In this document: one piece after another, positions 1 to 64,000 of the stretch | Position numbering within the stretch: the stretch's first letter is position 1 | Layout: every line of letters starts with the position of its first letter | Assembly: GCF_020103755.1 (NCBI RefSeq) | Contig: NZ_JAHSQD010000003.1 | Span: 1-64,000, forward strand | Length of the DNA stretch: 64,000 bases | Direction of reading: 5' to 3' | Source of the DNA: Streptomyces sp. LS1784 | GTDB lineage: Bacteria; Actinomycetota; Actinomycetes; Streptomycetales; Streptomycetaceae | Translations under genes and position numbers: made by a program | Notes under the pieces: model-generated | Seen by the model: the letters and a program-made list of their open reading frames with translations, nothing else | The model's database searches: none | Told to the model about the DNA's origin: nothing

Positions 1-402
1 GGCCGGAGCCGGGTGCGCGGCGGTGGTGCGGCGCGCGGCAGGGGCGGCGGGCGCGGTCGAGGGATCGTCACCGCCCGGCACGACCCGCTCGATCCGCAGC
101 ACCAGGTTGCGGCCCTGCCGGTCGCCCGCCCGGTCCTGGTTACGGCTGTGCACGACCTGCGTCAGCACGCCCCGGACCTCCTGCCACCGGCTCTGCACCG
201 CACGGACGTTGGGGTACCACTCGCCCTGGTCCCGGTGCTCCAGGTCGAGCTGCCAGCTCTCCGCCTCCACGAAGTGGACGGCGCCGACCTCGCCCGGGAT
301 CTCCACCGGAGCGGCACCCCGGACGGTCACCACCGCCCGCTGCGGGAACCGCCCCTCCACCGCCGTCACCGTGATCCGGCTCGACCCCTGGTACCAGGCC
401 AT
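1..402 (-). CDS. Hypothetical protein, 3' end beyond the window
   Basis: An open minus-strand frame runs from an ATG at 402 to the window edge without a stop, giving at least 134 residues starting MAWYQGSSRITVTAVEG. The visible part has a beta-rich look with two motifs, GAVHFVEAESWQLDLEH and LVLRIERVVPGGDD, and ends in an Ala/Pro/Arg-rich stretch that may be a linker. I do not recognise the family. It lies 178 bases downstream of the hibernation-factor-like gene on the same strand, so it may belong to the arc operon or have its own promoter. Because the C-terminus is missing, the domain content is unknown. Confidence 0.55.
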   Translation of the reverse strand, partial: MAWYQGSSRITVTAVEGRFPQRAVVTVRGAAPVEIPGEVGAVHFVEAESWQLDLEHRDQGEWYPNVRAVQSRWQEVRGVLTQVVHSRNQDRAGDRQGRNLVLRIERVVPGGDDPSTAPAAPAARRTTAAHPAPA

Positions 403-580
403 CGCTGTCCTCCTCGTCCGTTCCTCGGGCCGGCTGCCGACCGCCCTCAGCCGGTAGCACGGACGGCGCCCCCTCCGGGGTTCGACAGAACCGCGTCCGG
501 TCTGAACCCGCCGGCCCACGGCTTCCGTTCAGCGGGGCCCGGTCGGGTCCCGCGACCGACCGGGCCCCGCCCCTCGTTCC

Positions 581-1351
581 CTACTCCGCGGGGGTGATGA
601 CGCCATAGTGGCCGTCGTACCGGTGGTACAGGACGTTGCCGCGCCCGGTCTCGCTGTTGGTGAAGAAGACGAACGGCAGGCCGCTGAGGTCGAGCCGCGA
701 CACGGCGCCGGCGACGGTCAGTTCGGGCACCGCGTCGGTGCTCACCGAGATGCCCGGCTCGGTCTCCGGCGCCGGTCCGGCCGAGGCGATCCGGTACTCC
801 CCCGCCGCCCCGTCGTGGTGGACGACGCTGTCGCAGCCCGTCACCGCGTCGGTGTACAGGTGGAAGTCGTAGTCCATCGCGTCCAGGTCGAACACCGCCG
901 CCCACGTGGTCTGACGCGTGAAGCTGTAGCTCTTGTGCCGCACGATGCGGCGCTCCTCGGCATCCAGCACCCGGCGCTGCGGCCGGTGTTCCTGCCCGGC
1001 GACGGGCCGCTCGGCGTGCTGGCGGTGGTGCCGGTGGTGGGTCCGGACCCGGGCGATCCTGGCGTTCAGCCGGTCCTGGAGCAGGTCGACGGCTTCCTGC
1101 ATGGTGGCGGCGGCGACGTGGGCGCGCACGGGCCGGCCGTTCAGGTCGAGCGTGGCCTGGGCGGTCGACGGCTTGGCCACGGCGTGGTTGGGCTCCTGGG
1201 TGAGCTTCACCCGGACGGCGAGGACCGGTTCGTCGGTCTTCTCCAGGACGGCGAGCAGCTTCGTCCTGGCGTAGTCGGGCGCGGCCAGGGTGACCTCGCC
1301 GCGGGTCGTCACCGTGATGGCGGGGGCGGGTCGGGTCTGCAGTCGGTTCAT
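581..1351 (-). CDS. Ribosome hibernation/S30EA-type protein with two C-terminal dimerisation-like domains
   Basis: A 256-residue protein. Residues about 10-100 resemble the S30AE/RaiA (sigma-54 modulation) domain that binds the small ribosomal subunit during dormancy. The C-terminal dimerisation domain of long-form hibernation factors appears twice, at about 150-190 (LDAMDYDFHLYTDAVTG) and 222-256 (LPFVFFTNSETGRGNVLY), where canonical proteins carry one. It starts 21 bases after the arcC stop on the same strand, so it is probably the last well-defined gene of the arc operon. A paralogue with the same double tail lies at 8797-9516. The likely role is ribosome inactivation or storage under energy or oxygen limitation. 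The family call is firm, but whether the diverged N-terminus still binds ribosomes is not. Confidence 0.8.
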   Translation of the reverse strand: MNRLQTRPAPAITVTTRGEVTLAAPDYARTKLLAVLEKTDEPVLAVRVKLTQEPNHAVAKPSTAQATLDLNGRPVRAHVAAATMQEAVDLLQDRLNARIARVRTHHRHHRQHAERPVAGQEHRPQRRVLDAEERRIVRHKSYSFTRQTTWAAVFDLDAMDYDFHLYTDAVTGCDSVVHHDGAAGEYRIASAGPAPETEPGISVSTDAVPELTVAGAVSRLDLSGLPFVFFTNSETGRGNVLYHRYDGHYGVITPAE

Positions 1352-1372
1352 CGTGGTTCCCTTCCTGGTGCG

Positions 1373-2368
1373 TCAGACCGTGGTGTGCGTTTCGGCGGGG
1401 TCGTGGGCCGGGGTTCCGGCCGGCAGGACCTCGTGCTCCGGCTTCGCTCCTCCGGGGGCGGTCCGGACGGTGGTGCCGGTGGTTCCGAGGAGCGTGCCCA
1501 GCGCGTTGTCCAGCGGGCCGATGGCGGCGATCCGGCCGGTCTGCTCGGCGAAGGTGGCGGCGGCGTCGGCCTTGGGCCGCATCGAGCCCTCGGGCAGGTC
1601 CAGTGCGCGCAGCCGCTCGGGGGTGGCGGTGACCAGCGGGCCCGGGTGGGCCGTGCCGTAGTGGGTGAACACGTGGGTGACGTCGGTGAGGATCAACAGC
1701 GCGTCGGCGTCGAGCTGTCGGGCGAGCAGGGCGGCGGTGAGGTCCTTGTCCACGACCGCTTCGACGCCGCGCAGCCGGCTGGTGTACGGGTCGCGGGTCA
1801 CCGGGATGCCTCCGCCGCCGGCGGCGATCACCACGGCGCCGGTCGCCAGCAGGGTGCGGACCGCCGGTACCTCGACGATCGCCTTCGGCTGCGGGGAGGG
1901 AACCACGCGGCGCAGTCGCGCGCCGTCGCGCGCGGTGGTCCAGCCGCGCTCGGTCTCCATCGTCCTGGCCTGCTGGTCGGTGAGTTGCCCGCCGATGAAC
2001 TTGCCCGGCCGTCGGAAGGCCGGATCGTGGGGGTCGACCTCGGTGTGGGTCACCAGTGCGGTGACGGCGCGGCCCGGCAGCCGGTCCATGAGCTCGCGGG
2101 CGAGCAGGGTGCCGATCATGCCCTGGGTCTGGGCTCCGAGGACGTCCAGCGGGTACGGCACGGTGAGCGCCGGGTCGGCCTCGCTCTCCGCGGCGAGCAG
2201 GCCGATCTGTGGACCGTTGCCGTGGGTGATCACCACCTCGTGCCCGGCGGTGACGAGTTCGGCGAGCGATCGGGCCGCGTCGTGGACGTGGTGCTGCTGG
2301 ACGGCGGCATCGGGGTGCTCGCCCCGCTGGAGCAGGGCGTTCCCACCGAGGGCGGCGACGATGCGCAT
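1373..2368 (-). CDS. arcC: Carbamate kinase
   Basis: A 331-residue amino-acid-kinase-fold enzyme that makes ATP from carbamoyl phosphate and ADP, the last and energy-yielding step of the arginine deiminase pathway in the cytoplasm. Family motifs are visible: an N-terminal ALGGNALL, HGNGPQIG near residue 50, AAGGGGIPV mid-protein and a late aspartate-rich LILTDV. The ATG at 2368 was chosen because it begins the conserved MRIVAALGGNAL, has a GGAGG-like site just upstream and lies two bases after the ornithine carbamoyltransferase stop. The longer upstream frame is read-through of the neighbouring gene. Length is normal for the family, with a slightly extended C-terminal tail. Confidence 0.95.
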   Translation of the reverse strand: MRIVAALGGNALLQRGEHPDAAVQQHHVHDAARSLAELVTAGHEVVITHGNGPQIGLLAAESEADPALTVPYPLDVLGAQTQGMIGTLLARELMDRLPGRAVTALVTHTEVDPHDPAFRRPGKFIGGQLTDQQARTMETERGWTTARDGARLRRVVPSPQPKAIVEVPAVRTLLATGAVVIAAGGGGIPVTRDPYTSRLRGVEAVVDKDLTAALLARQLDADALLILTDVTHVFTHYGTAHPGPLVTATPERLRALDLPEGSMRPKADAAATFAEQTGRIAAIGPLDNALGTLLGTTGTTVRTAPGGAKPEHEVLPAGTPAHDPAETHTTV

Positions 2369-2370
2369 GG

Positions 2371-3375
2371 TCACTTCCTCCCCAGGGTGGCGACGAGGAC
2401 CGCCTTGATGGTGTGCATGCGGTTCTCGGCCTGGTCGAAGACCAGCGAGGCGGGCGACTCGAAGACCTCGTCGGTGACTTCGAGGCCGTCGAGCCCGTGT
2501 TCCTCGGCGAGTTCGGCACCGAGGTCGGTGCGACGGTCGTGCAGGGCGGGCAGGCAGTGCAGGAAGGCGGTGTCCGGGTTGCCGGTCGCCGCCATCGTCT
2601 TGGCGTTGACCTGGTACGGCAGCAGCCGGGCGATCCGCTCGGGCCACTGGGCGTGGTCCTCCCCCATCGACACCCACACGTCGGTGTAGAGGTAGTCCGC
2701 GCCGCGCACGGCCTCCTCGACCTCGTCGCTGAGGGTGATCCGGGCGCCGCTGTCCCGGGCGAGCCGCCGGCATTCATCGACGAGCAGCGGGTCGGGCCAC
2801 AGCTCGCGCGGAGCGGCGACGCGCACGTCCATGCCAAGCAGACTCCCCATCATGAGCAGGGAGTTGGCGGTGTTGTTGCGGGCGTCACCGAGGTAGCAGA
2901 AGGAGATCTCCTCCACCGGCTTTCCGCTGTGCTCGCGCATGGTGAAGACGTCGCACAGGCTCTGCGTGGGGTGGCAGGCGTCGGTCAGGCCGTTGTACAC
3001 GGGGACGCCGGCGTGGCGGGCGAGTTCGGTGACGGCGTCCTGGTCGAAGCCGCGGTACTCGATGCCGTCGTACATCCGGCCGAGGACCCGGGCGGTGTCG
3101 GCGATGGTCTCCTTGTGGCCGATGTGCGACCCGTCCGGGCCCAGGTAGGTGGTCATGGCGCCCTGGTCGGCCGCCGCGACCTCGAAGGCGCAGCGGGTCC
3201 GGGTGGAGGCCTTCTCGAAGATCAGGGCGATCCTGCGGCCGGTCAGCCGGGGCGTTTCGGTGCCCGCGCGCCGGGCGGCCTTCAGCTCGGCGGCGAGGTC
3301 GAGGAGGTGGTGGATCTCGGCGGCGGTGAAGTCGAGTTCGCGCAGGTAGTGGCGGCCGTTCAGGTCGACGGTCAT
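2371..3375 (-). CDS. arcB: Ornithine carbamoyltransferase, catabolic context
   Basis: A 334-residue enzyme that in this pathway phosphorolyses citrulline to ornithine and carbamoyl phosphate. The carbamoyl-phosphate-binding motif STRTR is at residues 57-61, HPTQ at 135-138 and the ornithine-loop HCLP at 273-276, all intact. It sits between arginine deiminase and carbamate kinase with gaps of 19 and 2 bases, so the catabolic (arcB) role is inferred from context. On sequence alone it could equally be named argF. The start at 3375 is an ATG following an AAGGAGAA-like ribosome site inside the short intergenic gap. Confidence 0.95.
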
Positions 3376-3394
3376 GGCAGGTTCTCCTTGCCGG

Positions 3395-4618
3395 TCAGTT
3401 GGCGGGGTCGCGCTGGACGGGGCAGCTCATGCAGCGCGGGCCGCCGCGGCCGCGGCCGAGCTCGGAGCCCGCGATGGTGACGATCTCGATGCCCTGCTTG
3501 CGCAGGTAGGTGTTGGTGGTGGTGTTGCGCTCGTAGCCGACGACGACGCCGGGTTCGAGGGCGAGGAAGTTGCTGCCGTCGTCCCACTGCTCGCGCTCGG
3601 CGGCGCGGGCGTCCTGGTCGGCGGACAGGAAGCGGACCTTGTCCAGGCCGAGGGCCTCGGCGAGGGAGGCGGCGAGGTCGGTGTCGGGGGTGACGTCGAA
3701 GCCGGCCTGGCGCTCGGGGGCCGGGGTGAGGGTCCACGAGCGCAACTGGTCGGCCAGGCCCGGGTAGAGCGCGAAGGTGTCCCGGTCGATCATCGTCATC
3801 ACCGTGTCCAGGTGCATGAACGCCCGGCTCTCCGGCAGCCGCACGGCGATCAGCCGGTGCGCGGTGTTGGTCAGGAACAGTTGCCGGGCGAGGTTCTCGA
3901 CTGCCGGTGCGGTGGTGCGCTCTCCCATGCCGACCATGACGACGCCCGGGGCGATCACGTGGACGTCCCCGCCCTCCACGCTGAGCCCCGGCGCGGTGGT
4001 GGTGCCGTCGAGCAGCGGGGGTGCGGTCTCGGCGAACAGCGGGTGGAAGCGGTAGATCGCGGCGGTGTGCAGGGTCTCCCGCCGGCGGGCCGGCTTCGCC
4101 ATCGGGTTGAGGCTGTACCGGGCGCCGATCCAGCAGGAGTTGTCGCGCGGGAAGAGGTGGTTGGGCAGCGGCGGGAGGGCGAAGTCCTGGTCGCCGAGGG
4201 TGTTCCACACCAGGCTGTGCGGGCTCCTCAGCGGCAGGTCGTCCTTGAGGACGCCGCCGATCAGGTACTCGGCGAGCGTGGCGCCGTCGAGCTGTTCGCT
4301 CAGCTCGCGCAGCGGCTCGACCAGGGCGGGGCCGACGATGGCCGGGGTGGCAACCTGGCCGAGCAGCCAGGACCGGGCGGGGGCCAGGTCGAGGGTCTCG
4401 GCGAGCAGGTCGGCGTAGTGGTGCACGCGCACGCCGTGGTCGCGCAGCACCTGGGCGAAGGCGTCGTGCTCCTCGCGGGCGCGCTTGGCCCACAGGATGT
4501 CGTCGAACAGCAGCTCGTCGACGTTGCGCGGGGTCAGCCGGGCCAGCTCCAGGCCCGGTCGGTGCAGGATCACCTGGTGCAGGCGGCCGGCTTCGGAATC
4601 GACACGCAGGGTGGACAT
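3395..4618 (-). CDS. arcA: Arginine deiminase
   Basis: A 407-residue guanidino-group hydrolase converting arginine to citrulline and ammonia. The conserved MEGGDVH-type block reads [10 protein letters not shown] here, and the extreme C-terminus carries the catalytic cysteine in GGPRCMSCP (Cys396). Most relatives have MSMP at that site, so this one places a second cysteine three residues after the nucleophile. Length and the beta/alpha-propeller motif order are normal. It lies 19 bases downstream of the transporter gene and is followed by ornithine carbamoyltransferase and carbamate kinase, completing the ADI pathway, which yields ATP and ammonia without respiration. Confidence 0.96.
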
Positions 4619-4637
4619 CGGTGGCGCTCCTCGGAGT

Positions 4638-6149
4638 TCAGTGGGGGTGGCGCGGGGTCAGCGCGCGGCGGAGGATGGTCGGAAGGCCGACGGGCCGGGC
4701 GGTGCGGGCCGCCTTCAGCGGCGGCTCGTGGCGGGCCGGCCCGGTGCCGGTGGCCGGGGCGGCGGTGCCGGTGGAAGCCGCCGTGGCGGGTCGGGCGTGC
4801 GGTCGCTTGAGCCAGATGTAGACCGGGATGCCGAGCAGGACGGTGAACAGGCCGTAGTAGACGGTCTGGTAGCCGCTGCCCTGGATCGACCAGTACGAGA
4901 AGGCCAGCGCCAGGACGGTGACGGCGACGTCCCGGGCGAAGCGGCGCCGGTCCAGCTCCTCTCGACCGTGCCTCGCCAGCCAGTACAGCTGGGCGGCGGC
5001 CGAGACCAGGTACGGGATCACGGCGGTGAGCACGCTCAGCAGCACGATCTCGGTGAACACCTGGGTGAAGCGGGTGTAGCTGATCACGGTGAGCACCGAC
5101 GCGAGGACCGTCGCCGAGACGATGCCGAAGACGGGTGTCTCGCCGCGGCCGCGGGTACCGGCGAAGGCTGCCGGGAACAGTCCGTCGCGTGCGGCGGCCA
5201 TCGGCATCTCCGCGCAGATCATCGTCCAGCCGTTCAGCGCCCCGAGCCCGGAGACGATCGCGGCGACGGCGACCAGGTTCCCGGCCCAGCTGCCGCCCGC
5301 GATGCTGTTCATCGCGTCCGTGAACGGTGCTACGGAGGAGCCGAGTTGAGCATGCGGGACGGTGCCGAACACGGCCAGGGTGCCGAGCAGGTAGATCGCC
5401 GCACAGGCCAGCGTGCCGTACACCGTGGCCCGGGGCACGTTGCGCTTCGGGTCCCGCACCCGCCCGGCCGCCACCGAGGCGGTCTCCAGGCCGATGTAGC
5501 TGAACAGCGCGATCGCCCCGGCCGCCGAGATCGCGCCCAGTGCCGAGCCGCCACTGGCGTTGAAGGCCCCGAAGTTGCCGGACTTCACGAACAGCAGCCC
5601 GGCTGTGGCCATGAAGGCCAGCGGCAGGAACTTCAGCACCGTGGTGACCACCTGGAAGGCCCCGATGCTGCGCACGCCGGCCAGGTTCACGATCGCCGGA
5701 AGCCACAGGCCCGCCAGGGCGATCGCGATCGAAGCCCCGGTGTGGTGGCCCTTGTTGACGAACACCTCGACGTAGCCGACCCAGGCCACCGCGATGGCCG
5801 CGTTCCCAGCCCAGGCGGTGATCCAGTACGACCAGGCGGTCAGGAAGCCCGCGAACTCACCGAACGCCTCGCGGGCGTAGACGTACGGCCCGCCACTGCC
5901 CGGCACCCGCTCCGACAGCCGCCCGAAGGTCACCGCCAACGCCAGCGCCCCGACGGTCACCAGCACGAACGCCACCAGCGCGACCGGCCCGTACGGCGCG
6001 AGCGCGGACGGCAGTGCGAACACGCCGGTGCCGATGATGCTGCCCACCACCAGCGCCGTCGCCGCCGGCAACCCGAAGGACGGGCTCCGCCCCTGTGGGC
6101 CGTCTTCCGGCGTGCTCGCCGGTGGTCTTCCGCGGTCCTCTACGGACAT
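4638..6149 (-). CDS. arcD: APC-family amino acid antiporter, probable arginine/ornithine exchanger
   Basis: A 503-residue membrane protein with about 12 hydrophobic segments. It has the APC-superfamily signature near the N-terminus ([19 protein letters not shown]) and [18 protein letters not shown] in the middle, which corresponds to the conserved TM6-7 substrate region. Being the first gene of an ADI operon, it most likely exchanges external arginine for ornithine; another amino acid pair cannot be excluded from sequence. The ATG at 6149 follows AAGGAGCGTCTG, a good ribosome site, while the longer frame upstream reads into the divergent promoter region. The C-terminal ~40 residues are Pro/Ala-rich and cytoplasmic. 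A DosR-like box lies about 100 bases upstream. Confidence 0.88.
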
Positions 6150-6248
6150 CAGACGCTCCTTCCCCAGATGCTCAACCGGGTGGACGGGCCCCGGCCTCGC
6201 CGTGTCCCGTCGTAGAAGATCCTCGAACCGGCGAGCGGCGCGTCCCAT

Positions 6249-6262
6249 GGGCCAACGGTCCC
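6249..6262 (-). promoter_or_regulatory. DosR/DevR-like operator candidate upstream of arcD
   Basis: On the minus strand this reads GGGACCGTTGGCCC, matching the mycobacterial DosR core pattern GGGAC-N4-GNCCC at every fixed position. It lies 100 bases upstream of the arcD start. It is identical at 12 of 14 positions to the box at 6390-6403 in front of usp. Function is inferred from pattern and gene content; no DosR homologue is in the window. Confidence 0.5.
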
Positions 6263-6389
6263 GCTCCCCGCACCGGCGGTCCCGGTTTCCCCGCCCGATG
6301 GTCCCGGGCCCCGGACCGCGCCGCGCACCGGCGCATGTCGTATGCCGCATGGCACTTGGCGCAGACGCGCTGCCGGATCCGTCCCGGTC

Positions 6390-6403
6390 GGGACCACCGG
6401 CCC
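6390..6403 (+). promoter_or_regulatory. DosR/DevR-like operator candidate upstream of usp
   Basis: The plus strand reads GGGACCACCGGCCC, again GGGAC-N4-GNCCC, 109 bases upstream of the GTG start of the universal stress protein. Its left arm overlaps a GTCCC-N4-GGGAC inverted repeat. See also 6249-6262 and 9590-9603. Confidence 0.5.
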
Positions 6404-6511
6404 ACCGACAGGTTCCGTCCGGCCCTGGGGTTCCGCGAGGCCCGACGGGAGATTGGTGCTCACCGGGCGACGGTCGTGCCCGGCCCCCGGCCCGACTTCA
6501 AGGGAGCACCC

Positions 6512-7393
6512 GTGACGACGCGACACGTCCTGGCCGGCCTCGACGGCTCACCGCGGAGCGAGAGCGCCGCCATGTGGGCGGCGGCGCAGGCCCAGCGGCT
6601 CGGAGCGCCCCTGCGCCTCCTGCACGTCTGGCCCTGGCTGAGCGACGAGAACCTGGACCGGGCCGAGCCCGGGGACCTCCGGCCCGCCGCGCTCGACGCC
6701 CTCGCCCGTGTCGCCGACCGGATCCGCCTCGCCCACCCGGACCTGACGGTGGAGACCGCGGTGCGGCCCGACGACCCGGTGGACGGGCTGGTCGCCGAAG
6801 CTCGGGAGCAGGAGCTGCTGGTGCTCGGCTCCCGGGGCCTCGGGGGATTCGCCGGCCTGCTCGTCGGCTCGGTCTCCCTCGCCGTGGCCGCCCGCGCGAC
6901 CGTTCCGACGGTCCTCGTCCGCGAGGCGGCGGCGCCCCTCCCCGTCGGGAACGCCGGAACCTCCGGTGAGGTCGTGGTCGGGCTCGACTCCTCCGAGCCC
7001 GGGGAGGCCGTCCTCGCATTCGCCTTCGCCGAGGCGGAACGCCGCGGTGCCACACTGCGCGCCGTCCACGGCTGGGAACCGCTCTCCGCCTGGTCCTACG
7101 GCAGCATGATGCCGCCCCCGATGGACATCCCCGGACAGGAGCGCACGGAGGCGGCCCTGCTCTCACAGCACCTCGCGGACCACCGCAGGAGGCATCCGGA
7201 CGTGGCAATCGTCGAGGACGTCCGGCTCGGCGGCGGGGCGAAGGCCCTCCTGGACGCGGCGGCTGCCGGTGCCGAGCTGGTCGTCATCGGCCGGCGCGAG
7301 CGCCGGCATCGCCTCGGCATGCTGCTCGGACCCGTCGCCCACGCCGTGCTCCATCACTCCACGGCGCCGGTGGCCGTGGTTCCCCATCCGTGA
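6512..7393 (+). CDS. Universal stress protein, tandem UspA domains
   Basis: A 293-residue cytoplasmic protein of two UspA domains (about 1-140 and 150-293). The first has the ATP-binding G-2x-G-9x-G(S/T) type motif in LGSRGLGGFAGLLVGSVS. In the second the matching segment is GRRERRHRLGMLLGP, which has lost part of the glycine motif, so only one half is clearly competent for nucleotide binding. The GTG at 6512 was chosen because conserved sequence (TTRHVLAGLDGS) starts there and GGGAG precedes it; the longer frame reads through the promoter. Tandem UspA proteins are typical members of actinobacterial DosR/hypoxia regulons, which fits the neighbours. Confidence 0.93.
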   Translation: MTTRHVLAGLDGSPRSESAAMWAAAQAQRLGAPLRLLHVWPWLSDENLDRAEPGDLRPAALDALARVADRIRLAHPDLTVETAVRPDDPVDGLVAEAREQELLVLGSRGLGGFAGLLVGSVSLAVAARATVPTVLVREAAAPLPVGNAGTSGEVVVGLDSSEPGEAVLAFAFAEAERRGATLRAVHGWEPLSAWSYGSMMPPPMDIPGQERTEAALLSQHLADHRRRHPDVAIVEDVRLGGGAKALLDAAAAGAELVVIGRRERRHRLGMLLGPVAHAVLHHSTAPVAVVPHP

Positions 7394-7446
7394 GGACGGA
7401 CCGCACCCGCCGTCGTCCACCAGGCAGTTGGAGAAGGAGTATCGAC

Positions 7447-8082
7447 ATGACCGCCGTTTCCGGGCCGCCCGGTCCGGTCCCGCGCTTGCGCAACCACCTG
7501 CGGCAGGCGTTCCGGCGGGGCGGCAACCCGCTGGTCCGCCCGATCGACCGCGCACGCAGCCGGGCCCTGCTGCTGGCCGCGCTCGGCATCGGGCTGGCCC
7601 TGCCCTGCTGCGCCGGTGCGGCGACGGCCGAGTTCGTCTCGGCCCGGCACCGGGACTCCGTGACGGCCACCCGCCTGCACGGCGTCCAGGCGGTCGCGCT
7701 CACCCCGGCACACCGGCGGATCGAGCCCGGCACCGGAAGGACGCGGTACGAGGCCGACGCCGTATGGACCTCCCCCGACGGCCGCAGCACCACCGGAACC
7801 GTCGCCGTTCCCGCCGGCACCGTCGTCGGCGCGGCCGTCGGGATCCGGGTCGACGACACCGGCCGGTCCGTCCCCGCCCCTCCCGGGACGGTCCGTGCCG
7901 CCGCCGAAGCGGCCTGCCTCGGGCTCCTCGCGTTCGGCGGCCTCGCCGCTCTCGTCATCGCCGGCCTCAGCATCCGTCTGATGGTCCTCGACCGCCGGGC
8001 CGACCAGGCCTGGCAGCACTCCTGGATGCTTCTGGAGCCCCTCTGGAGCGGCCGCACCCCACGCGACAACCGAGCGGGCTGA
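7447..8082 (+). CDS. Rv1733c-like two-TM membrane protein
   Basis: A 211-residue protein with one hydrophobic segment at about 40-65 (LLLAALGIGLALPCCAG) and another near 160-185 (CLGLLAFGGLAALVIAGLS), separated by an extracytoplasmic beta-rich stretch. Size, topology and the basic N-terminus before the first helix match the Rv1733c family, a DosR-regulon membrane protein of unknown function that is widespread in Streptomyces. The ATG at 7447 has GAGAAGGAG upstream and follows the stress-protein stop by 53 bases, so the two are probably co-transcribed. Family assignment rests on architecture and context more than on a diagnostic motif. Confidence 0.7.
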   Translation: MTAVSGPPGPVPRLRNHLRQAFRRGGNPLVRPIDRARSRALLLAALGIGLALPCCAGAATAEFVSARHRDSVTATRLHGVQAVALTPAHRRIEPGTGRTRYEADAVWTSPDGRSTTGTVAVPAGTVVGAAVGIRVDDTGRSVPAPPGTVRAAAEAACLGLLAFGGLAALVIAGLSIRLMVLDRRADQAWQHSWMLLEPLWSGRTPRDNRAG

Positions 8083-8281
8083 CACCACCGGCCGCGTCCG
8101 CGGACGAACCACGCCGGCGACGCCCGGCATCCGGCACCCGGATGGGGACGGCATCATGCCCGAACAGCCGTCGGCGACGACGCCGCCGGCCACGGCCCTC
8201 AGCCGTGGCGGACCTCCGGGCGCCGCGCCCCAACAGGGCCGGGAACCGTTCCCCTTCCCGCGGTCGCGGACCGGACGGGCC

Positions 8282-8800
8282 CTACGTCGGACGGCCGGGC
8301 CGCTGCCGGGTGGCGCCGCCCGCCTCGGGTCCGGCGGCGAGGAGGAAGCCGGTGACGAGCTCGGGGCGGATGCGCACGACGTGGTGCATCGCGGCGTCCA
8401 CCCAGGGGGTGGCCAACTCCTCGTAGCGCCGCACCTCGGCCGGGTCGGAGACGAGCTCCGCGTAGCCGGTGGCGACGACGCTCCACCCCAGGTGGGTGTC
8501 GAGGTCGATGGCGTCGGCCTCGTACGCGACGACCGGGCCGGGCGCGCCGGGTACGTCCGCGACGGAGGTCAGGGCGGCGCCCTCGTGGGTGCGGATGATG
8601 ATCGCGCCGTCGGCGACGACGTGGTTGACCGGCCGGATGGCCGGCAGGGCGTCCTTGGTGAAGACGACCCGGCCGAGCGGCACGCCGGCGAGCAGACGCA
8701 GGCAGTCCTTCCGTTCCAGCGGCACCATGTGCCGGGCGGCGACGGCCGGCCGGGGCCGCAGTCGTGTCCTGAGGTGCCGGCGGACGGCTTTGTCCCTCAC
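8282..8800 (-). CDS. Pyridoxamine 5'-phosphate oxidase-like flavin-binding protein
   Basis: A 172-residue protein of the split-barrel flavin-binding fold. Characteristic segments are ECLRLLA-like (KDCLRLLAGVPLGRVVF), PAIRPVNHVV and GWSVVATGYAELVSDP. Related small proteins (Rv2004c/Rv3131 neighbourhood type) reduce nitro compounds or bind F420 or FMN in dormancy regulons; the actual cofactor here is unknown. The GTG at 8800 overlaps the TGA of the upstream hibernation-type gene as GTGA, indicating translational coupling. An internal ATG at 8728 (MVPLERK) would give a more typical 148-residue protein, so the basic N-terminal 24 residues are uncertain. Confidence 0.82.
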   Translation of the reverse strand: MRDKAVRRHLRTRLRPRPAVAARHMVPLERKDCLRLLAGVPLGRVVFTKDALPAIRPVNHVVADGAIIIRTHEGAALTSVADVPGAPGPVVAYEADAIDLDTHLGWSVVATGYAELVSDPAEVRRYEELATPWVDAAMHHVVRIRPELVTGFLLAAGPEAGGATRQRPGRPT

Positions 8801-9516
8801 GGCCGGCCCGCGATCAGGCCGAGGTGGCCTTCGAAGCGGCGGTACAGGACACGGCCCCGCCCGGTGGCGGGATCGGCGTAGAACAGGAACGGCAGTTGCG
8901 CGTCCTCGATGCGGTTCACCGCCTGCTCGTCCGTCAGGTGCCGGGCGCCGACGGGGCTGAGGGTGAGCGGTGCGGTGGACCGGCGGGGCGGGGCGGCGGC
9001 AACGATACGGGCCAGGCGGTATCCGGTCGGCCCGGTGCGGTAGACGACGGCGTCGGTCTCGGTGGCCGGGTCGGTGAACAGGTGGATGTCGTAGTCCATC
9101 GCGTCCAGCGTGCGGATCGCAGCGTCCGGTGAACACCACACCAGCGACGGCGACTTGACGCGGGTGATCAGCCGGGCCCCGTCCCGGGGGGCCGTGTCCC
9201 CGGGCGGGACGGGGCGGGGCCAGGGCCGGGGTTTCCAGGTCCCGGTGACGGCCGCGATGCGTCGGCGCAGCTGCTCACCGATACGGTCCACGGCCTCGGT
9301 GAAGTCCTGCGCCGCCTCCTGGACCCGAACCCGCCGGCCGTCCACCTCGGCGTTCACCTGCGCCAGCACGCCCGATCCGGTGGCCGACAGCTTGACCTTC
9401 AGCGCCTCGACCAGCGCGTTGGCGCTCTGGGAGGCCGCCGCGATCCTCGCGCGTCCCTCCGCCAGCACCTCGCGCGGGATGCCCCCGAAGGCCACCACTG
9501 CGATCTCCGTGCTCAT
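8797..9516 (-). CDS. Second ribosome hibernation/S30EA-type protein
   Basis: A 239-residue paralogue of the 581-1351 product. It starts with a diverged S30AE-like domain (about 1-90) and carries two C-terminal-domain copies: RTLDAMDYDIHLFTDPATE at about 133-151 and LPFLFYADPATGRGRVLYRR near 207-226. The DxMDYDxHLFxD and FLFYxDPxTGRGRVLYRR motifs match the dimerisation domain of long HPF, duplicated here as in its paralogue. The ATG at 9516 follows AAGAAGGAC. A DosR-like box lies 74 bases upstream and the downstream flavin-protein gene is coupled. It is presumably induced in low oxygen or stationary phase to store ribosomes. Confidence 0.8.
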   Translation of the reverse strand: MSTEIAVVAFGGIPREVLAEGRARIAAASQSANALVEALKVKLSATGSGVLAQVNAEVDGRRVRVQEAAQDFTEAVDRIGEQLRRRIAAVTGTWKPRPWPRPVPPGDTAPRDGARLITRVKSPSLVWCSPDAAIRTLDAMDYDIHLFTDPATETDAVVYRTGPTGYRLARIVAAAPPRRSTAPLTLSPVGARHLTDEQAVNRIEDAQLPFLFYADPATGRGRVLYRRFEGHLGLIAGRP

Positions 9517-9589
9517 GCCCGTCCTTCTTCTGATGTCCGGCCCCGATCCGATGCACGCCTACGCTGCGCGCAAGCCGGACCTGCCACAA

Positions 9590-9603
9590 GGGTCGAACGG
9601 CCC
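9590..9603 (-). promoter_or_regulatory. DosR/DevR-like operator candidate upstream of the second hibernation gene
   Basis: The minus strand reads GGGCCGTTCGACCC, fitting GGGNC-N4-GNCCC and sharing GGG-CCGTT-G-CCC with the arcD box. It is centred about 80 bases upstream of the ATG at 9516, a normal activator position. Confidence 0.45.
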
Positions 9604-9733
9604 CATCGCCCGGGGTGCTTGTCGTCGACGCCGCGTGGCATCGTCCATCGGCGACCTCACGATGTGCCTCGGCGTGACGCGGAAGGCGCCCCACGGCCCG
9701 ATGTCAGAGCGCCGGCTCCTCGGCGACGGCGGT

Positions 9734-10447
9734 TCAGACGCCGGAGACATGGGCGATCTGGCCGACGGCGGCCGTGACCGCCATGGCGAGGCCGCCGCCG
9801 ATGACAACACGGGCGGCGGGCCCCAGCACGGTGGTGCCGGCGGCGCGAGCGCCCAGTACGCCGGCGAGGGCGAGGCCGCAGAGGGTGACGACGACGATCA
9901 GCCACAGGCGGGCCGTGCTGGAGGACGCGAGGAGGCCGAGGAAGGGGAGGAGTCCGCCGACGAGGAAACTGGCGGCGGAGGCGAGGGCGGCCTGGAGGGG
10001 GTTGGCGGCGGTCTGTTCGTTGTGGCCGAGTTCGTCGCGCAGGTGGGCCTGTAGCGGGTCGGCCGCATGCAGGGCCTCGGCCACCTGGCGGGCGAGGTCG
10101 CGGGGGACGCCGCGGTTCTCGTAGATGGCGGTGAGTTCGGCGAGTTCGGCTTCGGGGGCTTCGGCGAGTTCACGGGCTTCCTTGGCGCGGTCGGCGGTCT
10201 CGACGTCGACCTGGGAGCTGACGGAGACGTACTCGCCCGCGGCCATGGACATGGCCCCTGCCGACAGGCCTGCCAGGCCTCCGGTGACCACGGTGGAGGT
10301 GCTCACGCCACTGGCGGCCAGGCCGACCATGAGGCTGGCGATGGAGACCAGGCCGTCGTTGGCGCCGAGCACGGCGGCGCGCAGCCAACCGGCCCGGGAG
10401 GCGGTGTGCGTCTCGGGGTGAGGGGCGAACCGGTCGTGTCGGGTCAT
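9734..10447 (-). CDS. VIT1/CCC1-family iron/manganese transporter
   Basis: A 237-residue membrane protein. The N-terminal RAAVLGANDGLVSIASLMVG is the hallmark of TM1 in VIT1/CCC1 proteins, followed by SAGAMSMAAGEYVSVSSQ (TM2), a charged cytoplasmic metal-binding-type helix (about 85-140, rich in Glu) and three C-terminal helices. These proteins move Fe2+ or Mn2+ out of the cytosol, or into vacuoles in plants and yeast. The ATG at 10447 has GCAGGAG upstream. A weaker DosR-like element, GGGACGAACCACCG, lies at 10534-10547. In this island it may manage free iron when respiration stops; that role is an inference. Confidence 0.9.
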   Translation of the reverse strand: MTRHDRFAPHPETHTASRAGWLRAAVLGANDGLVSIASLMVGLAASGVSTSTVVTGGLAGLSAGAMSMAAGEYVSVSSQVDVETADRAKEARELAEAPEAELAELTAIYENRGVPRDLARQVAEALHAADPLQAHLRDELGHNEQTAANPLQAALASAASFLVGGLLPFLGLLASSSTARLWLIVVVTLCGLALAGVLGARAAGTTVLGPAARVVIGGGLAMAVTAAVGQIAHVSGV

Positions 10448-10584
10448 CGGGCGGGATGCTCCTGCCTGCTCGTCGAGGCCGTTGTCACGAATCCGACGCG
10501 GTGATGTCCAGCTCGACGTTCGCCTGGGTGTTGGGGACGAACCACCGTACCGGCTCCGGCTGTTCGGCCGACTCCGGAACACCG

Positions 10585-13347
<2,763 letters not shown>

Positions 13348-13415
13348 CCTCACTCCTCAAGATCCGGGAACGTCCACCCGGGCGTCGGTCGGTCCGGCGC
13401 GCCTGCGCGGACGGG

Positions 13416-14333
13416 TCACGCGCGGCCGCCTCGGGGGGCCTCGCCCTCCAGCCGGCGCTTGGCCGCGCGCAGTTCCTTCCGGGCCTGCTCGTCGACCGTG
13501 GGGAACTGCGGATCGATCTCGATCAGCGTGTGCGCGAGCACCGCCGCCGAGCAGATGCGCGCGAACCACTTGCGGTCGGCCGGCACGACGTACCAGGGCG
13601 CCCACGGCGTGCTCGTGGCCGACAGCATGTCGGAGAACGCCTCCTGGTAGTCGTCCCAGCGCTCACGCTCGCGGATGTCGGCCTCGGAGAACTTCCAGTT
13701 CTTCTCGGGCAGGTCGATCCGCGCCAGGAAGCGGCTGCGCTGCTCCTCCTTGGAGAGGTTCAGGAAGACCTTCACCACCTTGATCCCGTTGTCGGTGAGG
13801 TAGCGCTCCCAGTCGTTGATCTCCCGGTACCTGCGGTGCCAGACCCCCGGGCCCTTCGCCTCCTCCGGCAGCTTCTGCCGGTCGAGGTTGTCCGGATGGA
13901 CACGCACCACGAGGACCTCCTCGTAGTGCGACCGGTTGAAGATCCCGATGTCCCCGCGCGACGGGAGCCGCTGCGCGTACCGCCACAGGAAGTCGTGGTC
14001 GAGCTCCTCCGCGGAGGGAACCTTGAAGCTGCTCACGTGGACGCCCTGCGGATTCACCCCGCTCATGACGTGACGGATCGTTCCGTCCTTCCCGCCGGCG
14101 TCGAGCGCCTGGAGGCAGAACAGCACTCCGTAGGTGTCCTGGGCGGCCAGCCGTGCCTGGTACTCCGAGAGCAGCGACACGCCGGTGTGCAGCAGCTCCA
14201 CGCCCTCGCGCTTCTTCATGCCCGCCTTGTACCGGGGGTCGAAGTCCTCCGCGAGGTTCACCCGCGACCCCGGCTTCACCCGCAGCGGCTTGATGAACTT
14301 CGCAATGCGCCTGGCCGTTCGTCCGTCCGACAT
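13416..14333 (-). CDS. Polyphosphate kinase 2 family protein
   Basis: A 305-residue PPK2-family enzyme, which transfers phosphate between polyphosphate and nucleotides. The Walker-A-like motif LDAGGKDGTIRHVM (about 95-108), the following SGVNPQGVHVSSF block, GDIGIFNRSHYEEVLVVRVH and the Walker-B/lid region FLNLSKEEQRSRFLARID are all present. The size and single domain suggest a class I or III enzyme that uses polyphosphate to make ATP/ADP or GTP. It lies 68 bases upstream of the P-type ATPase gene on the same strand, so the two probably form an operon. ATP supply from polyphosphate matches the ADI pathway's role in energy-starved cells. Confidence 0.93.
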   Translation of the reverse strand: MSDGRTARRIAKFIKPLRVKPGSRVNLAEDFDPRYKAGMKKREGVELLHTGVSLLSEYQARLAAQDTYGVLFCLQALDAGGKDGTIRHVMSGVNPQGVHVSSFKVPSAEELDHDFLWRYAQRLPSRGDIGIFNRSHYEEVLVVRVHPDNLDRQKLPEEAKGPGVWHRRYREINDWERYLTDNGIKVVKVFLNLSKEEQRSRFLARIDLPEKNWKFSEADIRERERWDDYQEAFSDMLSATSTPWAPWYVVPADRKWFARICSAAVLAHTLIEIDPQFPTVDEQARKELRAAKRRLEGEAPRGGRA

Positions 14334-14597
14334 CGCCTGTACCAGTTCCTCTCGGGTCCGGCGGGCATCGCGAGGCCTGCCGCGCCGCCCCGCTGCGCAC
14401 CGACGTCCTCGACACGGCGGAACCGGGACCGACCAGCACGGAGAGTGCTACCTGCCACGCTGTGGCCCCCGGATGGCCGTGTCAATCCGACGGCGTCCTT
14501 CCGGGCCGGGCCCACCCGCGCTGCCCGGCGGGCGCGATTCCGGCCGGATCGCTCGTGCGGCATCCGCGTGTGGCAACGCCCGGGACTGTCAGCAGAC

Positions 14598-14626
14598 CTG
14601 ACAAAGACGTTATTGACGCTTCTAAG
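14598..14626 (+). promoter_or_regulatory. Candidate promoter of the ABC exporter operon
   Basis: CTGACA (14598-14603), exactly 17 bases, then TCTAAG (14621-14626) form a vegetative-type -35/-10 pair in a locally A/T-rich patch. It lies 120 bases upstream of the ATPase start. The overlap with an inverted repeat suggests repressor control. Confidence 0.45.
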
Positions 14627-14640
14627 CTCTCAGAAGTCAA
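14613..14640 (+). promoter_or_regulatory. MarR operator candidate
   Basis: An imperfect inverted repeat, TTGACgcTTCT (14613-14623) against AGAAgTCAA (14632-14640), overlaps the predicted -10 element. The first ten bases, TTGACGCTTC, recur inside the marR gene at 16731-16740, where they form part of a perfect palindrome. The MarR protein encoded downstream is the natural candidate to bind here. Confidence 0.45.
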
Positions 14641-14745
14641 GAGCCCAGGGCCTGACTTCTCCTCCGCATGCCCGGGGCCGTTCCGGTCGGCCCGCACGGC
14701 AGCCGTGACCTCCGCACCCCCTCCATGCCCTCGTACGGGAGACTC

Positions 14746-15735
14746 ATGATCCACACCCACGGACTCACCCGAAGGTTCCGCGTCAGAGGAGAGACCGTCG
14801 ACGCGGTACGCGGTCTCGATCTCGACATCGAGGCCGGTTCCGTGGTGGCCTTCCTCGGCCCGAACGGCGCCGGGAAGACCACCAGCCTGCGGATGCTGAC
14901 CACCCTGCTCGCCCCGACCGCGGGCACCGCCACCGTCGCCGGGCACGACGTCATGGCCGACCCCGCCGGGGTGCGCCGCCGGATCGGCTACCTCGGCCAG
15001 GGCAACAGCGCCGGTACCGACTTCCGGGTCGTCGACGAACTCGTCACCCAGGGCCGCGCCCACGGCCTGAGTCGCGCCGGGTCCCGCGTCCGGGCCGAAC
15101 GTCTCCTGGACGCCCTCGAACTGGAAGGGCTGGCCCGGCGGACGGTGGGCACCCTCTCCGGGGGCCAGCGCCGTCGGCTCGACATCGCCATGGCCCTGGT
15201 CCACGAACCGGACCTGCTCTTCCTCGACGAGCCCACCACCGGGCTCGACCCGCACAGCCGCGCCGACATCCGGGAACACGTGCTGTGCCTGCACAAGGAG
15301 CTCGGCACCACCATCGTCTTCACCACCCACTACCTGGAGGAGGCCGACCTCTGGGCCGGGCGGGTCCTGGTCGTCGACCACGGCCGGGTGATCGCCGACG
15401 GCTCCCCCGAGCGCCTCAAGAACGATCTCGCCGGTGACCTCATCACCTTCACGACCGCCGAGCCTGCCGACACCGGCCCGGCCGCGGCCCGGGCCCGCGC
15501 CCTGCGGGCCGTCCGGGACGTGACCGTCGACGACCGGGAGGTGCGGGTGCGGGCCTGCGACGGCGACGTCCGGCTGCCGGAGCTGCTGCGTGACCTCGAC
15601 GCGGCCGGGATCCGGGTGCACAGCACCCGGCTGGACCGCCCGACCCTGGACGACGTCTTCCTCGCCCTGACCGGCCGCACCCTCCCGGAGGGCGCTGGCG
15701 CCGGCATCCCGACCACCTCGCACCGGGGAGCGTGA
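14746..15735 (+). CDS. ABC exporter ATPase, DrrA type
   Basis: A 329-residue ABC ATPase of the daunorubicin-resistance (DrrA) class. It shows Walker A GPNGAGKT (about 46-53), the Q-loop YLGQGN, signature LSGGQRRR, Walker B LLFLDEPTTGLD and the switch histidine in TTHYLEEAD. The C-terminal 90 residues form the DrrA-type extension. The ATG at 14746 has GGGAG seven bases upstream and begins the conserved MIHTHGLTRRF; earlier ATGs lack conserved sequence. It overlaps the permease gene by four bases (GTGA). Likely role: ATP-driven export of a hydrophobic drug or metabolite; substrate unknown. Confidence 0.92.
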   Translation: MIHTHGLTRRFRVRGETVDAVRGLDLDIEAGSVVAFLGPNGAGKTTSLRMLTTLLAPTAGTATVAGHDVMADPAGVRRRIGYLGQGNSAGTDFRVVDELVTQGRAHGLSRAGSRVRAERLLDALELEGLARRTVGTLSGGQRRRLDIAMALVHEPDLLFLDEPTTGLDPHSRADIREHVLCLHKELGTTIVFTTHYLEEADLWAGRVLVVDHGRVIADGSPERLKNDLAGDLITFTTAEPADTGPAAARARALRAVRDVTVDDREVRVRACDGDVRLPELLRDLDAAGIRVHSTRLDRPTLDDVFLALTGRTLPEGAGAGIPTTSHRGA

Positions 15736-16505
15736 CCTTGAAGGTACTCACCGACACCCGCACCGTGTTCGCCCGCGAACTCGGGCCCGAGCTGCGCCGG
15801 CCCGCCGGTCTGCTCTTCACGATGATGCTGCCGTTCCTGCTGCTCGCCCTCTTCGCGCCGCTGCTCCCGGGCGAGGCCGGCGGACCGGCGGGTGCGGGCT
15901 CGCCCTGGCAGTGGTTCGTGCCCGGCATGCTCGTCCTGCTCGGCCTGTCCGCCACCGCGGGAGCGGGCGCCTCACTGCTCGGCGAGATGTCCTCGGGCGC
16001 CTTCGAGCGGCTGCTCGTCACGCCGCTCAACCGGGCCGCCATGCTCGTCGGACGGACCCTCAAGGAGGTCGTGGTCCTACTCGCGCAGGCCCTGCTGATC
16101 CTCCTCCTGCTCCTGCCGACCGACTTCCGGCTGCACCTGCCGGGCGCCCTGGCCGGAATGATGCTGCTGAGCGTCTTCGGCGTCGGTATCGGCGCGCTGT
16201 CCTTCACCCTGGCGCTCCACTCCCGTCGGCAGCAGACCCTGTTCTACGGGGTGCAGCAGGTGGTCTTCTTCCCCCTGCTGCTGCTCTCCGGAGTCCTGCT
16301 GCCGATCACCCGGGAGGCCGCGCCGGCCTGGCTCTACGTGCTGAGCCGGATCAACCCGGTGACGCACGTGGTCGAGGCCGAACGTGCCCTCTTCGACGGC
16401 CGTTTGACCGAGTCGGGCGTGCTGTACGGATTCGTCGCGGCCGCCGCCGTCGCGGCGCTGGGTGTCGTGGCCGGGATCCGCGGCATGCGCAGAGCCTCCC
16501 TGTGA
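15732..16505 (+). CDS. ABC-2 type exporter permease, DrrB type
   Basis: A 257-residue permease with six hydrophobic segments and the ABC-2 core (for example MLVLLGLSATAGAGASLLGEM, a split gating region, and FFPLLLLSGVLLPI near the end). Its GTG start shares bases with the stop of the ATPase gene, so the half-transporters are translationally coupled at matched levels. A MarR-family gene follows 141 bases downstream on the same strand. The substrate is not evident from sequence. Confidence 0.9.
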   Translation: MTLKVLTDTRTVFARELGPELRRPAGLLFTMMLPFLLLALFAPLLPGEAGGPAGAGSPWQWFVPGMLVLLGLSATAGAGASLLGEMSSGAFERLLVTPLNRAAMLVGRTLKEVVVLLAQALLILLLLLPTDFRLHLPGALAGMMLLSVFGVGIGALSFTLALHSRRQQTLFYGVQQVVFFPLLLLSGVLLPITREAAPAWLYVLSRINPVTHVVEAERALFDGRLTESGVLYGFVAAAAVAALGVVAGIRGMRRASL

Positions 16506-16646
16506 ATCCCGTCCTGCCGCACCCGTCGACCTGGCGCCGCGGTCCCGGCCTGCCCGCCGGAGAAGCCGACCACCACGTCACCAAGGGACATGACGTACCG
16601 TCGGCGACGGAATGACCACGGTCTCCCCCGGTTGAGGTGAACCGCC

Positions 16647-17084
16647 TTGAGGACCCACATCCCCTATCTCCTGGCCGCGGCCAGCACGGTGGCGACGCGC
16701 CGCGCGGACCAGCGCCTGCGCGACTACGATTTGACGCTTCGTCAATATGGTCTGCTCGTCCAGCTTTTCCTCGAACCCGGACTGACCATGGCCGATCTGG
16801 CCCGCCAACTCGGCATCGCCCGGCAGTCGGTGCACCGGCTCGTCGACGAGCTGGTCGAGGCCGACCACGTGCGCCGGCGCCCCGGAGCCGATGATCGCTC
16901 ACGACGACTGGAGCTCACCGACACGGCGCACTACATGCTGACCCGGATCGACGGCCCGCTCGAACGGGTGGAGGCGGAACTGCTCGGCGATCTCGGCCCG
17001 GACGAGGTCGAGACCCTGCGCGGGCTCCTCCAGCGCGTGCTGGCACATGCCACCGACGACGAGGCCTGGCTGCCCTCCCGATGA
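16647..17084 (+). CDS. MarR-family transcriptional regulator
   Basis: A 145-residue winged-helix regulator. The recognition region is TMADLARQLGIARQSVHRLV (about 50-69), the wing is RRRPGADDRSRRLELT (about 77-92), and helices at both ends serve dimerisation. The start used is TTG at 16647, with GAGGTG eight bases upstream; no better in-frame ATG or GTG precedes it. It follows the DrrAB-type exporter and probably controls it, since a palindrome overlapping the exporter promoter shares a ten-base block with a palindrome inside this gene. The usual mode would be release by the exported drug or a phenolic ligand. Confidence 0.88.
   Translation: MRTHIPYLLAAASTVATRRADQRLRDYDLTLRQYGLLVQLFLEPGLTMADLARQLGIARQSVHRLVDELVEADHVRRRPGADDRSRRLELTDTAHYMLTRIDGPLERVEAELLGDLGPDEVETLRGLLQRVLAHATDDEAWLPSR
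16731..16745. promoter_or_regulatory. Perfect palindrome TTGACGCTTCGTCAA inside marR
   Basis: Six-base arms TTGACG/CGTCAA around CTT lie about 28 codons into marR. The first ten bases are identical to the left arm of the inverted repeat at the exporter promoter (14613-14622). It may be an intragenic operator for autoregulation, or chance. Confidence 0.3.
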
Positions 17085-17180
17085 CGCCGTCGCACGGATG
17101 CCCGCCGCGCTGCCGGGAACGGGCGTTGAGGGGCGAGGCCCACGTCTTCGTACCGGCGCCCCGGGTCCTGACAAGCCCGA

Positions 17181-17218
17181 CGGGTGGAGCCTCCGACGTG
17201 CGTCGGAGGCTCCACCCG
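17181..17218. terminator. Strong bidirectional hairpin between marR and the peptide transporter operon
   Basis: Perfect 17-base arms (17181-17197 and 17202-17218) with a GTGC loop lie between two convergent transcription units. GC-rich stem-loops without a long U-tract are the usual Streptomyces terminator form. Confidence 0.85.
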
Positions 17219-17236
17219 TGATGGCGCGGGGGCCGG

Positions 17237-18973
17237 TCAGGCGCCGGCGGACGCCAGTCGGGCGTGCCGGCGGGCGGTCGCCTCGGCGGGGTCGAGCACC
17301 GGGACGGCGGCCAGCAGGCCCTTGGTGTAGTCGTGCCGGGGTGAGTCGTACACGGCGTCGGCGTCGCCCTGTTCCACGATCCGCCCGGCCCGCATGACCG
17401 CGACGCGGTCGCTCACCTGCCGGACCACGGCGAGGTCGTGGGCGATGAAGACCAGCGCGAGGCCGAGGTCGCGCTGCAGCTCGCCCAGCAGCTCGACCAC
17501 CTGAGCCTGGGTGGTGACGTCCAGCGCGGAGACCGGCTCGTCGCAGACGATCAGTCGCGGCCGGGGCGCCAGCGCCCGGGCGATGCCGACCCGCTGCCGC
17601 TGCCCGCCGGAGAACTCGTGCGGGTAGCGGTGGTACCAGTCGGCGTCGAGCCCGACGCGTTCGAGGAGATCGCCGACCCGGGTGCGGATGCGGCGCTCGT
17701 CGCTCTCGCCCGCGACGCGCAGCGGGTCGGCGACGGACTCCCCGATGCTGCGGCGCGGGTTGAGCGAGGAGACCGGGTCCTGGAAGACCATCTGCAACTC
17801 CCGTCGGATCGGGCGCAGTTCCTTCTCCCCGAGCGCTCCGATGTCCCGGCCGCGATAGTGGAGCCGTCCGCCGGTCGGCTCCAGCAGCCGGACGAGCATC
17901 CGTCCGAGCGTGGTCTTCCCGGAGCCGGACTCGCCCACGATGCCCAGCGTCTCGCCGGCCCGCACGGTGAGCGATACCCCGTCCACGGCGGTCACGGGGG
18001 CGGCGCGCCGGGCGAGGCCGCCGCGGGTGGCGAACTCCCGGCGCAGGTCGACGGCTTCGAGCAGGACGTCGCCCTCGACGGGCCCGGTGGAACCGGCAGG
18101 CCCGGCGAGGGCCTCCGGGGCGTCGACCCGCGGCACCGCCGACAGCAGCGCGCGGGTGTACGGCTCGCGCGGAGCGCCCAACACCTCGGTGACCGGGCCG
18201 TGTTCCACCGCCCGGCCGTCCTTCATCACCAGCACCCGGTCGACGCTCCCGGCGACCACGCCCAGGTCGTGGGTGACCAGGACCAGCCCGGCCCCGGTCT
18301 CGGCGCGCAACTCGTGCAGCAGGTCGAGGATCTGGGCCTGGACGGTGACGTCCAGCGCGGTCGTCGGCTCGTCGGCGACCAGCAGCCGCGGCTCGCAGGC
18401 CAGCGCCATCGCGATCAGCACCCGCTGGCGCATGCCGCCGCTGAACTCGTGCGGACGCGACCGCGAGCGGCGTGCCGCGTCGGCGATGCCGACGCGGTCG
18501 AGCACCTCGACGGCCCGGGCCCTGGCATCCCGGCGGGAGACGTCCCGGTGCACCCGTACGACCTCGGCGATCTGGTCCCCCACCGCGTAGTACGGGTCGA
18601 GGGCGGAGAGCGGGTCCTGGAACACCATGGCCGCCAACCCGCCGCGCAGGCGCCGGAGTTCCTCGCCCTCGGCGGTGACGGCGTCGACGCCGGCGACCCG
18701 GACCGAGCCGCCGATCCGGGCGCCGGTCCCGCGGTGCAGGCCGAGCAGTCCGTAGGCGACGGTGCTCTTGCCGGAGCCGGACTCGCCGACGATGCCCAGC
18801 GCCTGCCCGGCCTCCAGGGTGAAGCCCACGCCGTCGACGGCGCGGACGTGGCCGTCGCCGACCGGGAAGTCGACGACCAGGTCCCGGACGTCGACCAGGG
18901 GTCCGGCGCTCGGCGGTCCGGCGACCAGGCGTGCGGCGCTCAGGGGTTCGGCACTCAGGGGCACGGCGCTCAC
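17237..18973 (-). CDS. Fused dual ABC ATPase of a peptide importer (OppDF-type)
   Basis: A 578-residue protein carrying two complete oligopeptide-type ATPases. Domain 1 (about 25-275) has [17 protein letters not shown] and [12 protein letters not shown]; domain 2 (about 315-560) has [17 protein letters not shown] and [12 protein letters not shown]. Each ends in the Opp-type C-terminal signature, [10 protein letters not shown] and [10 protein letters not shown]. Normally these are separate OppD and OppF polypeptides, but fusion is common in actinomycetes. The GTG at 18973 overlaps the upstream permease stop as GTGA; the much longer open frame is read-through. It energises uptake through the two permeases and lipoprotein encoded upstream. 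Confidence 0.93.
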
Positions 18974-19959
18974 GTCAGGACCACCCTTCGGTCGGACACC
19001 GCGTAGAGCACGTCCGCGATGACGTTGGCGAGGACCACGCAGAACCCGGTGACGAGGGTGAGGCCCACGACGGTCGGCAGGTCGATCAGTCCGACCGAGG
19101 TGACCAGCAGCTTGCCGAGCCCCGGGAGGCCGAAGAGCGACTCGGTCAGCACGGCGGACCCGAACATCGTCCCGAGGTCGATGGCGGTGAGCGCGATCAC
19201 CGGGGTGAGCGCGCCGCGCAGCGCGTGCCTGGTCACCAGGCTCCGTTCGCTGACGCCGTACGCCCTGAAGGTCCGGATGTGGTCGTCGGCGAGGGCCTCC
19301 AGCATGGACGAGCGGGTCAGCCGGGCGTACTTGGCGGACTCGATGAGGGCGAGCGAGACCCAGGGCAGCAGCAGGCCCCAGAACCACTGCTGCGGGTCCT
19401 CGGTGAGCGGCACGTAGCTCGGGAACGGCAGCCACTGGAGCTGGGCGCACAGGACGATGAGCAGCACCAGGCCGATGATGAACACCGGGACGGAGCTGCC
19501 GGCCAGCGTCAGCCCGGTCAGCAGGCGCTCGCCGAGCCGGCCCCGGCGCAGCGCGGAGACCAGCCCGGCGCCGACCCCGAGGACCAGCCAGACCACCATC
19601 GCGCCGAGCGCCAGCGAGGCCGTGACCGGGAGCCGGGCGGAGATCATGTCGGTGACCTGCTCGCCGCTGCGGTAGGAGACGCCGAGGCAGGGCGCCGGGC
19701 AGTGCAGCAGGCCCGTTCCGGCGCTGAAGTCGCGGCCGGCGACGATGCCCTGGAGGAAGTGGGCGTACTGCAGGTGGACGGGCGCGTCGAGGCCAAGGCG
19801 TTCGCGCACCTGGGCGACCTGGGCGGGGCTGCACTTCTCGCCGCAGGCCAGCTGGGCGGGGTCGCCGGGGGCGATGTAGAAGACCGCGTAGACGATCAGG
19901 GAGAGCGCGAGCAGGACGCCGAGCATGCCGACGGCCTTGCGGAGCAGGAAGCGGGTCAT
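18970..19959 (-). CDS. Peptide ABC transporter permease, DppB/OppB type
   Basis: A 329-residue integral membrane protein with about six TM segments. It has the OppB-type opening ([20 protein letters not shown], then IAPGDPA) and the EAA-loop region [20 protein letters not shown]. The periplasmic loop contains four cysteines (CGEK, HCPAPC), which is unusual and could form disulfides. Its ATG at 19959 overlaps the DppC-type gene stop by four bases (ATGA) and its stop overlaps the ATPase start. Confidence 0.92.
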
Positions 19960-20996
19960 GCGGTGGCCTCCTCGGTGGTGCTCGAAGGACGGGCGTCCGA
20001 GGCGGGCCGGTCCGCCGGCGAACCGGCGCTGCCGCGCGCCGTACCGACCCGCAGCCGGGAGGCCGCGCGGGGGTCGAGCTCGGTGCGGACGGCATCGCCG
20101 AGCACGGTGAAGGCGAGCACGGTGACGAACAGCAGCGCCGACGGGAGCAGCACGTACATCGGGTCCGCACGGAACCAGGTGGTCGCGCCGGAGAGCATCT
20201 GGCCCCACGACGAGGTCGGCGGCTTGACGCCCACACCGAGGAAGGACAGCCCGGCCTCGGCCATCACGTTGGACGGCAGCAGGACCGCCGCGTAGGTGAT
20301 GACCGGCGCGGCCAGGGAGGGCAGCAGCTCCCGGCGGGCGATCCGCCACCGGGTGGCGCCGGCCAGCCGGGCCGCGGCCACGTAGTCGAGCTGCCGGAGG
20401 CTGAGCGTCTGCGCCCGGACCAGCCGGGAGGTGCCGCCCCAGCCCAGCAGCCCGATGACCAGGGTCAGCAGGAGCGGGCGGGGGAAGCCGGAGGGCACGA
20501 CCGCCATCAGCGAGATGGCGAAGACCAGCGAGGGCAGCGCGAGCATCACCTCGGTGGTGTTGCCGATCAGCTGGTCGAGCACCCGGCTGCCGAGGCCCGC
20601 GGCCAGCCCGAGCAGGACGCCGATCGCGACCTGGACGAGGGTGGCGCCGACGGCGACGAGCAGCGAGATCCTGGCGCCGTCGACCAGTCGGGCGAACACG
20701 TCGCGCCCGGTGCCCGGTTCGACGCCGAGCCAGTGCTCGGCGCTGACACCGCCGAAGGAGCCGTTGGGCACCCCGCCGGCCGCCGAGTCGAGCAGGTCGT
20801 TGTGGTAGCTGGTGGGGTCCTGGCCTTCGATCGCGCCGAGCAGCGGTGCCGCCGCCGCGATCAGGACGAGCAGGACGATGACGAGGCCGGCGGCGAGGAC
20901 GGCGCGCCGCGCGAGCAGCCGCCGCCACACCTGTCGCCCCCCGGCGGCCGGGGAGGCCGCGAGGCCCTCCCCGGCTCTGGGTTCCTGTGGAGCCAT
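19956..20996 (-). CDS. Peptide ABC transporter permease, DppC/OppC type
   Basis: A 346-residue permease with an N-terminal cytoplasmic stretch, a first TM (VLAAGLVIVLLVLIAAAAPLL), the OppC-type GTDxxGRDVFAR-like motif (VEPGTGRDVFARLVDGARIS) and the EAA loop AEAGLSFLGVGVKPP. The C-terminal 45 residues are polar and low-complexity. The start is the ATG at 20996, the first residue before conserved sequence; the long upstream frame belongs to the binding-protein gene in another phase. It is coupled by ATGA to the partner permease. Confidence 0.92.
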   Translation of the reverse strand: MAPQEPRAGEGLAASPAAGGRQVWRRLLARRAVLAAGLVIVLLVLIAAAAPLLGAIEGQDPTSYHNDLLDSAAGGVPNGSFGGVSAEHWLGVEPGTGRDVFARLVDGARISLLVAVGATLVQVAIGVLLGLAAGLGSRVLDQLIGNTTEVMLALPSLVFAISLMAVVPSGFPRPLLLTLVIGLLGWGGTSRLVRAQTLSLRQLDYVAAARLAGATRWRIARRELLPSLAAPVITYAAVLLPSNVMAEAGLSFLGVGVKPPTSSWGQMLSGATTWFRADPMYVLLPSALLFVTVLAFTVLGDAVRTELDPRAASRLRVGTARGSAGSPADRPASDARPSSTTEEATA

Positions 20997-21028
20997 GGTT
21001 GTCCGATCGATCCGTCCGTCGCCGTCCG

Positions 21029-22747
21029 CTACTTGACCGCGACCTGGGAGATGTCGAGCACGCCGGTCCAGTCGCTGATGACGATGTTGCGGACGTCCTT
21101 GCCGGACAGCCGCTTGTAGACGGGGTGGAACAGCGGGACGGTGAGGGCCTGCTCGCCGATCCGCTTGTCCAGGGCGCCCCAGCGCTTGGCGGCCTCGGCG
21201 TGGTCGGTGATCTTGTTGATCTGGTCGATCTCGTCGTTCACCGACGGGTCGTCCAGCTGCGCGGAGTTGAAGTTGTAGCCGTCGGTGACGATCTGCCGGC
21301 CGTCGAAGATCGGCGCGAGGAAGGGGCCGCCGGACGGCCAGTCGGCGCCCCAGCCGGAGAGGAAGAGGCCGGGCTCGGTGCTGACGGTGTGGATCGTCTT
21401 GGAGTACCTGGTGGAGTCCAGGGCCTCCAGCTGGACGGTGATCCCCGCCGCCTTCAGGCCGTCCTGGACGGCGGTGGCCAGGTCCGGGCCGTAGCCCTTG
21501 CCCGTGGCGCTGGAGTGGGTGAGCGTGATGGTCAGACCGTCCGGGTAACCGGCCTCCTTCAGCAGCTCCTTGGCCTTCTCCGGGTTGCCGGTGGCGCCGG
21601 CCGGGAACGGGTCGTACGGCGTGTACCCGAACGTCTCCTGGTTGGGCAGGTAGGTGGTGGCGGCCTCGGCGAGCGAGGAGCCGCCGGCGGCGTTGACGAC
21701 CGAGGTGCGGTTGATCGCGTAGGCGACGGCCTGCCGGACCCTGGGGTTGTCGAAGGGCTTGACCTTGGGGTTGAACGCCAGGTAGTTGACGTAGCCGAAG
21801 TGGCCGGTGCCCACGCGTGCGGCGAGGGCCTTGTCGTCCTTCACCTGGGCGAGTTCGGAGGGGCCGAGGTTGGTGTCGGTGGTGACGGCGGCCGCGTCGG
21901 CGCCGGTGCCGGCGGAGAGCCGCTGGTTGATCACCGCCGGGTCGAGCCCGGACTGCACGTCGATGGTGTCCGGGTACGCCTTGCGCTGGTCGTCCGTCGC
22001 CGCAGACCAGTTGGGGTTGCGCGTGAGGACGAGGTGGGCACCGTCGTTCTCGTTCTTGACGACCTGGTAGGGGCCGGAGGAGACGGGGTGCTCCTGGTAC
22101 TTCGTCCCGGTGTCCTTCGCCTTCGGGACGGGTGCGAACTGCGTCTGGGTGGCCAGGTACGGGAAGTCGCCCTCGGGCTTGGCGAGATGGAAGACGATGG
22201 TCTTCTCGTCCGGGGTCTCGATGGCGCTCAGACCGCCACCGTCCTTGTACGGACCCTGGTAGTCCGCGGCGCCGACCAGCCAGTCCCTCAGGAACGGTGC
22301 GCCACCGGAGAGTTCGGGAGCGAACGACCTCTCGATGCCGTACTTGATGTCGGCGGTGGTGATCGGCGAGCCGTCCTCGTACGTGAGGCCGTCCTTGAGC
22401 CGGTAGGTCCACACCGTCGCACCCTCCGACGGGGTGCCGGTGTCGGTGGCGAGGTCCGGGACCACCTTGGTGCCGGCCGCGCCGTCGGCCCGGTTGCGGG
22501 TGGTGAGGGTGCGGAAGACCAGGGAGGGCACGTTGCCGCCGCCGGAGGTGTAGAGCCGTGCGGGGTCGAACTGGTCCTGCGGGTTCTGGTTGAGGACGGT
22601 GAGGGTGCCGCCCTGCTGCGGCGCGGCGCCCTTGTCGGCGCCTCCACCGCCGTCGGCCTTCGGTCCGCACGCCGCCACTCCGACGACCAGGGCGACGGTG
22701 ACGGTCGCCGCGGCGAGGCGGCGGGGGGTGAAGGTGGTTCGAGACAT
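21029..22747 (-). CDS. Peptide/SBP_bac_5 family lipoprotein, ABC transporter substrate-binding protein
   Basis: A 572-residue extracytoplasmic binding protein. The signal peptide ends in the lipobox VAAC (Cys27), followed by a Gly/Ala-rich linker and the family-5 fold, with motifs such as VVPDLATDTG, TVWTYRLKDGLTYEDGSPIT, FNPKVKPFDNPRVRQAVAYAI and SGWGADWPSGG. Family-5 proteins bind peptides, glutathione, nickel or opines; the sequence does not settle which. A cysteine-containing leader peptide and hairpins precede the gene, suggesting control by cysteine supply and hence a sulfur-containing peptide ligand (inference). Confidence 0.92.
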   Translation of the reverse strand: MSRTTFTPRRLAAATVTVALVVGVAACGPKADGGGGADKGAAPQQGGTLTVLNQNPQDQFDPARLYTSGGGNVPSLVFRTLTTRNRADGAAGTKVVPDLATDTGTPSEGATVWTYRLKDGLTYEDGSPITTADIKYGIERSFAPELSGGAPFLRDWLVGAADYQGPYKDGGGLSAIETPDEKTIVFHLAKPEGDFPYLATQTQFAPVPKAKDTGTKYQEHPVSSGPYQVVKNENDGAHLVLTRNPNWSAATDDQRKAYPDTIDVQSGLDPAVINQRLSAGTGADAAAVTTDTNLGPSELAQVKDDKALAARVGTGHFGYVNYLAFNPKVKPFDNPRVRQAVAYAINRTSVVNAAGGSSLAEAATTYLPNQETFGYTPYDPFPAGATGNPEKAKELLKEAGYPDGLTITLTHSSATGKGYGPDLATAVQDGLKAAGITVQLEALDSTRYSKTIHTVSTEPGLFLSGWGADWPSGGPFLAPIFDGRQIVTDGYNFNSAQLDDPSVNDEIDQINKITDHAEAAKRWGALDKRIGEQALTVPLFHPVYKRLSGKDVRNIVISDWTGVLDISQVAVK

Positions 22748-22749
22748 CG

Positions 22750-22764
22750 GAAAGGGGGCCTTTC
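22750..22764 (-). promoter_or_regulatory. Hairpin sequestering the ribosome site of the binding-protein gene
   Basis: In the minus-strand RNA, GAAAGG-CCC-CCTTTC forms a perfect 6-base stem. It ends two bases before the ATG at 22747 and contains the only Shine-Dalgarno-like sequence (GAAAGG). Translation start may therefore be gated by folding. Confidence 0.45.
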
Positions 22765-22840
22765 GCTACCGATGGTGCACGGAGGAAGGCGGGCGACAGT
22801 GAGGCCTTGGGAAGAGTGAGCGGCACCGCGCCCGCAGGAA

Positions 22841-22883
22841 GGGGCGACGCCCCGACGCGGCGATCACCGCAAAACGCGTCGGG
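22841..22883 (-). promoter_or_regulatory. Overlapping hairpins, attenuator candidate
   Basis: Just after the leader-peptide stop (minus strand), CCCGACGCG (22883-22875) can pair perfectly with CGCGTCGGG (22859-22851). The end of that second arm also belongs to GGGGC-GTC-GCCCC (22853-22841). The two structures share bases 22851-22853 and so compete, as in transcription attenuators. No long U-run follows. Confidence 0.45.
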
Positions 22884-22893
22884 ACAGGCGGAT

Positions 22894-22986
22894 TCAGCGA
22901 CAGAGATTGTCGGAAACGCAGTGCGCGGCCACGCCGATCAGCGCCAGCTCGATGGCGGCGCACTCGATCGGGTGGCGGTCAGACAT
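22894..22986 (-). CDS. Putative cysteine-responsive leader peptide (30 residues)
   Basis: ATG 22986 to TGA 22894 encodes 30 residues with cysteines at 9, 23 and 29, ending HCVSDNLCR. Streptomyces genomes contain many short peptides ending in ...LCR or similar upstream of sulfur-metabolism and ABC transporter genes, and this one has their size and position. The ATG lies only ten bases downstream of a predicted -10 element, so the message may be nearly leaderless. Ribosome stalling at the Cys codons could change the folding of the hairpins that follow. It is below the usual gene-calling threshold; coding status is inferred from composition and context. Confidence 0.55.
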   Translation of the reverse strand: MSDRHPIECAAIELALIGVAAHCVSDNLCR

Positions 22987-22995
22987 GCCGAGAAG

Positions 22996-23022
22996 ACTGT
23001 ATGAATTTAAGTGGGATGTCAA
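22996..23022 (-). promoter_or_regulatory. Candidate promoter for the leader peptide and peptide transporter
   Basis: On the minus strand, TTGACA (23022-23017) and TACAGT (23001-22996) are separated by 15 bases, short but within an A/T-rich patch (ACTTAAATTCAT) that stands out from the GC-rich surroundings. Confidence 0.5.
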
Positions 23023-23320
23023 AATCCCCGACACCATCCGGCCTTCGCCGGCGCGTTTCGGAACGGCGGCTCGCGGCCGTGCGGTAAACACCGCCCCCAC
23101 CGCCCGGGTGAGTTCCGTGAACACCGCGCCGCCCCCACACGGGCGCCACCCGCCTCCTTCGACAGGACGCCGGTCAGCGCGCCCTGCCCCCACCGCGCGC
23201 CGTGCCGGCCCGGGAGCCGAGGAGGGACGAGAGCACGGCAGCGGCGTGCGGATTCTGCTGCCGGGACCGCTGGAGCTGCGACCCGCCGAGGGCACGGCCG
23301 TCCACGCCGGAGGCGCCGGC

Positions 23321-23354
23321 GCGGGCCGGGCCCCGGAGAAGGGGTCCGGCCCGC
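23321..23354 (-). terminator. Terminator hairpin after the PnuC/RibM-type gene
   Basis: GCGGGCCGG (23321-23329) pairs with CCGGCCCGC (23346-23354). The stem continues through a G-U pair and CCCC/GGGG, leaving the loop GGAGAA. It lies 35 bases past the stop of the minus-strand operon. Confidence 0.7.
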
Positions 23355-23388
23355 GGGCGGAGTGCGGTGCGCTTGTGGTGACTTACCG

Positions 23389-24117
23389 TCAGTCGGCCGC
23401 CCCGGCCCGGGAAACGGGGCTGCCGCCCGTGCGGGCGTCGTCCCGGCCCTCGACCAGGACGGCGGGCTCCAGCGGCGAGGCGATCTCCTGCGGTCTGCTG
23501 CGGGACGCCCAGTCGCGGATGCCGAGCAGCACCATCACGAAGAAGATCCCGTAGACGATGCCGGAGAAGTACAGCTCGGAGTGGACCGCGAGCGGCACGC
23601 CCACCAGGTCGACGGCCAGCCAGACGAACCAGAACTCCACGTAGCGGCGGGCCTGGCTGTACATGGCGAGGATCGAACCGACGAAGATCCAGGCGTCCGC
23701 GAGCACCATCCACCACGGCGCCCCGGGGTAGAACGAGGCGTCCGTCCCCTTCAGCACCGCACCGAACGCGGCCGTCCCCAGCACCATCGCGGCCATCAGC
23801 ACCGCGCGTTCCCGCCCGGACGCCCAGCGGACGTTGATGGTGCCTTCCTGCTCCCGGCTGCGCTTCCAGGTCGCCCAGCCCCAGGAGGCCGAGACGATGA
23901 TGACGATCTGCCGGGCGGCGTTGCCGCCGAGGTGCACGTTCAGGCTGGCGATCAGCAGCAGCACCGAGCCGAGGATCTGCACCGGCCAGGCCACCAGCGA
24001 GCGCCGCAGGGCCAGCCAGACGGTGGCGAGCGCCAGGATGTTGCCCAGGAAGTCGGACCAGTAGACGGGGAGGCCGAAGAAGTCGAACTGCTCGTTCAGC
24101 CAGTGGAACGCGCTCAT
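23389..24117 (-). CDS. pnuC: PnuC-superfamily vitamin transporter, probable riboflavin transporter (RibM/PnuX-like)
   Basis: A 242-residue membrane protein of seven or eight TM segments with the PnuC-family N-terminus (FDFFGLPVYWSDFLGNILALATVWL) and C-terminal SGIVYGIFFVMVLLGIRDW. PnuC proteins import nicotinamide riboside. The actinobacterial subgroup PnuX/RibM imports riboflavin, and this gene is last in an operon with a riboflavin kinase, a flavin reductase and an FMN-type monooxygenase, so riboflavin is the likelier cargo. I see no FMN riboswitch upstream, unlike biosynthesis-linked ribM genes. A TGAGTC spacer follows AAGGTG before the ATG at 24117. Confidence 0.85.
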   Translation of the reverse strand: MSAFHWLNEQFDFFGLPVYWSDFLGNILALATVWLALRRSLVAWPVQILGSVLLLIASLNVHLGGNAARQIVIIVSASWGWATWKRSREQEGTINVRWASGRERAVLMAAMVLGTAAFGAVLKGTDASFYPGAPWWMVLADAWIFVGSILAMYSQARRYVEFWFVWLAVDLVGVPLAVHSELYFSGIVYGIFFVMVLLGIRDWASRSRPQEIASPLEPAVLVEGRDDARTGGSPVSRAGAAD

Positions 24118-24160
24118 GACTCACACCTTTGTTCGTGCGGAGCGAGGTGGGGGAAGGGGC

Positions 24161-24195
24161 GGTCGGCCCCGCCGAAGCGGGGTGCGGGGCCGACC
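24161..24195 (-). terminator. Stem-loop between the riboflavin kinase and RibM-like genes
   Basis: Perfect 12-base arms GGTCGGCCCCGC (24161-24172) and GCGGGGCCGACC (24184-24195). In the minus-strand RNA an alternative, very stable CCCCGC-UUCG-GCGGGG tetraloop hairpin (24182-24167) shares the same bases. It could be an intra-operon terminator, a processing site, or a switch. Confidence 0.6.
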
Positions 24196-24268
24196 GGGCT
24201 CGGGGCGCGGGGCGCGCGCAGTCGTGAGGGGGGCGGGTGTGCGCGCCGGCAGGTGAAGGGTGGTGGTG

Positions 24269-24311
24269 CCGGTGGATCAGGAGGGGAAGGGCGGCACCGG
24301 TGGATCAGGAG
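24269..24311. repeat. 28-base-period tandem duplication across the riboflavin kinase stop codon
   Basis: CCGGTGGATCAGGAG occurs at 24269-24283 and again at 24297-24311. The second copy contains the real TGA (complement of TCA at 24305); the first is a duplicate just downstream in the 3' UTR. Compare 26708-26754. Confidence 0.8.
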
Positions 24312-24730
24312 AGGGCGGCGAGGACGTGCCGTCCGTGCTCGGAGTCCAGCAGGGTCTCGGAGCGGCGGACGTCCTCCCGGGCGGCGAGCAGCAGCTCGTC
24401 GACGGAGGCGAACCTCTCGGTGTCCCGGATCCGGGCGACGAACCACAGGTCGACGCGCTCGCCGTACAGGTCGCCCGGGGCGTCGTGGCAGTACACCTCG
24501 GTGTGGATCTCGGAGGTGTCGCAGAAGGTGGGGTTGGTGCCGATGCTGATCGTCGCGCGGTGCACGGTGCCCGTCGCGCGGCGGGCCAGCCAGCCGCTGT
24601 AGATCGCGGGCGGCGGGACGGGCGCACCGGGGTCGGAGGCGATGTTGGCGGTGGGGAAGCCCAGCCCCCGCCCCCGGCCGGCACCGTGCACCACGGTGCC
24701 GGACAGGGGGGTCGTCGGAGCGTCAGCCAT
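24305..24730 (-). CDS. Stand-alone riboflavin kinase domain protein (RcaA-like)
   Basis: A 141-residue protein matching only the C-terminal riboflavin kinase half of bacterial RibF. Motifs are VVHGAGRGRGLGFPTANI (the kinase ATP/substrate loop), a WLARRATG-type strand, SIGTNPTF and YGERVDLWFVARIRDTERF. The FAD-synthetase half is absent, not truncated by mutation: the frame starts with a short linker and is coupled to the preceding gene by an 8-base overlap (ATG 24730 against TGA 24723). A GTG at 24745 is an alternative start. A separate kinase beside a riboflavin-cleaving enzyme fits conversion of riboflavin to FMN for catabolism, not primary cofactor synthesis (inference). Confidence 0.9.
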   Translation of the reverse strand: MADAPTTPLSGTVVHGAGRGRGLGFPTANIASDPGAPVPPPAIYSGWLARRATGTVHRATISIGTNPTFCDTSEIHTEVYCHDAPGDLYGERVDLWFVARIRDTERFASVDELLLAAREDVRRSETLLDSEHGRHVLAALS

Positions 24731-25280
24731 GGGGGGTGAGCTCACGGAACTGGCTGGTGTGGAAGACCAGCGGCTCCACCCCGGGGAACAGCTCGACGGT
24801 GAGCAGCTCCATCAGGACGATCTCGTGGTCGCCGCCGTCGTACACCGCGTTCACCCGGGCGGTCTGCCACAGCGCCGCGTCGTGGATCAGCACAGCGCCG
24901 TCCGGCGTCGCCTGCCACCCGGTGCCGTCGAAGCGGTCGCCCTCGCGGGAGGCGAGCCGTCGGCAGAGCGCGCCCTGGCCACGGCTGAGCACGCTCAGCC
25001 CCAGGACCGGCGCCTCCGTCAGCCTCGGCCAGGTGGTCGAGGTGCGGGCCACGCTGACGGCGACCATCGGCGGCTCCAGCGAGATCGACACGAAGGAGCT
25101 CACCGCGAGCCCGACCGGTTCGCCGTCGCGCAGCGCGCCGAGCGCGACCACCCCGGTGGGGTAGGCCCCGAACGCCTGGCGCAGCGCCGCGGCGTTCAGC
25201 TCCGCCGTGTGCGGTACGACCGCGTTCGGTTCCGCGGACGCGGCGGCGGGCGGGTTCGGATGGTGGGCGGGAGTGACCAT
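24723..25280 (-). CDS. Flavin reductase family protein (RcaB-like)
   Basis: A 185-residue protein of the DIM6/NTAB split-barrel family that reduces free FMN or riboflavin with NAD(P)H for partner monooxygenases. Visible motifs are FGAYPTGVVALGALRDGEPVG, GLAVSSFVSISLEPPMVAVSV and HEIVLMELLTVELF. The first 30 residues are low-complexity. It lies 35 bases after the monooxygenase gene, the usual two-component arrangement, and overlaps the riboflavin kinase gene. Confidence 0.92.
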   Translation of the reverse strand: MVTPAHHPNPPAAASAEPNAVVPHTAELNAAALRQAFGAYPTGVVALGALRDGEPVGLAVSSFVSISLEPPMVAVSVARTSTTWPRLTEAPVLGLSVLSRGQGALCRRLASREGDRFDGTGWQATPDGAVLIHDAALWQTARVNAVYDGGDHEIVLMELLTVELFPGVEPLVFHTSQFRELTPHG

Positions 25281-25315
25281 GGTCGTCGCCGTCCTCTCGT
25301 CGCGAGTGGGGTGGT

Positions 25316-26662
25316 TCAGTGCCGGTACTGCGCGGCCGGGTGGCTGGCCGGCAGCGCCCGGTCGGACGCGCCGGTGAGCCGCTCGCGCAGCGACTCGCCG
25401 GCCGCGTACTCGCCGCGGAAGACGCCGCGGGCGCGCAGGATCGGCAGCACCGACTCGACGAACTCCGTGGTGGAGGCCGGCTGCACGGTCGGGGAGAGCA
25501 GGAAGCCGTCCAGGTCGGCGCCCTCCGCCAGGGCACAGATCTCGTCGGCGATCTCCTCGGCGGTGCCGACCACCGGACGGGCGCCGACGCCGTGGGTGTG
25601 CCAGTCGGCGAGGACGTCACCGACGGTCTTGCCGGCGAACCGGGCGACCTGGGTCTGCGACATCTCGGTGGACAGCTCCGACATCGGGGTGTCCGGCGCG
25701 TACGAGGACAGGTCGAGGCCGGTGAACATGGCGTAGCTGGCGACGGTGACCTCCGGACGCTGGGCGTCCAGGACACGCTGCCAACGGCGTTCGGCGTCCG
25801 CGGTGGTGGCGCCGACCACGCAGGAGAACGCCGACATCACCTTGACCTCGTCGGCCCGGCGGCCCGCCCGTACGGCCTCCTCGCGGATCGCCGCGGTGTG
25901 CCCGGCGAGCTGCTGCACCGAGCCGCTGCCGACGAACATGCACTCCCCGTGCCGCCCGCCGACCCGGCGGCCTGCCGGGGAGGCGCCGGCCTGGAACAGC
26001 ACCGGGGTGCCCTGCGGGGAACGGGCGGTGTTGCCGTAGCCGTGCGAGCGGAAGTACGGACCCTCGTGCTCGACCAGGTGCACCTTGGCCGGGTCGGCGA
26101 ACCGGCCGTCCTTGTCCTTCTCCAGGGCGTCCGGCTCCCAGGCGCCCTCCCAGTACTTGTAGACCAGGTCGAGGAAGTCCTCGGCCATCGTGTACCGGTC
26201 GTCGTGCGCCACCATGTCCATGCCGAAGGCCTTGACCGCGGTGTCGGCCGTGCCCGTGGTCACGATGTTCCAGCCGAGCCGGCCGCCGGACAACTGGTCC
26301 AGGGTGGCCAGCCTGCGGGCGAACGCGTACGGCGGCTCCACCAGCACCGAGCCGGTCACCACCAGTCCCAGGTCGGTGGTGCCGGCCAGCAGCGCCGAGG
26401 CGACCACGAACGGGTCCAGGCGCGGCAGGTCCAGGGTCTCCTCGGTGGCGATCGGCGGGCGCACCCCGTTGATCTCCGACCAACCCCAGGCGTCGGCCAG
26501 GAACAGGAAGTCAAGCTTGGCGTCCTCGCAGATCTGCGCGATCTCGCGCCAGTACCCGAGGGTGTCGAACAGGTGCCGGCGGCTGTCGGGGTGGCGCCAG
26601 GTGGCGGTGCCGCTCGCGTTGGTCTGGGCGTTCTCGAACAGTCCGAGCTTGAGGTTGCGCAT
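25316..26662 (-). CDS. LLM-class FMN-dependent monooxygenase, NtaA/SnaA/DszA family (candidate riboflavin-cleaving RcaE)
   Basis: A 448-residue bacterial-luciferase-like (TIM-barrel) oxygenase. NtaA-subfamily landmarks are FLFLADAWG, RLDPFVVASALLAGTTDLGL, RLATLDQLSGGRLGWNIVTT, DDRYTMAEDFLDLVYKYW and QAGASPAGR. Members oxidise nitrilotriacetate, sulfonates, thiophenes or pristinamycin; RcaE of Microbacterium, in the same family, splits riboflavin into lumichrome and a ribose unit. Between a ribokinase and a flavin reductase/riboflavin kinase pair, the RcaE role is the best-supported one. The main alternative is a sulfur- or carbon-scavenging monooxygenase. The ATG at 26662 is followed directly by conserved MRNLKLGLF. 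Confidence 0.9.
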   Translation of the reverse strand: MRNLKLGLFENAQTNASGTATWRHPDSRRHLFDTLGYWREIAQICEDAKLDFLFLADAWGWSEINGVRPPIATEETLDLPRLDPFVVASALLAGTTDLGLVVTGSVLVEPPYAFARRLATLDQLSGGRLGWNIVTTGTADTAVKAFGMDMVAHDDRYTMAEDFLDLVYKYWEGAWEPDALEKDKDGRFADPAKVHLVEHEGPYFRSHGYGNTARSPQGTPVLFQAGASPAGRRVGGRHGECMFVGSGSVQQLAGHTAAIREEAVRAGRRADEVKVMSAFSCVVGATTADAERRWQRVLDAQRPEVTVASYAMFTGLDLSSYAPDTPMSELSTEMSQTQVARFAGKTVGDVLADWHTHGVGARPVVGTAEEIADEICALAEGADLDGFLLSPTVQPASTTEFVESVLPILRARGVFRGEYAAGESLRERLTGASDRALPASHPAAQYRH

Positions 26663-26707
26663 GGGTGTTCTCCGTTGAACCGATGGTGCGGGGGGGAGGT
26701 GGGGAAG

Positions 26708-26754
26708 CCGAAGGTGCGTCAGGACGCCGGGGAACCGAAAGTACGTCAGGACGC
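26708..26754. repeat. 27-base-period tandem duplication across the ribokinase stop codon
   Basis: Two 20-base copies (26708-26727 and 26735-26754) are identical at 18 positions, including the TCAGGACGC that holds the complement of the TGA stop at 26746. The outer copy lies in the 3' UTR. It is the same type of event as at 24269-24311 in this operon. Confidence 0.75.
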
Positions 26755-27681
26755 GGCGGGAACCGCGGGAACGCCGGGGGCGGCGGCCGCGTCGAGCTGT
26801 GCCGCGGACGGCATGGAGGACTGGGCGCCGAGACCGGTCACGGCCAGCGAGGCCGCGCGGACGGCGCGGCGGGCGGCGGCCGGCAGGTCGGAGCCCCGGG
26901 CGAGGGAGTCGGCGAGGGCTCCGCAGAAGGTGTCGCCGGCGCCGACGGTGTCGACGGCGTCCACGACGGGGGCCGGCAGGTGCACGGCGGGGCGGCCGGG
27001 CTGCTTGATCAGCGCCCCGTCCGCGCCGAGCGTCACCACCACGGCCCGGCAGGGCAGCGCGGCCCGTTCCAGCAGCTCACGCGCCCCGTCCGGGCCGGCG
27101 GGCGGCTCCGCGCCGAGCAGGGTGGCGAGTTCGCCGAGGTTGGGGACGAGGACGTCGACGGCGGACAGCACCTCCGGGGCGACCGGCCGGGCCGGGGCCG
27201 GGTTGAGGACGACCGTGCCGCCCTGCTCCCGGGCCCGCAGCACGGCCGCGGCGACCACCTCGGCGGCGATCTCGTGCTGCACCAGGACCACCTCGCCCGC
27301 CGACCGGGCCAGCCGCTCCGGCAGGTCCGCGACCGACAGCGCGGCGTTGGCGCCGGGGTTGACCACGATGGTGTTCTCGCCGCCCCGGTCGACCACCACC
27401 GAGGCGATCCCGGTGGTGCTCTCCGGCTCCGGGCGCACCGCCTCGACGTCCACCCCTTCGGCGGCGAGCGCCCGCAGGATGGTGTCGGCGTCCGCGCCGA
27501 CCCTGGCGACCAGGCGCACCTGCGACCCGAGCCGGGCCGCCGCGACGGCCTGGTTGGCGCCCTTGCCGCCGACGCCCTCCACGAAGCCCCGCGCGAGCAC
27601 GGTCTCGCCGGGGCGCGGCAGGTCCTCGACGGTGAGGACGAGGTCGCGGTTGACCGAACCGACGACGGTGATGGGCGGCAT
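26746..27681 (-). CDS. rbsK: Ribokinase (PfkB family), RcaD-like
   Basis: A 311-residue sugar kinase. The N-terminal PITVVGSVNRDLVLTVEDLP, the substrate block GGKGANQAVAAARLG, the mid-protein LNPAPARP and the PfkB signature DTVGAGDTFCGAL with the catalytic Asp are intact. It would phosphorylate ribose released from the ribityl/ribose side. The ATG at 27681 was preferred to the GTG at 27687 because AAGGAG lies five bases ahead. A perfect 18-base palindrome sits immediately upstream and a LacI regulator is divergent. It is first in the riboflavin-type operon rather than beside rbs transporter genes, which argues against ordinary ribose uptake. Confidence 0.92.
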   Translation of the reverse strand: MPPITVVGSVNRDLVLTVEDLPRPGETVLARGFVEGVGGKGANQAVAAARLGSQVRLVARVGADADTILRALAAEGVDVEAVRPEPESTTGIASVVVDRGGENTIVVNPGANAALSVADLPERLARSAGEVVLVQHEIAAEVVAAAVLRAREQGGTVVLNPAPARPVAPEVLSAVDVLVPNLGELATLLGAEPPAGPDGARELLERAALPCRAVVVTLGADGALIKQPGRPAVHLPAPVVDAVDTVGAGDTFCGALADSLARGSDLPAAARRAVRAASLAVTGLGAQSSMPSAAQLDAAAAPGVPAVPAAS

Positions 27682-27691
27682 CTGCACTCCT

Positions 27692-27709
27692 TGGGAGATC
27701 GATCTCCCA
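27692..27709. promoter_or_regulatory. LacI-family operator, perfect 18-base palindrome
   Basis: TGGGAGATCGATCTCCCA is fully symmetrical with a central CG, the usual form of a LacI/PurR-type site. It lies 11 bases before the ribokinase ATG, overlapping its ribosome-binding region, and 97 bases before the divergent LacI gene. Confidence 0.75.
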
Positions 27710-27805
27710 CACTGTGGACCAGCCCCCGGAAACCGTCAAGTACCCTCGTGCTGCGCATTCCGCCAGCTCAGCCGAGCCCGATTCCGACCGCGAAGGACCG
27801 CCCAC

Positions 27806-28798
27806 GTGACAGCGCCCCGACTCCTCGACGTGGCCGCGGCCGCCGGCGTCTCCCGCGCGACCGCCTCACGCGTCCTGGCCGGCACCCCGCGCAACGTCGA
27901 CCCCGAACTCGCCCGCCGCGTCGAGGAGGCCGCCCAGCGCCTCGGCTACCGCACCAACCACTCCGCCCGGGCGCTGCGCACCGGCACCACGGGCACCATC
28001 GGCGTGGTCGTCCCCTCGCTCGCCAACCCGTACTTCGTCCAGCTCGCCGACGCCATCGCCCAGCAAGTCCGCGCCGCCGGCGGGCAGTTGGTGGTCTCCG
28101 ACGCCGCCAACGACACCGCCGTCGAGGCCGAGCAGATCGAGACCCTGCTCGGCGGCCGCGTCGACGGCCTGCTCGTCGTCCCCGTCTCCGCCGGCGCGTC
28201 CGGCCCCGCCGTCCGGGCCGCCGCCAAGCGCGCCCCCGTCGTCCTCTTCGACCGCTGGGCCACCGGCTCCGGCACCGTCGCCGTCACCCTCGACAACACC
28301 GCCGCGATGCGGCTGCTCCTCGACCACCTCGAAGGCCTCGGCCGCCACCGGATCGCCCTGGTCGCCGCCGACCAGGCCTCCTCCTCCGGCGCGGAACGCC
28401 TCGCCGCCTTCACCGAGGCCCGCGGGGCCGACGCCACCACCGTCCTGCTGCCCAGCTTCACCACCGACGCCGGCCGCACCGCGGGCCGCCGCATCGCCGA
28501 ACGGCACGCCGAGATCGACGCCGTCGTCTGCGGCGCGGACGTCCTCGCGGTGGGGCTGGTCAGCACCCTGCAGCGCTCGGCGGTCCCCGTCCCCGGCCGG
28601 ATCGCCGTCACCGGCTTCGACGACACCGAGATACTCGAACTCCTCGACCCGCCCATCACCTCCATCCGCCACCCGCTCACCACCATGGCCGAACGCGCCC
28701 TGACGCTCCTTCAGGCCCCTGACCGTGAAAGGACGGAGCGCGTGGAGCGCTTCGCTCCGCAGCTGGTGGTGCGCTCCTCCACGGACGCGAACGCCTGA
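27806..28798 (+). CDS. LacI-family transcriptional regulator
   Basis: A 330-residue repressor. The N-terminal helix-turn-helix and hinge (LLDVAAAAGVSRATASRVL to GYRTNHSARALRTG) are typical, followed by the periplasmic-binding-protein fold with IGVVVPSLANPYFVQLADAI and the C-terminal GFDDTEILELLDPPITSIRHP. The GTG at 27806 has GAAGGA eight bases upstream; the enormous upstream open frame is read-through. It probably represses the divergent ribokinase operon through the palindrome at 27692-27709 and is released by ribose or a riboflavin breakdown product (inference). Confidence 0.92.
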   Translation: MTAPRLLDVAAAAGVSRATASRVLAGTPRNVDPELARRVEEAAQRLGYRTNHSARALRTGTTGTIGVVVPSLANPYFVQLADAIAQQVRAAGGQLVVSDAANDTAVEAEQIETLLGGRVDGLLVVPVSAGASGPAVRAAAKRAPVVLFDRWATGSGTVAVTLDNTAAMRLLLDHLEGLGRHRIALVAADQASSSGAERLAAFTEARGADATTVLLPSFTTDAGRTAGRRIAERHAEIDAVVCGADVLAVGLVSTLQRSAVPVPGRIAVTGFDDTEILELLDPPITSIRHPLTTMAERALTLLQAPDRERTERVERFAPQLVVRSSTDANA

Positions 28799-28891
28799 CC
28801 CCGAGCAGCCGGCCACGCCCGCCGGACCGGGCCCCACGCCGCACCGCCTGCACGACCGACGGACACGTCGAACGGTCCGAGCAACCACGAC

Positions 28892-28929
28892 GTGGTACCG
28901 GTGCGCGGCGAACCGCACACCGGTACCAC
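28892..28929. terminator. Bidirectional hairpin between lacI and the MFS gene
   Basis: Arms 28892-28908 and 28913-28929 pair at 16 of 17 positions around a CGAA loop. The two flanking genes converge here. Confidence 0.85.
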
Positions 28930-28962
28930 TTCCCGGCCATCGGCCTCGACCGGCCGGGACGC

Positions 28963-30309
28963 TCAGGCCTGCCGCCGCACGGCGATGACCACCGCGCCCA
29001 GGACGCACGCGACGGCGGCGGTGACGTAGGCGAGGTGGTAGCCGGCGAGCTGGTCCCCGCTGGTCGCCGCGACCAGAACCATCACCGCCACGCCCGCACT
29101 GGCGCCGATCTGCTGCGTCACGACGTTCACCGCGCCGGCGACGGCGTGCTGCCGCTCCGGGACACCGGAGAGGCCGGCGGACGTCATCGAGGGGAAGTTC
29201 AGCCCCTGGCCGATGCCGCTGACCACCAGACCGGGCAGCACGTGCAGCACGTAGCTGCCGTCCTGCGGCGTGCCCAGCCACAGCCCCGTACCCACACCGA
29301 TCAGGACGAGGCCGACGGCCATCAGCGTTCGCGGGGAGTACGCGGCCAGCAGGCGACCGGTGGCGAAGTTGGCGGTGAGGAACACGGCCAGGGACATGGG
29401 CACCAGCGCGACACCGGACTCGAAGGGCGAGTAGTGCAGCATGCCCTGCAGGTACAGCGGCGCGAAGAACAGCATCCCGACCGAGCCCATGTACTGGAGG
29501 AACGCCGCCAGGCTCGCCTCCCGGACCGAGCCGATCCGGAAGAGGCCGAGCGGAAGCACCGGGTCGGCGGTGCGGTGCTCCCGCACGACGAACAGCACCA
29601 GGGAGACCACCGCGGCGCAGAGGATGATCCACGCCGTCGCGCCGCCGCTGCTCACGCCGACGACGAGCAGCGTGAGGCCGAGCGTGCCCGTGATCGCGCC
29701 GGGCAGGTCCAGCCGACCGCGGTGCCCGGCACCGTCGGGCAGTCCGATGCGCGTCGCGGCCAGTACGCCGAGTCCCAGCAGCACCGAGAACCACAGCACC
29801 GAACGCCAGCCGAAGAACTCGGTCAGGACGCCGCCCAGCAGGACCCCGCCGCTGAAGCTCGCGGCGCCGACGGCCGCGTACACCCCGAAGGCCCGGTTGC
29901 GCGCCGGGCCGGCCGGGAACGTGTCGGTGAGCAGGGCCAGCGCGGCCGGCCCGGACAGGGCGGCGCCGATGCCCTGGACGGCGCGCGCCCCCAGCAGCGT
30001 CGCGGCGTTCGGGGCCACCGCCCCGACCAGCGCGGACACGGTGAACAGGGCGACACCGACCTCGAACACCCGCCGCCGCCCGAGCACATCGGCCAGCCGG
30101 CCACCCACCAGCAGGAAGCCGGCGAACGTGACGGCGTAGGCGGTCATGACCCACTGGAGCGTGGTTTCGTCGAGGTGGAAGCGCTCTCCGACGGACGGCA
30201 GGGCGGCGTTGAGCACTCCGAGACCGCTCACGTCCAGTGCGAGCGCCCCGGCCAGCACCCCGAGCGCCAGCCCCGGCCGGCTGACCCGCTCGATCGCGGT
30301 GTCGGTCAT
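28963..30309 (-). CDS. MFS drug-efflux transporter, DHA2-like
   Basis: A 448-residue transporter with about 14 hydrophobic segments. It has motif A as GGRLADVLGRRRVFEVG, motif C-like GPAALALLTDTFPAG and the start ALALDVSGLGVLNAALPSVGE, all typical of EmrB/QacA-type H+ antiporters. The ATG at 30309 begins MTDTAIERV. It lies 1.2 kb from the PKS/NRPS operon and points away from it, so it could export that product or serve an unrelated function. A TTGAGA-17-GACAAT promoter candidate lies about 120 bases upstream. Confidence 0.9.
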   Translation of the reverse strand: MTDTAIERVSRPGLALGVLAGALALDVSGLGVLNAALPSVGERFHLDETTLQWVMTAYAVTFAGFLLVGGRLADVLGRRRVFEVGVALFTVSALVGAVAPNAATLLGARAVQGIGAALSGPAALALLTDTFPAGPARNRAFGVYAAVGAASFSGGVLLGGVLTEFFGWRSVLWFSVLLGLGVLAATRIGLPDGAGHRGRLDLPGAITGTLGLTLLVVGVSSGGATAWIILCAAVVSLVLFVVREHRTADPVLPLGLFRIGSVREASLAAFLQYMGSVGMLFFAPLYLQGMLHYSPFESGVALVPMSLAVFLTANFATGRLLAAYSPRTLMAVGLVLIGVGTGLWLGTPQDGSYVLHVLPGLVVSGIGQGLNFPSMTSAGLSGVPERQHAVAGAVNVVTQQIGASAGVAVMVLVAATSGDQLAGYHLAYVTAAVACVLGAVVIAVRRQA

Positions 30310-30425
30310 GCGGGCCTGCCCGCGAGGTCGCGGCCGGCGAGTGCCCGGCCAGGGGGGTCGCTTCGCCGCGGCCGGGTGGACGGCACACGGCACTGCGGGA
30401 AACGCCCGGCTAAGGAGCTGTCGGC

Positions 30426-30454
30426 ATTGTCCGATGCTGCATCAAGTTTCTCAA
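30426..30454 (-). promoter_or_regulatory. Candidate promoter of the MFS gene
   Basis: Minus strand: TTGAGA (30454-30449), exactly 17 bases, GACAAT (30431-30426). Plausible vegetative type, with no second line of evidence. Confidence 0.35.
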
Positions 30455-30748
30455 CTGCCATGCGGCCAGCTTGCATTGGTCGCTCATCCGCTGTCCACCC
30501 CGCCCGGCGCGCATGATACCGGCAGTGCTCGCTCCGCGGAATCATTCGCCCACCATCGACCGGAGCCCGACGGCAGCGGGCGAGGCGCCGCCGAGCCGGG
30601 GCGCCTTCACCCCGGGTGCGGACCGCCGCGGTCGGGGCGGCTGATTTCGGCCGCGGGGCCGGCGATTCCGCACATCCGTCCCACCCGAGGAGATCGAATC
30701 GGACACTTTGGCGATCAAATCCCGCCACCGCTTCAACCGGCCCTCGAA

Positions 30749-30798
30749 GTGCGCAATCCTGTAGTCGATGCACTCGTAGTCGATACACCTCTGCGCAC
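30749..30798. repeat. Direct repeat framed by an inverted repeat, regulatory candidate
   Basis: GTAGTCGATGCACTC (30761-30775) is followed head-to-tail by GTAGTCGATACACCTC (30776-30791), a 15-base period. GTGCGCA (30749-30755) and TGCGCAC (30792-30798), reverse complements, bracket the pair. It lies 750 bases upstream of the PKS start. Confidence 0.4.
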
Positions 30799-31478
30799 CA
30801 CGGGCGGATGACAGAGACCAGCGCTGCGCAATCCCCGGCAGCGGAATTGCCTGGCAGGCCGATCGGCAGGAGCCGCACGCGTCGGCGAGAATTCCACAGT
30901 GAGCCGCTGATTGGTGAGTCGCCGATGTGCGATCACTCGAACAACCCCGAAGCCCCTGACCCTCACCCTGCATTGCCGCGTCGCGCGGTCGGCACTTCGA
31001 GCCCTTCTTCCTGCCACGAGAGGAGCAGCACTGCCCGACCGCAAGCCCATTCATGACATGTCCAGGCCCAGGGTCTCGCCGGCCGGACGCCCGGCGCCCC
31101 AGACGCGCATCCAGGCGGCCCAGGGACGGTTCGACCACGACATTGACCGCGCGCACCCCGGCCCCGAACTGCCGAAGAAGGCTGCGAGCGCGCACCGGAT
31201 CCGGCCTCCCGGTCCTTGACGGGAACGACGCACAGAACCAATCATCGAGGGGTTCATCGCCGGCAGCCGGAACGAGCCGTGCCGGCAGGGTGAAACGGCG
31301 TCGCCCGAACCGTGGTTCCCGCCCGCTTCACCGGATTTCCCGTTCGCTCTGAACGCGGAGACCGAAAACGCCGCTCCCGTCCTCACGCCGCCCGCCGGCT
31401 CCACCGCGACAATCGGTGCGGCGAGAGGTCCTTCCACGCCTCGATCCATCCCTTTTCGGCTGCCCGGACATCAACCTA

Positions 31479-31489
31479 CCCCCCCCCCC
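31479..31489. repeat. Homopolymer of 11 cytosines in the PKS leader
   Basis: An 11-C run lies 57 bases before the start codon of the first biosynthetic gene. Such tracts slip in replication and sequencing; here the change would fall in the 5' UTR. Confidence 0.8.
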
Positions 31490-31546
31490 GCTGGCCTGCC
31501 GTGAAGCTCCACCGTCCTTTCCATCCGCCCTGCTGAGGGAGTCGCC

Positions 31547-34500
31547 ATGCCCCAAGAGCGCGCAGCGCGAGACATATCCGCCGTAACGGATTTCCTGCTA
31601 TCCCGTTTTGCCGAGCTGATGGACCTGTCCGCGAACTCGGTGGACCGCTGGGCGCCGATGCACCGGTACGGGCTGGACTCGTTGAAGTCGGTGAACCTCG
31701 CGGCCTCCCTGTCCGAGTTCCTCGGCTGGCAGGTCCCGGCCACCTGGATGTGGCAGTACCCGACCGTCGACGGGCTGGCCCGCGCCCTCGTCGACGGTCC
31801 GCGTGCCGCGGAGCCCGCCCCGGGCGCCGAGCGCCGCAAGCCCTCGCACGAGCCCGTCGCGATCGTGGGCATCGGCTGCCGGTTCCCCGGAGGACCGGAC
31901 CCGTCCTCGTTCTGGCGGCTGCTGGTCGAGGGCGGCGACGCCGTCGGGCCGGTGCCGGCCGCGCGCCGCGATCTCCTGAACGACCGGGTGCGCTGGGGCG
32001 GGTTCATCGACGGCATCGACCGGTTCGATCCGCTGTTCTTCGGCATCTCGCCCCGCGAAGCCGTCCAGATGGACCCTCAGCAGCGCCTGATCCTGGAGTT
32101 GTCCTGGGAGGCCCTGGAGGACGCGGGCATCGCGCCGCACAGCCTCGTCGGCAGCGACACCGGCGTGTTCATGGCCTCCTGTTGGGGCGACTACGCCGCC
32201 CTGGCGCACTACCGCGGCCCCGACAGCCAGATCACCCCGCACACCGCGACCGGCATGCACGACGGGATCATCGCCAACCGCGTCTCCTACATCCTCGGCC
32301 TGCAGGGGCCGAGCATGGCCATCGACGCCGCCTGCGCCGGATCGCTGGTGTCGGTGCACGTGGGATGCCAGTCGATCCAGCTGGGCGAGAGCGACCTGGT
32401 ACTGGCCGGTGGCGTGAACCTGAGCTTCGTCTCCGACTACTACACCGCCATGGACCAGATGGGCGCACTCGCCCCGGACGGCCGCTGCAAGTCGTTCGAC
32501 GCCCGCGCCAACGGCTACGTCCGCGGTGAGGGCGCCGGCGTGGTCGTGCTCGCTCCGCTGAGCGTGGCGCTGGAGCGCGACCTTCCGGTGTACTGCCTGA
32601 TCAAGGGCAGCTCCTCCAACAACGACGGTCTGAGCAACGGCATGACGGCGCCCAACCCCCAGGCGCAGGAGAAGATGCTCCGCACCGCGTACCAGCGGGC
32701 GGGCATCGCACCGCACCTCGTGGACTACGTCGAGTGCCACGGCTCCGCGACGCCGCTCGGCGACCCGATCGAGGCCAACGCCATCGGCGCGGTCCTGGGC
32801 GGCGACCGCGCGGAGCCGCTGCGGCTCGGCTCCGTCAAGTCCAACGTCGGGCACCTGGAGGCGGCCGCCGGCATCGTCGGCCTGGTCAAGATCGCGATGT
32901 CGATGCGCAACGGCGTGCTGCCGCCGAGCCTGCACTACAGCGCGCCGAACCCGCAGATCATGTTCGACGAGTACAACCTGACCGTCCAGGACCGGCTGAC
33001 GCCGTGGCCGCGGCGGTCCGACGCCCGCCGCGGTGGCGTCAGCTCGTTCGGGTTCGGCGGCGCGATCTGTCACGTGGCCGTCGAGGAACTGCCGCGCCCC
33101 GAGGCCTCGCTCCTCCTGCTGGCCGCGGACTCCCCCGAGGCGCTGGCCGAGCAGGCCCGGGCGCTGCGCGACGGGAACGACCTGCGCGCGCTCTGCCGCC
33201 GGACGCCCGGCGACGGCCCGTTCCGGCTCGCGGCCACGGCCCGCGACATGGCCGAACTCCGCACCGGTCTCGACGCGTTCGGCAGCGGCACGCCCGCCCC
33301 CGGACTGAGCGTCGGGGAGAAGACCGACGGCAGGCCGCGGGTGGCGTTCCTGTTCTCCGGCAACGGCTCGCAGTGGGTGGGCATGGGCCGGCAACTGCTC
33401 GCCGGCCTGCCCGTGTTCCGCCGGTCCATGATGAAGTCCGACCGGCGGATGCGAGAGCTGCTGGGCTTCTCGCTCGTCGAGCAGCTGCTGTCCCCCGAGG
33501 GCCGCCTCGACGACATGGACGTGTTCCAGCCGCTGCTGTTCTCCATCCAGGTCGCGCTGGCCGAGACCTGGCGCTCGCTGGGGGTGGAACCGGACGTCGT
33601 CCTGGGACAGAGCGTCGGCGAGTTCGCCGCCTCCCACGTCGCCGGCGCGCTCGACTTCGACGACGCCTCCCGCCTGGCCGCCCACCACGGCCGGCTCCTC
33701 CAGCAGCTGGCCGTGGGACGCGGCGAGGGCATCGTGGTGATGACCCCCGCGGACGAGGTCCGGCCCCATCTGACCGGCGGGCTCACCGTCTCCGGCTACA
33801 ACGGCCTGAACTCCACCCTGGTCACCGGCACACCGCAGGAGATCGACGACCTCGTCCGGCGGCTGACCGAAGCGGGCGTCACCAACCACCGGGTGCGGAT
33901 GGGCCACGCCCCGCACTCGTCGCTGGTCGACCACGTCCTCGCCCCGCTGAAGGTCGAACTGGAGGGCATCCGGCCGCGGACCACCCGCATCCCGATGATC
34001 TCGACGGTCACCGGCGAACTCGTCGACGGCGCGGAGCTCGGGCCGGACTACTGGGCGGACAACCTGCGCCGCGAGATCCGGGTGGTCGACGCCCTGACGA
34101 ACCTGCGCGACCACGACATCGACGCGGTGATCGAGCTCAGCCCGCACCCCGTCCTGCTCAAGTCGGTGTCGGAGATCCTGCCGGCGGCCACCCTGCCCTC
34201 GCTCCGGCGCGGCGCCGACGAAGCCTCGACCCTGCTCGGCTCACTCGGTGCCCTGTACACCGCCGGGTTTCCCGTCGCGGCCCACCCCTTCCTGGCCGGC
34301 GACCGGGGACGGCACGTCGCGCCGAGCCCGGGCGACGCCGCGGCCGGCGAGCAGCTGCACCTCGTGCCCGTCACGGCCCGCACCACGGGCGCGCTGGCCG
34401 ACACCTGCCGCGAGCTGTCCAACCACGTCGAACGCGACCCGGGCCTGCGGGTCTGCGACCTCGCCTACACCCTCGCCGCCAGGCGCACCCATCACAGCCA

Positions 34501-37500
34501 CCGGATCGCGCTGTTCGCCCGCAACCGGCAGGACGTCCTGGACGGGCTCGCCCGGGTCGCCGCCGGCCAGTCACACCCCGACGTCGTCACCGGCACGGTC
34601 TCCGGCAGCACCGACCGCCGGGTGGCGCTGGTGTTCTCCGGCGGCGGCACCCAGTGGGTCGGCATGGGCCGGGAGCTGCTGCGCTCGCACGCCGGCTTCC
34701 GCACCTGGATGAACGCCTGCGACGCCGCCGTGCGCGCGGCCGGCGGTTTCTCGGTGCTCGACCACCTCGCCGCCCCCGCGGAGGAGGCCAGGTACGAGGA
34801 GATGGACTTCCAGCAGCCGGTGCTGTTCGCCCTCCAGGTCTCGCTGGCGAAGGTCTGGCTCGAACTGGGCATCGAGCCGGCGGCCGTCGTCGGGCACAGC
34901 CTGGGCGAGGTCGCGGCCGCCTGCGTGGCCGGGGCGCTGTCCCTGGAGGACGCCGCCCGCGTCGTGGTCGCCCGCTCGCACCTGCTGGAGCGCAAGGCCG
35001 ACGAGGGCGCCATGATCTCGGTCGACCTGCCGGAGGAGGAACTGCAGCCGCGGCTCGCCCCCTACGCGCAGCACGCCGCCATCGCCGTGGTCAACAGCCC
35101 CACCAGCGCGGCGGTCTCCGGCTCGCCCGAGGCCGTCGACGCCCTGGAGGCGGACCTCCGGCGGGACGGGATCTCGGTCCGGAGGATCCGGGTCGAACGG
35201 CCGGTGCACAGCCCCGGCATGGACCCGCTGATCCGGCCGCTGCGCGAGAGCATCGAGGGCATCACCCCGCTGACGCCGGCCATCCCCTTCCACTCCACGG
35301 CGCTGGCCGACACGGTGAACCCGGTCGCCGACGTCGACTACTGGGTGCACAACCTGCGCAACCAGGTCCGGTTCGCCGAGACGATCGGTGCGCTGGTCGA
35401 CCGGGGCGTCTCCACCTTCATCGAGATCGGCCCGCACGAGACGCTGCGCGGCGCGGTCGAGGAGATCGGGCTGTCCCGCGGTGCCCAGGTGCACGCGGTC
35501 AACTCGCTGCGGCGCGAGGAGAGCGACGTCCGCTGCCTGCTGGGCGCCGCCGCCTCGCTGTACGTCAGGGGCCTGCCGCTGACCTTCGACCCGCTGTTCG
35601 CCGACGACGTCGAGGTCGTGGAGACCCCGCTCGTCCAGTGGCAGAAGGACCGCTACTGGATCGACACCGAGCCCCGCCGCGAACCCGCACCGGCCCCGGC
35701 CCCCGTCGAAACCGTGCCCGTGGCCGCGGCCGTGGCCGTGGCCGCGGCCGCTCCGGTGGAGACGCAGCCGGTGGCGCAGCGGCCGGTGGCGGAGGTCGTC
35801 CTCGCCGAACTCGCCGACGCGCTGGGCGTGCCGGTGAGCAGGTTCGACACGGCCGCCGGCCTGCGGGACTTCGGCCTCGACTCGATGCTGGCGATCCGCC
35901 TCGTCAACAAGATGCAGGCACTGTTCGGGCACCGGGTGTCGCCGGTGGTGTTCCTGGACGGCCGCTCGATCTCCGAGGTCGTCGGTCACTTCGTCGAGAT
36001 CACCGGTGGACCGGCCGCGCCCGCGACAGCCACCCAGGCACCCCAGGCACCGGTCACGGCGGCCCGGCCCGCCCCGGCCCCGGCCCTCGGGGCCGAGCCG
36101 ATCCGGTCGTTCCTGGAGGACCTGTCCGAACTGGACGCCGAGGAGCTGGTCGAGGAACTGGACGCGCGCGGGCTGCTGGAAGCCACCGACGCACCGGCGT
36201 TGGAGCAGCTCCGGGCCGAGGGCCTCGGTCTCCGGGTGGCGCCGGCCTCGCACGGCCAGGCCTCGCTGTGGTTCATGCAGATGGTCGCGCCGGACGCCGT
36301 GCCCTACAACTTCATGGTGACCGCCCGGATCCGCACCGCGGTCGACGAGGACGCGCTGGAGCGCGCCGTCCAGGCCGTGCTGGACCGACACCCCGCACTG
36401 CGCACCGTCTTCGTCGAGGCGGGCGGCAGCCCGTACCAGGTCATCCTGGACGAACCGGTGTACGAGTTCCTCGTGGTGGACACCTCCGGCCTGGACGACG
36501 AACAGGCCCGCGAGGAACTGGCCCAGTACGGGCACGAGCCGCTCGACATGGACAACGGGCCGCTCGTGCGGATCGTCCTCATGAGGCGCGGGCCGGCGGA
36601 CCACTACCTGCTGGTGCTCGTCCACCACATCGCGTCGGACGCGGCGTCGGCCGACGTCATGATCCGCGAACTCCAGGAGTACTACGAAGGCGCCGACCCC
36701 GCCCGCAGCGCGCCGGTCGCCCCGTACACCGAGTTCGTCGAGTGGGAGCGGCAGTGGCTGGCCGGACCGGCGGCCGACGCGGCCCTGGAGTGGTGGTCGC
36801 GGAAGCTGGCCGACCCGCCCGCCCACCTCGACCTCTCCAGCAAGGAGCGGCCGCCGGGCGTCACCTACGAGGGCCGCGACATCGCGTTCCGCTGGAGCGC
36901 CGAGGAGACGCGCCTGCTGCGCGAGTTCGCGGTGCGCGAGGGCGTGTCGATCAGCACCGTCGTCCTGGCCGGGTTCTTCGCCACGCTCAACCGCGCGGCC
37001 GGGACCGAGGACTCGGTGCTGGCCACCGCCATCGCCCAACGGGCCGAGCCCGGCTGGGAATCCGCCATCGGCTACTACCTCAACACCGTGCTGGTACGCG
37101 CGAACCCCGCCGGCGACCGCAGCTTCCGCGAACTGCTGCACGAGGTCCACGCCTTCTCGCTCGGCCTCCTGGAGCACATGAACTACCCCCTCGACCTGCT
37201 GGCCTCCCAGCTGAAGCCGCCGCGGGCCGAGGGCCGCTCCCCGTGGTTCGACGTGGTGGTGAACTGGCTGTCCTCGGACGCGTTCCCCCGCTCCGTCAAG
37301 CTCTTCCACGGCGTCGGCGAAACCCTCACGCCGGACGGCGCACTGCCGCTCGAACCGCTTCAGGTGCGCAGGCACCTCGCCAAGTTCGACCTCGAAATCT
37401 CGATGGCCGACATCGACGGCAGGGTGGCCGGCCACGTCCAGTTCAAACCGAGCTACCTGGAAAGGCAGACCGTGACGGCACTGCTCGCGCTGTACCGCAC

Positions 37501-37585
37501 CGTGCTCTTCGACTCGATCGCCCGACCCGACCTGGCCCTCGGCGACATCGCGTCGACCGGCCTCCCCGAGGAGACGGACCGGTGA
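31547..37585 (+). CDS. Hybrid PKS/NRPS: ACP-KS-AT-AT-ACP-C (SalA/lactacystin-type assembly line)
   Basis: A 2012-residue cytosolic megaenzyme. ACP1 (about 8-85) has its phosphopantetheine serine at Ser45 (GLDSLKSV). The KS (about 100-512) has an intact triad of Cys263 (AACAGSLV), His398 (CHGSATP) and His436 (NVGHLEAA). AT1 (about 595-908) carries GQSVGE (Ser689) and HAPH (His790); AT2 (about 1024-1371) carries GHSLGE (Ser1118). ACP2 has Ser1446 (GLDSMLAI). The condensation domain (about 1565-1990) has HHIASDA at 1693-1699. An N-terminal ACP without its own loading AT, together with the formyltransferase at the operon end, suggests formyl priming. There is no KR, DH or TE. The ATG at 31547 follows GAGGGAG. 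It overlaps the next gene as GTGA. Confidence 0.95.
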   Translation: MPQERAARDISAVTDFLLSRFAELMDLSANSVDRWAPMHRYGLDSLKSVNLAASLSEFLGWQVPATWMWQYPTVDGLARALVDGPRAAEPAPGAERRKPSHEPVAIVGIGCRFPGGPDPSSFWRLLVEGGDAVGPVPAARRDLLNDRVRWGGFIDGIDRFDPLFFGISPREAVQMDPQQRLILELSWEALEDAGIAPHSLVGSDTGVFMASCWGDYAALAHYRGPDSQITPHTATGMHDGIIANRVSYILGLQGPSMAIDAACAGSLVSVHVGCQSIQLGESDLVLAGGVNLSFVSDYYTAMDQMGALAPDGRCKSFDARANGYVRGEGAGVVVLAPLSVALERDLPVYCLIKGSSSNNDGLSNGMTAPNPQAQEKMLRTAYQRAGIAPHLVDYVECHGSATPLGDPIEANAIGAVLGGDRAEPLRLGSVKSNVGHLEAAAGIVGLVKIAMSMRNGVLPPSLHYSAPNPQIMFDEYNLTVQDRLTPWPRRSDARRGGVSSFGFGGAICHVAVEELPRPEASLLLLAADSPEALAEQARALRDGNDLRALCRRTPGDGPFRLAATARDMAELRTGLDAFGSGTPAPGLSVGEKTDGRPRVAFLFSGNGSQWVGMGRQLLAGLPVFRRSMMKSDRRMRELLGFSLVEQLLSPEGRLDDMDVFQPLLFSIQVALAETWRSLGVEPDVVLGQSVGEFAASHVAGALDFDDASRLAAHHGRLLQQLAVGRGEGIVVMTPADEVRPHLTGGLTVSGYNGLNSTLVTGTPQEIDDLVRRLTEAGVTNHRVRMGHAPHSSLVDHVLAPLKVELEGIRPRTTRIPMISTVTGELVDGAELGPDYWADNLRREIRVVDALTNLRDHDIDAVIELSPHPVLLKSVSEILPAATLPSLRRGADEASTLLGSLGALYTAGFPVAAHPFLAGDRGRHVAPSPGDAAAGEQLHLVPVTARTTGALADTCRELSNHVERDPGLRVCDLAYTLAARRTHHSHRIALFARNRQDVLDGLARVAAGQSHPDVVTGTVSGSTDRRVALVFSGGGTQWVGMGRELLRSHAGFRTWMNACDAAVRAAGGFSVLDHLAAPAEEARYEEMDFQQPVLFALQVSLAKVWLELGIEPAAVVGHSLGEVAAACVAGALSLEDAARVVVARSHLLERKADEGAMISVDLPEEELQPRLAPYAQHAAIAVVNSPTSAAVSGSPEAVDALEADLRRDGISVRRIRVERPVHSPGMDPLIRPLRESIEGITPLTPAIPFHSTALADTVNPVADVDYWVHNLRNQVRFAETIGALVDRGVSTFIEIGPHETLRGAVEEIGLSRGAQVHAVNSLRREESDVRCLLGAAASLYVRGLPLTFDPLFADDVEVVETPLVQWQKDRYWIDTEPRREPAPAPAPVETVPVAAAVAVAAAAPVETQPVAQRPVAEVVLAELADALGVPVSRFDTAAGLRDFGLDSMLAIRLVNKMQALFGHRVSPVVFLDGRSISEVVGHFVEITGGPAAPATATQAPQAPVTAARPAPAPALGAEPIRSFLEDLSELDAEELVEELDARGLLEATDAPALEQLRAEGLGLRVAPASHGQASLWFMQMVAPDAVPYNFMVTARIRTAVDEDALERAVQAVLDRHPALRTVFVEAGGSPYQVILDEPVYEFLVVDTSGLDDEQAREELAQYGHEPLDMDNGPLVRIVLMRRGPADHYLLVLVHHIASDAASADVMIRELQEYYEGADPARSAPVAPYTEFVEWERQWLAGPAADAALEWWSRKLADPPAHLDLSSKERPPGVTYEGRDIAFRWSAEETRLLREFAVREGVSISTVVLAGFFATLNRAAGTEDSVLATAIAQRAEPGWESAIGYYLNTVLVRANPAGDRSFRELLHEVHAFSLGLLEHMNYPLDLLASQLKPPRAEGRSPWFDVVVNWLSSDAFPRSVKLFHGVGETLTPDGALPLEPLQVRRHLAKFDLEISMADIDGRVAGHVQFKPSYLERQTVTALLALYRTVLFDSIARPDLALGDIASTGLPEETDR

Positions 37586-39402
37586 CCGAAACCCTGCACT
37601 CCGAGTTCATCGCCCAGGCGGTCAAGAACCCCGACGCGACCGCCGTCTACTCCGACGCCGGCGTCCTGACCTACGGCGAACTGAATGAGCGGTCCCGGGT
37701 GCTGGCCGAGCGGCTCGTCGCCGACGGCGCGGGCCCCGGCGTCCCCGTCGGCATCTGCGTCGAGCGCACCCCCGACCTGCTCGTCGCCGTCCTGGCGGCC
37801 CTGCGCGCCGGGTCCTGCTACCTGCCGCTGGACCCGAACTACCCCGCCGACCGGCTGACCTTCATGGTCCAGGACAGCGGGACCCGCCTGCTGCTCACCA
37901 CGCCCGCGTCCCGGGCCGGTTGCCCGACCGGCCCGACCGTGGTCGTGCTCGGGGAGGGCGTGACGACCGAGCCCGGCGCGAAGCCGGTGGCGGTCGTGCC
38001 CGAGGACACCGCGTACGTCATCTACACCTCCGGCTCCACCGGCAGGCCCAAGGGCGTGGCCGTCCGGCACGCCGGCGCGGTGGCGATGCTCGCCGAGATG
38101 GACCGCGTCCTGGAGGGCTGCGACCTGAGCGGAGTCTCGGCGGCGAGCTCGGTCTGCTTCGACCTGTCCGTGATGGAGATCTTCAACGCGCTGTGCCGCG
38201 GCGGCGCCGTCGTGCTCGTCGAGAGCGCCGTGCACCTGCCGGAGAGCCGGTACGTGGACCGGATCACCCATCTGAGCGTCGTTCCCTCCGTCATGAACGG
38301 CCTGCTCGATGCCGGCGCCCTGCCCCCGAACGTGCGCTCCATCGTGTTCGGCGGCGAGGCGCTGCGCCGCAAGCTGGTGGACCGGGCCTACCGGGAGACC
38401 GGCGCCACCCGGGTGTTCAACGCCTACGGCCCCACCGAGGGCACCGTCTTCTGCTCGTTCGGGCTGGTGCCCGAACACGGGACCGACGAGCCGACGATCG
38501 GCCCGCCGACCACCACCGACCTGGTCTACGTGCTCGACGGGAACCTGCGGCCGCTCCCGCCCGGCGAGTCCGGCGAGCTCTACCTCGGCGGCGTCGGCCT
38601 CGCGCACGGCTACGTCAACCGGCCGCGCACCACGGCCGAGCGGTTCGTGCCGGACCCGTTCCGCAGCGGCGAGCGGATGTACCGCACCGGGGACGTCGTC
38701 CGGTTCACCGAGGACGGCGAACTCCGGTTCCTCGGCCGCTCCGACCACCAGGTCAAGCTGCGCGGCTACCGGATCGAACTGGAGGAGGTCGAGGCCCGGC
38801 TGACCGGGTGCCCCGAGGTCCGGGAGGCCGCCGCCGCCGTCCAGGGCAACCGGCTGGTCGGCTACGTCGTGCCCGCGGGCGACGACGCGCCGCAGGACGG
38901 GCCCCGGCTGGACCCCGCGCTCCAGAGCGCCATCACCGGCAGGCTCGCCGTCGAACTGCCCGACTACATGGTGCCCGCGACGCTCGTCTTCCTGCCCGCC
39001 CTCCCGCTGGGCCCGGGCGGCAAGCTCGACCGCAACGCGCTGCCCGAGCCGCCGGCCGCCGACACCGACGGGCCGCTGACGGCCGCCAGTACGCCGACCG
39101 AGGTCGCGCTGTCGGAGATCTGGGGCCAGCTGCTCGACCTCGAACCGTCCACCATCGACGTGCAGTCCGCCTTCTACGACCTCGGCGGCGACTCGCTGCT
39201 GCTCGTCCGCCTCGCCCGGCTGATGACCCGGCGCTTCGACCGCCGCGTCCGGGTGCCCGACCTCTTCAGCTTCCGCGACATCGCCTCCCTCGCCCGCTGG
39301 CTCGACGACGACAGCGGCGCCACCCCCGAGGTGGTCCAGTCGGCCCGCGAGCGCGCCGGCGCCCGGCGTGCCGCGCTGCGCGGCCGCGGCACCGGCCGCT
39401 GA
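37582..39402 (+). CDS. NRPS adenylation-thiolation protein (A-PCP)
   Basis: A 606-residue protein that activates one amino acid and holds it on a carrier domain. Core motifs are A3 IYTSGSTGRPKG, A5 FNAYGPTEG, A7 YRTGDVVR, A8 LRGYRIELEEVE and A10 GPGGKLDR; the PCP serine is Ser538 in DLGGDSLLL. Reading the ten pocket residues by eye gives D-L-M-S-V-G-A-V-F-K. The Asp at position 235 means an alpha-amino acid, and the pocket is hydrophobic, but I cannot name the substrate (a branched aliphatic such as leucine is possible). Having no C domain, it must donate to the C domain of the upstream protein. GTG 37582 overlaps that gene's stop. Confidence 0.94.
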   Translation: MTETLHSEFIAQAVKNPDATAVYSDAGVLTYGELNERSRVLAERLVADGAGPGVPVGICVERTPDLLVAVLAALRAGSCYLPLDPNYPADRLTFMVQDSGTRLLLTTPASRAGCPTGPTVVVLGEGVTTEPGAKPVAVVPEDTAYVIYTSGSTGRPKGVAVRHAGAVAMLAEMDRVLEGCDLSGVSAASSVCFDLSVMEIFNALCRGGAVVLVESAVHLPESRYVDRITHLSVVPSVMNGLLDAGALPPNVRSIVFGGEALRRKLVDRAYRETGATRVFNAYGPTEGTVFCSFGLVPEHGTDEPTIGPPTTTDLVYVLDGNLRPLPPGESGELYLGGVGLAHGYVNRPRTTAERFVPDPFRSGERMYRTGDVVRFTEDGELRFLGRSDHQVKLRGYRIELEEVEARLTGCPEVREAAAAVQGNRLVGYVVPAGDDAPQDGPRLDPALQSAITGRLAVELPDYMVPATLVFLPALPLGPGGKLDRNALPEPPAADTDGPLTAASTPTEVALSEIWGQLLDLEPSTIDVQSAFYDLGGDSLLLVRLARLMTRRFDRRVRVPDLFSFRDIASLARWLDDDSGATPEVVQSARERAGARRAALRGRGTGR

Positions 39403-39438
39403 GTCACCCTCCACCCGACACGAAGCAGGAGCTTCCCC

Positions 39439-41220
39439 ATGACCGACAGCCCCGAGCAGGAGTACGACCCGGGTGACGTGGCCGTCATCGGCATGTCCCT
39501 ACGGGCTCCCGGAGCCCGCACCAAGGAACAGTTCTGGGACGTCCTCGTCAACGGCCGGGAGACCGTGTCCTTCCTGGCCAAGGACGACATCCACGTCGAC
39601 GAGACCCTGATCCACAGCCCGTTCTACGTGCGGGCCTGCGGCGTGCTCGACACGTACGACAAGTTCGACCCGTCGGTGTTCGGCATCAGCGACCGGATGG
39701 CGGCCGCGATGACCCCGGAGAACCGGCTGTTCCTGGAGAGCGCCTGGGAGTCGTTGGAGGACGGCGGCTACGACCCGGACCGGCTCAAGGCCGAGATCGG
39801 CATGTACGGCGCCAACAACCCGCAGACCGCCGCGCTCTACAGCTCCCCGCCGGACCGGGTGTCGGTCGGCCCCGAGGCGATCGAGGCCAGCCTGGCGTGG
39901 TCGCCGGACACCATGACCTCCAACGCGCTGTACTACATGGGGCTCACCGGCGAGGCCGTCACCGTCGCCACCGCCTGTGCGGGCTTCCACTACGCGGTGC
40001 ACCTGGCCTGTCAGTCGCTCCTGCTCGGCCAGAGCGACATGGCGATCGCCGGCGGCGCGATGGTCCGCCTGCCGCACCCCCGCGGTCACCTGTGGGAGGA
40101 GAACCGCATCCTGTCGAAGGACGGCCACTGCCGCCCGTTCGACGCCAACGGCACCGGCACGGCGCTGTCCAGCGGTGTCGTCACCGTGCTGTTGAAGCCG
40201 CTGGGCCGGGCCGTCGCCGACCGCGACCACGTCTACGCCGTGGTCAGGGGCTCGGCCGTCAACAACAACGGCGTCAGCGCGATGGCGTACGGCCTGGCCC
40301 AGCCCGAGCGGCTGAGCGCGTGCATCGCCGCCGCCATGGAGGTGGGCGGCGTCACCCCGGACACCGTCTCCATGTACGAGGCCAACGGTCTCGGCCTGCC
40401 GATGACCGACGAGCTCGAAGTGCACGCGGCGACCATGGCCTTCGGGAAGCAGACCGCGACCACCTCGATCGGCGGGGTCAAGGGCAACGTCGGCCACGGC
40501 GGCGTGGTGTCGGGCGGCTTCGGTGCGATCAAGGCCGCGCTGGCCCTGTACCACAAGACGCTCCCGGCGACGATCAACCTCACGGAGGTCAACCAGGACC
40601 TCGACTTCCCCAGCACCCCCTTCGTGCCGCAGATCGAAGGCGCGCACTGGGAGCCGGAGGCCGGCATCCGCCGCGCCGGCATCACCTCGATCGGCGGCGG
40701 CGGCTACAACGCGCACCTGCTGCTGGAGGAGGCGCCGGCCGTCGCCGAGCGCGCCCCCGAGGACGAGGGCAGGCCGCGGCTGGCGACCCTGTCCGCCCTG
40801 GACGACGACGCGCTGGCCCGTCAGCGCACCCGGCTCCGGGACTGGCTGGAGGCCGACCCCGGCCTGCGCCTGGACGACGTCTGCTTCACCCTCAACCTGG
40901 GCCGCAAGGTGATGGGCCGCCGGTGGGCGGCCGTGGTCCGCAGCCGCGAGGAGCTGATCGCGGCACTGGCCGACGACGCCCGCGGCCCGGTCACCACGAC
41001 CGTCGCCGCCCCGCAGACGGACCCGGGTTCCTTCTCGCTCGACGACAACGGGATCGTGCCGTCCGGCCGGGACGTGCGGGCGCTGTCCGACCTGGCCGCC
41101 GCCTGGGTGACCGGCCGGCAGGTGGACTTCGACGCCCTGCACCTCGGGGAGGCCAGCCGCCGCGTGCCGCTGCCCACCTACCCGTTCCAGCCCCGCCGGT
41201 TCTGGCGTACGGACTGGTGA
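39439..41220 (+). CDS. Stand-alone ketosynthase-like enzyme with HGTGT His replaced by Asn (SalC-type bicyclase candidate)
   Basis: A 593-residue KS-fold protein. The nucleophile is present (Cys180 in ATACAGFHY) and so is the second histidine (His353 in GNVGHGG), but the HGTGT-motif histidine is Asn316 (EANGLGLPMTDE). Loss of that residue normally abolishes decarboxylative condensation, so the enzyme probably binds an acyl chain without elongating it. SalC in salinosporamide biosynthesis is a free-standing KS that closes the gamma-lactam and beta-lactone, and this gene sits in the same position relative to SalA/SalB-like genes. The C-terminal ~170 residues resemble a KS-AT linker remnant ending VPLPTYPFQPRRFW. 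An AGGAG precedes the ATG. Confidence 0.92.
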   Translation: MTDSPEQEYDPGDVAVIGMSLRAPGARTKEQFWDVLVNGRETVSFLAKDDIHVDETLIHSPFYVRACGVLDTYDKFDPSVFGISDRMAAAMTPENRLFLESAWESLEDGGYDPDRLKAEIGMYGANNPQTAALYSSPPDRVSVGPEAIEASLAWSPDTMTSNALYYMGLTGEAVTVATACAGFHYAVHLACQSLLLGQSDMAIAGGAMVRLPHPRGHLWEENRILSKDGHCRPFDANGTGTALSSGVVTVLLKPLGRAVADRDHVYAVVRGSAVNNNGVSAMAYGLAQPERLSACIAAAMEVGGVTPDTVSMYEANGLGLPMTDELEVHAATMAFGKQTATTSIGGVKGNVGHGGVVSGGFGAIKAALALYHKTLPATINLTEVNQDLDFPSTPFVPQIEGAHWEPEAGIRRAGITSIGGGGYNAHLLLEEAPAVAERAPEDEGRPRLATLSALDDDALARQRTRLRDWLEADPGLRLDDVCFTLNLGRKVMGRRWAAVVRSREELIAALADDARGPVTTTVAAPQTDPGSFSLDDNGIVPSGRDVRALSDLAAAWVTGRQVDFDALHLGEASRRVPLPTYPFQPRRFWRTDW

Positions 41221-41222
41221 CC

Positions 41223-42455
41223 ATGAGCACTCCGGCACTGGACACCCTGGACCTGGGCGACCCGGCCACGTTCGCGGACCACGACCTCGACGGGTTCTGG
41301 CGCACCCTGCGGGACACCGCGCCGATGCACTGGAACCCTCCGGCCGGCGGCCGCCGCGGCTTCTGGGTGCTCTCCCGCTACGACGACATCATGGCCACCT
41401 ACCGGGACAACGTGAACTTCACGTCCGAGCGCGGCAACGTGCTCGTCACCCTCCTGGAGGGCGGCGACGCCGGGGCCGGCCGGATGCTGGCCGTCACCGA
41501 CGGGCCCCGGCACCTGGAGCTGCGCAAGATCCTCCAGCGGGTGCTCTCACCGAGGGTGCTCGACGAGGTCGCGCAGGCGGTCCGGCTCAACACCCGGCAG
41601 TGGATCCGCGAGGCCGTCGAGTCCGGCGGCTGCGACTTCGCGGAGCAGATCGCCGGCCGGATCCCGATGACCACGATCTCGAACCTGCTCGGCGTGCCCG
41701 AACGGGACCGGGACTACCTGCTCTCCCTGACCAAGACCGCGCTGTCGGCCGACGACGAGGACGTCGACGAGGTCGACTCCGAGATGGCCCGCAACGAGAT
41801 CCTGATGTACTTCATGGACATCGTCGAGGAGCGGCGCGAGTCGCCCGGCGACGACGTGATCAGCATGCTGATCGCCAGCTCCATCGACGGTGTGCCGCTG
41901 TCCGACGAGGACGTCGTGCTCAACTGCTACAGCCTGATCATCGGCGGCGACGAGACCAGCCGGCTGACGATGATCGACTGCGTCCGCACGCTCGCGGCCC
42001 GGCCCGAGCAGTGGCGGCGGCTCAAGCACGGCGAGGTCGCGGTCGAGACCGCCGTGGAGGAGGTGCTGCGCTGGGCATCGCCCACGATGCACTTCGGGCG
42101 CAGCGTCGAACGGGAGACCGAACTGCACGGCGTACGGCTGCGGCCGGGCGACATCGTCACGCTCTGGCACGCCTCCGGCAACCGGGACGAACGGGTCTTC
42201 GCGCGGCCCGAGGTGTTCGACCTCGGCCGCACCCCCAACAAGCACCTGGCCTTCGGCTACGGCCCGCACTTCTGTGTGGGCTCGTACCTGGCCAAGGTGG
42301 AGATCGCCGAACTCCTCAAGGCCCTGCGGGACTTCACCCTCGGCTTCGAGCAGACCGCCGCGGCGCTGCCGATCCGGTCCAACTTCCTGACCGGGTTCTC
42401 CACCATGCCGGTGCGCTTCCGACCCGACCACTCCGGACTGAAGGAGTGCGGATGA
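41223..42455 (+). CDS. Cytochrome P450, probable hydroxylase of a carrier-bound amino acid
   Basis: A 410-residue P450. The heme loop is FGYGPHFCVG with Cys351 as ligand, the K-helix is EEVLRW, and the I-helix oxygen-binding motif is GGDETSR in place of AGxDTT. The E-T variant recurs in P450s acting on carrier-bound substrates and in SalD-like enzymes. It starts two bases after the KS-like gene and overlaps the formyltransferase start as ATGA. Predicted reaction: beta-hydroxylation of the amino acid held on the PCP, supplying the oxygen later used for the beta-lactone or side chain (inference from the salinosporamide pathway). Confidence 0.93.
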   Translation: MSTPALDTLDLGDPATFADHDLDGFWRTLRDTAPMHWNPPAGGRRGFWVLSRYDDIMATYRDNVNFTSERGNVLVTLLEGGDAGAGRMLAVTDGPRHLELRKILQRVLSPRVLDEVAQAVRLNTRQWIREAVESGGCDFAEQIAGRIPMTTISNLLGVPERDRDYLLSLTKTALSADDEDVDEVDSEMARNEILMYFMDIVEERRESPGDDVISMLIASSIDGVPLSDEDVVLNCYSLIIGGDETSRLTMIDCVRTLAARPEQWRRLKHGEVAVETAVEEVLRWASPTMHFGRSVERETELHGVRLRPGDIVTLWHASGNRDERVFARPEVFDLGRTPNKHLAFGYGPHFCVGSYLAKVEIAELLKALRDFTLGFEQTAAALPIRSNFLTGFSTMPVRFRPDHSGLKECG

Positions 42456-43147
42456 ACATCTACATGTCAGGACAAGGGGCGTTCGCGGTGCAGGTCGCGG
42501 AAGCCCTCCTGGACAAGGGGCACAAGATCGCCGGTGCGGCCGCGCCTCGGCTGCGCAAGGGCAAGTCCGACGAGAGCGACGCGATGTCCTGGGACCGCCT
42601 GCGCGCCTGGGCGTTCCCCCGGGACATCCCCTGGACGGACTCGGCCGAACTGCGCGCGATGCACATCCCGGACGGGGTGGACGTCATCGTCGCCGCGCAC
42701 TCGCACGCCTTCCTCGGCCGCCAGACCCGCGCCAGGGCCGGCATCGCCACCATCGGCTACCACCCCAGCCTGCTGCCGCTGCACCGCGGCCGGGACGCGA
42801 TCCGGTGGACGATCCGCGACGGCGACAAGGTGACGGGCGGGAGCGTCTACCACCTGACCGAGCGAACCGACGGCGGCCCGCTCGCCGCCCAGGAGCACCT
42901 GTTCGTGCCCCCGGGCTCGACCGCGCAGAGCCTGTGGCGCGACCACCTGGCGCCGCTCGGCGTGCGGCTGTTGCTGAAGGTGGTCGACGACCTCGCCGCG
43001 GACCGGCGGATCGAGGTCCCCCAGGACGAGAAGCTCGCGACCTGGGAGCCCGCGATGGACACCCAGCCGCTGTTCAAGCCCGAACTCATCGCCCTGCCCG
43101 GGTCGGTGCAGGTCGAGAGCCACACGTGGGCACTTCACGAAGAGTGA
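42452..43147 (+). CDS. Small formyltransferase (N10-formyl-THF family)
   Basis: A 231-residue protein of the methionyl-tRNA/GAR formyltransferase fold. The active-site loop is IGYHPSLLPLHRGRD with His104, and the catalytic Asp140 lies in TERTDGG. The usual Asn of the Asn-His-Asp set is Gly102, which is unusual. It lacks the tRNA-binding C-terminal domain of true Fmt and has only a short helical tail. As last gene of the operon (ATGA overlap with the P450), it likely provides a formyl group for the pathway, most attractively onto ACP1 of the first enzyme as a one-carbon starter. N-formylation of an amino group is the alternative. Confidence 0.9.
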   Translation: MNIYMSGQGAFAVQVAEALLDKGHKIAGAAAPRLRKGKSDESDAMSWDRLRAWAFPRDIPWTDSAELRAMHIPDGVDVIVAAHSHAFLGRQTRARAGIATIGYHPSLLPLHRGRDAIRWTIRDGDKVTGGSVYHLTERTDGGPLAAQEHLFVPPGSTAQSLWRDHLAPLGVRLLLKVVDDLAADRRIEVPQDEKLATWEPAMDTQPLFKPELIALPGSVQVESHTWALHEE

Positions 43148-43722
43148 CGGCCGCGCGGTGAAAGCCGCATGGTGACGGCCGTCGCGGCGGTCGCGCGGTG
43201 ACGGCCTTCCGACCCGCGAACACCGGTTCCCCGCACACAACTCGTGTGCGGGGAACCGGTGTTTGTGCCGCCACACGCGTGTCGGCCAGGCCCGAAACCC
43301 GCGGGAACCGTGCACCCCTCCCCTGGCGTCCCGTACTCGGGGCACGGCAGTGGCTCACCGCGATCCGCGCCGCCACCCCGGCCGAGCCGCCCCAGCCCGC
43401 GACACCCCCGGTGACCAGCACCGACGTCCCGGAGGCGCGGCGTTCACCGCTCGCCCCGGCAGCGCGCCGACCGCTCTCGGTCACCGTTCGCCACTACCGG
43501 CCGGGACCGGAACCGCCCCCGAGGCGGCCCCCCATGGCGTGTTTTCCGTCACAGACCATCAGACATTTTATCCGGTTTTACCTGGACTACTCCCGATCTG
43601 ACGATACGTCGACAAGGAAATACCTCCTCACCGCTTTCTCATGAGCCTTTGACACTTCGTTTAGGTGTCCATGAAGATCCGCTCGCACTTCGCCCATATA
43701 CCTGAGTCGGAGCTTACGCACA
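43148..43722. other. Intergenic region with terminator and LamG-gene promoter zone
   Basis: The left part has three GTGACGGCC repeats and the operon terminator. The right part (about 43540-43720) is clearly A/T-richer than its surroundings and should hold the promoter of the secreted LamG protein gene. TTGACA at 43659-43664 lies inside an inverted repeat, GACAC-N9-GTGTC (43661-43679). No gene is supported here. Confidence 0.5.
43219..43263 (+). terminator. Terminator of the biosynthetic operon
   Basis: Perfect 18-base arms (43221-43238 and 43244-43261) with loop AACTC, extended by A-T pairs at the base and followed by TTTG. Very strong stem-loop 70 bases past the formyltransferase stop. Confidence 0.9.
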
Positions 43723-46700
43723 GTGAGAACATCAGCAAGACGGTCGGGCAGCCTGCTCGCCGCGGCACTCGCCGCGGTCGCGCTGGCCGCGACCGCGGTG
43801 GTGCCGGCCGCCGCCACCGGAGGGACACCTCCGCCCGGCGTGACGGATGCCCAGGACACCGCCGAGAGCCTGGCCGTCCACGAGGCCGCCCGCACCGGCA
43901 AGCCGGTCGAGGTGCTCGCCAAGCGCAGCGAGACCAGCGACACCGTCGCCCAGCCCGACGGCAAGCTGAAGACCACCACCTACGTCCAGCCCAGGCGGGT
44001 GCGCAAGAACGGCGCCTGGGTGGAGCTCGACCCGACGCTGCAGTCGCTGCCCGGCGGCGCCGTCGCCCCCAAGGGGTCCACCGCGGACCTGCAGTTCTCC
44101 GGCGGCGGCAGCGCGCCGCTGGTCACGATGGCCCGGGCCGGCAAGGAGCTGAAGCTCAGCTGGCCGAAGCCGCTGCCCAAGCCGGCGGTCAACGGCGCGA
44201 CCGCCGAGTACGCGTCGATCCTGCCGGACGTGGACCTGCGGCTGTCCGCCACCAAGACCGGGTTCACCCAGGTCATCGTGGTGCACACCGCCGAAGCCGC
44301 GAAGAACCCCGAGCTGGACCAGCTCCGGCTCGGCCTGCACGGCAACGGCCTGACGTTCAGCCAGGAGGCGGACGGCACCCTCTCCGCGAAGGACCCGTCC
44401 GGCGGCGGCACCGTCTTCGAGGCGCCCGTCCCGGTCATGTGGGACTCCTCCAAGCCGGCCACCGCCACGCCGAGCGCCCCGGCGAACGCCCCGGCCGCCG
44501 CCCCCAAGGCTCTCAAGGCCGCCCCGCAGGCGGCTCCGCAGGCCGAGGCCGCCGCCCCCGCGCAGAACGCTCCCGCCGCCGGCCAGGACGACCCCGCCGC
44601 CGCCGGCTACGGCGACCTGCCCGGCGAGGGCGCCAAGATGACCCGGCTCAAGGTCGACCTGCCCAAGGACAGCCTGGTGCTGTCGCCCGACCAGGCCATG
44701 CTGGACGCCCCTGACACCGTCTACCCGGTGATGATCGACCCGGCGTGGAACACCCCGCACGCCGGCGACTGGGCGGGTGTCTCGCGCACCTACCCGAACC
44801 AGGCCTACTGGCACTTCACGTACAACAGCAGCTACGTCCACGACTGGGGCGTCGGCTACTGCGGCGACACCTCGCGGTGCGCGCCGACCGACGTGAAGCG
44901 GGCGTTCTTCCAGGTGCCCAACCCGTTCGCGGGCAAGCAGATCCTCAGCGCCACCTTCGGCACCTACGAGAGCTGGTCGTACTCCTGCGACGCCCGGCCC
45001 GTCGAGCTGTGGAACACCGGCTACATCGCCCCCGGCCTGACCTGGAACGGCCAGAACTCCTCCGGGTTCTGGGGCCGCTACCTGCAGACCATCAACACCG
45101 CGAAGGGCTGGGGCGGCAACTGCCCCGGCGGCTGGCTGGAGTACGGCGAAGACGGCGCGGTGCGCAACCTCGTCCAGGACGCCGCGAACTGGGGCTGGCC
45201 GACCATCACCTTCGGTCTGAAGGCCCAGAACGAGGGCGACACCCTCGCCTGGAAGCGCTTCACCGACGACGCCTACCTGTCGGTGTACTACAACCTGCGG
45301 CCCAACCAGATCCCGATGTCCGACATGACGATGTCGCCGGGCTCGGTCTGCCAGTACCCGGGCATCAAGATCAACAAGATGCCGCAGGTCACCACCCGGG
45401 CCACCGACCCGGACGGCGAGGCCATCGGCGTCCAGTTCGCGGTCGGCTGGGACGACGGCACCGGCCTGCGCCGGCGCTGGTGGTCCACCGGTTCGGAGGA
45501 CGCCGCACCGGGGTGGGACACCTTCAAGGCCTCCGGCTCGATCTTCTCCTGGCCGCTGCCGACCAACCTGCCGCAGAACCTCCAGCTCGACTGGGAGGCC
45601 CGCGCGTGGGACGGCGCGCAGTGGGGGCCGTGGTCCTCCGACGGTGACCCGACCGGCTGCTACTTCATCGTCGACACCTCCGCACCGGACGGCCCGGCGA
45701 TCACCTCGGACGCCTACCCGGGCTCCAAGGACGCCACCGCGGCGCTCCCGTGGACCGACGGCGTCGGCAGGAGCGGCTACTTCACCATGAAGTCGGCCGC
45801 CACCGACGTGGTCAAGTACCAGTGGGGCCTCGACACCTCACCGTCCGCGGCGAACGAGATCGCCACCAGCGGCGGCGCCGGCCAGAGCGTGCGCATCCAG
45901 CCGCAGACCGCCGGCGTGCACTTCCTCTCCGCCCGGGCCGTCGACGGCGCGGGCAACGCCTCGCAGCCCGAGACGTACTACTTCAACGTGCTCTCGGGCC
46001 AGACCCAGCGCGCCGCCTGGTCGATGGACGACCCGAGCGGCACCAGCGTCACCGGCGCCGGCGGCAACGTCGAGGCCGCGCTCGGGTCCGGCGCCACCCC
46101 GGGGGCGCCCGGCCACCTCAAGGAAGCCCTCGCCCTGAACGGCACTGCCAACGGCTACGCCGAGACCCAGGGCGCGGTGCTGGACACCACCCGCAGCTTC
46201 ACCGTCTCCTCCTGGGTCCGGTTCGACGGCACCACCGGAACCCGCGCGGCGGTCAGCCAGGGCGGCCCGGACTACTACGCCTTCCACCTCGGCATCGAGA
46301 ACGTCGCCGGCGTCCCCAAGTGGGGCTTCAAGGTCCAGACCGCGGCCGGCAACCAGGACGCGAGCACGATCGGCCTGCAGTCCACCGACCCCGCGACGAC
46401 TGGCGTGTGGACCCACCTGACCGGCGTCTGGAACGCGGACACGCGCACCATCCAGCTGTACGTCAACGGCACCCTCGCCAAGTCGGCCACCGCGAACGCG
46501 GTCTGGGACGGACACGGCCCGCTGGAGATCGGCCGCACCCGCTGGAAGGGCCAGTGGGTCGACTTCTGGCCCGGCGCCATCGACGAGGTCAGGATCTGGG
46601 ACCGCTCCCTGAGCCAGGCCGAGGTCACCGACGTGGCCGCCGACAAGCAACTCGCCATCGGCCGACCCGCCAAGGCGGTCTGGCACCTGGACGGCAGCGA

Positions 46701-48120
46701 CGCCAAGCCGGCCGGCACCGCCGAGACCGACAACCTCACCGCCTACAACGGCGTCGCGCTCGGCCGGCCCGGCATCGCCGACAAGGCGATCCACCTGGAC
46801 GGCGTGGACGACTACCTGCGCGGCACCCGCCCGCAGGTGGACGGCAGCCGGGACTTCTCGGTCTCCGCGTGGGTCAAGCTGCCCGCGCCGACCCCGGGTG
46901 ACACCACCGCGAAGATCGCGGTCAGCCAGATCGGCCAGCACAACAGCGAGTTCTCGCTGTACTACTCCACCTACTGGAAGCGCTGGGCCTTCGGCCGCTA
47001 CAAGGAGGACACCTCCGCCGACACCCTGGTCCGCACCTGGCAGCCCGACTGCACCCCGGGCACCCAGATCAACGGCGCGCCGTGCTTCGCCGGCACCACC
47101 GGCGAGTGGACCCACCTGCTGGGCGTCTCCGACACCGCCGCCAAGAAGCTGCGCTTCTACATCAACGGCTTCCTGGTCGGCGAGTCGGATTACACCCAGA
47201 ACGCGCCGTGGGCCAACCCCGGCCCGCTGCAGATCGGTGCCGTCAACCGCGAGGGCGCCAACGGCGAGTTCTTCGGCGGCGACATCGACGACGTGCGGCT
47301 CTACGACCGCGTCGTCACCGGCCCGGAGGCCAGCGCCATGGTGCAGCAGCGCCCGCAGCTGGCCGGCCGCTGGAAGCTCGCCTCGACCACCGGCACCCCG
47401 GCCGTCACCCCGGACGAGGGCCCGGCCAAGGCCGGCGCCCAGCTCGGCGGCGGCGCCTCGATCAAGGCCGACGGCGGCGTGCTGCCCGTCCCCGGCACCC
47501 TGCTGCTGGACGGCTCCACCGGCTACGCGGCCACCGGCTCCGTCCCGCTGCACACCGGCCAGAGCTTCACCCTGGCCGGCTGGGCGAACACGGCGGGCGT
47601 CCCGACCCGGAAGATGACCGCCCTGTCCATTGCCGGCGCCAACAGCAGCGCGGTCACCGTGCGTTGGGTCCCCCTGGGCAACGACCCCGTCACCGGGCAG
47701 CCGTCCGGCCAGTGGGAGGCCGAGGTGCGCGACACCGATGCCAACACCGGTGGGACGCGCACCAGGACGGCGCACACCTCGGCCATCTCCGTCATGGAGA
47801 ACTGGACCCACCTGGCGGTCAGCTACGACGCCTTCTCGGACCGGCTCGCCCTGTACGTCAACGGCCAGGTGGAGAACCAGGGCTGCGCGGACAACTCCAC
47901 CGGATGCACCCCGCACATCTCCTGGGCCGCCGGTGTCCCGCAGCCCTACGAGGCCGGCGGGGGCGTGCAGTTCGGCCGGAGCAAGGACGCCGGCGCCTGG
48001 GGCGAGTACTTCTCCGGTGAGCTGGACGACGTCTGGCTCTACCAGGGCGTGCTGAGCCCGGCGCAGATCGGCAAGCTCGCCAACTACAACGTCGAGCTGG
48101 ACACCTCCACCGGGGTCTGA
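43723..48120 (+). CDS. Secreted LamG-domain protein
   Basis: A 1465-residue exported protein. The signal peptide covers residues 1-31 (basic n-region, LLAAALAAVALAAT, cleavage near AAA). A long N-terminal region of unknown fold follows, with an Ala/Pro-rich linker at about 245-300. At the C-terminal side there are three LamG/concanavalin-type jellyroll domains: about 795-965 (FTVSSWVRFDGTTG), 1019-1200 (FSVSAWVKLP) and 1262-1450 (FTLAGWANTAG). Each ends with the IDEVRIWDRSL-type motif typical of LamG. Start is the GTG at 43723 with GGAG ten bases upstream. It is immediately followed by an RHS toxin-like gene, a pairing common in Streptomyces; role in adhesion or toxin display is an inference. 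Confidence 0.9.
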   Translation: MRTSARRSGSLLAAALAAVALAATAVVPAAATGGTPPPGVTDAQDTAESLAVHEAARTGKPVEVLAKRSETSDTVAQPDGKLKTTTYVQPRRVRKNGAWVELDPTLQSLPGGAVAPKGSTADLQFSGGGSAPLVTMARAGKELKLSWPKPLPKPAVNGATAEYASILPDVDLRLSATKTGFTQVIVVHTAEAAKNPELDQLRLGLHGNGLTFSQEADGTLSAKDPSGGGTVFEAPVPVMWDSSKPATATPSAPANAPAAAPKALKAAPQAAPQAEAAAPAQNAPAAGQDDPAAAGYGDLPGEGAKMTRLKVDLPKDSLVLSPDQAMLDAPDTVYPVMIDPAWNTPHAGDWAGVSRTYPNQAYWHFTYNSSYVHDWGVGYCGDTSRCAPTDVKRAFFQVPNPFAGKQILSATFGTYESWSYSCDARPVELWNTGYIAPGLTWNGQNSSGFWGRYLQTINTAKGWGGNCPGGWLEYGEDGAVRNLVQDAANWGWPTITFGLKAQNEGDTLAWKRFTDDAYLSVYYNLRPNQIPMSDMTMSPGSVCQYPGIKINKMPQVTTRATDPDGEAIGVQFAVGWDDGTGLRRRWWSTGSEDAAPGWDTFKASGSIFSWPLPTNLPQNLQLDWEARAWDGAQWGPWSSDGDPTGCYFIVDTSAPDGPAITSDAYPGSKDATAALPWTDGVGRSGYFTMKSAATDVVKYQWGLDTSPSAANEIATSGGAGQSVRIQPQTAGVHFLSARAVDGAGNASQPETYYFNVLSGQTQRAAWSMDDPSGTSVTGAGGNVEAALGSGATPGAPGHLKEALALNGTANGYAETQGAVLDTTRSFTVSSWVRFDGTTGTRAAVSQGGPDYYAFHLGIENVAGVPKWGFKVQTAAGNQDASTIGLQSTDPATTGVWTHLTGVWNADTRTIQLYVNGTLAKSATANAVWDGHGPLEIGRTRWKGQWVDFWPGAIDEVRIWDRSLSQAEVTDVAADKQLAIGRPAKAVWHLDGSDAKPAGTAETDNLTAYNGVALGRPGIADKAIHLDGVDDYLRGTRPQVDGSRDFSVSAWVKLPAPTPGDTTAKIAVSQIGQHNSEFSLYYSTYWKRWAFGRYKEDTSADTLVRTWQPDCTPGTQINGAPCFAGTTGEWTHLLGVSDTAAKKLRFYINGFLVGESDYTQNAPWANPGPLQIGAVNREGANGEFFGGDIDDVRLYDRVVTGPEASAMVQQRPQLAGRWKLASTTGTPAVTPDEGPAKAGAQLGGGASIKADGGVLPVPGTLLLDGSTGYAATGSVPLHTGQSFTLAGWANTAGVPTRKMTALSIAGANSSAVTVRWVPLGNDPVTGQPSGQWEAEVRDTDANTGGTRTRTAHTSAISVMENWTHLAVSYDAFSDRLALYVNGQVENQGCADNSTGCTPHISWAAGVPQPYEAGGGVQFGRSKDAGAWGEYFSGELDDVWLYQGVLSPAQIGKLANYNVELDTSTGV

Positions 48121-48135
48121 CCCCTCATCCTTCCG

Positions 48136-48166
48136 CGGGCCGGGCGGCTACCTGCCGCCCGGCCCG
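48136..48166 (+). terminator. Stem-loop between the LamG and RHS genes
   Basis: Perfect 13-base arms (48136-48148 and 48154-48166), 5-base loop, 43 bases before the RHS start. Either a terminator that separates the two genes or a partial one that lowers toxin-gene expression. Confidence 0.7.
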
Positions 48167-48209
48167 TGGTCTGCCATATCCACTTCCCTTTCGAGGAGTT
48201 GTTCCACCC

Positions 48210-51200
48210 ATGAGTAGGAAGAGGTCGGTGCCTCGGCCGGCCCGGTCCAGGGTGTCCGCGATCATCGCGGGCACGCTGGTCGGGTCGCTGCTGCCGGCAC
48301 TGCCACTGGCCGCCGTCGCGGCGGCCGCGGAACCGTACGCCAAGCCCTCCGCGGTCTCACCCGAGAAGCCGGTCAAGGGCTCGGACGCCAAGACCAAGGG
48401 CCGCAAGGCCGACACCACCGTCAGCAAGACGGACGGCAAGCACGGCGCGCTGCCCGGCGCGGGCAGCGCCACCGTCGACGTGCCCGGCGAGAAGGGCAAG
48501 GCGGTCAAGGCCGGCCAGCTGCCGGTCGCGCTCTCGTCCTCGGGCACGGCGGGCAAGGCCAAGGTCGAGCTGCTCGGCCAGGACGCCGCCGCCAAGGCCG
48601 GGATCAACGGCGTACTGCTGATCGTCTCCGGCGCCGACGAGAACAGCGGCCTGGCCGTCGACTACTCGTCCTTCGCCCAGGCCGCGGGCTCCGGCTTCGG
48701 CTCTCGTCTGAAGCTGGTCCGCCTGCCCGAGTGCGCGCTCACCACGCCCGACCTGCCCGAGTGCCGGGTGCAGACCCCGCTGCCGGGCGGCAACGACCCC
48801 GCGAAGCAGACCGTGGCGGCGGACACGCTGACCACGGCCCCGGCCGGGTCGATGCGCCTGCAGTCCGCGCCGGGCGCGATGGTGCTGGCCGCCACGGCCG
48901 GTACGGCTGGCCCGAGCGGCGACTACAAGGCGACGCCGCTGTCCAGCGCGTCGAGTTGGTCGACCGCGCTGAACAGCGGATCGTTCACCTGGTCGTACGA
49001 CATGCCGATCACCGCGATGCCCGGCGGGCTGACCCCGAAGGTCGGTCTGAGCTACAACTCCGGTGCGATCGACGGCCGCACGGCCAACAGCAACAACCAG
49101 GCGTCCTGGGTCGGTGACGGCTTCGACCTGTCGCCCGGCTTCGTCGAGCGCAGCTACAAGGCCTGTGCCGACGACGGCGCACCGAAGACCGGCACCTCCA
49201 ATCCGGGTGACCTGTGCTGGGGCACGGACAACGCGACCATCAGCTTCGCCGGGCACTCCGGTGAGCTGATCCCGGTCTCCGGCGACGAGTGGCGGCTCAA
49301 GAACGACGACGCGACGAAGATCGTGCGCGTCCGCGACACCGCCCGGGGCAACGGCGACAACGACGGCGAGTACTTCCGCGCCACCACGCCCGACGGCACC
49401 AACTACTACTTCGGCTACAACCGCCTGCCGAACTGGTCGGCGGGCAAGCCGGAGACCAAGTCCGTCTACACCGTGCCGGTCTACGGCAACAACGCCGGCG
49501 AGCCGTGCAACGGCGCCGACTTCGCCTCGTCCTGGTGTCAGCAGGGCTGGCGGTGGAACCTGGACCTGGTGGTCGACGCCCACGGCAACGACATCACGTA
49601 CTGGTACACGCCCGAGACCAACAACTACGGCCGCAACCTGAAGGCCACCGACCGCACCCCCTACATACGCGGCGGGCGCCTGGACCACATCGAGTACGGC
49701 CAGCAGCAGGGCGACCTGTACTCGGCCACCGTCAAGCCGATGGGCCGGGTCGAGTTCGGCACCGCCGAGCGCTGCCTGGAGACCGCGGCCGGCGTGTGCG
49801 ACCCGGCGAAGATCGACGCCAACCGGCAGTACTGGTACGACACCCCGTGGGACCAGAACTGCGCCGACGGCACCGACTGCACCGGCAAGTACTCCCCCAC
49901 CTACTTCACCCGCACCCGGCTCACCCAGGTCGTCGCCAAGACCCTGCAGGCCGACGGCAGCTACGCTGCCATCGACACCTGGGACCTGAAGCACAAGTGG
50001 GGCACCGCCGACTTCGACTACCAGCTCCTGCTGGACTCGATCCAGCACACCGGCACCTCCGCCACCCCGTCCGTCTCGCTGCCGAAGACCACCTTTGCCT
50101 ACAAGCAGCTGGCCAACCGGCTCGACAAGGTCGGCGACGGCCGCATGCCGTTCATCAAGCAGCGCCTGGGCACCATCACCGACGAGTTCGGCGGCCAGAT
50201 CGACGTCAACTACTCGGCGCCGGCCTGTGACTGGAACGCCCTGCCGACCCCGCAGAACAACACCACCCGCTGCTTCCCGCAGATGTACCAGGCCTCGCTG
50301 GAGAGCCCGGTGACCACGGAGTGGTTCAACAAGTACGTCGTCGAGTCGGTCATCGGCACCGACCGCACCGGCGGCGCACCCGACATGGTCACCCGCTACA
50401 GCTACCTCGGCGACGCGGCCTGGCACTTCGACGACGAGGACGGCCTGACCAAGGACAAGCTCAAGACCTGGTCCCAGTGGCGCGGCTACGCCCGCACCCG
50501 GGTGCAGACCGGCGGCGTCGCCGCCATGTCCACCCAGTCCGACCACTACTACCTGCGCGGCATGGACGGCGACCGCTCCGACCCCGCCGACAAGACGAAG
50601 AAGCGCACCGTCACCGTCGACGACGGCCAGGGCACCACGATCACCGACGACAACGCCTGGGCAGGCTTCGAGTACCGCACCGAGCAGTACGACAAGCCCG
50701 GCGGCGCGGTCCTCGGCAAGACCGTCAACACCCCCTGGAAGAAGGAGACCGCCAAGCGGGTCCGCGACTGGGGCACCACCACCGCCAACATCACCGGCAT
50801 CGCCGTCACCCGCGCCTTCACCTCGCTCGACAAGGGCGCGGGCAACACCTGGCGCGAGACCAGGAGCAACACCACCCGCGACGACTACGGCCGCTCCACG
50901 GTAGTGGAGGACCTCGGCGACGTGGCGGTCGCGGGCGACGAGAAGTGCACCCGCACCACCTACGCCGACAACACGGCCGCCTGGCTGCTGTCCAGCATCA
51001 TGCGCGTCGAGACCGTGGCCGTCGGCTGCGGGAGCGACGTCAGCCGGCAGACGCAGGCCGACGGCACCTCCGCCGTCCTGTCCGACAAGCGGGTGCGCTA
51101 TGACGGTCAGGCGTACGGCGCCGCGCCCACCAAGGGTGACGTCACGCTCGCGCAATCGCTCAAGTCGCAGACCGGCAACAGCGCGACCTACCTGGACAAC

Positions 51201-54200
51201 GCGTTCACGTACGACGTCTACGGACGTACGCTGACCTCCACCAACCTGGCCTCCATCACGATCTACGACACCACCGGCGCCACCGGGCCGGTCACGTCGG
51301 CCTCGCCGGACGCCCGGACCACCACCACGGCCTACACCCCGGCCACCGGCCGGCCCGCCAAGTCCGTGGTGACCAGCCCGCCCGCCAAGGCCGGCGACAC
51401 CACCACCACCCAGGTCACCACGACCGACTACGAGCCGGTACGCGGCCTGACGAACGACACCGTCGACGCCAACAACCGCCGCACCGACATCCAGTACGAC
51501 GCGCTCGGCCGCACCCTCAAGGTCTGGCAGCCCAACCGCTCGAAGGGCACCGGGCAGAGCCCCAACCACGAGTTCGAGTACGCTGTCACGGACGGCAAGA
51601 TCATCGCGATCTCCGCCAAGACGCTGAACAGCGACGGAACCCAGCAGACCGGGTACACGCTCTACGACGGCTTCGCCCGCGTGCGGCAGACCCAGGACCC
51701 GGCGGACAACGGCGGCCGCGTGCTGACCGACACCTTCTACGACGACCGCGGCCAGGCCGCCCTCGCCTACGCCCCGTACTACGCCACCGGCGCGCCCTCG
51801 ACAACGTTGCGCAACGTCGACGACACCACCGGGGTGGAGAGCCAGACCGCCACCGCCTACGACGGCCTCGGGCGGGTCGTCAGCGTCACGGCCCTCGCCG
51901 GCAACGGCGTCGGCACCCCGCTCTCCAGCACGCTCACCGAGTACGGCGGCGACCGGGTCACCATAACCCCGCCCACCGGCGGCACCCCGACCACCACCAT
52001 CTCCGATGCGGCCGGCCACACCACCGAGCTGCGCCAGTACAAGTCGGCGACCCCGACCGGCGCCTACGACGCGACCAGCTACGGCTACGACCCGGCGGGC
52101 AACCTCACCAAGCTGACCGACCCGTCCGGAACGGCCTGGACCTGGCTCTACGACCAGCTCGGCCGGCAGACCAAGGCGGTCGACCCGGACAGCGGAACCA
52201 CTGTCAAGGCGTACGGCAGCCGCGGCGAGCTGGCCAGCACCACCGACGGCCGCGGCAAGACGATCGCCAGCGTCTACGACAACCTCGGCCGCCTGATCGA
52301 GACCCACGAGGGCTCGGCCACCGGTCCGCTGCTGACCTCGCAGGCGTGGGACCCGTCCGGCAACAAGGGCGTGCTGTCCTCCAGCACCCGCTACAGCACC
52401 GTCGGCGGCACCACCTACCAGTACAAGACCGCCTACTCGCTGTTCGACACCCTCGGCCGGTCCACCCGGACCACCGTCACCGTCCCGTCCGTCCCCGGCC
52501 AGGAGGCCCTCGCCGGCAGCTACGTCAGCGGGAGCATCTACCGCCTCGACGGCCTGCCGCAGAGCATGACCTACCCGGCGGCCGGCAACCTGCCCGCGGA
52601 GTCCGTCTCGTTCACCTACGACGCGCTGCGCCGGCAGACCGCCGTCGAAGGCATCGGCAAGTACCTGACCAACCAGACCTTCAGCCTCACCGGCAAGCCG
52701 TTGCAGTCCACACTCAGCAACGGCACTGCCGGCAAGGAGCTGTACGTCACCAACTCCTACGAGTGGGGCACCCAGCGCCTCGCCTCCAGCCGCACCGACC
52801 AGTACGGCGTCACCGGAGCCGTTCGCGCCGCCGCCTACACCTACGACCAGGCCGGCAACGTCACCTCGGTCACGGACACCTCGCGCTCCGGCACCGACCG
52901 GCAGTGCTTCCGGTACGACTACCTGGCCCGCCTGACCGAGGCGTTCACCCCGAACGGCGCCGGCTGCCCGGACAGCCCGAACGGCGCCGCCCTCGGAGGC
53001 CCGGCCCCGTACTGGACCAGCTGGACCTACAACACCAACGGCACCCGGGCCACCGAGACCCGGCACGACGCCACCGGCAACACCGCCCAGGACGCCACCA
53101 CGACCTACACCTACCCCGCCGCCACCGCGGCCCGCCCGCACACCCTGACCGGCACCAGCACCGTCACCGGTGCCAACGGCACCCCCGTACCGGAGAGCTA
53201 CGACTACGACGACGCCGGCAACACCACGGGCCGGCACCTCAAGCCGTCGGGCAACCAGACCAGCGACCAGGCCCTGACCTGGGACGTGGAGGGCCGGCTC
53301 GGCAAGGTCGTCGACACCGTCACGACCACGACCGGCTCCACCACGACCGCCACCCGGAGCACCGACTACCTCTACGACGCCGGCGGCAACCGCCTGCTCG
53401 GCCACACCCTCGACTCCGCCAACCCCGCCGCCGAGAACTGGACCCTGTACCTCGGCGGCACCGAGCTCAACCTCGTCAAGGGCGCGGCGAAGCCCACCGC
53501 CACCCGCTACTACGCGCTGGGCGGTGCCACGGCCGTCCGCACCGACGACAACCGGGTGACCTTCCAGGTCGCCGACCACCACGGCACCGCCGAGGTCGGC
53601 GTCGACGCCACCACCGGCGCCGTCGCCCAGCGCCGCACCAACCCCTTCGGTGGCATCCGCGGCACCGCCCCGTCCACCTGGGCCGGCACCCGGGGCTTCC
53701 TCGGCGGCACCAGCGACACCACCGGGCTCACCCACCTCGGCGCCCGCGAGTACGACCCGGCCACCGGACGGTTCATCAGCGTCGACCCGGTGATGACCAT
53801 GTCGGACCCGCAGTCGCTGGCGGCGTACACCTACGGCGACAACAACCCGCTGACCCTCAGCGACCCGACCGGGCGCAACATCCTTGAGGGCCTGTTCAAC
53901 TCCATCACGGCGCTCCTGAAGGCCATCCGGGCGACCAAGAAGGAACTCGGGATCAAGCACCCGATGGACAGGACGAGCGCGCACAACAACGCGCAGGAGG
54001 TCGCCGCCGGGGAGATCAAGAAGCAGGCGTCCAAGATGGGGGCGAACAAGTTCGAGGTCCTGCAGGGCGCCTCGGTTCCCCGGGCCACTAAGAAGTGCAT
54101 GGACGACCCCTCGCTGACGGACTGCAACAACGGCTTCGTCGACATCCTCGGCCACGACCCCAAGAGCGACGTCTACTACGTGTGGGAGGTCAAGTCCGCC

Positions 54201-54668
54201 GGTGAGGCGTCCAAGGCCGTGCCGGAGGCCGAGTGGTACGTGAAGAAGCTGCAGGAGGACGGCAAGCAGGCGGTCCTCGGGTGGAGCATCGCCGGCCCCT
54301 ACGACGTGCCCGACGGCAACATCGTGGTCGGCCCGGCGGAGGGTGCGGTGATCTACGGGAAGCCGGACAATCAGAAGATGAAGCAGCACATGCCCGCTTC
54401 CGGTACGGCGCAGCAGTCGCAGGCCGCACGGGTGCCCACCGCCACTCCCGGCCCGGCGCCCGGCAAGTACCCTGGCACCGCGCACCAGCCGGGTCTGGGG
54501 ACCACGCCGCTGGCCGACAGCGGGGTGAGCATGGCGCCGCTGTTGATCCCGGCCGGGGTCCTCGTCATCGCGGGAGTCGTGGCAGGTGCCCCGGTGGAGG
54601 CCGGAGCCGCTGCGGGGACGGCGACGACCGTGGCCGTGACGCAGGCGCTGTTCGACCTGGCAGCATGA
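48210..54668 (+). CDS. RHS/YD-repeat polymorphic toxin with PD-(D/E)XK-like C-terminal domain
   Basis: A 2152-residue secreted protein. A signal peptide (about 1-40, IIAGTLVGSLLPALPLAAVAAA) is followed by a SpvB-like N-terminal region (WSYDMPITAMPGGLTPKVGLSYNSG), many YD repeats and the RHS core ending GLTHLGAREYDPATGRFISV...DPTGR at about residue 1885. The variable C-terminal 268 residues contain Asp1978 (GFVDILGHD) and Glu1993-Val-Lys1995 (WEVKS), the arrangement of a PD-(D/E)XK nuclease site. An odd feature is a hydrophobic segment near the very end (LLIPAGVLVIAGVVAGA). The next gene looks like its immunity partner. The toxin's nuclease activity is predicted from the motif only. Confidence 0.88.
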   Translation: MSRKRSVPRPARSRVSAIIAGTLVGSLLPALPLAAVAAAAEPYAKPSAVSPEKPVKGSDAKTKGRKADTTVSKTDGKHGALPGAGSATVDVPGEKGKAVKAGQLPVALSSSGTAGKAKVELLGQDAAAKAGINGVLLIVSGADENSGLAVDYSSFAQAAGSGFGSRLKLVRLPECALTTPDLPECRVQTPLPGGNDPAKQTVAADTLTTAPAGSMRLQSAPGAMVLAATAGTAGPSGDYKATPLSSASSWSTALNSGSFTWSYDMPITAMPGGLTPKVGLSYNSGAIDGRTANSNNQASWVGDGFDLSPGFVERSYKACADDGAPKTGTSNPGDLCWGTDNATISFAGHSGELIPVSGDEWRLKNDDATKIVRVRDTARGNGDNDGEYFRATTPDGTNYYFGYNRLPNWSAGKPETKSVYTVPVYGNNAGEPCNGADFASSWCQQGWRWNLDLVVDAHGNDITYWYTPETNNYGRNLKATDRTPYIRGGRLDHIEYGQQQGDLYSATVKPMGRVEFGTAERCLETAAGVCDPAKIDANRQYWYDTPWDQNCADGTDCTGKYSPTYFTRTRLTQVVAKTLQADGSYAAIDTWDLKHKWGTADFDYQLLLDSIQHTGTSATPSVSLPKTTFAYKQLANRLDKVGDGRMPFIKQRLGTITDEFGGQIDVNYSAPACDWNALPTPQNNTTRCFPQMYQASLESPVTTEWFNKYVVESVIGTDRTGGAPDMVTRYSYLGDAAWHFDDEDGLTKDKLKTWSQWRGYARTRVQTGGVAAMSTQSDHYYLRGMDGDRSDPADKTKKRTVTVDDGQGTTITDDNAWAGFEYRTEQYDKPGGAVLGKTVNTPWKKETAKRVRDWGTTTANITGIAVTRAFTSLDKGAGNTWRETRSNTTRDDYGRSTVVEDLGDVAVAGDEKCTRTTYADNTAAWLLSSIMRVETVAVGCGSDVSRQTQADGTSAVLSDKRVRYDGQAYGAAPTKGDVTLAQSLKSQTGNSATYLDNAFTYDVYGRTLTSTNLASITIYDTTGATGPVTSASPDARTTTTAYTPATGRPAKSVVTSPPAKAGDTTTTQVTTTDYEPVRGLTNDTVDANNRRTDIQYDALGRTLKVWQPNRSKGTGQSPNHEFEYAVTDGKIIAISAKTLNSDGTQQTGYTLYDGFARVRQTQDPADNGGRVLTDTFYDDRGQAALAYAPYYATGAPSTTLRNVDDTTGVESQTATAYDGLGRVVSVTALAGNGVGTPLSSTLTEYGGDRVTITPPTGGTPTTTISDAAGHTTELRQYKSATPTGAYDATSYGYDPAGNLTKLTDPSGTAWTWLYDQLGRQTKAVDPDSGTTVKAYGSRGELASTTDGRGKTIASVYDNLGRLIETHEGSATGPLLTSQAWDPSGNKGVLSSSTRYSTVGGTTYQYKTAYSLFDTLGRSTRTTVTVPSVPGQEALAGSYVSGSIYRLDGLPQSMTYPAAGNLPAESVSFTYDALRRQTAVEGIGKYLTNQTFSLTGKPLQSTLSNGTAGKELYVTNSYEWGTQRLASSRTDQYGVTGAVRAAAYTYDQAGNVTSVTDTSRSGTDRQCFRYDYLARLTEAFTPNGAGCPDSPNGAALGGPAPYWTSWTYNTNGTRATETRHDATGNTAQDATTTYTYPAATAARPHTLTGTSTVTGANGTPVPESYDYDDAGNTTGRHLKPSGNQTSDQALTWDVEGRLGKVVDTVTTTTGSTTTATRSTDYLYDAGGNRLLGHTLDSANPAAENWTLYLGGTELNLVKGAAKPTATRYYALGGATAVRTDDNRVTFQVADHHGTAEVGVDATTGAVAQRRTNPFGGIRGTAPSTWAGTRGFLGGTSDTTGLTHLGAREYDPATGRFISVDPVMTMSDPQSLAAYTYGDNNPLTLSDPTGRNILEGLFNSITALLKAIRATKKELGIKHPMDRTSAHNNAQEVAAGEIKKQASKMGANKFEVLQGASVPRATKKCMDDPSLTDCNNGFVDILGHDPKSDVYYVWEVKSAGEASKAVPEAEWYVKKLQEDGKQAVLGWSIAGPYDVPDGNIVVGPAEGAVIYGKPDNQKMKQHMPASGTAQQSQAARVPTATPGPAPGKYPGTAHQPGLGTTPLADSGVSMAPLLIPAGVLVIAGVVAGAPVEAGAAAGTATTVAVTQALFDLAA

Positions 54669-54691
54669 CAATTCCGAACGGAGGAAGAGAG

Positions 54692-55333
54692 ATGGTGTCT
54701 CTTGACGCGTGGACCCGACAGCACGTGGCGCCCGTGGCAAAGGAGGCCGGTCTGACCCGCAAGGGCCTGGTGTACCGCCTGGCCGCGGACAACGGCGACC
54801 ACGCGCTGCTGGAGTTCCGGGCCCGACGCCTCGATCCGGCGATGGAGGTGTTCACGGTCAAGGCGTACATCGTGCCGGCCGCCTCCTGGGCGTGGAGCTA
54901 CCGCAAGAGCTGGGAGTCCGCCAGGAAGAAGGCTCCGGACGCGTCGGCCGCCATCGTGCAGTGGGGCGTGATTCCACCGGAGCAGGCCGCCTACGAGCCC
55001 GACGACGTGAATCCGCTCAACCCGAACTGGGCGTACGGCGGACGGATCGACCCCGATGCCGCCGGCCAGGCCATGGCGGAGGTCCTTCGGGAGCACACCC
55101 TTCCGACCATGCGGCGGCTGCTCGACCGTGACGAACTGTTCACGGAGATCTGCAGTCCCAGCTTCGAGTTCCACCGCGGCCGGCCGCCCGGCTGGGCCCG
55201 GATGATCCTCCGGGTCGACGAGGCATCACCGGCCGAACTGGACGAACTGGTCAGCCAGGTCGAGACGGGATATCCGGTCGCCGACGAGTTCATCGCCTGG
55301 GCCCGGACCCGGGCCGCCGAACACGACGGATGA
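54692..55333 (+). CDS. DUF4304-like protein, candidate immunity protein of the RHS toxin
   Basis: A 213-residue cytosolic protein. The N-terminus (TRQHVAPVAKEAGLTRKGLVYRLA) and the following beta-strand-rich part resemble DUF4304, a family repeatedly found as immunity proteins behind polymorphic toxins. It begins 23 bases after the RHS stop with GGAGG seven bases ahead of the ATG, and a strong terminator follows its stop, so toxin and this gene end one transcription unit. No signal peptide, as expected for an immunity protein. Specific binding to the toxin domain is inferred from position. Confidence 0.75.
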   Translation: MVSLDAWTRQHVAPVAKEAGLTRKGLVYRLAADNGDHALLEFRARRLDPAMEVFTVKAYIVPAASWAWSYRKSWESARKKAPDASAAIVQWGVIPPEQAAYEPDDVNPLNPNWAYGGRIDPDAAGQAMAEVLREHTLPTMRRLLDRDELFTEICSPSFEFHRGRPPGWARMILRVDEASPAELDELVSQVETGYPVADEFIAWARTRAAEHDG

Positions 55334-55335
55334 CC

Positions 55336-55373
55336 AACGAGCGCCCGGCCGGAACCCCGGCCGGGCGCTCGTT
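55336..55373 (+). terminator. Terminator after the immunity gene
   Basis: Perfect 17-base arms (55336-55352 and 55357-55373), AACC loop, starting three bases after the stop codon. Its position rules out the upstream ATG at 55330 as a sensible start of the next gene. Confidence 0.9.
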
Positions 55374-55473
55374 CCGCATCCGGCCATCCACCGAGGGGCG
55401 GGGCTTCCGCCGGCCCCGTCGGGCCCGGAAAATCCGCTGGCGCGACACGCGCCGAACCTCGACCCTGGTCACC

Positions 55474-56067
55474 GTGCCAGAACCCAAGCATCGGATCCGC
55501 GCCCTCCACACCGCCACCACGGTGACCGTCTACCAGGCGTACTCGCCGGAGATCGGCCTGCCCGCCGCACGGGACGGCCGCTTCCCGGCGGCGTGGAAGA
55601 GGGACCGGATGACGTGGATCAAACCGTCGTTCCTCTGGATGATGTACCGCTGCGGATGGGCGAGAAAGGAAGGCCAGGAAACCGTCCTCGCGATCGAGAT
55701 CACCCGCGAGGGCTTCGAGTGGGCCCTGGAGAACAGCTGCCTGTCCCACTACGAACACGGACTGCACCCCGACCGGGCAACGTGGAAGCGTGAGTTGAAG
55801 CGGTCCCCGGCGCGCGTGCAGTGGGATCCCGAGCGTGATCTGCGCCTGCAGCCGCTGCCCTACCGGTCGCTTCAGCTCGGCCTCGCCGGCGAGGCTGCTG
55901 CGCGCTATGCGGACGAGTGGATCGTCTCGGTGAAGGACGTCACCGCACTCGCGCACACCATCCACGCCCACGTGCGGGACGGGAACCTGGACGCCGCCCG
56001 GCAGCTCCTCCCGGCCGAAAGCGCGTACCCGTCCGGCGACACACTCCTGACCCACCTGGCCGGTTGA
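55474..56067 (+). CDS. DUF4291 family protein
   Basis: A 197-residue protein with the near-invariant DUF4291 blocks VYQAYSPEIGLPAA, MTWIKPSFLWMMYRCGW and VLAIEITREGFEWAL. The biochemical function of the family is unknown. The GTG at 55474 (then PEPKHRIRALHTATTVTVYQAY) matches the usual start of the family. The longer frame from 55330 would translate through a 17-base terminator hairpin and adds an Arg/Pro-rich stretch typical of non-coding sequence. It converges with the DUF397 gene, the stops being seven bases apart. Confidence 0.88.
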   Translation: MPEPKHRIRALHTATTVTVYQAYSPEIGLPAARDGRFPAAWKRDRMTWIKPSFLWMMYRCGWARKEGQETVLAIEITREGFEWALENSCLSHYEHGLHPDRATWKRELKRSPARVQWDPERDLRLQPLPYRSLQLGLAGEAAARYADEWIVSVKDVTALAHTIHAHVRDGNLDAARQLLPAESAYPSGDTLLTHLAG

Positions 56068-56074
56068 GTTCAAG

Positions 56075-56293
56075 TCAGTCCTGAACGGGGAATTCGCCGT
56101 CCTGGATCGCCGCGATGAAGGATCCCCAAGCCGCGGCGGGGAAGATCAGGGCCGGGCCATTGGGGTCCTTGGAGTCACGGACCGGGACGACGCCGGGGAG
56201 AAATCCGGGGGCCACTTCGATGCAGTCGCCGCCGTTGCCTCCGCTGTGGCTGCTCTTGCGCCAGACGGTCGCGTCGAGCTCGATCCTCGTCAT
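56075..56293 (-). CDS. DUF397 domain protein
   Basis: A 72-residue protein with the DUF397 signature: WRKSSHSGGNGGDCIEVA near the start and VRDSKDPNGPALIFPAAAWGSFI after it. These small Streptomyces proteins are almost always encoded directly behind an XRE/DUF5753 regulator and often near an RsbW-like ATPase, exactly as here; some pairs act as toxin-antitoxin-like or developmental regulators. Its 5' part overlaps the XRE reading frame by 119 bases in another phase. Confidence 0.92.
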   Translation of the reverse strand: MTRIELDATVWRKSSHSGGNGGDCIEVAPGFLPGVVPVRDSKDPNGPALIFPAAAWGSFIAAIQDGEFPVQD

Positions 56294-57125
56294 CCATGAA
56301 CCCTTTCAGCGCATCGGCGATCAGCGCAAGCGAGTCGGCCACTGGCAGTGCCGCCCCGTGAGCCAGATCATAGCTGCGGCGATGAGCCGCCACGATCGCC
56401 GGATCATCGCTGGCATGCCCGCGATCGAGGCTCTCGGAGTACACACAGGTCCGACCATCAGGCATCTCCAGCATCACCATGGACTTGTCGATGATGGCCT
56501 GCCGGCAACCGAATGGCGCAACCTGGATGATCACGTTCGGGAGTTCTGCGATAGCCAGCAGGTGCTGCATCTGGCGTCGCATGACTCCAGGCCCACCGAA
56601 GACAGTCCTGATGGCGCTCTCATCCAGAATCACCAGCAGAAGAGGCCCTTCCGGATCCAGGAATCGCGTCTGCCTCGCCAGTCGAGCCGCCGTTCGCTCC
56701 TCGATCACCTTTGGCTTCCCCGCCGCGTCGCTGACCGCGAAGACAGCCTCCGCATACTCGCGGCATTGCAGCAGTCCATGCATGACCGCCAGTTGGAAGA
56801 TCCTCGCGGCCACCGCCTCGGCTTCCATGTCCACATGAGTCTGGAACCAGTCCGGATGCTCAACCCCAGCGTTCCAGTCCACCCGGTCCCAGAGCCGCTT
56901 CAGCGACCCGCCCGTGTCGAGCAACAGATCTGCCTGCACGACCATGTCCGGCGGCATGCGCCTCTGGCCGGACTCGTACCTTGTGATGTTCGGCCTGGTG
57001 CAGTGCAGCAGCTTCGCCAACTGCTCCTGCGTGTAGCCGGCCATCTCCCGGTAGAACCGCAGCTCTTCGCCGAAGATCCGCGCCGAACTGGCCGTCACTT
57101 CGCTCTTGAGTCGCCGGTGTGCCAT
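56175..57125 (-). CDS. XRE-family regulator with DUF5753 domain (3' end possibly frameshifted)
   Basis: A 316-residue protein. The helix-turn-helix lies near residues 20-60 (REMAGYTQEQLAKLLHCTRPNITRYESG) and DUF5753 spans about 85-270 (WFQTHVDMEAEAVAARIFQLAVMHGLLQ, then LNVIIQVAPFG-like and MLEMPDGRTCVYSES). Normally such genes stop at or within a few bases of the DUF397 start. This frame runs 119 bases further, adding a basic tail (RRQRRRLHRSGPRISPRR) that reads like out-of-phase DUF397 sequence. A one-base shift near 56290 would bring the TGA of ATGA into frame. The start is the ATG at 57125. Confidence 0.88.
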   Translation of the reverse strand: MAHRRLKSEVTASSARIFGEELRFYREMAGYTQEQLAKLLHCTRPNITRYESGQRRMPPDMVVQADLLLDTGGSLKRLWDRVDWNAGVEHPDWFQTHVDMEAEAVAARIFQLAVMHGLLQCREYAEAVFAVSDAAGKPKVIEERTAARLARQTRFLDPEGPLLLVILDESAIRTVFGGPGVMRRQMQHLLAIAELPNVIIQVAPFGCRQAIIDKSMVMLEMPDGRTCVYSESLDRGHASDDPAIVAAHRRSYDLAHGAALPVADSLALIADALKGFMDDEDRARRDRLAQEQPQRRQRRRLHRSGPRISPRRRPGP

Positions 57126-57281
57126 GCCCGACCCCCTGACGTACCGCGTGTGCCTGGTACCCGATTTCGGCCATCACCGTATCTCCGCAGGCCGATCATT
57201 GAGACCGGAACGCAATCATCTGCATGCGTAGCGTGATTGCGCGCTCCCTTCGCACGCCCCCTCCGCCCCTGAGGTCCCCCC

Positions 57282-57710
57282 ATGCTCACTGCCCGCCGCC
57301 CCCGCACGTTCGTCGCCCGCCTCGACTCCCGGGCCGAATCCACGCCCCTCGCACGGTACTTGCTCCGCGCCTACCTCTCCGGCCTGCCCACCGGCGAGCG
57401 CTACTGCGACACCGCCGAACTGCTCCTCGGCGAGCTGTTCGCCAACGCCGTCCAGCACTCCGACGCGCCCGCCGACCGGCACATCGAGATCCGCTTCGCC
57501 CTCGTCAACTCCCGCCTCCGGCTGGAGGTCCACGACGCCGGCAGCGGCCGTCCGTCCCTCCGGACCGCTGCGCCGGACGACGAGTACGGCCGCGGCCTGT
57601 TCCTCGTCGACGAACTCGCCGAACGCTGGGGCTGCGCCACCCGACCGGGCGGCATCGGCAAGTTCATCTGGGCCCTCGTCGCCCCCGCCCCCTCCCTCGT
57701 CACCGTCTGA
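57282..57710 (+). CDS. RsbW-like serine kinase/anti-sigma-type ATPase
   Basis: A 142-residue GHKL ATPase. The N-box is LLLGELFANAVQHS (about 48-61), the G1 box VHDAGSGRP and the G2 region GRGLFLVDELAERWG. Proteins of this size without receiver or sensor domains act as anti-sigma factors or accessory ATPases, and Streptomyces encodes dozens beside XRE/DUF397 pairs. It diverges from the XRE gene and may be controlled with it. Partner sigma or anti-anti-sigma factors are not in the window. Confidence 0.9.
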   Translation: MLTARRPRTFVARLDSRAESTPLARYLLRAYLSGLPTGERYCDTAELLLGELFANAVQHSDAPADRHIEIRFALVNSRLRLEVHDAGSGRPSLRTAAPDDEYGRGLFLVDELAERWGCATRPGGIGKFIWALVAPAPSLVTV

Positions 57711-57725
57711 AAGCCCAACCACGCC

Positions 57726-58280
57726 ATGCACCTCGCCACCCTCGCCCGCCACGCCCTCTCCCGCGGCACCACCCCCGCCGCCACCTACGCCCTCCTCGCC
57801 CGCCGCACCCGCAAACCCCTCCCCTCCGCCCGCGCCGTCTGCCTCGCCCTCACCATCCCCCTCGCCGAGACCACCCGCCGCCTCGACGACTGCTACGACG
57901 CCCTCCTCGCCAACGCCCGCACGGGCTCCGAGACCGACACCGGCGAACTCCTCGAAGCCCTCGGCGTCTTCGACGTCCCCGCCTCCCTCACCACCACCGA
58001 ACTCGCCGTCGTCGACCACTTCCTGACCGCCGTCGACGCCATGGGCGGCATCCGCCCCGGCCACCAGCACGGCCTGAACCGCTGGTTCACCACCGGCAAC
58101 CTCACCGCCGCCTACCTCTCCCTCGCCGTCGCCCACCCCCTGCCCCGCACCGGAAACCCCACCCTGTACTGGACCACCCTCGTCACCGCCGGTGAACTCC
58201 TCACCACCACCCCCACCCCCGACACCCGCCTCAAGTACGCCCTCACCCACTGCCGCACCCAAGCAGCCACCCACACCTGA
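57726..58280 (+). CDS. Hypothetical protein
   Basis: A 184-residue, mostly helical, soluble protein beginning MHLATLARHALSRGTTPAATYALLARRTRK, with no recognised motif. Third codon positions are almost uniformly C, stronger than neighbours, which supports real coding. It starts 15 bases after the ATPase gene on the same strand, so the pair is likely co-transcribed, and a terminator follows. The central sequence (FDVPASLTTTELAVVDHFLTAVDAM) gives no functional hint to me. Confidence 0.75.
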   Translation: MHLATLARHALSRGTTPAATYALLARRTRKPLPSARAVCLALTIPLAETTRRLDDCYDALLANARTGSETDTGELLEALGVFDVPASLTTTELAVVDHFLTAVDAMGGIRPGHQHGLNRWFTTGNLTAAYLSLAVAHPLPRTGNPTLYWTTLVTAGELLTTTPTPDTRLKYALTHCRTQAATHT

Positions 58281-58292
58281 CCCACGCCGCGC

Positions 58293-58321
58293 ACAGGAAG
58301 TCGGCCCCACCGACTTCCTGT
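58293..58321 (+). terminator. Terminator hairpin
   Basis: ACAGGAAGTCGG (58293-58304) and CCGACTTCCTGT (58310-58321) pair perfectly around CCCCA. A closely related stem recurs at 58678-58698. Confidence 0.85.
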
Positions 58322-58339
58322 AACCCTCACCGGTCCCCC

Positions 58340-58657
58340 ATGATGGTGATCATGACTGGTGAGCCCTTGTCCGTGCCCCTCGCCGAGCTGCGCAGATCGT
58401 TCGACGTGTTGCTCTGCCACGTGGAAGCCGCTGCGGCGGGCGATACCGTCGCCCTGGACGAGGACTACTTCTGGTCCATCCCCCCGGACAAGCTCTACGA
58501 CGTCACGCGGGAGCCGGACGACCTCACGATCGGACAGCTCTCGGAATCCTGGCAGCACCTGAGGGACCTGCTCGCCGACCCGGATCGCGCGCTGAGCTAC
58601 CACCTGACGTGGCTCGCCGACGTCCTGCGGGCCATCGCCCACGACCTGCCGGCGTAG
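58340..58657 (+). CDS. Small conserved-looking hypothetical protein
   Basis: A 105-residue acidic protein with the motif-like stretch FWSIPPDKLYDVTREPDDL and a helical C-terminal half, no membrane segment. Codon bias supports coding. The start may be the ATG at 58340 or the ATG at 58352 (MTGEPLSVPLAELRRSF); neither has a clear ribosome site. It is bracketed by two near-identical stem-loops (58293-58321, 58678-58698), as though gene plus terminator were an insertable unit. Function unknown. Confidence 0.72.
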   Translation: MMVIMTGEPLSVPLAELRRSFDVLLCHVEAAAAGDTVALDEDYFWSIPPDKLYDVTREPDDLTIGQLSESWQHLRDLLADPDRALSYHLTWLADVLRAIAHDLPA

Positions 58658-58677
58658 TCCCCTCCCACCCCGCGCGG

Positions 58678-58698
58678 GAAGTCGGCCCCACCGGCTTC
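58678..58698 (+). terminator. Second copy of the GAAGTCGG-CCCCA stem-loop
   Basis: GAAGTCGG-CCCCA-CCGGCTTC forms an 8-base stem with one G-U pair. The 16-base block GAAGTCGGCCCCACCG is identical to that in the terminator 380 bases upstream. Confidence 0.65.
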
Positions 58699-58803
58699 TC
58701 ACGCACTTCCCCGATGCGCGGGCCGTCGGCCGGGTGAGCAGCGCGCCCCCGGAGGCCCCACCTCGCCTCTTCCTGCCGTTCACATGAACAGCGGGTCGGC
58801 CGG

Positions 58804-59544
58804 CTACGGCCAGGGGTAACCCACTTGCTCGGGGTTGTAACCTCCGCAGAGCTCGGCGGTGGCCCGGGGATCGCCTGCGGTCAGCTGCGCTTCAAGGCGC
58901 TCGGCCTGGTCCGACGGGTCGTCGGCGGAGATCGGGAAGGTCATCAGGAACTGGGCCCAGGGCAGCCATGTATCGGCCCGGTTTGGGGGATGGTTCAGGA
59001 CGACGTGGATTTGATCGGGTTGCTCGCCCCGGGAGGCCCAGACGTCTTCCAACTCGCAGTCCCACCTGGCGAGCCAGTCCTCGCGCCCCCTCAGCCCCGC
59101 CTCAAGCAGCCGCCTGACCACTCCTGCCGGCCACTCCCAACTGCGGTCCTCTCCGGCTCGCAGGACCTCGGCCTCGTACTGACCCGTGGTGAACCGAAGC
59201 TCCGGCAGGTGGAAGTCCTGATTGGCCGGGTCGCGCCAGCCCTCCCAGACGACATGCTCCCCGTCACGCCTGACCGTCATGTACAGGGCACCACAGCACA
59301 TCTCCACGCCACACCCGGACCAAGCGAGACGAACCTCGTGGGGCGTCGCAGTGGCATGCAACGGCCCGTCCCGGCCCAACAGATACCGGGGGCCCACTCC
59401 CGCGTACAGGGAGCCTCCCACCCCACCGGGGAAGGCGTCGGCCAGAAGGTCCCGGCCATTGACGATCGGGCGGACCTCGATGCCGCCCTCGCCGGGCGGT
59501 GGGCAGACGACGTTCAGGCTGAGAAGGTCCGGTTCTGTGGCCAC
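58804..59544 (-). CDS. Hypothetical protein
   Basis: A 246-residue soluble protein starting MATEPDLLSLNVVCPPPGEGG. Features are a compact Gly-rich segment with three cysteines (WSGCGVEMCCGALYMTV), a Trp-rich middle (WEGWRDPANQDFHLPELRF, then RSWEWPAGVVRRLL) and no export signal. It resembles the kind of conserved orphan found in Streptomyces accessory regions, possibly an immunity-type protein, but I do not recognise the family. Codon bias is clear. It is transcribed toward the small hypothetical gene and lies alone on this strand. Confidence 0.75.
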   Translation of the reverse strand: MATEPDLLSLNVVCPPPGEGGIEVRPIVNGRDLLADAFPGGVGGSLYAGVGPRYLLGRDGPLHATATPHEVRLAWSGCGVEMCCGALYMTVRRDGEHVVWEGWRDPANQDFHLPELRFTTGQYEAEVLRAGEDRSWEWPAGVVRRLLEAGLRGREDWLARWDCELEDVWASRGEQPDQIHVVLNHPPNRADTWLPWAQFLMTFPISADDPSDQAERLEAQLTAGDPRATAELCGGYNPEQVGYPWP

Positions 59545-59712
59545 CGGCCAATGATCGCGGAGCCGGCCTCAGCTGTCATGTGAATTCGCGCGGCCTCCGC
59601 TCAGGGCGGCAAGGGGCTCCGATGGGGATGGGGTCAGGGGGCGGTGAACGGTCGGCATCAACCCGTCAGGTTGCGGGGCGCCGGTAGGATCAGCGCTCCA
59701 ACGAGGAGCGCG

Positions 59713-60531
59713 ATGCGATCAGCAGGTCATGGTAGCGAGGGGCAGAAGTACGCTCTGACCTCGGATGAGGACGACGCCGACTTCTGGGGCTTTGCTCATG
59801 AGGCCGACGGGTTGTTCACGCCGCTGCCGGAGGAGGCGGGAGCACGACGAGTGCACCTCACGGGTTGCCTCCCGCAGGGCGGCCTCCTCAAGAGCCTTGA
59901 CCACGTTGGCAGTCGTCGCGCCATGGCGGGTAACGCCTGGTTCGACGTCCTTGATGCCGACGGTGCCACCATGGGGTCCTACTTCGTCGGCGAGGTCACC
60001 GTCGTCGACGTCCAGCCCTCCCCCCGCGGAGCCGGCCTCGTCGACCTCACGGTGACGCTGTGGTGCGAGAACGCCCTGCCCGGGGCGGACGTCATGTGGG
60101 ACCTGATCCGCATGGGGCGCCTGAATCGCACCGGAATGTGGCACGACCTGGACCGTGAGGACAGACGAGCGTGGCTGTCGGTGGCGCTGTGGTCCCATCA
60201 GTACCGACGGCGGAGGACGGTCGATACTCCCGTCGGCGAAGTGTTCACGCTGGACGGTCGGCACATCGTTGACGAGGACAGCTTCTACTGTGCGATGGGC
60301 GAGGCCGTCAACGGTCCTGGCGGATACTTCGGTTGGAACCTCGATGCTCTCGACGACTGCTTGAGAGGCGGCTGGGGTGCCACCCCTCCCTTCACGCTGC
60401 GGTGGGAGTCCTCGGCCGAGGCCAGGGCGGCTTTGGCCGAGCGCACGCCCACCAGCGACGGCACAGCATCGCTGTTCGACCTGATCGTGGAGATCTTCGA
60501 GGGCCGGGGCATCAGCGTGGTCCTGCGGTGA
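59713..60531 (+). CDS. Barstar-domain protein with N-terminal extension
   Basis: A 272-residue protein. The C-terminal ~95 residues match barstar (ribonuclease inhibitor): GRHIVDEDSFYCAMGEAVN, then GPGGYFGWNLDALDDCLRGG, and the closing FEGRGISVVLR. The N-terminal ~165 residues are an uncharacterised domain (DFWGFAHEADGLF, WCENALPGADVMWDLIRMG). Barstar proteins neutralise barnase-type RNases, often toxins from neighbours or rivals; no RNase gene is adjacent. The ATG at 59713 was chosen for GAGGAG five bases upstream; the frame opens further upstream without conserved sequence. Confidence 0.85.
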   Translation: MRSAGHGSEGQKYALTSDEDDADFWGFAHEADGLFTPLPEEAGARRVHLTGCLPQGGLLKSLDHVGSRRAMAGNAWFDVLDADGATMGSYFVGEVTVVDVQPSPRGAGLVDLTVTLWCENALPGADVMWDLIRMGRLNRTGMWHDLDREDRRAWLSVALWSHQYRRRRTVDTPVGEVFTLDGRHIVDEDSFYCAMGEAVNGPGGYFGWNLDALDDCLRGGWGATPPFTLRWESSAEARAALAERTPTSDGTASLFDLIVEIFEGRGISVVLR

Positions 60532-60686
60532 CGGCTGGTCGCTCCCGAGGGTCGGCGGGCGGCGTCCCGACCGATCGCGGGCCGCAGGCCGCCGGCAGGG
60601 GACGGTCCGGTTCCCGAAATCGCCGTCAACTACACTCGGTTCACAGCGTGTGGCGATGTCGCCCACCCGTTGGGGGGGGCAGTGAG

Positions 60687-61100
60687 GTGGCAGCAGTGAT
60701 CTACCGCAACCCGGAGAACGTGCACCAACCGGTCGCGGGATACACCCATCAGATCGAGGTCCGCGAACCGGCGCGATGGCTGGTGCTGTCCGGTCAGATC
60801 GGGATGCGGCCGGACGGATCGGTGCCCGCGGACCCGGTCGAGCAGATCGAGGTCGCCCTGGAGAACCTGCGGCGCAATCTCGACGCGGCCGGCATGGGGG
60901 TACGCGACGTCGTGAAGCTGACCTTCCTGCTGGTCGGGGAGAACGAGGAGGGCGAGCCGGCCCGGCGGCGCGCGGCCTTCGACAGCTGGCTGGGCGACCA
61001 CAAGCCGGCCATGACGCTGCTCTACGTCTCCCGGCTCGCCTCACCGGCTCTGCGCGTCGAGATCGACGCGTGGGCCTGCCAGGACAACGGGGATTCCTGA
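60687..61100 (+). CDS. RidA family protein
   Basis: A 137-residue RidA/YjgF/UK114-fold protein. Visible landmarks are LVLSGQIGMRPDGSVPAD, QIEVALENLRRNLDAAGMGVRDVVKLTFLL and the C-terminal SPALRVEIDAWA. Family members hydrolyse reactive enamines/imines or act as other deaminases; the catalytic Arg usually found before the C-terminal VEIE block appears here as ALRVEID. The GTG at 60687 is used, with GTG 60696 as alternative; GAGGTGG lies between them. It precedes a terminator that separates it from the convergent GlxA-type gene. Confidence 0.88.
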   Translation: MAAVIYRNPENVHQPVAGYTHQIEVREPARWLVLSGQIGMRPDGSVPADPVEQIEVALENLRRNLDAAGMGVRDVVKLTFLLVGENEEGEPARRRAAFDSWLGDHKPAMTLLYVSRLASPALRVEIDAWACQDNGDS

Positions 61101-61123
61101 GGACGGCGCCCGACCGCCGCCAC

Positions 61124-61157
61124 GGCCGGGCGGCGGGCAGGTCCGTCCCGCCCGGCC
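61124..61157. terminator. Bidirectional terminator hairpin
   Basis: GGCCGGGCGG (61124-61133) pairs perfectly with CCGCCCGGCC (61148-61157); loop of 14 bases. It lies between convergent ridA-like and glxA-like genes. Confidence 0.7.
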
Positions 61158-61174
61158 CCCGCGCGCTGCGGCGC

Positions 61175-62173
61175 TCAGACCTGCTCGGGCGTCCCGCTCC
61201 GGCCCCGGAACGTGTTCCGGTACGCCTGGGGCGACACTCCGATCGCGGCGTGCAGGTGCTGGCGCAGCGACGCCCCGGTGGCGAAGCCGATCTCCGCGGC
61301 GATCCGGTCGACCGGCAGGTCGCTGGTCTCCAGCAGGTGGCGGGCGCGGTGCACCCGCTGCTGGATCAGCCAGCGGCCCGGGCTGGTGCCCGTCTCCTCC
61401 TGGAAGCGGCGGGCGAAGGTGCGCGGGCTCATGCGGGCGTGCGCGGCCAACTCCCGTAGCGCGAGCGGGCGGTCGAGGTGTTCCAGCGCCCAGGCCTGGG
61501 TCGCGGCGGTGCCGCTGTTTCCCTCCGGTGGCACCGGCTGTTCGATGTACTGGGCCTGGCCGCCCTCGCGCCAGGGCGGCACCACGCAGTGCCGGGCGAC
61601 CTGGTTGGCGACGGCGCTGCCGTGGTCGGAGCGCACCACGTGCAGGCACACGTCGAGCCCGGACGCGGCGCCCGCCGAGGTGAGCACGTCGCCTTCGTCG
61701 ATGAACAACACGTCGGCGTCCAGGTCGACTTGGGGGAACATCCGGCGGAACGCGGGAGCCAGGGCCCAGTGCGTGGTGGCGCGCCGCCCGTCGAGCAGAC
61801 CGGCGGCGGCCAGCGCGAACGCGCCGGTGCAGATGGAGACGATGCGGGCGCCGGGGCGGATCCGGGCGAGGGCCGCGCGGTCCGACTCCGGCAGGTCGGC
61901 GGTGACGCGCTGCAGGGCGTAGGGCGGGATGACGACCGTGTCGGCGCTTTCCAGCGCCTCGGGCCCGTGCCCGACGGTGATCGTGAAGTCGGCGTCGGTC
62001 GCGACCGTCCGGTCGTCCGTCGCCGCGCACGTCACCACCTCGTACGCCCCCGGCACCCCGGGGAAGACCCGGTTGGGGATGCCCAGTTCGAAGGGGTACA
62101 CGCCGTCCAGGGCGAGGACGACGACGCGGTGCGGCGGCCGGTCGCGGAGGCCGCAGGGTTCCATCGCAGGCAT
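61175..62173 (-). CDS. GlxA-type transcriptional regulator (DJ-1/PfpI plus AraC domains)
   Basis: A 332-residue regulator. Residues about 15-180 form a DJ-1/PfpI-like domain (VVVLALDGVYPFELGIPNRVF, IVSICTGAFALAAAGLLDGRRATTHW with the elbow Cys, and VLTSAGAASGLDVCLHVV). Residues about 225-325 carry the AraC helix-turn-helix pair (LRELAAHARMSPRTFARRFQ and IAAEIGFATGASLRQHLH). It diverges from the dehydrogenase gene with 70 bases between starts and very likely controls it. The ligand is unknown; GlxA-type proteins usually sense small metabolites through the DJ-1 domain. Confidence 0.93.
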   Translation of the reverse strand: MPAMEPCGLRDRPPHRVVVLALDGVYPFELGIPNRVFPGVPGAYEVVTCAATDDRTVATDADFTITVGHGPEALESADTVVIPPYALQRVTADLPESDRAALARIRPGARIVSICTGAFALAAAGLLDGRRATTHWALAPAFRRMFPQVDLDADVLFIDEGDVLTSAGAASGLDVCLHVVRSDHGSAVANQVARHCVVPPWREGGQAQYIEQPVPPEGNSGTAATQAWALEHLDRPLALRELAAHARMSPRTFARRFQEETGTSPGRWLIQQRVHRARHLLETSDLPVDRIAAEIGFATGASLRQHLHAAIGVSPQAYRNTFRGRSGTPEQV

Positions 62174-62243
62174 GGCACGATCCTATCGGTCTTTGGCAAT
62201 CCTGCCATTTCCCAGGTCAGGGCCGGGGCCGCACGCTTGATCC

Positions 62244-63194
62244 ATGACCACGAACACGATGCGAGCCATCACCCAGACCTCCTTCGGCGGCCCGGACGTC
62301 CTCCACGAGGCCGAGGTCGAACGCCCCGCACCCGGCGTCGGCGAGATCCTCGTGGCCGTCCACGCCGCCGGGGTCAACCCCACCGACTGGAAGCACCGCG
62401 ACCGCGAGATCTTCCTCGGACAGCCCCCGTTCACGCTCGGCTGGGACGCCTCCGGCGTCGTCGAGGCGGTCGGCCTCGGCGTCTCGCTCTTCGCGCCGGG
62501 CGACGAGGTGTTCGGCATGCTGCCGTACCCGTACGGAGCCGGTTCGCACGCCGAGTACGTCACCGGTCCCGCCCGGGCCTTCGCGCCCAAGCCCGCCGCG
62601 CTGTCCCACACCGAGGCCGGCGCCCTTCCGCTGGTGGCGCTCACCGCCTGGCAGGCCCTCGTCGACACCGCCCGGGTCCGGCCGGGGCAGCGGGTGCTGG
62701 TGCACGCGGCGGCCGGCGGCGTGGGGCACGTCGCCGTGCAGATCGCCAAGGCGCGCGGCGCGTACGTCATCGGCACCGCATCCGCGGCCAAGCACGACTT
62801 CATCCGCGGCCTGGGCGCGGACGAGGTCATCGACTACCGCACCGCCGACTTCGTGAAGGAGGCCCGCGACATCGACGTGGTTCTCGACCCGCTCGGCGGG
62901 GAGGACCGGCTGCGCTCCCTGGAGACGCTCCGGCCGGGCGGCGTCCTGGTGTCGATCCTGCCGCACGACCTCGACGAAGTGACCGCACGGGCAGCCGAGT
63001 TGGGCGTGAGGGCGAAGGCCATGCTGGTCGAGCACGACCAGGCGGGCATGGCCGCGATCGCCGCACTCGCCGAGTCCGGGCAGCTGCGCGTGCACGTCTC
63101 CGGCACCTACCCGCTCGCCGAGGCGGCGAAGGCCCACACGGAGGGCGAGACCGGCCGGGTCACGGGGAAGCTGGTGCTCACCGTCCGCCCGTAA
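62244..63194 (+). CDS. Zinc-less NADP-dependent alcohol dehydrogenase/quinone oxidoreductase (MDR family)
   Basis: A 316-residue medium-chain dehydrogenase. It has the GroES-like N-terminal half (MRAITQTSFGGPDVLHEAEVE, GVNPTDWKHRD, LGWDASGVVEAVG) and a Rossmann half with VLVHAAAGGVGHVAVQIAK. The structural and catalytic zinc cysteines are absent, as in quinone oxidoreductases. The C-terminal VSGTYPLAEAAKAHTEGETGRVTGKLVL is diagnostic for this group. The ATG at 62244 follows closely on the divergent GlxA-type gene, its likely regulator. Confidence 0.93.
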   Translation: MTTNTMRAITQTSFGGPDVLHEAEVERPAPGVGEILVAVHAAGVNPTDWKHRDREIFLGQPPFTLGWDASGVVEAVGLGVSLFAPGDEVFGMLPYPYGAGSHAEYVTGPARAFAPKPAALSHTEAGALPLVALTAWQALVDTARVRPGQRVLVHAAAGGVGHVAVQIAKARGAYVIGTASAAKHDFIRGLGADEVIDYRTADFVKEARDIDVVLDPLGGEDRLRSLETLRPGGVLVSILPHDLDEVTARAAELGVRAKAMLVEHDQAGMAAIAALAESGQLRVHVSGTYPLAEAAKAHTEGETGRVTGKLVLTVRP

Positions 63195-63220
63195 CGGCCC
63201 CCACCAGACCGCACACACCT

Positions 63221-63255
63221 CGGCGGCGCGGATCCGGCCCGGATCCGCACCGCCG
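63221..63255. terminator. Bidirectional terminator hairpin
   Basis: CGGCGGcGCGGATCC (63221-63235) and GGATCCGCaCCGCCG (63241-63255) pair at 14 of 15 positions around GGCCC. It separates the convergent dehydrogenase and hypothetical genes. Confidence 0.8.
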
Positions 63256-63271
63256 TCGGCGATCCCGCGGA

Positions 63272-63748
63272 CTACGGGGTGGTGACGCCCCAGAGTGTGG
63301 CCTGCACCGGGAGCAGTTGCTGGCCGCTCTTGCCGACGACCACGAGCCCGTCACTGTACGTACCGGGCTTGGTCCCGCCGACCGGCTCGACCATCACGGT
63401 GAAGACCAGGCGGGTACCGTCCGAGGTGGTCGAGTTCAGATGGGTGTCGAGATCGAAGGACAGCACCTTGCCGTCGACCTGCACGTCGAGGGCCTTGGCC
63501 GGGGTCGTCTGGTACGTCTCGTCGTTGTAGTAGTAGTGGTTCCCCCACTCGACCCACTTCCAGCCGGTCGGGACGGTGAAAGCGTAATGCACCTGCCCCG
63601 GCTTGTATTCACCTTCCGTCGGCTCCACGTGGATCGAGACAGTGAAAATATGGAACCCCTTGACGGGCTTTCCGCCGGCAGAGCCGACAGGGGCACTCTC
63701 CTGCGTGACGATGACCTTCGTCGCCGGGTCTCCGGGCATGGGGATCAC
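63272..63748 (-). CDS. Hypothetical beta-rich protein
   Basis: A 158-residue protein starting VIPMPGDPATKVIVTQE (GTG at 63748, GGAAAGGCGG upstream). The repeating hydrophobic/polar pattern (GFHIFTVSIHVEP, VHYAFTVPTGWKWVEWG, VLSFDLDTHLNSTT, TRLVFTVMVEPVGG) suggests an all-beta sandwich of about eight strands. There is no signal peptide or cysteine and I do not recognise the family; a virion- or host-surface-like beta-sandwich cannot be judged by eye. Aromatic content around YYYNDETY is notable. Codon bias supports coding. Confidence 0.72.
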   Translation of the reverse strand: MIPMPGDPATKVIVTQESAPVGSAGGKPVKGFHIFTVSIHVEPTEGEYKPGQVHYAFTVPTGWKWVEWGNHYYYNDETYQTTPAKALDVQVDGKVLSFDLDTHLNSTTSDGTRLVFTVMVEPVGGTKPGTYSDGLVVVGKSGQQLLPVQATLWGVTTP

Positions 63749-64000
63749 CCCGCCTTTCCGTGAGGAATTTCCGCAACCGGGCGAGATGTCGCCACGGTGC
63801 GTGACGGCTCGACTACAGGGCCGCCGACTCCAGGCTCACACACACGGGTCGCACACGCACTCCGACGCGATGGTCGATCAAGCCGACGCAGCAGCTCCGC
63901 AAACAGCCACCGTGTCACAATCGGTGCGCGCCCGGACCGGTGAAGTTCGTCGGCAAACTTCCCAATTTTGCTCCGCACGGACGGCATGCGATCAAACCGC

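Follow-up and report, generated by a model that had tools for sequence, protein, structure and literature searches.

Does the gene group at positions 23389-28798 of the 64,000-nucleotide stretch of DNA analysed here (the window) encode a pathway for the breakdown of riboflavin, and how would such a pathway be switched? The initial annotation had described five genes running in one direction with overlaps, and a divergent lacI. The gene list and the Pfam search bore out the six genes and their families at the positions it gave, five on the minus strand and lacI on the plus strand, and each of the six reached the Pfam cut-off of its own family:

27807..28798, plus strand: lacI, LacI-family regulator diverging from the operon (Pfam LacI and Peripla_BP_3); GTG start picked by eye for its ribosome-binding site
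26746..27681, minus strand: ribokinase, RcaD-like (PfkB, 212 bits); ATG start behind AAGGAG
25316..26662, minus strand: rcaE, orthologue of the riboflavin lyase/monooxygenase (Bac_luciferase; luciferase-like monooxygenase)
24723..25280, minus strand: flavin reductase, RcaB-like (Flavin_Reduct, 109 bits); presumed FMNH2 supplier
24305..24745, minus strand: kinase-only flavokinase, RcaA-like (Flavokinase, 103 bits, no other domain); presumed to convert riboflavin to FMN
23389..24117, minus strand: RibM-type transporter of the Pnu family (NMN_transporter, 152 bits); predicted riboflavin facilitator

The order along the minus strand is ribokinase, monooxygenase, flavin reductase, flavokinase and transporter. 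The five genes do share one strand, but with the listed starts an overlap exists only at the junction of reductase and flavokinase (23 bp); the remaining gaps measure 83, 35 and 187 bp. A scan for intrinsic terminators at the operon found none. Flavokinase, flavin reductase and ribokinase are thus encoded together with RcaE, as in an rca cluster; a 2016 JBC study reportedly assigned these three activities to RcaA, RcaB and RcaD. The Pfam search detected no FAD_syn domain in the flavokinase, which aligned well with the isolated kinase domain of the solved RibF, 5a88. The ribokinase scored 288.5 bits against TIGR02152 of NCBIfam, just below the cut-off of 299.65, and a search of its own draft genome at E<=1e-20 returned no second match. 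A separate observation concerns this draft, in which no FAD_syn domain and one flavokinase only were found, versus FAD_syn in 10 of the 10 relatives searched; we read the missing domain as an assembly gap among the 1294 contigs.

The identity of the monooxygenase is central to the question. Its best match among all PDB sequences was 5w48 (709 bits, full length), named Riboflavin Lyase in the PDB itself and which we take to be the RcaE of M. maritypicum; the next match was a dimethyl-sulfide monooxygenase, with 303 bits. Alignment with 5w48 gave 309 identical residues out of 446 (69%). The values fell to 36-38% for DmoA, LadA, HcbA1 and DszA, and to 32-38% when an NTA-family protein, YtnJ and a distant Amycolatopsis relative used solely as outgroup (L022) were counted as well. 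A maximum-likelihood tree of 36 rows placed 29 RcaE-like sequences, including 5w48, on one side of a branch of length 2.1 with 100/100 support, and these seven outsiders on the other. Among the 190 positions invariant in the RcaE-like rows, 25 carry a residue found in none of the outsiders, and all 25 are common to the window monooxygenase and 5w48. The initial annotation had asked for such a tree and had named grouping with sulfonate or nitrilotriacetate enzymes as the outcome that would count against it; no such grouping was observed in this tree, from which SnaA was left out. On this sequence evidence, the monooxygenase is an RcaE orthologue.

In an excerpt of PMC12746152, RcaE is a monooxygenase that depends on FMN and cleaves riboflavin, with ribose and lumichrome as the products. 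The window enzyme is predicted to carry out the same cleavage with FMNH2 and O2. Because RcaE, in that excerpt, depends on FMN and acts on riboflavin (PMC12746152), the flavokinase and the flavin reductase are most likely the suppliers of its FMNH2 cofactor. It had been proposed that riboflavin is imported, trapped as FMN, split, and the ribose used. The catabolic set is supported, but phosphorylation followed by splitting is probably the wrong order, since trapping as FMN would put the substrate of RcaE out of reach.

The region between lacI and the operon was then considered as the site of a switch. Three elements were predicted:

27734..27739, minus strand: -35 hexamer TTGACG of the operon promoter, with TACTTGACG in 21 of 21 aligned upstream regions
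27711..27716, minus strand: -10 hexamer CACAGT, 17 nt from the -35, a CANNNT-like hexamer recurring at this position in the aligned rows, recognized by eye
27692..27709, no strand assigned: LacI operator, the perfect 18-bp palindrome TGGGAGATCGATCTCCCA

A scan with the strict sigma-70 consensus returned no promoter, and the predicted one falls below that consensus. The palindrome starts one base after the -10-like hexamer, and the ribosome-binding site follows it closely. Since the palindrome spans the predicted transcription start, it is in the position of a repressor site. No other perfect palindrome of 18 bp occurs in the 64 kb, and when the 125 bp between lacI and the operon were shuffled by mononucleotide 20,000 times, 11 of the shuffles contained such a palindrome. 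The operator pattern, searched with up to three mismatches, matched once in the window, where 0.02 matches are expected by chance. In the printed alignment of upstream regions, which includes two repeat pairs (L051 with L003, L065 with L010), the ATCGAT centre is kept in 21 of 21 rows, with 0 to 3 mismatches to the window operator.

The pattern also co-occurs with the operon. With at most one mismatch, it was present in 15 of the 16 genomes that carry rcaE and in 1 of the 54 that do not, among 70 genomes of the genus. In the carrier that has no match (G047), rcaE lies 19 bases from a contig end; the match in the genome that has no rcaE (G003) is a non-palindromic site with one mismatch. Each carrier genome has the pattern at one place, at the rca operon, so that the LacI protein appears to serve this operon alone. 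From a LacI-type regulator one expects an operator of just this kind, palindromic, centred on CG and located at the promoter of the operon next to it. These data suggest that the LacI protein binds the 18-bp site, and the position of the operator points to a repressor. Its nearest NCBIfam models are RbsR (176 bits), GntR (158.3) and UriR (157.6), all below cut-off. The likeness to RbsR/UriR-type regulators thus extends to these matches and to a pentose-related operon with a ribokinase; the differences are that the window protein is far under the equivalog cut-offs and that its predicted operator is a single site per carrier genome.

Control by an FMN riboswitch was dropped as an explanation for the rca operon, as no Rfam family matched the window. 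No FMN riboswitch was found either at the rca-transporter loci L013 and L014. The genome does contain a second Pnu-family gene, located between ribE and ribAB behind an FMN riboswitch (100 bits), and the rca transporter is 46% identical to this RibM. In the transporter tree, rca transporters (19 rows, 96/98) and RibM proteins (11 rows, 94/98) came out as sister clades, united by a node with 97/93 support that sets them apart from E. coli PnuC and three further Pnu-family proteins. Because the outgroup branches are long, this grouping is reasonably rather than conclusively placed. An FMN riboswitch was present at 10 of the 11 RibM loci (the own genome and nine others); the remaining one, L081, was classed as RibM by sequence, and its stretch shows no riboswitch. 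According to the part of PMC3239331 consulted, RibM facilitates flavin transport independently of energy and accepts roseoflavin as well. An extract of PMC4418817 cautions that sequence hardly separates RibM from PnuC, which counts against a RibM assignment. The tree favors a RibM-type protein over the PnuC clade, from which riboflavin transport and its direction are predicted. The rca transporter resembles the RibM (PnuX) of streptomycete rib operons in family and as its sister clade, and differs in setting: an FMN riboswitch precedes the rib copy and its companions ribE and ribAB, whereas the rca copy belongs to a degradative operon preceded by a LacI-type operator.

A scan of genome contigs yielded 22 loci, 21 of them RcaE-like, which fall into two layouts, drawn after discarding matches that covered less than 40% or, in another comparison, less than 30% of the query. 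All six genes occur together in 12 of 15 related loci of Streptomyces, Kitasatospora and Catenulispora, and the gene order is therefore not due to chance. Two of the other three (L001 and L008) are cut by contig ends; the third (L012) lacks reductase, flavokinase and transporter and retains the operator. lacI is divergent in the complete streptomycete-type loci, and in Catenulispora the flavin reductase comes last. This layout has LacI and the transporter of the RibM sister clade; neither an NMT1-type ABC importer nor PadR was found beside rcaE in the streptomycete-type loci tabulated, the window neighbours being judged from its own gene list. The second layout comprises an NMT1-type binding protein, ATPase, permease, RcaE, ribokinase, a PadR-like gene, reductase and flavokinase, the last two lying upstream and divergent in L015 and L019. 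It is carried by six loci of Microbacterium, Agromyces, Leifsonia and Nocardioides and by a Maritalea plasmid, and neither LacI nor a Pnu transporter was found at any of these. Layout and phylogeny agree, since the streptomycete-Catenulispora branch of the RcaE tree is supported at 100/100.

The Maritalea plasmid and the six actinobacterial loci stand here for the classical rca cluster of Microbacterium maritypicum G10 (RcaA/B/D/E) and its Devosiaceae relatives; the NMT1-type importer and PadR are companions in that layout, not known as defining. The window shares with it the RcaE orthologue, reductase, flavokinase and ribokinase. Its gene order differs, and a RibM-type transporter, LacI and the palindromic operator replace the ABC importer and PadR. 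Two neighbours were set aside as parts of the operon: the Dpp/Opp-type ABC transporter downstream (17.2-22.7 kb) is adjacent only in L003 among the 22 loci, and inverted there, and the MFS gene upstream (28963-30393) is likewise adjacent only in L003, L051 appearing to be the same record.

At E<=1e-150, rcaE was detected in 16 of the 70 genomes of the genus, which we took to be Kitasatospora by correspondence of loci. It was found in 18 of 394 genomes of the family sample, 16 of these from the genus, and in 1 of 396 of the phylum sample, the genome of the window itself. The operon is therefore scattered among streptomycetes. Its transfer is plausible because the complete operon is also present on a linear Streptomyces plasmid of 1.5 Mb that was typed as mobilizable. 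One genome (G113) has a 96% identical rcaE with neither operon nor operator, so rcaE can exist outside the set.

Taken together, we are confident that the window contains an rca operon for riboflavin degradation with the streptomycete-type layout, switched by LacI, with RibM-type import, cleavage by RcaE and use of the ribose. This agrees with the initial annotation, which had proposed an operon for riboflavin catabolism and a LacI regulator dedicated to it: the orthology of RcaE, the families of its partners, the sister clade of RibM and the promoter palindrome beside lacI all point that way, and the four characterised activities plus import are represented by Pfam matches and by the placement of the transporter. 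The enzyme activities in this strain are predicted from these assignments. The LacI-family regulator, bound to the palindrome over the start site, would keep the operon off until an inducer appears, for which ribose, ribose-5-phosphate and riboflavin are candidates. Riboflavin would then be admitted down its gradient by the RibM-type facilitator, while flavokinase and flavin reductase produce the FMNH2 with which the RcaE-type lyase, using O2, would form lumichrome and ribose. The cleavage would maintain the inward gradient, the ribokinase would pass ribose to central metabolism, and lumichrome would be left over or released. The chemistry is known from other bacteria; the regulation and the import are apparently new. 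No description of this arrangement in Streptomyces or Kitasatospora was found in the literature searched, though the founding papers of the pathway may mention streptomycete homologues.

The same enzymes might instead serve to make lumichrome, a signal active on plants and in quorum sensing, with the ribose step secondary. An excerpt of PMC12746152 suggests lumichrome as a possible point of the RcaE stage, because rcaE does not lie beside lumichrome-degrading genes (PMC12746152), and the lone rcaE of G113, which has no ribokinase beside it, favors this purpose. Lumichrome has also been isolated or detected in Streptomyces cultures, according to extracts of PMC6998099 and PMC12546214, in strains that may or may not carry rcaE; such lumichrome may, however, stem from plain photolysis. 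Against it stands the ribokinase, which heads the operon and is retained in the complete loci, and we consider this purpose rather unlikely. It is still harder to see the operon as a defence that imports and destroys roseoflavin-like antibiotics of neighbouring streptomycetes. The transport of roseoflavin as well as riboflavin by RibM (PMC3239331, same extract), the scattered distribution among streptomycetes and the mobilizable linear plasmid would fit, but it is costly to take up a poison only to break it down, the ribokinase would have no role, and the literature searched yielded no published test of RcaE on roseoflavin; we regard defence as very unlikely.

Passing the general cut-off of the NtaA/DmoA subfamily in NCBIfam, and the need of such enzymes for a flavin reductase, could also suggest a monooxygenase for a sulfur compound, alkane or chelate, the flavin genes merely feeding it FMNH2; this is highly improbable given the RcaE clade (100/100) and the identities quoted above, and a ribokinase and a flavokinase make no sense for such substrates. 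An accessory role for the operon in the PKS/NRPS cluster (from 31.5 kb), a gene of which lies a few kilobases away, is scarcely credible, as the operon is kept as a unit with its own operator in many genomes and the comparison across loci, made with the intervening MFS gene in place of the PKS one, showed linkage to rca in the window and L003/L051 alone.

The riboflavin-degrading operon extends the recently worked-out pathway of vitamin B2 breakdown to a Kitasatospora-type genus (16 of 70 genomes), with a concrete switch that can be tested, and offers candidate genes for the rhizosphere signal lumichrome in streptomycetes. In the same genome, an FMN riboswitch governs rib genes and one RibM, and another RibM-type transporter is under other control, so how simultaneous making and destroying of the vitamin is avoided becomes directly testable. 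A broader proposal, which we advance as a speculation and consider unlikely, is that streptomycetes rebuilt rca into a stand-alone device for making lumichrome. The ABC importer, which uses energy, would have given way to a passive RibM-type channel that the lyase keeps emptying, and a LacI switch with one site would separate destruction of the vitamin from its synthesis under FMN-riboswitch control; lumichrome may then be released as a signal, or flavins and flavin antibiotics may be removed from the surroundings.

Two features lie beside the predicted riboflavin-degrading rca operon in the window:

31547-37585: PKS/NRPS hybrid gene with ketoacyl synthase, two acyl transferase stretches, carrier and condensation domains
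17237-22747: Dpp/Opp-type ABC transporter with a family 5 binding protein, directly downstream of the operon

Large ORFs run on past the hybrid gene to about 54.7 kb, so the operon is likely to have a biosynthetic gene cluster as its neighbour. Among the loci compared, linkage of the Dpp/Opp-type transporter to rca genes was observed only in the window and, inverted, in L003 and its repeat L051.

Several other rcaE loci differ from the operon in the window. The Catenulispora loci L013 and L014 keep the operator and promoter, and their last gene is a flavin reductase whose best match is the Maritalea reductase (43-46%), as if the gene had been replaced. One Kitasatospora locus (L012:11345-15000) has lacI, ribokinase, rcaE and the operator; reductase, flavokinase and transporter were not detectable downstream of this set. 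L010 and L065, two loci from Streptomyces that share an identical RcaE, each have a ribokinase match split into two offset pieces (at 9050-9933 in L010 and 5050-5933 in L065), giving the gene a frameshifted appearance. Finally, a 96% identical rcaE stands alone in genome G113 (L054:9145-10488): no ribokinase, reductase, kinase, RibM-type transporter, lacI or operator was detectable nearby, and several adjoining ORFs scanned had no Pfam match.

FAD_syn, the domain that marks the housekeeping RibF, was not found in the 1294-contig draft of the window's own genome. It is present in all ten relatives searched (10/10), and its absence here is probably an assembly gap. Were the absence genuine, this strain would have no flavokinase other than that of the rca operon.

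Follow-up and report, generated by a model that had tools for sequence, protein, structure and literature searches.

Lactacystin was a founding tool compound of proteasome research. Its biosynthetic cluster was reportedly described by Tsunoda et al. (Commun. Chem. 2025) as lctA-F of Streptomyces lactacystinicus, and is said to encode a PKS/NRPS hybrid, an NRPS, a KS-like cyclase, a P450, an MbtH protein (LctE) and a formyltransferase. At one ring carbon salinosporamide carries CH3 and omuralide carries H. The core genes of the salinosporamide pathway are salABCDEF (PMC8609351). In this study, we analyzed a window (the whole stretch of DNA, 64,000 nucleotides) from a soil actinobacterium related to Kitasatospora. 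It contains an operon with the A-B-C-D gene logic of the Salinispora salinosporamide system (salA-salD, salI), SalC being the one protein of that system compared directly by sequence.

By this description, the parts of lctA-F match genes A, B, C, D and F of the window, and the two differ in that lctA-F includes an MbtH gene while the window cluster has none between D and F. Unlike the salinosporamide cluster, the window operon contains a formyltransferase, which together with the acyltransferase residues predicts a one-carbon starter, and unlike the system with SalI, the genome has no extra proteasome beta subunit. Clusters of this kind are already known from SalA-D of salinosporamide and, reportedly, from lctA-F of lactacystin. 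We put a probability of about 0.87 on the reading that the operon would make a formyl-primed gamma-lactam-beta-lactone proteasome inhibitor of the omuralide/lactacystin type. The lactacystin/salinosporamide type of product had been named in the original prediction, and it is now supported by a shared clade with SalC, by the common gene logic and by a contrast locus that lacks the formyltransferase.

Gene content and extent of the cluster

The features of the cluster are as follows.

28963..30309, minus strand: MFS (DHA2-type) efflux transporter (PF07690, 147.9 bits; kept in relatives)
31547..37585, plus strand: gene A, SalA-like PKS/NRPS (Pfam domains, motifs and residues across 21 loci)
37582..39402, plus strand: gene B, SalB-like A-PCP protein (TIGR01733, Pfam, specificity residues in 21 loci)
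39439..41220, plus strand: gene C, SalC-like KS-like cyclase (match to SalC 7s2x, YEAN motif, tree)
41223..42455, plus strand: gene D, SalD-like cytochrome P450 (PF00067, motifs; alternative GTG start at 41217)
42452..43147, plus strand: gene F, folate-dependent formyltransferase of 231 aa (PF00551, 60.8 bits; solved relative, invariant residues)
43217..43265, no strand assigned: strong hairpin after the operon, terminator-like without a T-run (folding energy)

The five co-directional genes from 31547 to 43147 are intact and stand in the predicted order, and Pfam returned the claimed domain series: ACP-KS-AT-AT-ACP-C, A-PCP, a free-standing KS-like protein, a P450 and a small formyltransferase. 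By domain calls and gene order, this matches the salinosporamide/lactacystin-type layout, in which a PKS ending in a C domain is accompanied by a separate A-PCP protein, a KS-like enzyme and a P450. Some features of the lactacystin subtype are also present, namely a formyltransferase in the operon, a loading AT without the carboxylate Arg and an extender AT with it. Profile searches (Pfam and TIGR) found no crotonyl-CoA carboxylase/reductase (CCR) among the operon proteins, and the CCR coupling of the salinosporamide subtype is accordingly not seen. The reading frames overlap by a few bases at A/B and D/F, and at C/D if the GTG start of D is used, and the gap between B and C is 36 bp. The arrangement is not a matter of chance, as this gene set recurs at 20 further loci.

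A strong terminator had been proposed after the operon. The hairpin is there at about 43217-43265, with a 22-bp stem, a 5-nt loop and a folding energy of -44.9 kcal/mol (z -9.38 against shuffled sequences), but the T-run is absent and a terminator scan that requires one does not call it.

The five genes were correctly delimited in the original prediction, but a conserved divergent gene was missed. This MFS gene diverges from the operon, and a gene 70-87% identical to it occupies the same place in 18 of the 20 related loci; it was not seen at the other two (L025 and L028). Its best subfamily match is TIGR00711 (efflux_EmrB), with a score below the cut-off of that model. The protein probably exports the product, and the gene is a likely exporter and self-protection gene. 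On the other side of the cluster, two very long open reading frames of 1465 aa and more than 2000 aa lie at 43723-54668, the first of them with repeated LamG-like stretches by eye. These are common only to L009 among the related loci and were therefore placed outside the cluster. Since the MFS gene is found in 18 of 20 loci and the genes 3' of F are shared only with L009, the nearest of the related loci, the cluster proper is drawn from 28963 to 43147.

The cyclase, the assembly line and the starter unit

Gene C is, by sequence, a SalC homologue. SalC (7s2x) was its best match among all solved chains, with 905.7 bits over the full length (residues 1-593), and the next chain reached 531.5 bits as the sum of two KS domains. 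The protein is 66% identical to the SalC crystal sequence over its full length and 33% identical to the KS of gene A. At the active site Cys180 and His353 are kept, and Asn316 replaces the first catalytic His (YEAN), a change common to SalC and to all 21 loci. The prediction that the KS-like enzyme is of the SalC type was examined in a tree, where clustering away from SalC did not occur: gene C, SalC and the homologue of a related genome, G426, formed one clade (support 100/100) apart from the KS of gene A and from the KS domains of other chain-extending PKS. By analogy with SalC, gene C would perform the aldol and beta-lactone closure.

Gene A encodes, in order, ACP1 (Ser45), KS (Cys263/His398/His436), AT1, AT2, ACP2 (Ser1446) and a C domain (HHxxxD, 1693-1698). 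In extender ATs an Arg binds the free carboxylate (Arg117 of FabD). AT1 has its nucleophile at Ser689 (GQS) and His714 at +25 in place of this Arg, and AT2 has its nucleophile at Ser1118 (GHS) and Arg1143 at +25. The residue at +25 is His in AT1 and Arg in AT2 in 21 of 21 loci, and AT1 is therefore read as loading-type and AT2 as extender-type, an assignment made from these residues. AT1 carries the motif HAPH in the loci with gene F (F-type loci). AT2 carries RPVH, which to our knowledge is not a standard methylmalonyl motif.

The closest solved relative of gene F by sequence is the hydrolase domain of 10-formyltetrahydrofolate dehydrogenase (ALDH1L1). The AlphaFold model of F is of low confidence (pLDDT 58), and its fold matches in the PDB agree with the sequence result but were given little weight. 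His104 and Asp140 of F are invariant among the loci and a YHPSLLP motif is present; the ALDH1L1 domain likewise has YHPSLLP and the Asp, equivalent to its His106/Asp142. Unlike ALDH1L1, F is a free-standing protein of 231 aa without carrier or dehydrogenase domains. In 10-formyltetrahydrofolate dehydrogenase, a carrier-like domain bears the formyl group on its 4'-phosphopantetheine arm (PMC8748788), so there is precedent for passing formyl to a pantetheine thiol. The acceptor of F would be CoA or ACP1, and the retained AT1 favors CoA.

An orphan F homologue (71% identity; L058, G025:C1:778577-779284) was also found in a genome without gene C, and F is therefore not strictly tied to this pathway. 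An NRPS-condensation-like gene lies near it, with no PKS or SalC homologue there. We considered this orphan as a second formyl-primed pathway and rejected it, as no PKS stands beside it.

A contrast to the window is provided by G426, a Streptomyces-group genome (L039/L040, G426:C14:1500-36000) with A-B-C-D genes of the SalC type in the same order. Identities to the window are 59% for A, 64% for B, 65% for C and 73% for D, and no F homologue was found in the entire genome. A CCR (541 bits) adjoins gene D, and the cluster also encodes a second 20S beta subunit (369 bits) with Phe45 and Val49, which are reportedly the changes of SalI. On the strength of the CCR and the extra beta subunit, the locus is salinosporamide/cinnabaramide-like. 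The KS motifs are DTACSAS and HGTGT in G426 versus DAACAGS in the F-type loci, with HGSAT or HGTAT in all of the latter except L028, and the AT1 motif is YASH in G426 versus HAPH. F, the KS and AT1 thus vary as a set, which fits a shift of the starter from acetyl to formyl. By eye, the G426 cluster also has genes resembling a branched-chain aminotransferase, a PaaK-like ligase, an ornithine cyclodeaminase and PhzF.

In the proposed pathway, F would move the formyl group of 10-formyltetrahydrofolate onto a pantetheine thiol, that of CoA or of ACP1, and AT1, which to judge from its residues cannot hold an extender carboxylate, would place the formyl unit on ACP1. The KS would then join this formyl unit to the (methyl)malonyl that AT2 has placed on ACP2, to give a 3-oxo-propionyl (semialdehyde) chain. 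B would activate the amino acid, which for lactacystin would be leucine, D would hydroxylate the amino-acid side chain on the PCP, as SalD does, and the C domain would form the amide. Gene C, as expected from its homology to SalC, would close the aldol and the beta-lactone and release the bicycle. The one-carbon starter would account for H in omuralide where salinosporamide has CH3.

Two other accounts of the starter were weighed against this pathway. The A-B-C-D core is common to the salinosporamide type, and the pathway might be acetyl-primed as in salinosporamide or cinnabaramide, with F acting late as an N- or O-formylating tailoring enzyme. This is very improbable: F is present in 21 of 21 loci of the clade and missing from the whole G426 genome, the active-site motifs of the KS and AT1 change along with it, and the window shows no CCR gene coupled to the operon. 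Formylation of holo-ACP1 by F itself, with AT1 vestigial or serving in proofreading, seems unlikely rather than far-fetched, as the nearest relative of F acts in concert with a carrier-like domain of the same polypeptide. However, the nucleophile Ser of AT1 is kept in 21 of 21 loci, its motif differs between the F-type loci and the relative without F (HAPH versus YASH), which argues for its use, and the published lactacystin study is said to have formyl-CoA as an intermediate. The formyl starter of the original prediction is supported by the contrast with the CCR-bearing relative without F, but loading of ACP1 probably proceeds via AT1 and not directly from F.

Related loci and the amino-acid unit

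When named genomes were scanned for gene C, homologues (81-93% identity) turned up at 20 other Streptomyces and Kitasatospora loci. Genes A, B, C, D and F occur together in all 20, and in the same order in 19. At the species level, gene C was present in 11 of 70 genomes of the window's genus and in 17 of 395 sampled genomes of the family, 16 of them F-type and one the distinct G426 type. In Streptomyces alfalfae XY25, three contigs (L017, L018 and L019) match the whole cluster equally, perhaps as an assembly duplicate.

Gene B consists of an adenylation domain (TIGR01733, 411.9 bits, above cut-off) and a PCP (Ser538). The nine residues of its specificity pocket read DLMSVGAVF, or DLMSVGAVFK with the final K assumed, and across the 21 loci the variants are DLMSVGAVF, DMMNVGAVF and DMMHVGAVF. 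A leucine signature was looked for and set aside, as DLMSVGAVFK matches no leucine code known to us. Neither these residues nor the RPVH motif of AT2 fits a standard code that we know, which leaves leucine and methylmalonyl as candidate units for the side chains of the product. Gene D has the P450 motifs ExxR at 280 and the heme Cys351, and is predicted, by analogy, to hydroxylate the PCP-bound amino acid.

A motif scan of the window found no MbtH gene, and D and F overlap there. At least eight relatives (L012, L013, L014, L016, L021, L023, L026 and L027) have an MbtH-like gene in the space between D and F, and the copy at L012:13023-13262 was confirmed by Pfam. The window genome has other MbtH genes outside the operon.

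One locus, L028:158-12717 of Streptomyces sp. SID12501, is a rearranged chimeric cluster. Its A, C and F are of the formyl type, whereas its B is 75% identical to that of G426 versus 62% to that of the window, and its D 84% versus 74%. It also has a LysR regulator whose sequence resembles that of one in G426. The affinities of B and D show that modules are exchanged, and L028 is expected to produce a bicycle with a formyl starter and the amino acid of the other type.

The exchange seen in L028, whose B and D are nearer to the CCR-type G426, also bears on whether the window cluster makes the same formyl-primed bicycle as a side-chain analogue, with another amino acid, another extender or both. 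Together with the non-canonical and slightly variable A-domain pockets and the non-standard AT2 motif, it makes such an analogue conceivable, with the balance leaning against it. The B protein of the window is 78-93% identical to those of 19 other F-type loci, which argues most probably for one shared amino acid, and no unusual amino-acid or extender genes were recognized beside the operon. We retain the omuralide/lactacystin type as the preferred reading.

Proteasome subunits and possible self-protection

Each of the 16 F-type carriers has one 20S beta subunit, as against two in G426. A search of the window genome and the 15 other carriers for a second subunit of the SalI type found none. The only beta subunit of the window genome (L103 and L041; G000:C380:5264-5923) has Met31, Val45 and Ile53. 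We compared beta subunits from 12 carriers and 14 non-carriers picked without regard to this protein, and among 97 variable columns, positions 31, 53 and 45 ranked as the top three by association with the cluster, relatedness not being corrected for. Enrichment was also seen in 395 genomes, again with relatedness uncorrected: Met31 is present in 10 of the 16 carriers versus 20 of 379 others, Ile53 in 10 of 16 versus 5 of 379, and Val45 together with Ile53 in 7 of 16 versus 0 of 379. Non-carriers here are genomes without an F-type cluster, and G426 is counted among them. The Met31/Val45/Ile53 triple was found on both Kitasatospora-type and Streptomyces-type backgrounds. Position 31 is a site of the S1 pocket. 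Positions 45 and 53 form the base of this pocket (PMC13180746).

The association suggests, at about even odds, that self-protection relies on an altered S1 pocket in the sole housekeeping proteasome (Ile31Met, Ile45Val and Val53Ile) instead of a second, resistant subunit, and that this alteration has more than one origin, in Kitasatospora as well as in Streptomyces, in parallel with the cluster. However, four carriers (G003, G069, G019 and G691) have none of the changes at 31, 45 and 53, and pocket alteration therefore cannot be the sole protection, with the MFS exporter as a candidate for the remainder. The association of the S1 pocket with the cluster is, as far as we have seen, the new part of this work, and it is an independent pointer to the proteasome as the target.

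The F-type gene set occurs in 16 of 395 species genomes of the family and in 11 of 70 of the window's genus, and producers are thus common and open to comparison. G426, as a contrast, and L028, as a chimera, indicate which parts determine the starter unit and which the amino acid, information that is useful for new proteasome inhibitors. The link between the cluster and the S1 pocket makes self-resistance in these bacteria directly testable.

Follow-up and report, generated by a model that had tools for sequence, protein, structure and literature searches.

Organization of the operon

The window, by which we mean the whole 64,000-nucleotide stretch of Streptomyces sp. LS1784 DNA that was analysed, contains five closely packed genes, here termed A, B, C, D and F, the last two of which overlap by four bases (Table 1).

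Table 1. Genes of the operon, and motifs and domains of the gene C protein
Feature	Position in window	Strand	Basis
Gene A (SalA/LctA-like), ACP-KS-AT-AT-ACP-C hybrid PKS-NRPS, 2012 aa	31547..37585	+	Pfam, motifs
Gene B (SalB/LctB-like), NRPS A-T didomain, 606 aa	37582..39402	+	Pfam/NCBIfam
Gene C, putative SalC-like stand-alone ketosynthase-fold cyclase	39439..41220	+	593 aa + stop codon, Cys180/Asn316/His353
TACAGF motif, residues 178-183, nucleophile Cys180	39970..39987	+	translation
EANGLGLPMTDE motif, residues 314-325, Asn316 replacing decarboxylation His	40378..40413	+	translation, family and control alignments
KGNVGHG motif, residues 348-354, His353	40480..40500	+	translation
KS-AT linker domain and C-terminal tail PLPTYPFQPRRFWRTDW, PKS-module remnants	40780..41217	+	PF22336/PF22621; 7S2X alignment
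Gene D (SalD/LctD-like), cytochrome P450, 410 aa, haem-Cys motif FGYGPHFCVG	41223..42455	+	Pfam, motif
Gene F (LctF-like), putative 10-formyl-THF-dependent formyltransferase, 231 aa	42452..43147	+	PF00551

Each of the 20 homologous loci has gene A, at an identity of 79-90%, and its ketosynthase (KS) in the window is intact, with Cys, His and His kept in AACAG, VECHGSATPLGDP and KSNVGH. Its two acyltransferase (AT) domains carry unusual motifs, GQSVG with HAPHS in one and GHSLG with RPVHS in the other, and neither HAPHS nor RPVHS matches the standard malonyl or methylmalonyl signatures. The adenylation domain of gene B has the code DLMSVGAVF (read by eye), which describes a hydrophobic pocket but departs from the textbook code for Leu; most gene B orthologues read DMMNVGAVF, also by eye, and the code varies among them between Leu and Met at 236 and among Ser, Asn and His at 278. 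Gene D, 74-94% identical across the homologous loci, probably encodes the β-hydroxylase of the amino acid.

In gene F, GYHPSLLP and RTD[GA]GP are invariant among 23 sequences, all of which therefore retain the His that belongs to the SLLP-type motif as well as the Asp further along. The best PDB relatives of this protein are hydrolase domains from 10-formyl-THF dehydrogenase, whose carrier domain receives the formyl group on its 4'-phosphopantetheine (PMC8748788); the same formyl-transfer mechanism has been discussed for 10-formyl-THF dehydrogenase and HypX (PMC6802093). The simplest reading of these relationships suggests that F loads formyl on the N-terminal ACP of gene A.

There is no MbtH gene within the operon of the window, where D directly overlaps F; an MbtH-like gene adjoins D in many orthologous loci, lying between D and F (e.g. 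L031 and L045), and the genome has 10 MbtH matches elsewhere. A search of the genome for an additional, SalI-like proteasome subunit that would confer self-resistance found none; the only proteasome-family matches there are two adjacent ones (C380:5270-6557), presumably the housekeeping pair. On the downstream side of the operon (43723-54668), we observed a protein of 1465 aa that carries laminin-G-type domains and an open reading frame of 2152 aa that by eye resembles an RHS/YD-repeat protein, both of which are probably unrelated to the cluster.

An asparagine in place of the decarboxylation histidine

Pfam recognizes in the gene C protein the N- and C-terminal KS domains, a KS C-terminal extension and a RhiE/CurL-like KS-AT linker. 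No AT domain is detected by Pfam, and a tail of the post-AT type is kept, in which PLPTYPFQ begins at residue 577 and PLPTYPFQPRRFWRTDW is the end of the protein. Translation and alignment agree that the HGTGT-motif His of elongating ketosynthases is absent and that Asn316 occupies its site, within EANGLG (residues 314-319; YEANGLGLPMTDE), where EAHGTGT..GDP is read elsewhere. A preliminary description of this open reading frame had named Cys180, Asn316, His353 and a linker remnant, and translation and Pfam showed it to be correct throughout.

The alignment with SalC and elongating ketosynthases that this description had proposed places Asn on Asn at site 316 of SalC, and the same column holds His in 40 of 42 non-SalC control KS domains, a non-random sample of ketosynthases (the PKS encoded by the operon, homologues of this PKS, Kitasatospora, and six plasmid-borne PKS loci) of which some were picked through a tblastn match to the query. 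The two exceptions are a Gln and an Asn; both belong to a single Rhizobium assembly line, which is AT-less (trans-AT-type), and the two domains resemble non-elongating ketosynthases (KS0). Within the family, Asn316 and Cys180 are present in all 29 distinct sequences and His353 in 28. An alignment artefact at Asn316 is ruled out by the phmmer alignment, which pairs it with the Asn of SalC and has no gaps around position 316, and a sequencing error by the recurrence of the residue in every distinct family sequence. Judged from these alignments, loss of the decarboxylation His is the norm of the SalC family, being neither a peculiarity of gene C nor a new discovery.

Because this His is missing, the gene C protein should not elongate, and the earlier proposal of a non-decarboxylating ketosynthase is thus borne out at the level of sequence, with Asn316 as a family-wide state. 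That the protein is a working condensing ketosynthase despite its Asn would be compatible with the retained Cys and second His; we give this reading almost no credence, however, given the absence of the decarboxylation His throughout the family, the close homology to SalC, and the fact that neither an AT nor an ACP accompanies the protein.

Two further features of the family were observed. In the C homologue of Streptomyces sp. SID12501 (L047:10001-11782), whose cluster order is rearranged, Asn replaces His353 (KGNVGNAGV), and this homologue is either a dead copy or one of altered mechanism. Beside Asn316, the gene C protein has Leu318 and Glu325, as do nearly all C homologues from loci bearing a formyltransferase, whereas Phe318 is combined with Ser or Gly at 325 in SalC (Phe318/Ser325) and in the two loci L050 and L068 described below; positions 318 and 325 are a possible substrate-size switch.

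Relation to SalC and ancestry

The best match of the gene C protein in the PDB is SalC (7S2X), to which it is 66% identical over residues 1-593 of 593 (phmmer, E=1e-271, 905.7 bits), while the next-best PDB sequence scores 531.5 bits. In the same phmmer alignment, Cys180, Asn316 and His353 are each paired with the identical residue, at the same number, in SalC. SalC is an aldolase/β-lactone synthase (PMC9582728, which cites Bauman et al. 2022). Salinosporamide, an anticancer compound, owes the closure of its ring system to this enzyme. By sequence, the gene C protein is a clear SalC relative: enzymes of this kind have been described before, and gene C adds another putative SalC-type cyclase to them.

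In a maximum-likelihood tree of 49 KS domains, the SalC family including the gene C protein forms one clade with a support of 100 and a long stem. This clade is nested in a larger group, also with a support of 100, together with KSs of the NRPS/PKS hybrid type and related KSs, while its exact sister group receives a support of 37. Neither the KS of the operon itself nor either of the KS0-like domains belongs to the larger group. Descent from a PKS module, which had been proposed from the linker remnant, is borne out in the sequence by this placement and by the retention of the KS-AT linker and the post-AT-type tail. The ancestor of gene C was probably, to judge from the tree, a KS that accepted an aminoacyl chain from an NRPS, an origin in keeping with a substrate that has an amino acid at its end. 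Two other origins were rejected: gene C is not a duplicate of the operon's own KS, as the KS of gene A lies elsewhere in the tree, nor does it have a KS0 ancestry, as the KS0-like domains lie outside the group that contains SalC.

The tree also bears on whether the gene C protein is a non-elongating KS0, carrying out only chain transacylation as in the His-lacking trans-AT PKSs. Its retained Cys and its linker are compatible with transacylation, and the KS0-like domains of L062 similarly have Asn or Gln at the site, with TD for GD (EANGSGSEVTD and EGQGTANPVTD). Nevertheless, because the gene C protein lies apart from these domains in the tree, its Asn and that of the Rhizobium KS0 are, on this phylogeny, of separate origin; in addition, the reported role of SalC, its 66% identical relative, is that of a cyclase, and the operon has no downstream module to receive a chain. 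We consider a KS0 function very improbable.

Distribution of the cluster and the choice of starter

A scan of GTDB genomes returned 20 close loci, in Streptomyces and Kitasatospora, every one of which has A, B, C, D and F; the same set is found in loci L049 and L069. Even in L047, where the order is shuffled to B, D, A, C, F, all five genes are retained. In the window's genus, 11 of 70 genomes, the window's own counted, have gene C at an identity of at least 87%. The gene is also present in 17 of 394 genomes of the family sample and in 1 of 396 of the phylum-wide sample, this being solely the window's own. The SalA/B/D-like operon with a cyclase that had been read from the window alone is thereby substantiated in sequence, A-B-C-D being conserved across about 20 loci.

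Two more distant SalC-type loci, L050 on a plasmid of Streptomyces sp. WZ-12 and L068 in a member of the Streptomycetaceae, have A, B, C and D orthologues at 57-73% identity, keep Asn316 as the gene C protein does, and have MbtH adjoining D; F is absent from both. Since these loci have A-D without F, F marks a subgroup of the SalC-type loci, and L050 and L068 presumably use another starter. The L050 cluster (A-B-C-D-MbtH without formyltransferase, L050:9927-27415) has neighbours that differ from those of the window's operon, adjoining genes for phenylacetate-CoA ligase-like, class IV aminotransferase, ornithine cyclodeaminase-like and PhzF-like proteins, and its product is possibly a different γ-lactam-β-lactone.

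The role of F separates two views of the pathway that both hold gene C to be a SalC-type cyclase. If the starter were acetyl, the operon would make a ketone-derived product of the salinosporamide/cinnabaramide type, and F would serve, for example, in N- or O-formylation as a tailoring enzyme. SalA reportedly has the architecture ACP-KS-AT-AT-ACP-C and uses an acetyl starter, and gene A shares this architecture and keeps two AT domains, one of which would be able to load the starter. Against this, F is fixed in all close loci, the shuffled L047 included, is absent from L050 and L068, and resembles a domain by which a carrier protein is charged with formyl, so we hold an acetyl starter to be unlikely. 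The formyltransferase gene, which the preliminary description did not include, accounts for the expected aldehyde (3-oxopropionyl) nature of the substrate, and it indicates a product of the lactacystin type and not of the salinosporamide type.

Proposed pathway and product

We hypothesize, with a probability that we put at roughly 0.88, that gene C encodes a SalC-type bicyclase in a formyl-started pathway whose predicted product is lactacystin/omuralide-like. Gene content, homology, residue identities and operon conservation were computed here; from these, with catalysis taken over from SalC and related enzymes, we infer every step of the pathway. F would charge the N-terminal ACP of gene A with a formyl group taken from 10-formyl-THF, and the intact KS of gene A would condense this group with an AT-loaded methyl- or alkylmalonyl unit to give a 2-alkyl-3-oxopropionyl-ACP, an aldehyde. 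The C domain of A would couple this chain to the amino acid held on B, which is expected to be aliphatic and is probably leucine, and the P450 D would hydroxylate the β carbon of the amino acid. The gene C protein would then take the chain onto Cys180 and deprotonate the α carbon of the amino acid; attack of this carbon on the aldehyde (aldol) would close the γ-lactam, and attack of the new hydroxyl on the Cys thioester would release the γ-lactam-β-lactone. The suggestion, made when the sequence was first described, that this ketosynthase is a cyclase gains support from the 66% identity to SalC, the clade with a support of 100 and the A-B-C-D operon.

Since the AT motifs are non-standard and the A-domain code differs between orthologues, the product may, as a tentative variant of this pathway, be a formyl-started γ-lactam-β-lactone other than lactacystin, from which it would differ in the alkyl branch or the amino acid; we regard this as the less likely outcome, and if it is true, the gene C protein would be a SalC-type cyclase that accepts another range of substrates.

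In covalent proteasome inhibitors, the reactive core is made by SalC-type enzymes in a single step, and the cluster, widespread in Streptomyces and Kitasatospora, very probably directs, to judge from its genes, the synthesis of a lactacystin-like inhibitor of this kind. While the gene C cluster opens no new kind of biology, the presence of the five-gene set in many genomes of these genera offers about two dozen natural cyclase variants for enzyme comparison, together with natural variants of a formyl-loading PKS starter system that would be useful for analogue production.

Comparison with known systems

KS0 domains of trans-AT PKSs are like the gene C protein in having lost the same His, with an Asn/Gln-G motif and a change of GD to TD (L062), but they are embedded in assembly lines and have a separate place in the tree. 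With SalC of Salinispora, which serves in the formation of salinosporamide A, the gene C protein has in common full-length homology and the residues Cys180, Asn316 and His353; both are stand-alone ketosynthases with a linker and an LP.YPF..RRFWRTDW tail, and the gene context of SalC, which we take to be A-B-C-D, is the same as that of gene C. Unlike the salinosporamide system, the operon of gene C additionally has a formyltransferase, and the predicted electrophile is an aldehyde rather than a ketone.

Lactacystin is built from a leucine-derived part and a part equivalent to methylmalonate semialdehyde. A lactazole precursor, looked for in the draft genome of 1294 contigs as a sign of the lactacystin producer S. 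lactacystinaeus, gave no match in a search that had no positive control, and this result carries no weight for or against that identity. Its cluster, lctA-F, is said to comprise a PKS/NRPS (LctA), an NRPS (LctB), a KS-like cyclase (LctC), a P450 (LctD), an MbtH protein (LctE) and a formyltransferase (LctF). The gene content of the window's operon matches this composition in that F accompanies PKS/NRPS, NRPS, KS-cyclase and P450 genes; it differs in MbtH, which the lct cluster reportedly has, as do many of the orthologous loci.
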